The notes under the pieces are model-generated. The model had not been told where the DNA came from, did no database searches, and saw only the letters and a list, made by a program, of their open reading frames with translations. From Synergistaceae bacterium (GTDB taxonomy: Bacteria > Synergistota > Synergistia > Synergistales > Synergistaceae), in the NCBI GenBank assembly GCA_031269245.1, contig JAISZL010000091.1, forward strand, positions 1-34,181: DNA of 34,181 bases. Direction: 5' to 3'. The translations under genes were made by a program, and so were the position numbers. This document shows positions 1 through 34,181 of this stretch, piece after piece (positions within the stretch are counted from its first letter, which is position 1; each line of letters starts with the position of its first letter).

Positions 1-184
1 ATCCGCCCCGTCAGCCGGAATGTCCGGAACCACGCTGCCCCTCCAGGTACATGCCGGCCGGGAAGCCGAGCTCCGGCCAGGTGTCAGGGTTCTCCGGAAC
101 ACCCCTGTGGCTGCACCCGGAGTCGAACCACACGTCCATCATATCGCCTCCCTAGTAGTTGTTTGGTTTCTTCTCCGATGGCAT
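1..184 (-). pseudogene. ileS: Relic of isoleucyl-tRNA synthetase (internal deletion and frameshifts)
   Basis: On the minus strand a good Shine-Dalgarno (AGGAGG, 198-193) sits 8 nt before an ATG at 184-182. This opens a 10-codon frame, MPSEKKPNNY, ending at TAG (154-152). Nearly adjoining is a frame that reads [14 protein letters not shown] and then, a little later, [12 protein letters not shown], stopping at TGA (13-11). DVWFDSG...SH...FPA..YLEG is the class I IleRS signature that normally continues SDQHRGW. The first ten codons resemble the stretch before the YKDTLNLP start of IleRS. The gene therefore looks like an ileS that lost roughly 500 internal codons. At the junction, inserting one G would turn GCGAT into GCGGAT and read [13 protein letters not shown], which suggests a 1-nt deletion. 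After LEG the frame departs from IleRS. Nothing functional is expected. The IleRS assignment of the DVWFDSG part is firm; the N-terminal assignment is inference. Confidence 0.75.
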
Positions 185-429
185 GAAACGAGCCTCCTAA
201 ACTCCGCTTGCGGCTTGATGAGATGTTCAATGCGTAATGTTATCACCATGGGCCGGTATGCACAAATCGCGCGCCGCCGATTCCGATTTCATATCAATTT
301 GAAGTCAAAGGCCCAAAGGGTGAAGCGTTAAAACAGGTTTGAACAAGCGCGAGAGTCGCATCGAAAACAGCCTGTTGATCGCGAATTGGTATCAGGCGAA
401 ATAGAGGTGCCTTTGTCTTGAGATCGGAA
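185..429. other. Spacer between clpB end and ileS relic
   Basis: No gene is supported here. On the minus strand TTGTGC-N17-TAACAT (about 269-241) could be the old ileS promoter, but the match is modest. An inverted pair AACAGG (332-337) and CCTGTT (371-376) encloses 33 nt. Read on the minus strand it is followed by a few T residues, so it may be a weak terminator for clpB. Both readings are tentative. Confidence 0.3.
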
Positions 430-3030
430 TCACGCTCGCAGCACGATGTCATTGCCCTGGTTTTCCACGACGATTTTCCCTCCGTCGGATATCTCTCCGC
501 CGATCAGCTCTCTTGCGATGGCCGTCTCCAGGCGTTTCTGTATGTATCTCTTCAGAGGTCTCGCGCCGTAGACAGGGTCGTAGGAGTTTTTCGCGATGGC
601 CGACAGCGCCCCGCGCGTCACCTCTATGGATATTTTTCGGTCCGCGAGGCGGCGGCGTATGCCGTCTATGATGATGGAGACAATTTTCTCGATCTCCGCG
701 AGCTTCAGCGGCTTGAAGAGTATAACGTCGTCCACCCTGTTGAGAAACTCCGGGCGGAAATGTTTCTTGAGCTCGTTCATGACGTTGGACTCGGCTTCGG
801 GGCTTATTTCGCCGTCCTGCGTCAGCCCGTTCGCGATCAAAGCTGCTCCTATGTTGCTCGTCATTATTATCACCGTGTTCTTGAAGCTGACGGTGAGACC
901 GTGGCTGTCCGTCACTCGCCCGTCGTCCAGTATCTGCAGCAGGATATTGAACACGTCGGGGTGGGCCTTCTCTATCTCGTCAAACAGGATCACGGAGTAA
1001 GGGCGTCTTCTGACTGCCTCCGTCAGCTGACCGCCCTCGTCGTAGCCCACGTAGCCTGGGGGGGCCCCGATCAGCCTCGACGTCGCGTACCGCTCCATGT
1101 ACTCGGACATGTCTATCCGGATCATGTTGTCCTCGGAGTCGAAGAGCGACTCGGCTAGCGTGCGGGCGAGCTCCGTCTTGCCAACGCCAGTGGGTCCGAG
1201 AAAGATAAAGCTCCCTATGGGGCGTTTGGGGTCGTTTATGCCCGAACGGGCCCTCAGGACGGCGTCGGAAACCATCTGAACCGCCTCGTCCTGCCCGACA
1301 ACGCGCTCGTGCAGGATATCCGGCAGCCGCATGAGTTTGTCCCGCTCGCCCTCGACGAGCTTGGTTACCGGGATGCCCGTCCATTTGGAGACTATGGACG
1401 CTATCTCGTCCTCGGTGACCTCCTCGCGTAGCAGCTTGTGCCCTCCATGCCCCCTGCCGTCCCTGTCGAGGTCCTCGGCCTCTTTCAGTTTTTTGGTCAG
1501 CTCCGGGAGTTTGCCGTGGCGGAGCTCCGCCGCCCTGTTCAGGTCGTACTCGCGCTCCGCTCTCTCGATGTCGGCCTTGGTTTTCTCAATCTCCTCCAAT
1601 ATGCTCCTCACCGCGGCGATCGATGCCCTCTCCGATTCGTACTGAGCCTTGAGCGCGTCGTACTCCTCCCGAAGGTTGCCAAGCTCCCTGGAGAGAGCCT
1701 CCAGCCGCTCCGAGCTTGCCCTGTCACTCTCATGTTTGAGCGCTGCCTCCTCTATCTCCAGCTGCATTATCCTGCGGGAGGCCGAGTCAAGCTCAGCGGG
1801 CATGGAATCTATGTCAGTCCTGATCATGGCACACGCCTCGTCCACGAGGTCTATTGCTTTGTCGGGCAAAAACCTGTCCGCTATGTATCTGTTGGACAGC
1901 ACGGTCGCAGCCACGAGCGCGTTGTCCTGTATTTTGACGCCGTGGTGAACCTGAAAGCGCTCCTTGAGGCCTCGCAGGATGGATATCGTGTCGTCTATGT
2001 CCGGCGGCTCTATAAGTATGGGCTGAAAGCGGCGCTCCAAGGCCGCGTCCCGCTCGATGTGCAGGCGATATTCCTCCAGAGTGGTGGCCCCGATGCAGTG
2101 GAGCTCGCCCCGCGCCAGCATCGGCTTCAGCATGTTCCCCGCGTCGAGGGCACCCTCAGTCTTCCCGGCCCCAACTATCGTGTGCAGCTCGTCGATGAAG
2201 AGGATTATCCTGCCGTTGCTCTTTTCTATCTCCGTGAGCACGGCCTTGAGGCGCTCCTCGAACTCTCCCCGGTATTTAGCCCCTGCGACGAGGGACCCCA
2301 TGTCGAGGGCGAAGAGCTCTCTGTCCTTCAAGCCATCCGGCACGTCACCCCGTTCTATCCTCATCGCCAGGCCCTCCACCACCGCCGTCTTCCCCACACC
2401 CGGCTCTCCTATCAGGACGGGGTTGTTCTTGGTCTTGCGGCTCAATATCCTGATGAGCCTCCTGATCTCCTCGTCCCTGCCGATCACTGGATCCAGTTTT
2501 TTGTTCCGCGCCTCGCTGACGAGGTCCCGGCCATATTTTAGAAGAGCCTCGTACGATTCCTCGGGGTTAGCGCTGGTCACCCTCTGATTCCCCCTAATGG
2601 ACGTAAGGGCGGCCAAAAAACGATCGCCCGTGACGCCGTGCGCCCTGAATATCTTCGATACCTGAGGGGAGTCGATCAACCGCATGAACACGTGCTCCAC
2701 GGATATGTATTCGTCCTTCATGCGTTTGGCGTAGTTTTCGGCCTCGATCATGACCGACGCCAGGCCCTGCGATATCAAAATTTTCTCCGGCTCGTAGCCT
2801 CCGCCGGACACTCGGGGCCTCCTGTCGAGTTCGGCGGATACGCTCTTTGAGAGGGATTGCGCGTCAATTCCCATGCAATCCAGAACCCGCGGGATGAGCC
2901 CATCCTCCTGCGTGAGCAGGGACAGCGCCATGTGCAGGCCTTCGACACCCTGATGTCCGTGCGAAATCGCGAGGTTTTGCGCCTCGACCAGGGCCGCTCT
3001 CGTCCTCTCGGTCATTTTGTTTGTGTCCAA
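430..3030 (-). CDS. clpB: ATP-dependent chaperone ClpB (Hsp100 disaggregase)
   Basis: This is a full-length ClpB of 866 aa, a hexameric AAA+ machine that works with DnaK/DnaJ/GrpE to extract proteins from aggregates in the cytoplasm. In order it shows the Clp N-domain (about 1-145), AAA-1 with Walker A GEPGVGKT near 207-214, the long coiled-coil middle domain (about 400-530) that separates ClpB from ClpA/ClpC, and AAA-2 with GPTGVGKT near 611-618 and Walker [12 protein letters not shown]. The pore loop of AAA-2 ([13 protein letters not shown]) is intact. The start is a TTG preceded by a GGAGG Shine-Dalgarno about 8 nt upstream. It gives the usual N-terminus [14 protein letters not shown], whereas the next ATG is codon 6. 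I found no CIRCE element or clear heat-shock promoter upstream. The gene is divergent from the cold-shock gene. Confidence 0.97.
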
Positions 3031-3423
3031 AGTAGTTCCCTCCTCTAAAAATTATTGATTATTATTAACCATTATTGTATATGTGATAAAATCAATTAAG
3101 ATCATATAATATAGGTTATGTTTTGTACAGCCCCTTTAGCGATGCCCTGCCCGGATTCTGGGTTTTATTCTCCACTATTTTTCAAAATCATCGCGTTATT
3201 GTTTTTTGACATTTGAAAACACTGTCGAATATTCGCACTTATCATTAATTTTTTAATAATAATATTTGATTGGGGTGAATAATTGGTAAAAACTGGTAAA
3301 ATTTTTTTAATAAGGATTGAAGATAATATCTTTTCCATGCTTGACAGATCGGGTGATTTAAATTATTGTGCAATTGTCGGTTGGCGCCGTCGACGATAAT
3401 ATCTTGTTGGGAGGCAACATGAT
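3031..3423. other. AT-rich divergent intergenic region between clpB and csp
   Basis: This 393-nt stretch is much richer in A/T than its neighbours and carries no supported gene. Nearest clpB lies its Shine-Dalgarno. On the plus side is the csp promoter, annotated separately. A second TTGACA is at 3206-3211 with AATATT 16 nt downstream (3228-3233), inside the 10-bp palindrome CGAATATTCG (3226-3235). It could be a second plus-strand promoter or an operator. No CIRCE inverted repeat (TTAGCACTC/GAGTGCTAA) was seen. Curved AT-rich DNA may serve both stress genes, but that is inference. Confidence 0.5.
3341..3369 (+). promoter_or_regulatory. Sigma-70-type promoter of the cold-shock gene
   Basis: TTGACA (3341-3346), a 17-nt spacer and TATTGT (3364-3369) match the housekeeping consensus 6/6 at -35 and 4/6 at -10. 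Transcription would start near 3376, leaving a leader of roughly 48 nt before the csp start codon. Cold-shock genes often have structured leaders that control translation. Confidence 0.7.
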
Positions 3424-3627
3424 TTGAAAAGCAATGGCACGGTAAAATGGTTCAACGCAACTAAGGGCTACGGTTTCATTACGACCGATGAGGGAAGCGA
3501 CGTTTTCGTCCACTTCAGCGCTATCCAGGGAGAGGGTTTTAAAACACTTGACGAGGGGCAGAAGGTCTCCTTCGAAATCACGCAGGGTACTAAGGGGCCG
3601 CAGGCTTCGGACGTTGTAAAAATCTAG
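3424..3627 (+). CDS. csp: Cold-shock domain protein (CspA family)
   Basis: This 67-aa protein is a single cold-shock (OB-fold) domain, a cytoplasmic single-stranded nucleic acid binder and RNA chaperone. RNP1 (KGYGFIT, about 14-20) and RNP2 (VFVHFS, about 27-32) are intact, as is the FNATKGYGF segment, and the length is normal. The start is TTG (3424), 9 nt after GGGAGG (3409-3414). An ATG at 3419 lies closer to the Shine-Dalgarno but is out of frame and ends after two codons (ATG-ATT-TGA), its stop overlapping the csp start. The gene has its own promoter and a downstream terminator, so it is probably monocistronic with variable read-through into the Lon-type gene. Confidence 0.95.
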
Positions 3628-3718
3628 TTTTACTGTGGCAGCGTTGGTTTTTTTATAGAAAATCACTATCGATTGAGCGGCACTTCGCTTAGTGCATTCA
3701 ATAATTAGTGACGACACA

Positions 3719-3748
3719 GGAGGCGATTTAGGATCGTCTCCTTTTTTT
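3719..3748 (+). terminator. Rho-independent terminator between csp and the Lon-type gene
   Basis: GGAGGCGAT (3719-3727) pairs with ATCGTCTCC (3733-3741) across a 5-nt loop. This makes a 9-bp stem with one G-U pair, followed by seven T residues (3742-3748). It ends only about 20 nt before the start of the Lon-type protease gene, so it can also act as an attenuator for that gene. Confidence 0.85.
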
Positions 3749-3768
3749 AATATCATGGAGGAAGGGAT

Positions 3769-6291
3769 ATGTCACTATTAGAATCTATGAGAGTTCCGGC
3801 GGAGAGATTGCGACGACGCACCGACATTGGGTCGCTTGGCTTCAAGACCACTGACGAACTGGCATGCATAGATCAGCTCATAGGCCAGACCAGGGCCGTT
3901 AACGCCATCTCCTACGCCCTTCAGGTGGACAAAAAGGGCTACAACCTCTTTGTGGTCGGAAACCCCGGCAGCGGAAGGACGACGTACGCTCTGAAGGAGA
4001 TGAGGGAGAAGGCGGCAAAGATAAAGGCGCCTGACGACTGGATATACGTCTACAACTTCGACGAGCCCGGAGAGCCTCTGGCCATAAACCTGCCCGCTGG
4101 GTGCGGGAAAAAACTCGCGCTCGCCATGGACGACCTCGTCGAGGACCTGAAGGTCAATCTGGGCAAGGCGTTCGACAACAGCGAGTACGAGGACAACAAG
4201 GCATCTCTGGTGAAGGCGTTTCAGGAGGGTGTAGGGGAGCTCATGGAGGGGCTGAGACAGTACGCCCTGGAGCAGAATTTTTCTATAAAGAGGACACCCC
4301 AGGGTTTCGTCAACCTGCCGCTGGTGAAGGTGGAGGCGGAGAAGCAGGACGACGAGCCCGCGGACGAACCCGACGCCGGCGAGGCACGCGAGCCGAAGAC
4401 CGTAACCCGGGAGATGCAGCCCGACGAGTTCGAAAAGCTCTCCGAGGACGATCAGAACCATATACAGAAAAAATCCGAGGAGATAGCGCAGAGGACTCTT
4501 GAGACGCTCAGGATCATGAGGGAGAGGGAGAAGGAGCTCAAGGAGAGGATAAAGGAGTTGGACGGGGAGATATGCCGGCATGAGATCCAACCGGTCCTCT
4601 CGGAGCTGAGGGAGGATTTCCCGGACAATGAAAAGCTCGCCGGCTGGATGGACGGCCTTGCTGACGACATCATAGAGAATTTTGGCATGTTCGTGGCGGC
4701 TACGAGGGATGAGAACGCCGACGTCGATTTCAGCAGGTACACGGTCAACGTGTTCGTCTCGAATGATCCTGAGCAGGGTGCACCTGTCATAAGGGAGACC
4801 AATCCCACCTATTACAACCTCGTGGGCAAGATCGAGTACGAGAGCAGGCAGGGGTATCTGTACACCGACTTCCATCGGATAAAGGCCGGCGCGCTGCAGA
4901 AGGCGTGCGGGGGATATCTTCTCCTCGAAGCCGAGAACTTGCTGAAGCAGTTCATGTCATGGGAGGCGCTGAAGCGAGTCCTGGCGTCCGGCGAGCTGAC
5001 AGTGGAGAACCTAGGGGAGCACCTTGGCTACATTCCGGTCGCGTCTCTGCGGCCGCAGCCCGTGCCGGTCAACGTCAAGGTGGTCGTAGTCGGCACCTAC
5101 TACCTCTATTATCTGCTCAACATCTACGACCCGGAGTTTCAGAAAATATTCAAGATAAAGGCCGATTTCGAGTCGGACATGCCCCGCTGCTGCGAGATGG
5201 AGTACAAGATGGCGTGCGTCATATCGCAGTTCGTCAGCAGCGACGGGCACATCCCATTCACCGCCGGCGCCGTGGCGGAGGTCATAGAATGGGCGTCGCG
5301 GCTGGTTGACGATCAGGACCGCATGTCCACCCAGTTCAACAAGATTTCGGAGCTTCTGACCGAGGCGACGGTGTGGGCTGAGATGGACGGCGCCGACAAG
5401 GTGGACTTCGAGCATGTCGTGAAGGCGTTCAACGAGCAGACGAACAGGTCCAACCTTATCGAGGAGCGCTATCGCCGCTCGTTTGAAAACGGTATAGTGA
5501 GAATAGACACGTCGGGCGAGGCGGTGGGGCAGATAAACGGACTCACGGTCATCTCTCTCGTCGACCACACGTTCGGGCATCCCGTCCGCATAAGCGCGAA
5601 CGTCTTCATGGGGGCCGAAGGCGTCGTCAACATAGAGAGGGAGGTCAAGATGACGGGGCCGATACATAACAAGGGCCTCCTCACCCTGTCCAGCTACCTT
5701 GGCCGCATGTACGCGCAGGACATGCCCATATCGGTATCGGCCCGCATCGCCTTCGAGCAGACGTATGGAGGCATCGAGGGAGACAGCGCCTCGTCCACTG
5801 AGCTCTACTGCCTTCTGTCCGCACTCTCGGGCGTCCCGCTGCGCCAGGACGTCGCGGTTACCGGCTCGGTCGATCAATTCGGGGGAGTCCAGCCGATCGG
5901 CGGGGTGAACGAGAAGATCGAGGGCTTCTTCGCGTACTGCAAGGTTCGCGGGTTGACCGGAACTCAGGGCGTCATGATACCGGCGAGCAACATCCGCAAC
6001 CTGATGCTGCACCACGACGTGCTGGACGCCGTGAAAGAGGGGTTCTTCAACATCTGGGCCGTATCCTCGATAGACGAGGGCATCGAGGTATTGACAGGGA
6101 TCAGGGCGGGGTCCATGCGCGATGACGGGACTTATCCGTCCGACAGCATCCACGGGCGCACGAAATCCTGCCTTCGCGGATGGCTGGAGCGTTCGGCCAA
6201 GCTGAAGCGCGAGCTGTCTGGCAAATCAGAGGACGACGGGGAGAAAAAAAATGAGCCGGATGACGACGAAACAGGCGCCTCGCTCGTCTAG
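3769..6291 (+). CDS. Lon-type (S16) ATP-dependent protease, AAA_32/LonB-like
   Basis: This 840-aa protein is an AAA+ protease of the family that joins an AAA_32 ATPase domain to a C-terminal Lon proteolytic domain. It is not the classical Lon, because the LAN substrate-binding domain is absent. The P-loop GNPGSGRT lies near residues 64-71, with Arg at the usual Lys position, as I recall for relatives. A charged coiled-coil-like insertion spans about 185-280. The Lon protease domain holds the Ser-Lys dyad: Ser673 in GDSAS and Lys716 in NEKIEG. Their 43-residue spacing equals that of E. coli Lon (679/722). No transmembrane segment was noticed, so it is probably a cytosolic quality-control protease. 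The ATG follows GGAGG. The end overlaps the next gene by 41 nt through an A8 run. Confidence 0.92.
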   Translation: MSLLESMRVPAERLRRRTDIGSLGFKTTDELACIDQLIGQTRAVNAISYALQVDKKGYNLFVVGNPGSGRTTYALKEMREKAAKIKAPDDWIYVYNFDEPGEPLAINLPAGCGKKLALAMDDLVEDLKVNLGKAFDNSEYEDNKASLVKAFQEGVGELMEGLRQYALEQNFSIKRTPQGFVNLPLVKVEAEKQDDEPADEPDAGEAREPKTVTREMQPDEFEKLSEDDQNHIQKKSEEIAQRTLETLRIMREREKELKERIKELDGEICRHEIQPVLSELREDFPDNEKLAGWMDGLADDIIENFGMFVAATRDENADVDFSRYTVNVFVSNDPEQGAPVIRETNPTYYNLVGKIEYESRQGYLYTDFHRIKAGALQKACGGYLLLEAENLLKQFMSWEALKRVLASGELTVENLGEHLGYIPVASLRPQPVPVNVKVVVVGTYYLYYLLNIYDPEFQKIFKIKADFESDMPRCCEMEYKMACVISQFVSSDGHIPFTAGAVAEVIEWASRLVDDQDRMSTQFNKISELLTEATVWAEMDGADKVDFEHVVKAFNEQTNRSNLIEERYRRSFENGIVRIDTSGEAVGQINGLTVISLVDHTFGHPVRISANVFMGAEGVVNIEREVKMTGPIHNKGLLTLSSYLGRMYAQDMPISVSARIAFEQTYGGIEGDSASSTELYCLLSALSGVPLRQDVAVTGSVDQFGGVQPIGGVNEKIEGFFAYCKVRGLTGTQGVMIPASNIRNLMLHHDVLDAVKEGFFNIWAVSSIDEGIEVLTGIRAGSMRDDGTYPSDSIHGRTKSCLRGWLERSAKLKRELSGKSEDDGEKKNEPDDDETGASLV

Positions 6292-7030
6292 CGGGGCCGG
6301 CTCGCCAACGCGCGGAGCAATCTCCGAAGTAAGCCCAAAGGACAAACCGGAGTACGGCTCGATAGACCATATCCTGCTTGCGCTGGACAGGCTCGATCTG
6401 ATCTACGGGTACGACTCCGTCCCGCCTGACTCGCTCTCGACCGGAGAGCCTCTCGACGGGCTGATGCTGACACTTCTGTCCCAGAACACCAACGACAGGA
6501 ACAGGGACATGGCCTACGAGTCGCTGCGCTCGCACCTCCCGACATGGGGCCAAGCGGCCCGCGCCTCGCACACCGAACTGGCGGGGCTCATAAGATCGGC
6601 GGGGCTCGGCGGCACCAAGGCCTCCAGGATGAAGACGATACTCGACAAGATAAATTCGGATTTCGGCGGCTGTACGCTGGTTTCGATGAAGAGCTGGTGC
6701 GCGAGGGAAGTTCGCTCGTACCTCTCCGGACTTCCGGGGATAGGGCCCAAGACGGTCGCATGCGTCATGCTCTTCGACCTCGGATTGCCCGCGTTCCCCG
6801 TCGATACGCACGTGGCCCGCGTGTCGCGCAGGCTGGGCTTCGCCTCGGAGCATGACTCGCCGGAGAAAATACAGCTCTTTCTGGAGTCCGCCGTGCCTGC
6901 GGAGCGATGCAAGGGCGGGCACTTGAACATGATAGAGCACGGCAGACATACATGCCGCGCTCGCTCCCCGAGGTGCTCTCTCTGCACGCTGCCGGATATC
7001 TGCAGATATTGCCTGGGGCTGGCGGCGTAA
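6251..7030 (+). CDS. nth: Endonuclease III-type DNA glycosylase/AP lyase
   Basis: This 259-aa HhH-GPD glycosylase removes oxidised pyrimidines from DNA and nicks the abasic site in base excision repair. The helix-hairpin-helix LPGIGPKT carries the catalytic Lys167, and Asp185 lies in VDTHV. The 18-residue spacing matches E. coli Nth (120/138). The C-terminal iron-sulfur loop is complete: C235-X6-C242-X2-C245-X5-C251. The protein is about 45 residues longer than E. coli Nth, mainly from a Ser/Gly/Lys-rich N-terminal extension (about 1-40). The ATG has GGGGAG about 7 nt upstream and overlaps the Lon-type gene by 41 nt. A later start would shorten the extension without touching the domain. Confidence 0.93.
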   Translation: MSRMTTKQAPRSSSGAGSPTRGAISEVSPKDKPEYGSIDHILLALDRLDLIYGYDSVPPDSLSTGEPLDGLMLTLLSQNTNDRNRDMAYESLRSHLPTWGQAARASHTELAGLIRSAGLGGTKASRMKTILDKINSDFGGCTLVSMKSWCAREVRSYLSGLPGIGPKTVACVMLFDLGLPAFPVDTHVARVSRRLGFASEHDSPEKIQLFLESAVPAERCKGGHLNMIEHGRHTCRARSPRCSLCTLPDICRYCLGLAA

Positions 7031-8173
7031 ATGGGCGAGTTCGTCGTAGGCATCGCGAGGTGCGGGACGTACGAGAGGGATGAGGTGCGCGCGGTTCTGC
7101 GCCTGGCCGTCGAGCGAGCCGGGGGTCTTCCTCCGATCAGCTCTCCGGAGGTGCTGGTCAAGGCCAACCTGCTGTCGCCCTCCGAGCCTGAAAAGGCAGT
7201 CACCACGCATCCCGAGGTCCTGCGCGCGATAATCGGGGAGCTGGGCGGCGTCGGGGTGCGCGTCGCGGACAATCCCGGGTATGTATTCGCCGACGCGGGC
7301 GCTCTTATGAGGAAGACGGGGATGTCGTCCCTGGCCGAGATGGACGGGGTGAGCGTGGGGATTCTCTCGGACCTGGGTTTGCGCGGCGTGTCGGGGGAGT
7401 CATTCAGGGCGCTCAAGGACGCGCGGATAGCGTCGCGCTATCTCGACGCGGGGTACTGCATCAACGCGCCGAAGCTCAAGACTCACGTCGAGACCGAGAT
7501 GACCGGCTGCATAAAAAACATTTTCGGGACCGCCGACACCGGCACGAGGAAGAGCGCGCACGCGTCGGTGTCGCGCAAACGGCTTGCGGAAGCCATAGTG
7601 GATCTGTTCTCCATAAGGCCGCCGGAGTTCAATATTCTCGACGCCGTCGTAGGGATGGAGGGCGACGGGCCTTCGCATGGGGTGCCGGCGAAAATCGGTT
7701 TCATAGTGGCCGGGCGCAACGCTCTGGCCGTTGACTGGGCCGCCTCCGCGATCATGGGCTACTCGAATCCCGCGGACATCCCTCTCATCGCGGCGGCGAT
7801 CGAGCGCGGGATTGGCCCGGGAAGGAGAAGCGACATAACGCTCAACGGCGCCGGGTGGGACGAACTGCCGGTGAAGGGCTTCAAAAAATCCGGCGGATTC
7901 GTGCGGGCGTTGCCGGCCTTCCTGCGGGGAGCGGTGCACAAGCTCGTTTTGATAACCCCAAAGTTGTCGGAGACGGGGTGCGTTGGTTGCTGGATATGCA
8001 AGAAGGTATGCCCGGTCGACGCGATCTCGTCGGACGGCCGCTACCCTCGGATAGACGGGAAAAAGTGCGTTCGCTGTCTGTGCTGCCATGAGATGTGCCC
8101 GACCGGAGCGATGGCTGTCCGGAAAAATTTCCTCGCGGCTCTGGCCTCCCGAATGCATCGGGGCGACGGATGA
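7031..8173 (+). CDS. DUF362 domain protein with C-terminal 2x[4Fe-4S] ferredoxin domain
   Basis: This 380-aa protein has a DUF362 domain (about 5-270; note KANLLSP, NAPKLKTH and MTGCIKNIFG) followed by a bacterial ferredoxin domain. There are two clusters: CVGCWICKKVCP from Cys317 and CVRCLCCHEMCP from Cys346. Members are presumed cytoplasmic iron-sulfur redox or assembly proteins, but the reaction is not established. The second cluster motif has an extra adjacent Cys (C-x2-C-x-C-C), which is slightly unusual. The start codon directly abuts the nth stop (TAAATG), implying translational coupling with the repair gene. Family assignment is firm; function is unknown. Confidence 0.9.
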   Translation: MGEFVVGIARCGTYERDEVRAVLRLAVERAGGLPPISSPEVLVKANLLSPSEPEKAVTTHPEVLRAIIGELGGVGVRVADNPGYVFADAGALMRKTGMSSLAEMDGVSVGILSDLGLRGVSGESFRALKDARIASRYLDAGYCINAPKLKTHVETEMTGCIKNIFGTADTGTRKSAHASVSRKRLAEAIVDLFSIRPPEFNILDAVVGMEGDGPSHGVPAKIGFIVAGRNALAVDWAASAIMGYSNPADIPLIAAAIERGIGPGRRSDITLNGAGWDELPVKGFKKSGGFVRALPAFLRGAVHKLVLITPKLSETGCVGCWICKKVCPVDAISSDGRYPRIDGKKCVRCLCCHEMCPTGAMAVRKNFLAALASRMHRGDG

Positions 8174-8192
8174 ACGGCGGGCGCATGTGCTT

Positions 8193-8287
8193 GACCGCGA
8201 TAAATACGCTGAGTGCCACGGAGGCGCGAAGGGCACGATAAATTATGATAGAATAATCGCGGTCGAATTTCCAGGCCGCGACGGAGG
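8193..8287 (+). promoter_or_regulatory. secA leader with two mutually exclusive stems
   Basis: GACCGCGAT (8193-8201) and ATCGCGGTC (8256-8264) can form a perfect 9-bp stem. The same 3' arm can instead pair locally: TCGCGGTC (8257-8264) with GGCCGCGA (8274-8281), 8 bp with one G-U and a 9-nt loop. The local hairpin ends 1 nt before the secA Shine-Dalgarno (GGAGG, 8283-8287). An AT-rich TATGAT-like element lies between the arms, but no convincing -35 was found. Pairing is seen in the sequence; a switch is inference. Confidence 0.4.
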
Positions 8288-8298
8288 ATGATAGATAG

Positions 8299-10983
8299 AT
8301 GTTCAAAGGCGTGCTCAAGGCCTTGGGGCTGGACCCCAACGATAGAATTGTCTCGAGGTACAGGAATACCGCATCCGACATAGGCCTTTTGGAGAAAGAG
8401 GTTCAGCGACTCTCGGACGAGGAACTTAAGAAGTCATCGGATCTTTTCAATGGCAGACTTGCGGAGGGGGAGTCGCTTGATGACATACTGCCGGAGGTTT
8501 TCGCCAGGGTGAGGGAGGTTTCGACCCGCACGCTGGGCCTGCGGCACTTTGACGAGCAGATAATAGGCGGCGTGGCGCTGCACGAGCGCAAGATAGCGGA
8601 GATGAAGACCGGCGAGGGAAAGACTCTCGTTGCGACGCTCGCTGTGGCTCTGAACGCCATGGATGGTTTGGGCGTGCACGTCATAACGGTCAACGACTAC
8701 CTGGCCCGCCGCGACGCCGAGTGGATGGGGCCGATATATGACGGCATAGGCCTCTCCGTCGGAGTGATCTCGCCCTTCATGGATCAAGCCGAAAGGGCTC
8801 TCGCCTACAGGGCGGACATAACATACGGGACGAACAGCGAGTTCGGCTTTGACTATCTGCGCGACAACATGGCGCACTCACTTGCGTCGCAGGTTCAGCG
8901 CGGGCACAACTTCTGCATCGTTGACGAGGTGGACTCCATCTTGATCGACGAAGCGAGAACCCCCCTCATCATATCCGGGCCGTCCGAGGACAACATAGAG
9001 CCGTACAAGCGGGCGGACTCCGTGGCTCGCTCCCTGCGCAAGGGGACGGATTACGAGATAGACGAGAAGGAACGCAACGTGGCCCTGACTGAGGAGGGGA
9101 TCGCGCACTGCGAGCGCCTCTTGAACCTGCCGGAGCTCTTCACCGATTACGCGAACACCGAGCTTGCCCACAAGATAACTCAGAGCCTCAAGGCCCATAA
9201 CCTCTTCCAGCGCGATATACACTACGTCGTGAAGGAGGGTGAGATAGTGATAGTAGACGAGTTCACGGGGCGCCTCATGATAGGCCGCCGCTACTCCGAG
9301 GGGTTGCACCAGGCCATAGAGGCGAAGGAGCGCGTTCAAATAGGCCGCGAAAATCAGACCTTGGCGACCATAACGCTTCAGAATTATTTCAGGATGTACA
9401 AAAAACTGTCGGGCATGACTGGCACTGCGCTGACCGAGGCCGAGGAGTTCAAGGAGATTTACGGGCTCGATGTGCTGACGATACCCACCCATCTTCCCAT
9501 GATAAGGGTAGACCACGCCGACGTAATATACCGCACGAAGCAGGAGAAGTTCGCGGCTGCGGCCGGCGAGGTCGAGGAAAGCCATAAGAGGGGCCAGCCA
9601 GTCCTGGTCGGCACGTCGTCGATAGAGAATTCGGAGAAGATGAGCCGGTTGCTCAAGGCAAAGCGGGTACCGCACAACGTGCTGAACGCCAAGGTGCACG
9701 ACAAGGAGGCCGCGATCGTGGCGCAGGCGGGCCGATACGGCGCCGTCACCGTGGCAACCAATATGGCCGGGCGAGGCACTGACATAGTGCTGGGAGGCAA
9801 CGCCGAGTTTATGGCGCGCGAGGAGTCGTCCAAGCGCGGCATGGAGCACGGGTCGCCGGAGTACGGTGCGTTGCTGGGGGGCTTCAAGGCGCAGTGCTCC
9901 GCCGAACACGAGCGCGTGGTCGAACTCGGTGGACTCAGGATAGTCGGGGTCGAGCGGCACGAATCGCGGAGGATAGACAACCAGTTGAGGGGCCGCTCCG
10001 GCAGACAGGGAGATCCCGGAGAGAGCCGCTTCTACGTGGCCTTGGAGGACGACCTGCTGAGACTGTTCGGCGGCGAGCGCGTCCAGAGCATAATGACCAA
10101 GCTGGGCATGGAGGAGGGGGAGTCGATAGAGCACTCCCTGCTCACTAAAACCATTGAGGGCGCGCAGAAGAAGGTCGAGGCGATGCACTTCGACATAAGA
10201 AAACAGCTCCTATCCTATGACAACGTCATGAATCAGCAGCGCGAGGCCGTCTACAAGGAGAGGGCGGCGATACTCGGCGATCCCGGCATTATAGAGCGCA
10301 CGCGCGGCATAATGGACGACACCCTTGCCTCTGTTGCGGAGGGCGCGTTCGCAAATTCCCAGGAGCCGGAGATCCACGCCGCGAAAACCCGCCTCAAGGC
10401 GCTCTTCTGGCCGGGGCTGGAGAGATGTATGGACGGCGTCGAGATGCAGGAGGATGTTCCAGCGGCTCTTGAGAAGATGCGCGCGGAATTGGGGGCGCGT
10501 TTCGAAAGAAAGGTAGTGGAGCTTGGAGAGGAGACAGCGTCCCGTCTATTTCGCTTCGTCCTTCTTCAGGTTCTGGACGCGAGCTGGAGGGAGCACCTTC
10601 TGAGCATGGACGAGATGCGCCGAGGCATTGGTTTGCGCGCCATAGGGCAGAAGGACCCTCTCCTCGAATATCAATTCGAGTCGTATAACCTCTTTCAGCA
10701 AACACTCCAGGGGGTGAGGGAGAAGGTCACGGAGTATGCGTTGAGGGTGGCCGTCGTGTCCAGGGATGGAGAGGTGTCGCAAAGGCGAGGGGCGCGCGAG
10801 GGGCGAGACATGCTGCTGCCGGGGTCTCGCGCCGCCTCTGGAGAGGACGCTGGTGAACGGCGCACGCAGCCGGTGCATCGCGGCCCGAAAATAGGAAGAA
10901 ACGACCCATGCCCATGCGGCAGCGGGAAGAAGTACAAGCACTGTTGCGGCAGGTCGGAAGGCTCGCCGCGGCAGGAGCGCTGA
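8299..10983 (+). CDS. secA: Preprotein translocase ATPase SecA
   Basis: SecA of 894 aa is the cytoplasmic motor that pushes unfolded preproteins through SecYEG. Visible parts include NBD1 with Walker A MKTGEGKT (about 101-108) and the DEVDSILIDEARTPLIISG segment (about 208-226). These are followed by the preprotein cross-linking region, NBD2 with TNMAGRGTDIVLGG and GLRIVGVERHESRRIDNQLRGR, the helical scaffold/wing region, and a C-terminal SEC-C zinc motif. In that motif CPCGSGKKYKHCC (about 870-882) binds SecB or ribosomes in relatives. The length is typical. The ATG at 8299 follows GGAGG at 8283-8287; an upstream ATG at 8288 is out of frame. SecA delivers the Sec-dependent substrates that the T2SS in this window would then carry across the outer membrane. 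Confidence 0.98.
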   Translation: MFKGVLKALGLDPNDRIVSRYRNTASDIGLLEKEVQRLSDEELKKSSDLFNGRLAEGESLDDILPEVFARVREVSTRTLGLRHFDEQIIGGVALHERKIAEMKTGEGKTLVATLAVALNAMDGLGVHVITVNDYLARRDAEWMGPIYDGIGLSVGVISPFMDQAERALAYRADITYGTNSEFGFDYLRDNMAHSLASQVQRGHNFCIVDEVDSILIDEARTPLIISGPSEDNIEPYKRADSVARSLRKGTDYEIDEKERNVALTEEGIAHCERLLNLPELFTDYANTELAHKITQSLKAHNLFQRDIHYVVKEGEIVIVDEFTGRLMIGRRYSEGLHQAIEAKERVQIGRENQTLATITLQNYFRMYKKLSGMTGTALTEAEEFKEIYGLDVLTIPTHLPMIRVDHADVIYRTKQEKFAAAAGEVEESHKRGQPVLVGTSSIENSEKMSRLLKAKRVPHNVLNAKVHDKEAAIVAQAGRYGAVTVATNMAGRGTDIVLGGNAEFMAREESSKRGMEHGSPEYGALLGGFKAQCSAEHERVVELGGLRIVGVERHESRRIDNQLRGRSGRQGDPGESRFYVALEDDLLRLFGGERVQSIMTKLGMEEGESIEHSLLTKTIEGAQKKVEAMHFDIRKQLLSYDNVMNQQREAVYKERAAILGDPGIIERTRGIMDDTLASVAEGAFANSQEPEIHAAKTRLKALFWPGLERCMDGVEMQEDVPAALEKMRAELGARFERKVVELGEETASRLFRFVLLQVLDASWREHLLSMDEMRRGIGLRAIGQKDPLLEYQFESYNLFQQTLQGVREKVTEYALRVAVVSRDGEVSQRRGAREGRDMLLPGSRAASGEDAGERRTQPVHRGPKIGRNDPCPCGSGKKYKHCCGRSEGSPRQER

Positions 10984-11026
10984 ATGTCGATGCGTCAAAA
11001 AAATAATTTTTCGGACGGAGGCCATC

Positions 11027-12874
11027 ATGGGACGAAGAGAGGCGGTCGCGCTTGTTATGTTGTCGCTCTGCTCTTTATTCATCTCTCCCCTTTACGCGTA
11101 CGCGGCGGGTAAAGCCGGTGATTGGGACATACCGGCGGAGATAAGGAGGCTCTACAGGGAAGCGCCCTCTCTGGCGGCTTTCCCGGGCGTCGGAGGGGTT
11201 GTGTGGATGGACTCCCGCGATTATTCCCTTGGCGCTGACGGCGCCAAGAACGTGGTTCATAAATACCTGCTGCTGATAGGAGATGCCTCGCCTGACGGGG
11301 TGATGTCCTATAGGATACCATTCCCTGAGGCGAGGGGGAGCGCCGTGAATGTAAAGGAGGCGTCCCTGCGCGATCCGTCCACGGGGGAACGCATCGCGGA
11401 CCTTGTGCGCGAGAGTTACGGCGGCGATGGGATCGAGGGCGAGACCGTGCTCTTCCCCCGCTCCGCCGCAGGCAAGGTGGCGGCGATAGAGACGTCGGTC
11501 TCCGTCCCCGGGAGGTACTACATGGACGACGCGCTGACGCTTGCCGGCGATCTCCCCGTTTGGGAGCAGCGGATAGCCGTGGAGATACCGGAGGGGATGA
11601 ATCTGTATTGGGAGGGCTTTGGCGTGATGGAGCCCGAACGGGAGAAGGGACTGGGCTCCGAGCGCGTAACCTGGACCGTGATGAATCAGCCAGTCTGGCG
11701 GAATTTGGGCGTGGTGGACGAAAGGCGCCCCGCCATGATATTCAGCCTTCAGCGCGGGCTGATGATCCATCTGAAAAATTTGAGGGATATGGAGATGTCT
11801 TTCCGCGCTCCACACCTGCCCTCGGCTGTATCCTCGTCCAAGGGCAATGTGAACAGGGCCGCCGCCAGCGTGGCGAAGCACATGTCCGCCAGGCTCATGG
11901 CCTTGGACGCGGGCGGGCGGAACAGAGTCAGGGAGAGCGGCTTCGTAACGCCTGACGGCCCGTGGACCGCCTGGGAGCAGGTGTTGATCGCCTCGAAGTG
12001 GATGGCGGCCATGGGTTTTGACGCGCGCCTCTTTTGGGTGCCCCAGCTGCCAGTGAGCTCCGAGGGGCCTACGTCGAGCTCTCTGTGGCGCGAGCCGGTT
12101 CTCAGGGTTGCCGATGGCAGGGGAGGCGAGATTTTTTTCAAATCGCCGATGGGGACCGATGCCAAGAAATTGCCTCCATCGCTATACGGAGCGACTGTCT
12201 ACAGGTCGAACGGAACCAGCTTGGAGAGAATGACGCTGCCCAGGGGCTCCGCGTCGGATCATCAGCTCTCACAGATGTGGAGGCTGTCGCTGGACGAGAT
12301 GGGGGTGGCCACAGGGACACTCGATCTCACCGCCACAGGTGCATGGCTCGACGCGTTCTCGTTGGGCGGGGAGCCCACGGCTGAGAGCGTTGGCCGCGCG
12401 TTGCTTGGCAATATGCGTTTCAACATGCCCGGTCTCAGCATTGAACCCGCGTCGCTGAAGACGCTCAGTTCCGGCTACAGGGTCAATTTCAGCGTCAGGG
12501 CCGCGTTGGGCATCGCCGCGGGGAACGACATGCTCTTCAGGATACCGGGGGGAGTGCCCGGTTGTTTCATGGACATACCCATTGACGGGACGAAATACTC
12601 CTTCAAGTTTCCTTTCGTGTTCGAGCAAAATTCCGTCATATCCACTCCAAAGAACTACAGGGTGCTTTCGCTTCCCGGCAAGATCCAGAACGGGGATTCG
12701 AAGGCCATGCTCGACGAATCGGTGACGCATTGGACGAAGAGGGGACAGGCTGAGGCCGTAAGCCGATGGACGGTGAGAGCTTCTGACATAGACGAATATC
12801 TGGCGGGGCGCGTGAGCCAGCAGGTGGATATCGTTGCAAGGTGGTCCGAGCTGACGGTGCCGCTGCGCAAATAA
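11027..12874 (+). CDS. Secreted DUF3857-like protein with a probably inactive transglutaminase fold
   Basis: This 615-aa protein starts with a clear signal peptide (hydrophobic about 7-26, then AYA before GKAGD). Residues about 60-240 have the alternating beta pattern and positions typical of DUF3857. The region about 300-400 (WEQVLIASKWMAAMGFDARLFWVPQ, then EPVLRVADGRGGEIFF) resembles the core of a transglutaminase-like domain. It lacks the CkD cysteine and the expected His/Asp, so an enzymatic role is doubtful. The rest is predicted beta-rich. The likely location is periplasm or cell surface. CGGAGG sits just before the ATG. It lies between secA and argS with short spacers (43 and 46 nt) and may be co-transcribed. 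The DUF3857 assignment is by pattern recognition and moderate. Confidence 0.6.
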   Translation: MGRREAVALVMLSLCSLFISPLYAYAAGKAGDWDIPAEIRRLYREAPSLAAFPGVGGVVWMDSRDYSLGADGAKNVVHKYLLLIGDASPDGVMSYRIPFPEARGSAVNVKEASLRDPSTGERIADLVRESYGGDGIEGETVLFPRSAAGKVAAIETSVSVPGRYYMDDALTLAGDLPVWEQRIAVEIPEGMNLYWEGFGVMEPEREKGLGSERVTWTVMNQPVWRNLGVVDERRPAMIFSLQRGLMIHLKNLRDMEMSFRAPHLPSAVSSSKGNVNRAAASVAKHMSARLMALDAGGRNRVRESGFVTPDGPWTAWEQVLIASKWMAAMGFDARLFWVPQLPVSSEGPTSSSLWREPVLRVADGRGGEIFFKSPMGTDAKKLPPSLYGATVYRSNGTSLERMTLPRGSASDHQLSQMWRLSLDEMGVATGTLDLTATGAWLDAFSLGGEPTAESVGRALLGNMRFNMPGLSIEPASLKTLSSGYRVNFSVRAALGIAAGNDMLFRIPGGVPGCFMDIPIDGTKYSFKFPFVFEQNSVISTPKNYRVLSLPGKIQNGDSKAMLDESVTHWTKRGQAEAVSRWTVRASDIDEYLAGRVSQQVDIVARWSELTVPLRK

Positions 12875-12920
12875 ACGCGTACGAACAAGATAATATGGAA
12901 TCTCGGAGGTCCTTATTGCT

Positions 12921-14597
12921 ATGGAGAACAAGAAAGATCAGTTAGCGCGAATAATCAAACGCGCCGTGGAAACGGCCGCCTCGGAGCGCGGGGTCACCCT
13001 GCCGGAAAATTTTTCTGTGCAGCTGGAGAGGCCGAAGCGGGCCGGGCAGGGCGATTGGGCGACGAGCACAGCGATGAGGTTGTCCAAGGTATTCTCAGTT
13101 TCTCCGATGGAGCTTGCTCTGGATATATCGAAAAAGGTCGAGCGTGGGGATCTGGTCGAGTCGATTGAGGCGGCGCACCCAGGTTTTATGAACTTCACGC
13201 TGACGAATAACTGGATCGCCGATACGGTCAAAAACGTACTCTCCAGCGGGGAGGACTACGGCCGCAACAGCTGCGGCGAGGGACGCAGGGTGCAGGTCGA
13301 ATTTGTCAGCGCCAACCCGACTGGCCCGATACATCTGGGGCACGGGAGAGGAGCGGCGGTTGGCGACGTGATGTCATCGATACTCGCGTTTTCCGGGTGG
13401 GAGGTGGAGCGGGAGTATTATATCAACGATGCCGGCTTGCAGATGGAAAACCTTGGGCGTTCGACGCAGTCGAGGTACTTCGCCCTATTGGGTCACGAGG
13501 ATATGGCGCCGTTCCCGGAGGACGGCTATCCCGGCGGCTACATCGACGACATAGCGCGTGACATCGTCCGCGAGCGAGGGGATGCCTTCATAACGCGCCC
13601 GCTCGACGAGACCGTGAGCTTCTTCAGGGATGAGACCTGCGAGCGTGTACTTGAGATGATACGCGCGGACCTCTCCGACTTTGGGGTGAATTTCGACGTG
13701 TGGTTCTCCGAGAGGTCGCTTTACGAAGACGACCTGGTGCAGAGGACGATAGAGCTCCTCAAGTCGCACGACTGCGCCTATGACAAGGACGGGGCCGTGT
13801 GGTTCAAGGCGACCGCGTTCGGGGACGACAAGGATCGCGTCATGATACGGAACAACGGGGTACCCACGTACTTCACCTCTGACACGGCATATCTGCTGAA
13901 TAAATACGAACGCAAGTTCGATTTTCTCATATATGTGTGGGGAGCTGACCATCACGGCTATGTCCCGAGGATACGCTCGGTGAACGAGGCGCTCGGCGCG
14001 TCGAATGACAGTCTCGAGTTCATGCTGATACAGTTCGTCAGCCTGCTCAGGAACGGTGTCCCTGTCTCCATGTCTAAACGCGCGGGCACTTTTGTCACCC
14101 TGCGTGACGTCATGGACGAGGTCGGGAGGGACGCCACCCGGTTTTCCTTCGTTAACAGGAAGTGCGACTCGCACCTCGATTTTGACCTCGAGGTAGCGAA
14201 ACAGACGTCGTCCGAGAACCCGGTGTATTATGTTCAATACGCTCATGCCAGAATTTGCAGCATACTGAGAGAGGCAGAGTCTCGCGGCGTATCCGTCCCG
14301 GATGTGTCCGACGCCGACCTCGGCATCATCGGCGAACCGTGCGAAACACGCTTGGTGAAGGAGATCTCTCGGTTCCCCGAGGAGGTTATGAAGGCCGCGC
14401 GGAACCTCGAACCGCACAGAATAGCCTTCTACGCCACGGAACTGGCCGAGGCGTTCCACTCGTTCTACAACACCGTCAAGGTGTTGGGCGAGAGCGGCGA
14501 GACGATGCGCGCGCGGCTCCTTCTCTCGGAGGCGTCCAGGATAACCATAGCCTGCGCCTTGAAACTGCTCGGCATAACCGCCCCCGAGAAGATGTAA
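12921..14597 (+). CDS. argS: Arginyl-tRNA synthetase
   Basis: This 558-aa class I synthetase charges tRNA-Arg with arginine. It has the N-terminal Add-1 domain (about 1-110), the HIGH-type motif HLGHGRG at about 138 within FVSANPTGPIHLGHGRGA, and the typical YYINDAGLQM. The KMSKS-type loop VSMSKRAGT is near 383, and the helical DALR anticodon domain (about 430-558, starting NPVYYVQYAHAR) completes it. Length is normal. The start ATG has GGAGG about 11 nt upstream. The stop is 1 nt from the next ATG, so argS and the DivIC-like gene are almost certainly co-translated. Confidence 0.97.
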   Translation: MENKKDQLARIIKRAVETAASERGVTLPENFSVQLERPKRAGQGDWATSTAMRLSKVFSVSPMELALDISKKVERGDLVESIEAAHPGFMNFTLTNNWIADTVKNVLSSGEDYGRNSCGEGRRVQVEFVSANPTGPIHLGHGRGAAVGDVMSSILAFSGWEVEREYYINDAGLQMENLGRSTQSRYFALLGHEDMAPFPEDGYPGGYIDDIARDIVRERGDAFITRPLDETVSFFRDETCERVLEMIRADLSDFGVNFDVWFSERSLYEDDLVQRTIELLKSHDCAYDKDGAVWFKATAFGDDKDRVMIRNNGVPTYFTSDTAYLLNKYERKFDFLIYVWGADHHGYVPRIRSVNEALGASNDSLEFMLIQFVSLLRNGVPVSMSKRAGTFVTLRDVMDEVGRDATRFSFVNRKCDSHLDFDLEVAKQTSSENPVYYVQYAHARICSILREAESRGVSVPDVSDADLGIIGEPCETRLVKEISRFPEEVMKAARNLEPHRIAFYATELAEAFHSFYNTVKVLGESGETMRARLLLSEASRITIACALKLLGITAPEKM

Positions 14598-14598
14598 G

Positions 14599-14898
14599 AT
14601 GCCAAAACTGCGATGGGTTCTGGTTTACGCGATAGCGGCCTTTATCCTTGCGGTCACGGTTGTCACGTTTTTCAAGGAGGCTGGCAGGATCAAGCGCCTC
14701 TCCGCTGTGCTGGAGAGCAGGATGGAGGAGCTAGTCGAGATCACGAGGAAGAATCAGGAGCTTCAGGAGAGGATAAGCTATTACGCCACTCCGTCCGGAA
14801 TAGCTTTCCTAGCGAGGGAGGAGTTCAACCTGGTGAAGTCGGGCGAGAAAATATATCGAATAGAAATAGTTTCAAGCGACATCTTGCATAAAGATTGA
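14599..14898 (+). CDS. Septum formation initiator family protein (DivIC/FtsB-like)
   Basis: This 99-aa bitopic membrane protein has a short cytoplasmic N-terminus and one transmembrane helix (about 6-25). A coiled coil follows (about 30-62, with RMEELVEITRKNQELQERI), then the conserved end YYATPSGIAFLAREEFNLVKSGEKIYRIE. That layout and the final motif are typical of FtsB/DivIC, which join FtsL and FtsQ/DivIB in the divisome. The ATG lies 1 nt after the argS stop. FtsB and DivIC cannot be separated by sequence alone, so no symbol is given. Confidence 0.88.
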   Translation: MPKLRWVLVYAIAAFILAVTVVTFFKEAGRIKRLSAVLESRMEELVEITRKNQELQERISYYATPSGIAFLAREEFNLVKSGEKIYRIEIVSSDILHKD

Positions 14899-14929
14899 CC
14901 AGGATATAAAATATAAAATTGTTATCCCT

Positions 14930-14969
14930 GCCTCTTAGCGATAAGAGGCCGCAGGAGCCGAAATGGCTC
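14930..14969 (+). promoter_or_regulatory. Structured leader of the rpsF operon (candidate S6:S18 autoregulatory site)
   Basis: Two hairpins precede rpsF. The first has an 8-bp stem (14930-14937 with 14942-14949) capped by a GCGA tetraloop of the stable GNRA type. The second pairs GAGCC (14955-14959) with GGCTC (14965-14969) around GAAAT, giving a CCGAAA sequence at the loop. Many bacteria control rpsF-ssb-rpsR through an S6:S18-binding leader containing a conserved CCG. The position and the CCG fit, but a full match to that motif was not established. A weak promoter (TTGACC at 14895-14900) lies upstream, with no good -10. Confidence 0.45.
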
Positions 14970-14997
14970 AAAAGACCAGGGGGAGGAGGTGAGGTAC

Positions 14998-15282
14998 GTG
15001 CGGCTTTACGAATTGACAGTCATCTTCGTCGCCGAATTGGAGGACCACAAAGCGGCGGCCGAGGAAATAGCGGATGTCGTGCGCGGATTGGGCGGCGAGG
15101 TGGACCGTATTGATCTATGGGGCAAAAGGCGTTTCGCTTACTCGATTAAGAAACAGCAAGAGGGTTTCTACGCGCTCATCACCATGAAAATGGCGCCGGA
15201 TCAGATCAAGGAGCTCGACAGGGTTCTCAGTCTGCGCGACTTGGTACTGCGCCATCTGGTTGTAACAGTGGACTCTGAATAG
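14998..15282 (+). CDS. rpsF: 30S ribosomal protein S6
   Basis: Small-subunit protein S6 (94 aa), which pairs with S18 on the 16S rRNA central domain platform. It starts MRLYELTVIF and contains the typical GGEVDRIDLWGKRRFAYSIK core and a LRDLVLRHLVV end. I chose the GTG at 14998. The sequence AGGAGGTGA (14984-14992) is a long perfect Shine-Dalgarno 5 nt before it, whereas the GTG at 14989 lies inside that Shine-Dalgarno. The choice removes the extra residues MRY and restores the usual M-R-x-Y-E-L start. First gene of the conserved rpsF-ssb-rpsR operon. Confidence 0.95.
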   Translation: MRLYELTVIFVAELEDHKAAAEEIADVVRGLGGEVDRIDLWGKRRFAYSIKKQQEGFYALITMKMAPDQIKELDRVLSLRDLVLRHLVVTVDSE

Positions 15283-15292
15283 GAGCTGAGGC

Positions 15293-15844
15293 ATGTCTAG
15301 AGGATTCAACAGAGTGATCCTGATGGGCAATCTCGCGCGCGATCCCGACATCAGGCATACGCCGAGCAAACAGAAGGTGGCGAGGATAACCGTTGCGATA
15401 GGGCGCCAGTGGAAGAACAAGCTTACGGGGGAGCTCCAGTCGCAGACTGATTTTATTCCCGTAGTAGCTTGGTCGTTTCTGGCTGACATATGTGACAGGT
15501 ACCTGCGCAAGGGGAAACCAGTTCTGGTGGAAGGGCGCATGCAGGTTCGCGAGTACGAGGATCCGAGGGGCGGAGGCCGCAAATGGGCAACGGAGGTAGT
15601 GGCGGAAAACCTGACGCTCTTGCCGTCCGGACGCAGGGACGATGAGTCGTATGGCGACATTCCAGCTCCGAGGCCTCAGCATCAGTCTCCGGAGAGAGCC
15701 TCTCATGACGTGCCGGTGTCTTCCGGCAGCGGAGACGTCGGGAGTCTTCGGGACGAGATAGATTTCGAGGAGGACTTCCCTCTGGATTTCTCTGATCTCG
15801 GCGATTCGTCGGATGGGAGCCATGATGTCGAGGTTCCGTTCTAG
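15293..15844 (+). CDS. ssb: Single-stranded DNA-binding protein
   Basis: SSB of 183 aa. The N-terminal OB-fold (about 1-110; [19 protein letters not shown], then FIPVVAW, then [14 protein letters not shown]) coats single-stranded DNA in replication, repair and recombination. A disordered, acidic linker follows. The C-terminal tip is DVEVPF, close to but not identical with the usual DDDIPF tail that recruits partner proteins; the final PF and acidic context are kept. AGGAG precedes the ATG, and only 10 nt separate it from rpsF. Confidence 0.96.
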
Positions 15845-15879
15845 GTTTTTTTGAACAATACTGGGGAGTTGAAATTAAG

Positions 15880-16116
15880 ATGGACAATCAATTCAGGAAG
15901 CGTCGCAAGCGTCGCCCAAAAGTATGTCACTACTGCGTCGATAAGGTCACGCGCGTTGACTACAAGGAATCGGAGAAACTGCGCAGGTATATAACGGACA
16001 GGGGCAAGATCGTTCCCAGAAGGGTCACTGGAACCTGCGCGAAACACCAGAGACAGCTTACCCTGGCTATCAAGAGGGCGCGTTTCCTGGCCCTTCTGCC
16101 TTTCACTTCCGATTAA
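15880..16116 (+). CDS. rpsR: 30S ribosomal protein S18
   Basis: This 78-aa S18 assembles with S6. The core [18 protein letters not shown] and [16 protein letters not shown] is canonical. It is the cysteine-containing (zinc-binding C+) form, with CHYC near residue 16 and TCAKH near residue 53. The basic N-terminus (RKRRKRR) is typical. It is third gene of the rpsF operon and is followed within 21 nt by a strong terminator. Confidence 0.97.
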
Positions 16117-16136
16117 GCGAAACGTAAAACGCAGAG

Positions 16137-16162
16137 GGGAGGGCTATCGCTCTCCCTTTTTT
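16137..16162 (+). terminator. Rho-independent terminator after rpsR
   Basis: GGGAGGGC (16137-16144) pairs with GCTCTCCC (16149-16156), 8 bp with one G-U, around a TATC loop and followed by six T residues (16157-16162). It ends the rpsF-ssb-rpsR transcript and separates it from the DUF2232 gene, which starts 31 nt later with no obvious promoter of its own. Confidence 0.88.
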
Positions 16163-16193
16163 AATTTTTATCCGCTCATGCCGGAGGACTGAA

Positions 16194-17147
16194 ATGTATC
16201 GCTCATCTATTACGAGAGACTGGTTGATATGCACCGCGATGAGCATTATGCTGTTTGCGCTCGGATTGAAGGCTCCTGCCTTGGCGTTGCCATTGATGTT
16301 GATCTATCCTTTCCCGTCGGCGTCTCTATCATATGAAAGGGGCTTGGTGCCGTCCGCGCTGAGTGCGGTATTCGCTTCGACGGCGATGGTCCTATTTCTG
16401 CCGCCGGTTTTCTCATTGATTTATTTCATCATGTTCGGCTTGTCCGGCGTCATAATAGGGACCTTGGCCCGAAGGATCCGCGCGTCGGCGGAACTCCTTC
16501 TCGCAGCCGTTGTCGCGGCTCTGGCGTGCAAGCTACTGTCCGCGTTCGTCGTCTTCGCGGCGTCCGGCGTCAATCTCATGGCCCCCGACGCGGCGGAGAT
16601 CGAGAAGGCGATTTTATCGTTGGTCGAGTCGGGGGCATTTGCCCTCTCAGGCATGGATGCGGAGCGGATGCGCTCTGAAATATCGTCGATCGTCAGCTAT
16701 ATAATTCTCCTGATACCGTTCAACATGATACTCTTCTCATCGGTCGAGGCATTGATCTGCCTCTTCCTCGCTTCGCACGCGCACAGCAGGCGCGGCGGCG
16801 GCGGTTTTTTTTCGCTGCCGCCGTTCGGGTCGTGGCGTTTCCCCAAAAACATCCTGCTGGCGCTGGTCGTCGGATTCTTATGCGCGAGCGCGCCCGAAGA
16901 GGGGCGCTATTACGTGTTCCATCAGGTTGGGATCAACCTGAATGCCTTGACGAGGACGCTCTTTATCTTGCAGGGCCTCTCAATGGCTTGTTTTTTTATG
17001 GAGCGCAGGGGTTTTCCTAAATTTCTAAGAGCTGTTATGATAGCGCTGGCGCCGTTGGTGTCTATTTTAGGGGATATCTGCGCTGTCTTCGGGTTGCTGG
17101 ATATTATATTTGATTTCAGAAAGAGAGCGAGGGGACTCGAGAAGTGA
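16194..17147 (+). CDS. DUF2232 (YybS-like) polytopic membrane protein
   Basis: This 317-aa inner-membrane protein has about eight hydrophobic segments spread over its length and a basic C-terminal tail (FDFRKRARGLEK). Its make-up and neighbours fit the DUF2232/YybS family, which in Bacillus lies just before rplI and dnaC (the DnaB helicase) near rpsF-ssb-rpsR. The usual neighbour yybT/gdpP, a c-di-AMP phosphodiesterase, is absent here. Function is unknown; a transport role has been suggested from fold similarity. GGAGG lies 7 nt before the ATG. The stop overlaps the GTG of rplI (GTGA), so the two are translationally coupled. Confidence 0.78.
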   Translation: MYRSSITRDWLICTAMSIMLFALGLKAPALALPLMLIYPFPSASLSYERGLVPSALSAVFASTAMVLFLPPVFSLIYFIMFGLSGVIIGTLARRIRASAELLLAAVVAALACKLLSAFVVFAASGVNLMAPDAAEIEKAILSLVESGAFALSGMDAERMRSEISSIVSYIILLIPFNMILFSSVEALICLFLASHAHSRRGGGGFFSLPPFGSWRFPKNILLALVVGFLCASAPEEGRYYVFHQVGINLNALTRTLFILQGLSMACFFMERRGFPKFLRAVMIALAPLVSILGDICAVFGLLDIIFDFRKRARGLEK

Positions 17148-17590
17148 AAGTCATATTGACGCAGGACGTAAACAAGGTCGGGGTGAAGGGGGATCTCGTG
17201 GAGGTCTCCGACGGTTTCGCCATAAATTTTCTCTTCAAGAAGGGTTTTGCGGTCGAGGGCACGGGAGGCCGTCTGAGGGAGTGGGAGGAGTCCCAGAGGT
17301 CCCAAAAAAATCGTGAGGCCAAGCTCGAAAGGACGGCCATCGAGGTGAAGAAAAAGATAGGCGGGAAAAAGGTCACTGTGGTGATGAACGCCGGCGAGGA
17401 GGGCAGGCTCTTTGGCAGCGTGACGTCGCATCAGATAACCGAGGCTTTGAGGGCTCAGCATGAGGTATCCGTGGACAAGAAGGATATAAAGCTCGATGAG
17501 CAGGTGAAACAGCTTGGAATGTACCCCTTCAGGATAAAGCTGTACGCCGGAGTCGAGGCCGATCTCACCCTTGAAGTGAAGGCGGAATAA
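17144..17590 (+). CDS. rplI: 50S ribosomal protein L9
   Basis: This 148-aa L9 has the N-terminal RNA-binding domain (MKVILTQDVNKVGVKGDLVE..GFAINFLFKKG), the long connecting helix (about 45-75) and the C-terminal domain with GRLFGSVTSHQI. Length is normal for this protein of the L1-stalk base. The start is GTG, overlapping the stop of the DUF2232 gene. The TTG start of dnaB comes 2 nt after its stop, giving a coupled DUF2232-rplI-dnaB unit. Confidence 0.97.
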   Translation: MKVILTQDVNKVGVKGDLVEVSDGFAINFLFKKGFAVEGTGGRLREWEESQRSQKNREAKLERTAIEVKKKIGGKKVTVVMNAGEEGRLFGSVTSHQITEALRAQHEVSVDKKDIKLDEQVKQLGMYPFRIKLYAGVEADLTLEVKAE

Positions 17591-17592
17591 CT

Positions 17593-18945
17593 TTGGCCGA
17601 TCACGGGCTGATGGATCGAATCCCCCCGAACAACCTCGACGCGGAGCGAGCCGTGCTGGGCGCGGCCATCCTGGGCAGGGATGCACTCATGACAGTTGTG
17701 GAGACGTTGAGGTCCTCCGATTTCTACGATCCCAAACACGTGATGGCGTTCGAGATCATAGCGGACATGGCGGGGAAGGACAAGTCCGTTGACCTGCTGA
17801 CTTTCCAGGAGGAGCTGTCGCGCCGTGACCTGTGGGAGCGCCTTGGAGGGCAGTCCTTTGCCGCCATGCTCGTTGACGCCGTCACGACTACGGCCAACGT
17901 CGACCATTACTGCGCCATAGTGCGCGACAAGTCGGTTCACAGAGCGCTGATAAGGGCGGGGGCCGAGATAACCCGCGTCGGCTACTCGGAGGATGTGGAG
18001 TCGCAGGACGCCCTCGCCGAGGCCGAGCGAAAAATATTCGAGGTGGCGCGCCACGGCTCAAAATCCTCCATAAAGGATATATCGGCCGTGGTGGTCGGTG
18101 CCTTCGATCAGATAGAAAGAAGCATCCAGGAGGGTGTGTCGGCCAACGCCGCGCCGTCTGGATTCAGCGACCTCGACGCCATCACGGGGGGGTTCCAGCC
18201 GGGGAGCCTCAATATAATCGCCGCTCGCCCGTCCGTCGGGAAGACCGCGTTCGCGCTCAATGTCGCCACTCACGCGGCGGTGTTTGAACGAATACCGACG
18301 CTCATATTCAGCCTGGAGATGTCCGCGGAACAGATAGCGGGAAGAATGCTGAGCTCGCTCGCGAGGGTGAACACCAAAGAGCTCCAGCTGGCCGGAAGGT
18401 TCAGCAACGAGCAGTGGAACTCACTGACCGACGCAGTGGCCCAGCTCAGCGGCTCCCCCATATTCATAGACGACAGCTCTACCCTCTCCACATTTGAGCT
18501 TCGCTCCCGCTGCCGCCGATTTATGAGCAAGCATGTGGATAAAAGAGGTCTCGTCATCATCGACTACCTTCAGCTCATGTCGGCCGCCGCGAAGAGGATG
18601 GAGAACAGGCAACAGGAGGTGGCCGACATATCCAGGTCCCTCAAGGGCGCGGCAAGGGAGTTCGAGGTGCCGGTCATCGCTCTTTCCCAGCTGTCGCGAG
18701 AGGTGGAGAAGCGAGGGACCAGCAAGCGTCCCATGCTCTCGGATCTCAGGGACAGCGGGGCGATCGAGCAGGATGCCGACGTGGTGGCGTTCCTGTACAG
18801 AGCCGCCTATTATCAGCAGGACAACGACTCCAGCGACAACACCGCCGAGCTCTCCATACAGAAACACAGAAACGGCCCCACCGGCAAGGTTCAGCTGGTT
18901 TTCTACAGGGAGTTCTCGAGGTTTGAGAACAGCATTCGTTTATAA
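17593..18945 (+). CDS. dnaB: Replicative DNA helicase DnaB
   Basis: This 450-aa hexameric helicase opens the replication fork. The N-terminal collar domain (about 10-110, starting PPNNLDAERAVLGAAI) interacts with primase. The RecA-like domain has Walker A ARPSVGKTAF (about 210-219), the EMSAEQ segment, VIIDYLQLM and the LRDSGAIEQDADVV motif. The length shows no intein. I kept the TTG at 17593 because AAGGCGG lies about 8 nt upstream; the ATG at 17611 lacks a Shine-Dalgarno. Last gene of the DUF2232-rplI-dnaB unit. Confidence 0.97.
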   Translation: MADHGLMDRIPPNNLDAERAVLGAAILGRDALMTVVETLRSSDFYDPKHVMAFEIIADMAGKDKSVDLLTFQEELSRRDLWERLGGQSFAAMLVDAVTTTANVDHYCAIVRDKSVHRALIRAGAEITRVGYSEDVESQDALAEAERKIFEVARHGSKSSIKDISAVVVGAFDQIERSIQEGVSANAAPSGFSDLDAITGGFQPGSLNIIAARPSVGKTAFALNVATHAAVFERIPTLIFSLEMSAEQIAGRMLSSLARVNTKELQLAGRFSNEQWNSLTDAVAQLSGSPIFIDDSSTLSTFELRSRCRRFMSKHVDKRGLVIIDYLQLMSAAAKRMENRQQEVADISRSLKGAAREFEVPVIALSQLSREVEKRGTSKRPMLSDLRDSGAIEQDADVVAFLYRAAYYQQDNDSSDNTAELSIQKHRNGPTGKVQLVFYREFSRFENSIRL

Positions 18946-18987
18946 GATGTAATTATAAGCCGGGTGTGTTATATTTTTTTGCGGTCT

Positions 18988-19001
18988 TGTATATATATAC
19001 A
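18988..19001. repeat. 14-bp perfect AT palindrome upstream of parB
   Basis: TGTATATATATACA is a perfect inverted repeat in the 105-nt AT-rich gap between dnaB and parB, about 50 nt before the parB start. It could be an operator or simply part of an AT-rich promoter; no good -35/-10 pair could be fixed. It is not a parS or Noc-binding sequence. Confidence 0.45.
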
Positions 19002-19050
19002 CTGCTTACTCGCAAAAAATGACCTAAAGTAAGAGCTGGGAGGCGTTGTC

Positions 19051-20325
19051 GTGGCCGACAAGATGTGGGACATTCTTCGTTTTTTGAAAAACCCCGAGGG
19101 AGATAACCTAAAGGACAGCAGTTCGAATCCAAGCGCTGATGCCGAGAAGCGCCAGATAAATGAACAGCTCGCCGGCGCTCTGGAGCGGGCGGTTTTGGCT
19201 ATCGATAAGGTTTTGAGCAAGCGGGAGGCCGCCGGTGAATCGAGCTCCGGTACGGGTGACGGCGATTTTTTGACACAAGGGGGCGACGTTCCTGACTCAG
19301 CGGAGGATGACGTTCCCGTCAAGCCCGAGGAGCGTGTCCCGGCTGAGGCGGATGTCCGGCCTTCTGAAGAGGCCGCGCGCGCCGACGCTGAGGTGAACGC
19401 TGAAGCGAAGGAGAGCGGTCCGCGTGTTAGAACCGCCGTTGAGGCCGATGACGTTTTGGAATCCGTAGCGGCGCCGGCCGTTGCCCCGCATCTCGAAGAG
19501 ACCGGAGAATCGAATGGAGGCAGGCTGATCGTCGCGGCGATATCATCGGTGAGGCCGAACCCCTTCCAGCCGCGGAGGACGATGGGCGAGGCGGAGCTCC
19601 AAGAGCTGGCTCAGTCAGTCAGGGAGTTCGGGGTACTGCAGCCCATACTCGTCAAAAGCGTGGCCGGCGGTTACGAGCTGATAGCGGGCGAGCGCAGGCT
19701 GAGGGCCGCATCCTTGGCCGGATTGTCCGAAATACCGGCTATGGTGGTCGAGACGGAGCCGGTCGCTCAGCAGATCATCGCGCTGGTGGAGAATATACAG
19801 AGAAAGAACCTGTCCGCCATAGAGGAGGCGGCGTGCCTCAACGATATACTATCCAAGACGGGGTGGAGCCAGACGGAGCTGTCGTCGCGCATGGGGCGCA
19901 GCCAGGCCTCCATAGCGAACAAACTCAGGCTTTTGAGGCTGGACTCGTCGGTTCAAGATCTGGTGATATCGGGAAAGCTGGGGGAGCGGCAGGCGAGGTC
20001 CCTTCTGAGCCTCTCCGCCGAGGAGCAGAAACAGCTGGCGCAGAGGGCGATTGACGAGGAGCTGAGCACAAGGGCTCTCGAACAGTTGGTCGAAAATTGG
20101 AACAACCGTGAGCGAGCTCAGCGAACCAAGGCCAAGAAAAATTCCCAGGATGGCCCGGCGGATGAACTCCTTGGCGACATAGCTTCAGTGGTGAACAGGC
20201 ACAAAAATCGGGGCGTTTCCGCCCAGTGGAAGGTAAAGCGGATGAACCAGGACTCGCTTGTCGTCGAAATAATTGTTGACCTGACCGGCGAAGGGACTGC
20301 GGCTGCGGAGGAAGCTACCGCATGA
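19051..20325 (+). CDS. parB: ParB/Noc-family DNA-binding protein with long N-terminal extension
   Basis: This 424-aa protein is a CTP-dependent DNA clamp of the ParB/Noc family. The ParB/Sulfiredoxin domain starts near 155 (SVRPNPFQPRR), with the nucleotide-binding GERRLRAA at about 211 and ENIQRKNLSAIEEA near 249. The HTH (GWSQTELSSRMGRSQASIANKLRLL) spans about 270-294, and a C-terminal dimerisation domain follows. The first about 150 residues are unusual: a short possible amphipathic helix (KMWDILRFLK) and then an acidic, low-complexity linker. No parA gene is adjacent and no parS was found in the window. The start is GTG after GGGAGG. The stop overlaps the next start (ATGA). Confidence 0.9.
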   Translation: MADKMWDILRFLKNPEGDNLKDSSSNPSADAEKRQINEQLAGALERAVLAIDKVLSKREAAGESSSGTGDGDFLTQGGDVPDSAEDDVPVKPEERVPAEADVRPSEEAARADAEVNAEAKESGPRVRTAVEADDVLESVAAPAVAPHLEETGESNGGRLIVAAISSVRPNPFQPRRTMGEAELQELAQSVREFGVLQPILVKSVAGGYELIAGERRLRAASLAGLSEIPAMVVETEPVAQQIIALVENIQRKNLSAIEEAACLNDILSKTGWSQTELSSRMGRSQASIANKLRLLRLDSSVQDLVISGKLGERQARSLLSLSAEEQKQLAQRAIDEELSTRALEQLVENWNNRERAQRTKAKKNSQDGPADELLGDIASVVNRHKNRGVSAQWKVKRMNQDSLVVEIIVDLTGEGTAAAEEATA

Positions 20326-22259
20326 CACCGGCGTTTTCAGGCGATAGAAGGAATAAAAAGGCGGGAAGGTATAAGAGATCTGGATATGTAAAAAAAACGT
20401 TTGAAGAGAATGTTTTTTTTGTTCAAAGATGGGTTTTGTACGTCGCGTTCTTTATCTCATTTTCGTTGCCGAACTTGGTCTTCTCCGGCAAGTATTGGTT
20501 CGACACCCTGCATCTGATGAAATGGTTCGTGACAATGGTTCCGGTGGGAGCGCTCGCGCTTTTCGCAGGGACATGCGCGGCGGTGTTCGGCGCGAAGCGC
20601 ATGAATTTCAAACTCGACCCCTTCGGCGCTCTCTGGTTGCTGTTGCTCCTGCTGGTGACGGTGCAGCCGCTTTTTATCGGGTTGTCGTCCATCTCGACAT
20701 ACGCCAAGGAGTGGTTTTACTTCGCCGCGCTCTTCGCGGTCTACATCCTCGCCTACAATCTGTGGCGCGACGGCAGGTTTCACAGGGTTCTCCTGTGGGG
20801 GAGCAGCGTAAACGCCGCGGTCAACGTGCTGTTCGCTGAAATACTTATCAGAGGCAGCAACGGCGGAGTCCCCTTCATCATGGACGTCCCCGGGAATTAC
20901 ATAGGCAATACCGCGCAGCAGGAGATGTTTGGGCTTTGGATGGCAATGGCCATATTGAACTCGTTCTTCCTGCACATCCACTACGCCGGGGAATGGAGGA
21001 GCGCCTCCAACGAAAACCCTGAGCCGGACCTGGGCCGGATGACGGCGTCCAGTCGTTTTGGCGGGGTCGCTTCGCGGTTGCTTCTGTTCGCGAATTTGTT
21101 CCTTCTCTCTGTGAACGCATGGGGATTGTGGAATTCTACCACCAGGGGCGCCATACTGTCGCTTTTGGTCGCGATAGCGGTACTGATAGTATGTTTCTGG
21201 AGAAACGGTGAGAAGTTGGAGCTCAGGCATTCGCTGATCCTCTCCGGGGTGGTTGCCGTGCTCCTCGTCGTTGTCCTGGGCGCCAGTGCGCTCTTTGGGG
21301 TTGGAAGGGCCGCGTCGCTGATAAGCAAGGTCGCGGATATGCTGCAGAACACAGGGACCTTCGGCGGGAGGATAAGCATCTGGAGGACCAGCATGGAAGT
21401 TTACCGCAAGGAGCCTCTGACCGGCGTTGGCCTTGGGCAGTACAAGTGGCACTTCCTTGACGGGCAGAGGCTGCTTTACAAAAATCACCCCGAGCTGGCG
21501 GGCGACCCCGGATACAACTGGCAGTACACGTACTGGGCGCACAGCGAATATCTGCAGTGGCTGTGCGAAACGGGGCTGATAGGCGCGATCATGCTCCTCC
21601 TGATGGCACTGTGGTGGCTTTATGAATTTTCGAGCGCGCTTGTCAGGCGAAAACGTCTTCCCCCCGAGGCGTTGTGGGGGTGCTCCATGCTCTTCCTGCT
21701 GTGGTTCGATGCCATATTCAGCAGGCCGTTTCACAGGATAGAGAACTCCGTGTGGATGGCCTTGGCGTTTGCGCTGGCCAACAGGCATGTACTGCCCGGC
21801 AGGACGAAGTGGGCAGACATAGACAGCGAGTTCCTTTATAGGTGCTTCGGAGGCCTAGTGGCTGTCGCGGCGGTGGCCGGTTTCGTCTTCATCGGCGGCG
21901 GCATGGCGGGGGACAAGATGATATACAGGGCTTTAGTGCTGCCGAGCGGTGTGCAGACAAAGTTCCATCTTCTGAACAGTGCGGAGCGCTATCTCATGTC
22001 CCGCGACGACGCCCGCGAGCAGATGGCCGAGCTCAATATCGCGATCGGGTCGCAGCAGCGGGACATGAAGGCGTATTCGAAGGGATTGAACGACCTGTAC
22101 GTGGCGTTCAGCAGGCGTCCCACCGCCAAACTGCTGTTTGAGGTGATAGATCACGCGAGGAAGCTGAATGATATGCAAATATTGCAGAGAGCCGCGGTAT
22201 ACCTGCACCCGGACTCGCTGAGTGTCAGAGAGCCGCCGGATGAAGCCGCGTCCAAATAA
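20322..22259 (+). CDS. O-antigen ligase/O-oligosaccharyltransferase family (Wzy_C) membrane protein
   Basis: This 645-aa inner-membrane protein has about twelve hydrophobic segments and a soluble C-terminal region (about 530-645). The Wzy_C signature is present: STTRGAILSLLVAI (about 271), then GGRISIWRTS (about 347), LTGVGLGQY, and HSEYLQWLCETGLIG (about 406-420) with the conserved His. Such proteins transfer undecaprenyl-linked glycan to lipid A core (WaaL) or to proteins (PglL/TfpO). Sequence alone does not choose between them. Its start overlaps the parB stop, and its end overlaps or abuts gspJ, making it the first member of the T2SS operon. That suggests, without proving it, a protein substrate linked to secretion. 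Confidence 0.82.
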   Translation: MTPAFSGDRRNKKAGRYKRSGYVKKTFEENVFFVQRWVLYVAFFISFSLPNLVFSGKYWFDTLHLMKWFVTMVPVGALALFAGTCAAVFGAKRMNFKLDPFGALWLLLLLLVTVQPLFIGLSSISTYAKEWFYFAALFAVYILAYNLWRDGRFHRVLLWGSSVNAAVNVLFAEILIRGSNGGVPFIMDVPGNYIGNTAQQEMFGLWMAMAILNSFFLHIHYAGEWRSASNENPEPDLGRMTASSRFGGVASRLLLFANLFLLSVNAWGLWNSTTRGAILSLLVAIAVLIVCFWRNGEKLELRHSLILSGVVAVLLVVVLGASALFGVGRAASLISKVADMLQNTGTFGGRISIWRTSMEVYRKEPLTGVGLGQYKWHFLDGQRLLYKNHPELAGDPGYNWQYTYWAHSEYLQWLCETGLIGAIMLLLMALWWLYEFSSALVRRKRLPPEALWGCSMLFLLWFDAIFSRPFHRIENSVWMALAFALANRHVLPGRTKWADIDSEFLYRCFGGLVAVAAVAGFVFIGGGMAGDKMIYRALVLPSGVQTKFHLLNSAERYLMSRDDAREQMAELNIAIGSQQRDMKAYSKGLNDLYVAFSRRPTAKLLFEVIDHARKLNDMQILQRAAVYLHPDSLSVREPPDEAASK

Positions 22260-22854
22260 AAAACGGGCCTTCACGCTAGTCGAGATAATGCTCGCGCTGG
22301 GCATCGGAGGCATGATACTGGCGCTGGGCATCGCCCCGCTTATGTTCACGGCGAGGACGATATCGCAGACGCGCGCGAATTTCGCTTCGGCAAACAGGGA
22401 ACGCGCGGCAGTGAACAGGATATTTCAGGACGTCAGGGAGTCCGTGGGACTCAACGTGCAGTCCCCCGTTTTCATCGCGCGCCGCGACAGCCTTGAGGGG
22501 GGCTCGGACAATATGCTGATGGTGTGGACCATCGCGCCGGCCTACGCCGGCGCGTCGATGGGGAGCGTTGTTTATGGGGTACCGCGGAGTACGGTTTTGG
22601 GCGGCGATTTCGAGGAGGGCGTTTACAGGTGGGTTCTGTCCGACGACACGGTCCCCGGTTCTCTCGGCGACGAGGATCTGGAACCCGAGACCGCCCGGCT
22701 TCTGCTCGGCGGAGTTAAAGGCGTTTCGTTCCACGCCCTGAGCGGCTCCTCGTGGACGGACAGTTACAACGGCTCTCTGCCGAGGGCGCTCCGGGTGACG
22801 TTTCAATACGAGGATGGGGACGTCTCTTATGAGGATTTGCTGCCGAACTTCTAG
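22240..22854 (+). CDS. gspJ: Type II secretion minor pseudopilin GspJ-like
   Basis: This 204-aa protein has a prepilin-type leader: basic MKPRPNKKRA, then FTLVEIMLALGIGGMILALGI with Glu5 of the mature form. The residue before the cleavage site is Ala, not the usual Gly. The body (RIFQDVRESVGL and the later beta-rich part) resembles GspJ, a tip minor pseudopilin. I prefer the ATG at 22240, which gives a short basic leader, to the GTG at 22222 further inside the previous gene; neither has a strong Shine-Dalgarno. Its end overlaps gspK. GspJ rather than GspH or GspI is inferred from length and position next to gspK. Confidence 0.78.
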   Translation: MKPRPNKKRAFTLVEIMLALGIGGMILALGIAPLMFTARTISQTRANFASANRERAAVNRIFQDVRESVGLNVQSPVFIARRDSLEGGSDNMLMVWTIAPAYAGASMGSVVYGVPRSTVLGGDFEEGVYRWVLSDDTVPGSLGDEDLEPETARLLLGGVKGVSFHALSGSSWTDSYNGSLPRALRVTFQYEDGDVSYEDLLPNF

Positions 22855-23749
22855 GGGCGGGTTCATTCTCGTCACGGTCATGATGATCTCGACGATCTTT
22901 CTGGGAGCGGCCGTCTCGTATGCGCTCTACGCGAGGCGGGAGATGAGGAGGGCCTCTGAGGAGGAGTTTCTCATGGCGTCGCGCGGTTTGGCGATGATAG
23001 CGTGCCAGGAGGTGTCACAGTGGATCGCCGGCGACAAGAACGAATACGACTCCAGGCACGAGTTGCTTTACGCCCCGAATTTTCCGCTGGAGATGTTTTA
23101 CGGGGATTGGCTGGTGAGCGTCAAGATTGATCCGCAGGATGACCGCATCTCCATCAACGATATATTTTTGCCGGATGGCGTCACTATAAAAAACGAGTAC
23201 GCTTACCCGTGGCAGCGGATATGGAGGGCGCTGGCCAGCGACGAGACCGCCGTGCTGCTTCAGGACTATCTCGACAAGGACGCGATCCCCCGTCCCGGAG
23301 GCAGGGAGGAGTACTACTTCCCAAATCGCAGGATCAGCGACCTCAGCGAGTTGAGGCGCCTCCCCGAGATGACGTCGGACATGTTATACGGCAGGGGTGC
23401 GGACGGCGCGAGGGCCGATACTTTTTTCACGGTGTACGGCGGCGGAAAAATCAACATAAATCTGGCGCCTGTGGCGGTCCTGGCGGTCCTGGATCCGGAT
23501 TTGGGGGCCGACATAGCCGAGTCGATCGCTGAGCATCGCATGGAGAACGACATAAAGAGCGCTAAGGATTTGGCGAAAATACCGGGGTTCCCGCAGGCCG
23601 TCACCGCAAGGCTCAATAATGTGATAGGCTACAAGAGCGGTTATTTCATGGTTCACCTGAAGGTTCAGCTGGACATGAGGGAGCGCAACTTCGACGTCAT
23701 GCTGACGCGTGGCGATGGCAAATGTCAGATCGTTTATTGGAGAGAGTAA
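22829..23749 (+). CDS. gspK: Type II secretion minor pseudopilin GspK
   Basis: This 306-aa GspK is the large pseudopilin at the tip of the pseudopilus. The leader MRICCRTSRGG is followed by FILVTVMMISTIFLGAAVSYAL. Glu5 is missing (Thr here), which is characteristic of GspK. The SAM-like region holds ISDLSELRRLPEMT and FFTVYGGGKININLAPVAVL, a GspK hallmark. The ATG at 22829 has GGGGA about 8 nt upstream; an ATG at 22814 lacks spacing to a Shine-Dalgarno. The gene overlaps gspJ by 26 nt. Confidence 0.9.
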   Translation: MRICCRTSRGGFILVTVMMISTIFLGAAVSYALYARREMRRASEEEFLMASRGLAMIACQEVSQWIAGDKNEYDSRHELLYAPNFPLEMFYGDWLVSVKIDPQDDRISINDIFLPDGVTIKNEYAYPWQRIWRALASDETAVLLQDYLDKDAIPRPGGREEYYFPNRRISDLSELRRLPEMTSDMLYGRGADGARADTFFTVYGGGKININLAPVAVLAVLDPDLGADIAESIAEHRMENDIKSAKDLAKIPGFPQAVTARLNNVIGYKSGYFMVHLKVQLDMRERNFDVMLTRGDGKCQIVYWRE

Positions 23750-23758
23750 ACGCGAGCG

Positions 23759-24916
23759 ATGAAAAAAAAATCAGAGTCGCATAAATTCATACGCCTGGCC
23801 GGAGATGACGGACTCATCGCATCTTGCGCCGGCAGTAAGGTATTGCTTCACTCGTTCAGGAATATCTCTGTCCACCCGTTCTCGTTCCCCTTCTCCGGGA
23901 TGTCTCGGGTGAGGGAGGCGCTGAGGATTAAGTTCAAACCTCTGCTGGGGGACGCGGCTTCAAATATAGCCATCATCCCGCTCTTAGTCCGCAGCGAAAA
24001 GAAAATGTCGTCAGGTTGCGTATATCTGCTCTTTGGCGACGAGATGGCCGCCATAGACGAGGCCATGTCCCGCGTGGGGGGAGATTATCTCGTCTGGCCC
24101 GTGCAGATGGCGTTTGCCGCGGAGGTGGACGGCGACGGTTTGATAATATGGTCGGACGACGAGACCATCGCCGCCATGTGGCTCGAGGATTGGACGCCCA
24201 AGTTCTACAAGAGCGCGGACAGGAACGGGAGCAGCGTCGAGGACGAGAAGCGGGGCGCCCTGGAATACATCGGGCAGAACGGCGGCCGGGTCGAGCGCGT
24301 CCTGTTGCTGGATGACAGGGATGTGACCGGCGACGACGTTCAGAGATGCGGCGCGTATACCCTCGCGTCGTGCGGCGCGTATGTCTCCCTAGATCTGTCG
24401 AGCAAGGGAACGAACCTGCTGGAGCGCAGGGAGCGAGTCATCGGGGCCATGTCGCGCGCGGCGAAAGCCGCCATAGCCTCGGGGCTCTTCTTCCTTGCCG
24501 TCTCGTGCGGGGTGCTTTTTTATCACTCCTCGCAGCTCTCATCCAGCGCCTCGAACGCGGAGTCGGTTTACGAAGCGTCCTTCGGCGAGCGGTCGATGCA
24601 GCCGCTGAGCTCCGCTCAGGCGAAACTCCGCACCGTCAGGTTGAGCGAGGCAGACAACTCCCTCAACGCCATAATGAAGGATGTAACCGAAGTTTGGGAC
24701 AAACTGGGGACATCCCCCGACATAACGATAGAGACCCTGAGCTACGGGTCCGAGGCCACGAACATCCTGGGCACGGCGAAGAGCAACGAGGCCATACAGC
24801 GGATGCGCTCCCTACTGGAGGAACACGGATACTCGCCCAGGATGGCCAATATCCAGACGGTCCCCGGGGGAGACATGCGCTTTAACATGAGCATATCGAG
24901 GGGAGGGCCCGACTGA
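23759..24916 (+). CDS. gspL: Type II secretion inner-membrane assembly protein GspL-like
   Basis: This 385-aa protein has the GspL layout. An N-terminal cytoplasmic actin-like domain (about 1-230) would bind GspE, one transmembrane helix follows (about 237-258, AAIASGLFFLAVSCGVLFYH), and a periplasmic ferredoxin-like domain closes it (about 265-385). Similarity to known GspL is low, so the call rests on architecture and on lying between gspK and gspM. The stop overlaps the gspM start by 1 nt (TGATG). Confidence 0.78.
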   Translation: MKKKSESHKFIRLAGDDGLIASCAGSKVLLHSFRNISVHPFSFPFSGMSRVREALRIKFKPLLGDAASNIAIIPLLVRSEKKMSSGCVYLLFGDEMAAIDEAMSRVGGDYLVWPVQMAFAAEVDGDGLIIWSDDETIAAMWLEDWTPKFYKSADRNGSSVEDEKRGALEYIGQNGGRVERVLLLDDRDVTGDDVQRCGAYTLASCGAYVSLDLSSKGTNLLERRERVIGAMSRAAKAAIASGLFFLAVSCGVLFYHSSQLSSSASNAESVYEASFGERSMQPLSSAQAKLRTVRLSEADNSLNAIMKDVTEVWDKLGTSPDITIETLSYGSEATNILGTAKSNEAIQRMRSLLEEHGYSPRMANIQTVPGGDMRFNMSISRGGPD

Positions 24917-25392
24917 TGATGAGCCTGAACGAGATCATGGAGGCCCCGGAATCTCGCAGGGCGATGCGCATGCTGGCGCTCGCCGCCGCGATATGGATAG
25001 CGTGCTTCGCCGTTGCCGTCAGGATAACGGCGGTCAGCAGAAGCCTCGCCGCGGCGGTCAGCGCGAGCGGACGGATTGTCGACTCCGGGATGCGGTACAG
25101 AGCCTACCCCAGAACCGAGCAGGCACAGACCGCGAGGAAGGTCGAGGATCCTCTCGGCGCGTTGACGCAGATAGTCGACGCACTTTCGCTTAAGGACAGG
25201 ATGCAGCAACTCCAGTCGAACGCCTCGGGCGTGCTCATCCAGCTGGAGCGCCTCTATGGGCAGGAGCTGCGGGAGTTCCTGTCCACGGTCGAGAGCAGGG
25301 GGCTTCAGATAAGGACCGCGGAGATAAGGGCCCTTCCCTCCGGCGGAGGAAGGGTCTTGAGCGCGACGTTCACGCTGGAGCAGAGTCGATGA
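24916..25392 (+). CDS. gspM: Type II secretion protein GspM-like
   Basis: This 158-aa bitopic protein has a short cytoplasmic N-terminus, a transmembrane helix at about 17-38 and a helical then ferredoxin-like periplasmic part. GspM partners GspL in the inner-membrane platform. The assignment comes from size, topology and position after gspL. GGAGGG lies about 9 nt before the ATG. Its stop overlaps the next start (ATGA). Confidence 0.72.
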   Translation: MMSLNEIMEAPESRRAMRMLALAAAIWIACFAVAVRITAVSRSLAAAVSASGRIVDSGMRYRAYPRTEQAQTARKVEDPLGALTQIVDALSLKDRMQQLQSNASGVLIQLERLYGQELREFLSTVESRGLQIRTAEIRALPSGGGRVLSATFTLEQSR

Positions 25393-26003
25393 GATACCTG
25401 AAGTTTTTCGCCTACGCCGCGGCGGCGATGGCGGCCCTTGTCGCCGGGGTGTTTTTTTTCGCGCCGTGGGACATGGGAGGAATGTACGTCCTCGACTCCA
25501 TAAGGCTCGAAGCGGCCAAGAGGGGCGTATACATATCTTACGGCGGCATGAGGGCGGAGGGGACGATATTCCCGGTTTATCGCATAGACAGCGTGGACAT
25601 AGAGAGTCCCGTATCAAAAATGACCGTCTCGGACGTGAAGGTCAAGACGCGGTTCCTCGCGAGCCTGCTGTCGGGGAGGGCGTCCTTCGCGGCGGAATTT
25701 GGCGGAACGGACATACTCGTAATCCCGAACAACAGAGTGAACCTGCAAAGAGGAGAGGCCGATATCTCCGCGGCCGGCGACGCGATATCGGTCTCGGGGG
25801 CTGACATAGAGGGAGAGATATCGGCAACAGGCGATATCGTCTACGACATCGCTCAAAGGAGGGTCACGTACAGCACGATCGCTATCAAAGCCCCCCCCCA
25901 CATAAACGCGCTGCTGGGCAACCCCCTGCTGAGCCGTTACCTGGAGTCCGCAAACCCCGGAGAATGGAGGATAAAAAGCAATGCGTCTCAAAATCGGCCT
26001 TAA
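25389..26003 (+). CDS. gspN: Type II secretion protein GspN-like
   Basis: This 204-aa protein has an N-terminal membrane anchor (about 5-25) directly followed by FAPWDMGGMYVLDSIRLEAAKRG and a beta-rich repeat-like periplasmic domain. The APW motif and overall pattern are those of GspN, an optional T2SS subunit of unclear role. The start overlaps gspM by 4 nt, and the end overlaps gspC by 23 nt. Confidence 0.75.
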   Translation: MRYLKFFAYAAAAMAALVAGVFFFAPWDMGGMYVLDSIRLEAAKRGVYISYGGMRAEGTIFPVYRIDSVDIESPVSKMTVSDVKVKTRFLASLLSGRASFAAEFGGTDILVIPNNRVNLQRGEADISAAGDAISVSGADIEGEISATGDIVYDIAQRRVTYSTIAIKAPPHINALLGNPLLSRYLESANPGEWRIKSNASQNRP

Positions 26004-26952
26004 GAACTTGAGCCGCCTGAGAATCAGCGGGGCGGGATTCTTGAGCCCGCTCGCGTCGTTCGGGAGGTCGCGGTTCCCATTGGTGATCGCGTCGATGCTG
26101 GCGTGTTCGTTTCTCCTCTGCTCGTTCGCGGAGGGCATCCTCTCCTCTCGGGCGATGGCCCTGCAGGAGGAGCTCGCCGCCGCCGCGGCACGCCGTCAGC
26201 CCAGCATACTTTACGCCGGAGGGGCACGGAGCTCAAAGTCTGCGACTATGAAGTTCGACTCGTTCAACGTGCCCGATAAGAACCCCGCGGATGAGGCCGA
26301 TAAAACAGAGGAGCCCGAGCCCGATGCGCCGCCGAAGCCGATAAAGTCGTTCAGGCTCGTGGGGACGCTGCCGTCCGTCGGAGCCTGGGTGGCCTCGGAT
26401 AAAGCCACGGAGTTCGTCCTGAGACGGCAGGAGTTCAACGGATACGCGTTGGAGAGCGTCGAGCCGCAGATGGTCATCTTCACGAGGGACGGCGAGATAT
26501 TCCCGCTCTACATGGTGTATTCCGCCGCGTCCGCGAAACCGGCCGCCGCGCAGCCGGCACAGCGCGGCGCGCAGCCGAAAGAAGCGGCGCCGTCTCCCCA
26601 GGCCGGTCAGGCAGGGCGGGAAGGGGTGATGCTGGCGACCTTCAACGGCGACGACGGGACCGTCACGAGGGAGTTGCTCAACGACCTTCTGATGAACCCA
26701 TACGCCGAGCTGTCGAAGATGCGGCTCATCCCGACCGAATCGGGCATGAGGATAGCCGCCATCCGTTCGGATGCCATGTTCGCCAAACTGGGCATGAAGA
26801 GGGGCGACGTCATCACCGGCATCAATGGGATCGCCATCACCGACGTCGGCAACTTCGCCAACGTCATAAGCTCCCTCCTGACCGGAGCCAGGCTCGATTT
26901 TCAGGCGACGAGGGACGGTAGTCAGGGGCAGTTGGGCTACGCGGTGAAATGA
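25981..26952 (+). CDS. gspC: Type II secretion inner-membrane protein GspC
   Basis: This 323-aa GspC links the inner-membrane platform with the secretin. It has one transmembrane helix (about 32-50), a Pro/Glu-rich linker and the homology region (about 118-180, starting SFRLVGTLPSVGAWV). A second Ala/Pro/Gln-rich linker follows, then a C-terminal PDZ domain (about 235-320) with MKRGDVITGINGIAI. The HR region contacts the secretin N0 domain, and the PDZ domain is involved in substrate choice in relatives. GGAGG precedes the ATG, which lies inside gspN. Its stop overlaps the gspI start (ATGA). Confidence 0.87.
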   Translation: MRLKIGLKNLSRLRISGAGFLSPLASFGRSRFPLVIASMLACSFLLCSFAEGILSSRAMALQEELAAAAARRQPSILYAGGARSSKSATMKFDSFNVPDKNPADEADKTEEPEPDAPPKPIKSFRLVGTLPSVGAWVASDKATEFVLRRQEFNGYALESVEPQMVIFTRDGEIFPLYMVYSAASAKPAAAQPAQRGAQPKEAAPSPQAGQAGREGVMLATFNGDDGTVTRELLNDLLMNPYAELSKMRLIPTESGMRIAAIRSDAMFAKLGMKRGDVITGINGIAITDVGNFANVISSLLTGARLDFQATRDGSQGQLGYAVK

Positions 26953-27377
26953 GAGGATTTACGCTTATAGAGACGCTGGTGTCCCTGCTGGTGCTGGCCC
27001 TGGTCGTCACGGCATCGCTGAAGCTGGTGGCCCTCTCCCAGAGGGGGCTTGCCGAGGTCAGGGAGAAGGAGGCCATGCTGAACGCCGCCGGCAAACTTCA
27101 GATCGAGATAGCCTCCGACCCGCTCAACATATTCGGCGTGAGCCGGGATGTCGCGTGGAGTGTGCACGAGATGTCCAGCCCGCTCTGGATCGACGAGGCG
27201 ATAGACATAAGGGCACTGGCTTTTGGGCAGAACATGTCGCGCGATCTCGCCCTGCTTAAGGGTAGGGAGCAGAAGTGGAGGGAGCTCGATCTCACGAGAA
27301 ACGGCAGGACTCTGACTCTCTTTTTGCCACCCGCGTCGGAGATGCCCTCCCAGCCGGCGTCGAGCGACGCGCAATGA
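26949..27377 (+). CDS. gspI: Type II secretion minor pseudopilin GspI-like
   Basis: This 142-aa prepilin-type protein has an extremely short leader. MRG precedes FTLIETLVSLLVLALVVTASL with Glu5 intact, so cleavage after Gly3 leaves almost no basic leader. The early part, KLVALSQRGLAEVREKEAMLNAAGKLQIEI, resembles GspI/PilV-type minor pseudopilins. Placement before gspD instead of beside gspJ is unusual. Translation is coupled to gspC by a 4-nt overlap. Confidence 0.75.
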   Translation: MRGFTLIETLVSLLVLALVVTASLKLVALSQRGLAEVREKEAMLNAAGKLQIEIASDPLNIFGVSRDVAWSVHEMSSPLWIDEAIDIRALAFGQNMSRDLALLKGREQKWRELDLTRNGRTLTLFLPPASEMPSQPASSDAQ

Positions 27378-27533
27378 ATGGGGCCGCGGCCTGTCATACC
27401 AATTTGCGGGTCGGGTGCCTGAAGTTAATTTTAATGACAGTGTTTATACGCCCCTGGACACATCGTCAACGCACCATTGAAATCGAATTGGTACAGCCAA
27501 ATCGCGGCGCCGCAGATTGAAGGAGTGAACCGA
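27378..27533 (+). other. 156-nt spacer before gspD with long-range inverted repeat
   Basis: This is the only large gap inside the T2SS operon and is more AT-rich than its flanks. TACCAATTTG (27397-27406) and CGAATTGGTA (27484-27493) are inverted copies (10 positions, one G-U) about 77 nt apart. No convincing promoter was fixed, although an internal promoter for gspDEF would be expected here. The gspD Shine-Dalgarno AGGAG is at 27521-27525. Confidence 0.4.
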
Positions 27534-29594
27534 ATGATCGCAAGGAAGGCAATTTCATCAGCGCTTTTTCTTTTTGTTATTTTCACGGCCGCGGCGTTAC
27601 CCCCGTCCGCGTCGTTCGCGGCCGAGCCCGCCGCGGCCCCCGACCCCGAGCAGAGCGAGCGGAACCTGATAACGGCCGCTAAGTCCATGAGGTCCACGGG
27701 GAAGGTTCAGCTCAACTTCAAGGACCTCGAGATGATTCAGTTCATTCGATTCATGTCGGAGCTGCTGGGGGAGAACATAGTGGTCAACCCCGGCGTGAAG
27801 GGGACCGTATCGGTCGTCTCTCCCAAGGTGATCTCGATATCGGAGGCGCGCCTCGTGATGCTCTCGGTGCTGGAGATGAACGGGCTCTCGCTTCAGGGCA
27901 TGGGCGGCTACTCCAAGGTGATGCCGATCAACGCCGGCCCGTCGACGAATCAGGACGTGTTCAGGGGCTCCGAGGGCGTGACCCCTAGCGAACAGCTCAC
28001 GGTGCAGATAGTGCCCCTGCGGTACGTCAAGTCCGGCTTCGTCGTCGACCCCCTCAAATTGGGAGTCCAGGGTTTGAACATAGCCCCCATATCCGGCGGG
28101 ACCGCCGTTCTCCTCTCCGGAAAGGCCGTTCTTCTGAATAGGGCGGTCAACATCATAAAGGCGCTGGATGTCCCGGACAGCGTGCGCGGGATAAAAACGG
28201 TCGCGCTGAAGTACACGTCGGCGAAGCTCGTAGAGGGTCACGTCAACGCCATAGCGAAGGACTCGACATCGAGGCTCGCCGGCCTCATCGCGATAGGGGA
28301 CGAGCGCAGCGGTAAGGTGATACTGGTCGGGGCACGGGATGCCACGCTGGAGGCCGAGAGGCTTATGATCGACCTCGACGTGCCCGCCACCGTCACCAAC
28401 TTCCACGTGTACAAGCTGCAAAACGCCGACGCCAAGACCGTCGCCGAGCAGCTCAGCCAGATCATCTCCGTGGCCGCGAGGCTGCAGCCGGCACAGAGGG
28501 GCGGCGAAGGAGGGGCTCAGGCGATGCCGACGAGCGTGGTCCCGGACCTTCCGACGAACAGCATCATACTGACCGCCACACAGGAGCAGTACGGCGCCAT
28601 AAAGGACATCCTGGAGGAGCTCGACGTTCAGCCGAAGCAGGTCCTCCTGCGCGGCCTCATAGCGGAGGTGAACCTCACCAAGCTCAACAGCGCCGGTATC
28701 GACTGGTCGGCCTGGGGCGGCGACGCGGCCACCGACCTCCTGATAGGCGGGAACGTCCAGTTGGGCGCGACGTCGGTGCCCGCGCAGTTCATGCAGTGGT
28801 TCACCGAGATGACCAGGACCGAGAAGGTTAACTACGACGAAAACGGGAACGCCGTGACGACGCGAAACATCAAGGGGATGGGGCTCGTCTACGCGTACAT
28901 CAAGATGCTGAACAACTTCAACGCCATCAACGTACTGTCGATGCCCCGCCTGATGTGCACGGACAACATGGAGAGCGCCCTTCAGGTCGGGCAGGTCATA
29001 CCGCAGCTCAGGGGGCAGACGTCAGACATAAGCAACCCGTCGGCCGTGCAGAACAGCTTCGAGTACAAGGACACCGGCCTCATCCTCAAGGTGACGCCGC
29101 ACATCAGGAGCGGCAACCTCGTGGCACTCGACATAGAGCAGACAATAGAGGAGGTATTGAGCACGTCGGGTTCCACGACGCCGGTGACGTCGAAGCGCCT
29201 CATCAAGACGAACGTCCTGGTGGCGAACGACGAGACCATCATCCTCGGGGGGCTGATCCGCGAGGTGGAGAAGACGCTCAAGAACCGGGTGCCAGGCATA
29301 TCGTACGTGCCGATCGTCGGGAACCTCTTCACGTCGAGCGAGCGTCAGCGCGAGAAGGTGGATCTCATGGTCTTTCTCACCCCGAAGATAATCGAGACGC
29401 CCCAGCAGGCCACAGACGCGACCATAGAGGTCACCACCGGCGGCGACGGCCTCAGCATCGGAGAGACCAAGACCATCATGAACTACTACGAGGAGTTCAT
29501 GAGGTCGAACAGGGAGGGCGGCGTCAGCCAGAACACCATGCGCTTAACCGCTCCGGCTTCGGATGACAGCGCAGAGACCGGCGGAACGAAGTAA
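27534..29594 (+). CDS. gspD: Type II secretion outer-membrane secretin GspD
   Basis: This 686-aa secretin forms the outer-membrane channel. It has a signal peptide (MIARKAISSALFLFVIFTAA, then ASFAA) and an N0 domain (LNFKDLEMIQFIRFMSEL). N1-N3 repeats follow (VPLRYV, then VALKYTSAKLVEGHV, then YKLQNADAKTVAEQL). The C-terminal secretin core has QVLLRGLIAEV, TDNMESALQVGQVIPQL and the hallmark VPGISYVPIVGNLF. The about 75-residue tail may contact a pilotin. The start is the ATG at 27534, with AGGAG 8 nt upstream and an immediate signal peptide; a longer in-frame reading from 27477 would bury the signal peptide and has no Shine-Dalgarno. Strong evidence that the host has an outer membrane. Confidence 0.96.
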   Translation: MIARKAISSALFLFVIFTAAALPPSASFAAEPAAAPDPEQSERNLITAAKSMRSTGKVQLNFKDLEMIQFIRFMSELLGENIVVNPGVKGTVSVVSPKVISISEARLVMLSVLEMNGLSLQGMGGYSKVMPINAGPSTNQDVFRGSEGVTPSEQLTVQIVPLRYVKSGFVVDPLKLGVQGLNIAPISGGTAVLLSGKAVLLNRAVNIIKALDVPDSVRGIKTVALKYTSAKLVEGHVNAIAKDSTSRLAGLIAIGDERSGKVILVGARDATLEAERLMIDLDVPATVTNFHVYKLQNADAKTVAEQLSQIISVAARLQPAQRGGEGGAQAMPTSVVPDLPTNSIILTATQEQYGAIKDILEELDVQPKQVLLRGLIAEVNLTKLNSAGIDWSAWGGDAATDLLIGGNVQLGATSVPAQFMQWFTEMTRTEKVNYDENGNAVTTRNIKGMGLVYAYIKMLNNFNAINVLSMPRLMCTDNMESALQVGQVIPQLRGQTSDISNPSAVQNSFEYKDTGLILKVTPHIRSGNLVALDIEQTIEEVLSTSGSTTPVTSKRLIKTNVLVANDETIILGGLIREVEKTLKNRVPGISYVPIVGNLFTSSERQREKVDLMVFLTPKIIETPQQATDATIEVTTGGDGLSIGETKTIMNYYEEFMRSNREGGVSQNTMRLTAPASDDSAETGGTK

Positions 29595-29601
29595 AAACAT
29601 C

Positions 29602-31116
29602 ATGAGCGAATCATCTGCGGCGAACGAGAGGAGCGCGCCAAAAAAACTTCCGGCGCCGGAGCGGGTGCTGGAGCTCATACCGGGTGGCGTGAGCGTGGAC
29701 GCGTTGCGGGAGAAGGGGATAATCCCCATAGATGTGCGCGGTTCGGCACTGGTGGTGGCGTCGTCGTCGGTTTCGTCGATGCCGGACGCGCAGATACTCG
29801 CCATGTCCTCGGGCAGGACCGCCCTGTTGGAGATATACCCGGAGGAGCAGATCGCGGTCCTGATCAGGACGCTCTACGACCTGAAGAGCGGCGTGGCCCA
29901 GGACACGCTGAACGCGATAGAGTCCGTCGACGACCTGTCGCAGTTGGCGCGCCAGGAGGTATTGAGCGACACTGTGGATGCCCCTGTCATCAAACTGGTC
30001 AACGGAGTTCTCCTGGAGGCCGTCAAGGAGCGGGCGACCGACATACACCTGGAGCCGTTCGAGGACAAACTTCTGGTGCGCTATCGGATCGACGGCGTGC
30101 TGAACGACCGCTACGAGCTGACGAAGGGGCACCAGTCGCCGGTCACGAGCCGCATAAAGGTCATGGCGAAGATGGACATAGCGGAGCGTTTCATCCCGCA
30201 GGACGGAAGGATCGGCATAGCGCTTGGCGACAGGGCCGTCGACATAAGGGTGAGCTCGCTCCCGACTCAGCACGGCGAGCGGATAGTAATGAGACTGCTG
30301 GACAAGGCACGAGGCCTTCTCACGTTAGAGGACCTGGGCATGGCCGAGGAGGAGAGGCTGAAGCTGGACTCGCTCATCCGCAGTCCGCACGGCATGATAC
30401 TCCTCACCGGCCCCACCGGCTCCGGCAAGAGCACATCGCTCTACGCGATACTCCAGGCCCTGGCCCGCCCCGAGGTGAACATAATCACGGTCGAGGATCC
30501 GATAGAGTACGACCTTCCCGGCGTGGGGCAGGTGCAGGTGAACGAGAAGGCGGGCGTCACGTTCTCGAGCGCGCTCCGCTCCATACTGCGGCAGGACCCC
30601 GATATCATAATGATCGGCGAGATGAGGGACTTCGACACGGCTCACATAGGCATTCAATCCTCGCTCACGGGGCACCTCGTCCTCTCGACCCTTCACACGA
30701 ACGACTCTGTGAGCGCCGTGTCGCGGTTGCTAGACATGGGAATCGAGCCGTATCTCATAGCGGGCTCGCTCCTTGGCGTCGTGGCGCAGAGGCTCGTGCG
30801 CAGGATATGCCCGAGCTGCAAGAGGCGCGTCGATCCGCCCGCCACCATGAAAAAATACGGCCTCGCCTCCGCGTTTCGAGGGGAGGGGTGCGAACGGTGC
30901 GGCAGGACGGGATATCGCGGCAGGTTCGGCCTGTACGAGCAGTTCGACATAACGCCGGAGGCGTCGGAAGCTATCTCGTCCGGCGCGACGCTCGCCGCGC
31001 TCAGACAGCTCGCCAGGGAAAGCGGCATGAGGACGCTCCTGGAGCTCGGGATAGCCGCCGTCGCATCGGGCGGCACCACCCCGGAGGAGATGCTTAGGGT
31101 GGTAGGTGAGATTTAA
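29602..31116 (+). CDS. gspE: Type II secretion ATPase GspE
   Basis: This 504-aa cytoplasmic ATPase powers pseudopilus assembly. The N1E domain spans about 20-120 and is followed by the ATPase core. That core has Walker A GPTGSGKST (about 270-278), the Asp box, Walker B IIMIGEMRD (about 336) and the His box HLVLSTLHTND. The zinc motif is complete: CPSC near 402 and CERC near 429. I used the ATG at 29602, just after the gspD stop. An in-frame ATG at 29563 inside gspD is possible; both have weak Shine-Dalgarno sequences. The stop abuts gspF. Confidence 0.95.
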   Translation: MSESSAANERSAPKKLPAPERVLELIPGGVSVDALREKGIIPIDVRGSALVVASSSVSSMPDAQILAMSSGRTALLEIYPEEQIAVLIRTLYDLKSGVAQDTLNAIESVDDLSQLARQEVLSDTVDAPVIKLVNGVLLEAVKERATDIHLEPFEDKLLVRYRIDGVLNDRYELTKGHQSPVTSRIKVMAKMDIAERFIPQDGRIGIALGDRAVDIRVSSLPTQHGERIVMRLLDKARGLLTLEDLGMAEEERLKLDSLIRSPHGMILLTGPTGSGKSTSLYAILQALARPEVNIITVEDPIEYDLPGVGQVQVNEKAGVTFSSALRSILRQDPDIIMIGEMRDFDTAHIGIQSSLTGHLVLSTLHTNDSVSAVSRLLDMGIEPYLIAGSLLGVVAQRLVRRICPSCKRRVDPPATMKKYGLASAFRGEGCERCGRTGYRGRFGLYEQFDITPEASEAISSGATLAALRQLARESGMRTLLELGIAAVASGGTTPEEMLRVVGEI

Positions 31117-32277
31117 ATGCCCATCTTCAAGGTCAAGGCCTACGACTCAAAGGGCGATCTGAAGAGCCTGCGCAAGGATTCCTCCACCGAGGAGGAGTTG
31201 CTGCGCGCTCTGTCGCTGGAGGGTTACGTGCCGATCTCGGTCGAGGCCGAAAAGGCGAAAAAATCCCCCGACAGGGCGCCCAAGACGCTGAGGCTCGCCG
31301 ACCAGCACCTGTTCTGCACGATGCTGTCGGCGTTTTTACAGAGCGGGCTGTCCATGACGGAGGTCTTGAGGCTTCTTCAGAGGCAGACGCGCGACAAGCG
31401 GCTTCAGCCGATCTTCTCGGAGCTGCGCGAGTCGGTGGAGTCCGGCAGGTCCCTCGCTCAGTCCATGTCACAGCAGGGGGTCTTCAGGGACTCGCTGGTG
31501 GGCATGGTGGAGGCGGGCGAGCGCTCGTCGTCGCTCCCCGGAGTGCTCGACAAGGCCTCGGCACTGCTCCACGGGGAGATAGCCCTCAGGCGGCGCATTC
31601 AAACGGCCCTGACCTACCCGCTGCTGATGATGGTGGTGGGGTGTTTCGTCGCGGCGTTTCTGCTCGTTTACGTCGTACCGCAACTCACCGGCATCGTAAC
31701 CCAGTCGGGCCAGGCGCTCCCTCTCGCCACCAGGATGCTTCTGGCTCTCTCGTCCGCCGTCAAGGTCGGCGGGATTCCGGTGCTGATCGCGCTGCTTTTC
31801 GCGTATGTCCGCATGAAGAGGAAGGGCAGGAGGATTTCCCTCCCGCTCTTCAGCGAGACGAGAAACCTTCTCACCATATCCCTGCTCTTCTCCCAGCTCT
31901 CCACCCTGATAAAGTCGGGTGTCCCTCTAGTGCAGGCGCTGGAGATGTCCGGTACGCTCGATCCCATGCCTGGGAGGGTGAAGTTCCTGGCCGACGAGGT
32001 GCGGAAGGGCTATCGATTTTCGCAGAGTCTGGAGCGCCACGGCTCCTTCAGCGAGGACGTGGTTTCCATAGTCCGTATAGGGGAGGTCGGAGGCAATCTC
32101 CCCGACTGCCTGGACAGGATAGCGACGAACTCGTGGGAGTTCGCGCAGGCGTCCATGGAGAAGTGGTCGACGCTCGCCGAGCCGTTGATCATAATCGTGC
32201 TCGGCACGTTCGTGGGATTCGTCGTGATGGCGGTGCTCCTGCCCATATTCAGCTTGTCGGACCTCGCGGGTATATAA
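31117..32277 (+). CDS. gspF: Type II secretion inner-membrane platform protein GspF
   Basis: This 386-aa GspF is the polytopic base of the platform. It carries two T2SSF domains (about 65-190 and 265-385), each with an amphipathic helical part followed by membrane helices (about 165-195, 220-235, 350-378). Typical signatures are AFLQSGLSMTEVLRLL, VEAGERSSSLPGVLDKAS, YPLLMMVVG and VRIGEVGGNLPDCLDRIA. The start ATG directly follows the gspE stop (TAAATG). It is the last gene of the T2SS operon. No gspG, the major pseudopilin that usually follows gspF, is present downstream. Confidence 0.95.
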   Translation: MPIFKVKAYDSKGDLKSLRKDSSTEEELLRALSLEGYVPISVEAEKAKKSPDRAPKTLRLADQHLFCTMLSAFLQSGLSMTEVLRLLQRQTRDKRLQPIFSELRESVESGRSLAQSMSQQGVFRDSLVGMVEAGERSSSLPGVLDKASALLHGEIALRRRIQTALTYPLLMMVVGCFVAAFLLVYVVPQLTGIVTQSGQALPLATRMLLALSSAVKVGGIPVLIALLFAYVRMKRKGRRISLPLFSETRNLLTISLLFSQLSTLIKSGVPLVQALEMSGTLDPMPGRVKFLADEVRKGYRFSQSLERHGSFSEDVVSIVRIGEVGGNLPDCLDRIATNSWEFAQASMEKWSTLAEPLIIIVLGTFVGFVVMAVLLPIFSLSDLAGI

Positions 32278-32333
32278 TACCGCTTCGCGGCCAGCAGGCT
32301 GTTTTTAATGGTATTTCGCCTTGATCTGCCTTA

Positions 32334-32373
32334 GGAAGCGCTAATTGAAAATTTCAATTCAATCGGCGCTTCC
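32334..32373. terminator. Long hairpin between convergent gspF and the Synergist-CTERM gene
   Basis: GGAAGCGC (32334-32341) pairs perfectly with GCGCTTCC (32366-32373), enclosing a second nested palindrome (AATTGAAA and TTTCAATT, 32343-32359). A T-rich tract, AGTTTTCTT, follows on the plus strand, fitting a terminator for the T2SS operon. On the minus strand it starts about 17 nt after the small gene stop, but no T tract follows. It is probably a shared terminator. Confidence 0.6.
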
Positions 32374-32389
32374 CCAGTTTTCTTAATCT

Positions 32390-32788
32390 CTATCCGCGTT
32401 TCCTCCCCAAAAAAGAAGCTAAGAGGAGCGGCAGACCCATCAGGGGAGATGAGCCAAATCCGGCGTTGCAGCCGCTTCCTCCGCCGCTGTCGCCGCCATC
32501 GCTGCCGCCTTTGGGGGCGACATTGAACATGACGCCGCCCCCATATTCTGCTGTGGAGCTGTCCTCCTGATTTTCCGCGCCAACGAACCAGCCCGAAGCA
32601 TGGTCAAAAGTGAAGCTCACAAAACCATCGCCGTCAGTCTTAGCTTCCCGATATCCCTCATTGACCCAGCCCTCTCCAGCCCCCTCTGGCCGATTTACCG
32701 ACACTTGGAATCTATTCACAAATGCCGTGACTTCGTGACAAGATTGCAAAATGATTGATATAATACAAAAAAGAAGGGCGGTGCTCAT
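32390..32788 (-). CDS. Small secreted protein with Synergist-CTERM sorting signal
   Basis: This 132-aa protein has an N-terminal hydrophobic signal (about 3-16) ending in LQSC, which resembles a lipobox with an atypical Gln. A short beta-type domain follows (about 25-90; DGDGFVSFTFDHASGWFVGAE), then a Gly/Ser/Asp-rich stretch. The end is CNAGFG, a hydrophobic segment (about 116-127) and RKRG. That end is a Synergist-CTERM signal, thought to be recognised by an unidentified processing enzyme near the Cys. Start uncertainty is real: no Shine-Dalgarno precedes the ATG, and an in-frame stop lies six codons upstream. It could be a shortened descendant of a larger surface protein. It is convergent with the T2SS operon. 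Confidence 0.78.
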   Translation of the reverse strand: MSTALLFCIISIILQSCHEVTAFVNRFQVSVNRPEGAGEGWVNEGYREAKTDGDGFVSFTFDHASGWFVGAENQEDSSTAEYGGGVMFNVAPKGGSDGGDSGGGSGCNAGFGSSPLMGLPLLLASFLGRKRG

Positions 32789-32879
32789 ACTGAAAACACA
32801 ATGTTATTGCAAGCGGTGTTTGATGTGATCGGGAGGCCGCCGCGTCCTTCGACTAAGTACAAACCCCCTCAGCGCCCCA

Positions 32880-33635
32880 CTATTCGGCGGTGATGATGCG
32901 GCGTGCGTCCGAGTAGTCGGCCGCGATCTTTTGTCCGGGCTTCGTCACCAGGAACCTCTCGTCGTCCCATCTGCCCTCGATGAAGTCCCTCAGCATCCCG
33001 CTGTCTCCGCGCACGACGTCGAAGGATGCCCCCAGGTAGGCCGCCGCGTCCTCCGTGTATTTCTCGTACTGGGGGAAGTCCAGCTCGTCCCACTTTATAT
33101 AGGCGCACCTCTTGTAGCTCTCCGGCCACTCCTGCTCAATCAGGTATTTCGCGCTCTCCTCGCCGTAGCGCTCCGTGTAGATGACGGACAGCGCCTCTAC
33201 GGACTCCTTCGATGGCATGAACGACGAATTCTCTATCCAGGATGCGTTGTACCAGAACGTGCCGCCTTGAGAGTTCAAGGAATTTTGGTAAGCCTCTTGG
33301 GAGCCGAGGAAGAGGGTTATGCAGTCGTGCGCCCTGGGAGCCACGAGGGGGTACTTTTTCGAGCAGAGGCCCACAAGGCCGTTAGAGCACAGCCCATAAG
33401 CGAGGAGTATCGCGTCGAAGTCGCGCTCCTTGTAGTCGCAGCGAGATTTGTAAGTGTACACGTCATTCCCGGCGTCTATCTTCTCCAGCTCCGCCCGAAG
33501 CGTTTTTTGGAGCAGCTCCGGCGTGTTGTGCAACCCCTGGCGGATATACGTGACGTCCAGGTAGTTTTCGCAGTTGGCGGCAATCAGCGATATCTCCCTG
33601 AATAACACCTTGCACGCGATAACTTTCAACCTCAT
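32880..33635 (-). CDS. DUF1638 domain protein
   Basis: This 251-aa cytoplasmic protein matches DUF1638. It begins MRLKVIACKVLFREI and shows YIRQGLHNTPELLQ, AILLAYGLCSNGLVGL and APRAHDCITLFLGSQEAY. Conserved Cys and His residues suggest metal or cofactor binding, and relatives are often near corrinoid methyltransferase genes. No such gene is here. I start at 33635, where the family homology begins and AGGCAGGG lies about 9 nt upstream. A longer in-frame reading from 33698 would overlap the promoter and adds only a basic, unrelated stretch. Function unknown. Confidence 0.85.
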   Translation of the reverse strand: MRLKVIACKVLFREISLIAANCENYLDVTYIRQGLHNTPELLQKTLRAELEKIDAGNDVYTYKSRCDYKERDFDAILLAYGLCSNGLVGLCSKKYPLVAPRAHDCITLFLGSQEAYQNSLNSQGGTFWYNASWIENSSFMPSKESVEALSVIYTERYGEESAKYLIEQEWPESYKRCAYIKWDELDFPQYEKYTEDAAAYLGASFDVVRGDSGMLRDFIEGRWDDERFLVTKPGQKIAADYSDARRIITAE

Positions 33636-33697
33636 CGACGCACGCCCTGCCTTTCTCCGCTTCAAAAAAACTCTGACTGCGAGTCTGTATTGAGGCA

Positions 33698-33726
33698 ATT
33701 ATACTTTGGCCTATTAAAAAAATCAA
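33698..33726 (-). promoter_or_regulatory. Near-consensus promoter of the DUF1638 gene
   Basis: On the minus strand TTGATT (33726-33721), a 17-nt spacer and a perfect TATAAT (33703-33698) form one of the best promoters in the window. The leader is about 55 nt. It contains a small GACT-CGC-AGTC hairpin followed within a few bases by seven T residues, a possible weak attenuator. Confidence 0.8.
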
Positions 33727-33800
33727 ATGAAAACATGACTATCAAATTGTCTCAGTTGTTTCTGTTGCAATAAGTTGTTTGTAAGTTATTGTGCGAGCTT

Positions 33801-34181
33801 TGATACGGGTCGTCAACACTTTTTCGGGCAGAAAGTTAAGCAGCCAGATTTGTACTACTACGATACCAATGTTTCAACCACTCCAGCGGGCTAAGATAGC
33901 CCAGGCGTTTTTGGGCTCGCGGGGTGTTGTAAAAACCGTTGATGTAGGCCGCCATAGCTTGGCGGGCCTGCTCTCTGGTCTTGAAATGTGCCCAGTGTAC
34001 CGCCTCTTTTTTCAGGTTGGTGAAGAAACTCTCGCTCCAGGCATTGTCTCCGGGTTTACCTACACGAGAGAAACTCTGCCTGAACCCGAGGCGCGAGAGA
34101 AGCTGTTTTACCGCCTCCGACGTGTACTGACTCCCACAGTCGCTGTGGAATATGCGGCCGGCAATTCCACTATTAATTCGC
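33801..34181 (-). mobile_element. 3' end of an IS3-family insertion sequence
   Basis: The element runs off the right edge; only its transposase 3' end and probable right terminus are visible. The terminus is placed tentatively at 33801, where the plus strand reads TGATACGGGTCGTCAACACT about 35 nt beyond the transposase stop, fitting the TG...CA ends of IS3 elements. The other inverted repeat and target duplication are outside the window. Confidence 0.7.
33836..34181 (-). CDS. IS3-family transposase OrfB, C-terminal part
   Basis: The last 114 codons of a DDE transposase (rve integrase fold) are present; the start lies beyond the window. FHSDCGSQYTSE carries the second catalytic Asp, and DNAWSESFF carries the catalytic Glu. 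Exactly 35 residues separate Asp and Glu, the D(35)E spacing of IS3/retroviral integrases. The end NTPRAQKRLGYLSPLEWL is typical of IS3 OrfB. The stop TAA is at 33838-33836. No frameshift occurs in the visible part, so it may be intact. Production as an OrfAB fusion by -1 frameshifting is usual for the family but cannot be seen here. Confidence 0.93.
   Translation of the reverse strand, partial: RINSGIAGRIFHSDCGSQYTSEAVKQLLSRLGFRQSFSRVGKPGDNAWSESFFTNLKKEAVHWAHFKTREQARQAMAAYINGFYNTPRAQKRLGYLSPLEWLKHWYRSSTNLAA

Follow-up and report, generated by a model that had tools for sequence, protein, structure and literature searches.

Does a protein with a Synergist-CTERM tail, encoded immediately beyond the last gene of a type II secretion system (T2SS), point to a C-terminal sorting pathway in Synergistota that is coupled to this exporter? 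The locus lies in a window of 34,181 nucleotides, the whole stretch of DNA analysed here, which is one entire contig (C20) of a Synergistota genome of 2.34 Mb in 98 contigs (96.7% complete). We consider a coupled pathway the best reading, at a probability of roughly 0.65, on the strength of comparisons across the phylum.

Profile searches of the window recovered a plus-strand operon in the order gspK-L-M-N-C-pseudopilin-D-E-F (Table 1), in agreement with the T2SS named in the earlier note. The GspD secretin, GspC, GspE, GspF, GspL, GspM and pseudopilins are all encoded at this single locus, and the T2SS of the window is intact. The gspK gene has the same operon position in relatives, and no copy of gspG was recognised within the window by the profile searches.

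Table 1. Genes of the window discussed in the text, with profile matches.
Feature	Position	Strand	Match
secA (Sec export ATPase; general housekeeping gene)	8299..10983	+	NF009538, 1140.7 bits (cut-off 814)
gspK (minor pseudopilin)	22814..23749	+	NF037980, 85 bits (below cut-off 130)
gspL	23759..24916	+	NF041617 T2SS_L_SYNERG, 280.8 bits (cut-off 150)
gspM	24916..25392	+	NF041618 T2SS_M_SYNERG, 127.6 bits (cut-off 120)
gspN	25389..26003	+	NF041619 T2SS_N_SYNERG, 98.1 bits (below cut-off 140)
gspC	25981..26952	+	NF041616 T2SS_C_SYNERG, 214.5 bits (cut-off 200)
minor pseudopilin (gspI/H type)	26949..27377	+	TIGR02532 prepilin N-terminus, 21.7 bits (cut-off 16.3)
gspD secretin	27534..29594	+	TIGR02517, 364.1 bits (cut-off 351.35)
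gspE ATPase	29563..31116	+	TIGR02533, 583.6 bits, best match (below cut-off 630)
gspF	31117..32277	+	TIGR02120, 238.7 bits, best match (below cut-off 424)
132-aa ORF, remnant of a secreted DUF4198 protein, truncated at the 5' end, with Synerg-CTERM-type tail	32390..32788	-	

The tagged ORF is convergent with gspF and lies outside the T2SS operon. Its tail, GSGCNAGFGSSPLMGLPLLLASFLGRKRG, has an [SG]GC Cys motif, a hydrophobic helix and a basic end at the extreme C-terminus; it scored 13.0 bits with the Synerg-CTERM model TIGR04564, below the curated cut-off of 22.5, and 14.6 bits with the MYXO-CTERM profile. The resemblance to the Synerg-CTERM family is credible because the same genome contains about 20 dispersed tails of this form, six of them above the TIGR04564 cut-off and all with the Cys. 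Signal-peptide-like N-termini were present in 21/21 tagged ORFs whose 5' end is intact, under a loose rule that also accepts 478/1472 long six-frame ORFs.

The ORF in the window has no such N-terminus, being truncated, whereas its intact relatives have one. Residues 36-132 correspond to residues 247-342 of a relative's 342-aa DUF4198 CTERM protein (52% identity), residues 1-35 do not align to that protein, and a search upstream found no remains of the lost 5' portion. Only positions 179-207 of the 209 in the DUF4198 profile are spanned, homologues are DUF4198 proteins of 330-559 aa with signal-peptide-like starts, and the GC content at third codon positions, 0.43-0.73, falls below the 0.79-0.86 of neighbouring genes. 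The ORF is thus a 5'-truncated remnant: what survives is the final ~97 residues of a secreted DUF4198 protein of ~340 aa. It was rejected as an intact substrate, since the signal peptide and about 240 residues are missing, and the adjacency to gspF in the window is therefore weak evidence. What stands of the earlier description of a Synergist-CTERM protein beyond gspF is a Cys-containing tail at that place; the gene itself is on the opposite strand, scores below the cut-off and is a decayed fragment.

A transposase fragment resembling IS3 by sequence (33836-34180, minus strand) runs off the contig end ~1 kb from the remnant, making a local rearrangement near the truncated gene plausible. Between the two lies a gene for a DUF1638 protein (32880-33698, minus strand; PF07796, 128 bits). 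In G144, a genome of the same genus, a different tagged gene occupies the same place, between gspF and mrtS (L063:11730-12264, minus strand); it has a signal-peptide-like start and is broken by one frameshift before the tail.

The earlier note regarded the processing enzyme for this tag as unidentified, a view that is outdated: curators at NCBIfam had already named a 'Synerg-CTERM system glutamic-type intramembrane protease MrtS' (NF040589). The window's genome encodes one CPBP protein, which belongs to this equivalog family in a profile search, with 213.9 bits (cut-off 130). MrtS contains the CPBP/Rce1 catalytic residues EExxxR, H and HxxxN, and an alignment of 36 sequences showed E95, E96, R100, H128, H164 and N168 to be invariant. 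An AlphaFold2 model (pLDDT 95.4) searched with Foldseek gave SpdC as the top and one good PDB match (TM 0.62, probability 1.00, E 0.056). Models of the myxosortases MrtX, MrtC and MrtP gave 56, 63.6 and 91.4 bits against cut-offs of 180, 195 and 250, placing MrtS in a family separate from MrtX (PMC11980579).

Either a rhomboid- or a CPBP-type protease had been expected to track with the tags, and it is the CPBP-type MrtS that does so. No rhomboid was found in the window's genome, and rhomboids are present in 6/188 Synergistota genomes and absent from 182/188; with this near absence from the phylum, a rhombosortase was rejected as the enzyme cutting the tag. In the deep-branching genomes G002-G005 (families f11 and f12), MrtS-like proteins scored below the cut-off, at 53-100 bits, and some of these genomes also encode a T2SS and carry tails with low TIGR04564 scores.

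Tails, MrtS, GspC and GspD were scored in 188 Synergistota genomes, and a genome was counted as T2SS-positive when it had a clear GspC or GspD, since weak matches to GspD also arise from other secretins. Tags and T2SS occurred together in 132 genomes, tags alone in 8, a T2SS alone in 8 and neither in 40; the corresponding numbers for high-quality genomes were 82, 4, 3 and 27, and tags scored against MrtS in the high-quality set gave 82/4/1/29, Fisher tests of this co-occurrence being ones that ignore phylogeny. When 16 selected genomes were searched more permissively, three that had counted as T2SS-positive and tag-negative proved to have tails, which changed the tag/T2SS table to 84/4/1/27; we retain 82/4/3/27 as the even-handed table, the repeat search having covered only part of the genomes. 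Among single-contig genomes, seven have tags, MrtS and T2SS, five have none and none is mixed, and among genomes of ≤10 contigs the numbers are 11, 10 and 0.

Tags without a T2SS, which would have counted against the proposal, were thus seen in no genome of ≤10 contigs and in 8/188 overall. In these eight, gspC, gspD and gspK are all missing, and most are fragmented or incomplete, with four (G006, G028, G038 and G083) being >90% complete. In G004 an MrtS-like protein and a single weak tail were found but no clear T2SS, and this genome is a possible true exception. Genomes lacking the system fall within four families whose other members possess it (f1, f2, f6 and f7), and judging by family membership, tags, MrtS and T2SS have probably been lost jointly at least four times. 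The suggested check, that tags track with the T2SS and with a membrane protease, was therefore borne out across the phylum, and because the three components are nearly always present or absent together, the data support a T2SS-coupled surface-anchoring pathway like that of myxobacteria.

Gene order provides a second line of evidence. With distance limits chosen after inspection of the data, mrtS lies ≤3.2 kb from the T2SS operon in four genera, where 0.12 would be expected under uniform placement, and it does so in three different arrangements (G144; G130/132/133; G139/140; G007/9/10). Under limits set in the same way, a tagged gene is found <2 kb downstream of gspF in 5/34 genera (G144, G124, G009 together with G007, G017 and G050), against 0.47 expected (P 1.3e-4, or 1.4e-3 without the window's genus). 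Clustering of tagged genes with mrtS was rejected as not clearly above chance, at about 6/60 loci against about 2.6 expected by a rough estimate. This recurrence after gspF, like the frameshifted gene in the related G144, would fit the idea that the window encodes a dedicated T2SS substrate beside its exporter; but the truncation of the window ORF speaks against it, as does the finding that the gspF neighbours of different genera are not orthologous, and we regard it as very unlikely. For the latter reason a single orthologous substrate always following gspF was also rejected.

How the components might act together is suggested by analogy with the MYXO-CTERM (PMC11980579) and GlyGly-CTERM (PMC13393428) systems, both of which are precedents involving a T2SS. 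Tagged proteins would cross the inner membrane by Sec, using their N-terminal signal peptides, and would be held there by the C-terminal helix and basic end. The invariant tag Cys would probably be acylated, and MrtS would cut beside it to take off the helix. The T2SS would then carry the folded protein to the cell surface, with GspN helping lipidated cargo, and the lipid would anchor the protein there. Of the logic proposed in the earlier note, running from Sec through the tail and processing at the Cys to the T2SS, the general scheme gains support from the phylum-wide tracking, while the example put forward for it is the gene remnant.

The gspN gene, located between gspM and gspC, is matched by the NCBIfam T2SS_N_SYNERG model in 34/34 aligned sequences. 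In the PDB, the best folds for its model (pLDDT 93) were the beta-taco proteins LptA and LptC, which the predicted GspN resembles weakly (probability up to 0.97, TM only 0.27-0.36). In Acinetobacter, GspN is required for T2SS transport of lipoproteins and not for that of soluble proteins, and its homologue PulN is required for pullulanase in Klebsiella (PMC12802150). The presence of GspN in the operon is consistent with lipidated cargo. In the export of the lipoproteins PulA and InvL, which likewise uses a T2SS with GspN, the lipid is attached to an N-terminal Cys that follows a lipobox (PMC12802150). In Synergistota a C-terminal Cys would carry it, and the pathway would link GspN to C-terminally lipidated cargo.

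A divergent Lgt-family protein with an invariant GC...GCC motif may be the missing acyltransferase, lipidating the C-terminal Cys of Synerg-CTERM proteins before MrtS cleavage; we offer this only tentatively, together with the possibility that the pathway can be read from one cluster. Such a cluster, in G007 and G009, comprises the Lgt-like gene, mrtS, gspK-L-M-N-C-D-E-F and a gene for a tagged protein. The Lgt-like gene lies between mrtS and gspG in G144. It immediately precedes mrtS in G007, G009 and G010, the two genes overlapping or almost overlapping, and immediately precedes gspK in G130, G132 and G133; these arrangements are repeated in named relatives (L220, L221, L245 and L271). Copies are at L063:13376-14167, L181:3395-4174, L182:3087-3869, L086:17702-18583 and L072:2133-2897, and that of the window's own genome is at L204:1471-2232. 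The latter product scored 79.9 bits with the canonical Lgt model TIGR00544, below the cut-off of 118.9. Relative to a sequence that we take to be that of E. coli Lgt, Arg143, Tyr235 and Arg239 are conserved, His103 is not, and N146 and E151 are replaced by Cys. The family is also present in other phyla, and none was found in the 400 kb searched of the closed, tag-less genome G115. According to the myxosortase work, the acyltransferase has yet to be identified (PMC11980579), and this protein is a concrete candidate for it.

The same protein lends itself to another reading, in which it and GspN serve classical N-terminal T2SS lipoproteins, the tag Cys is unacylated, and MrtS releases proteins by cutting off the helix. 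No other PF01790 protein was found in the genome of the window, so that it may be an ordinary housekeeping Lgt, and outside the arrangements described above its gene is in its usual place, after jag. Against this reading, the protein is encoded beside mrtS or T2SS genes in three lineages, every tail of the window's genome has the Cys, and in Myxococcus cleavage depends on the conserved tag Cys (PMC11980579); we consider this reading rather unlikely. Marginally less probable still, and unlikely in our judgement, is that MrtS processes the tags of proteins that stay in the inner membrane or take another outer-membrane route, with the T2SS serving other cargo and co-occurring because both are traits of larger, polymer-degrading genomes. 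Presence does partly follow genome size, many genomes without all three components being small, and the majority of tagged genes lie away from those of the T2SS. However, some genomes without all three are large (G116-G119, 2.5-2.8 Mb), and mrtS and intact tagged genes adjoin the T2SS in several genera. Genomes without tags or T2SS moreover contain a weaker match to a secretin, probably PilQ of type IV pili, indicating that the tracking does not result from missing data alone.

The sorting pathway coupled to the T2SS, which we prefer, shares with MYXO-CTERM and the myxosortase MrtX a Cys motif, helix and basic end, a CPBP protease, the T2SS and a proposed acylation before cleavage, but experimental proof comes from Myxococcus only (PMC11980579). 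With GlyGly-CTERM and the rhombosortase RssP it shares a tripartite tag, an intramembrane protease and T2SS transport to the surface, differing in that RssP is a rhomboid serine protease and the motif is Gly without Cys (PMC13393428, PMC6219818). A further phylum, with a protease family of its own, would thereby join the scheme of tag, intramembrane protease and T2SS, and Synergistota would gain a testable route for surface proteins.

The pairing of this tag family with this protease family is already named in NCBIfam (TIGR04564, NF040589). MrtS is also reportedly covered by Haft in 2024 (J Bacteriol e00173-23). The coupling to the T2SS in Synergistota and the gene linkage are, as far as we found, unpublished; the literature searched yielded no mention of Synergist-CTERM or Synerg-CTERM, and no experiment on MrtS or on the pathway in any Synergistota. 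Finally, the region ahead of the T2SS operon in the window (16194-22259) contains dnaB, a ParB/Noc homologue and two long unnamed ORFs, and the operon may lie near the replication origin.
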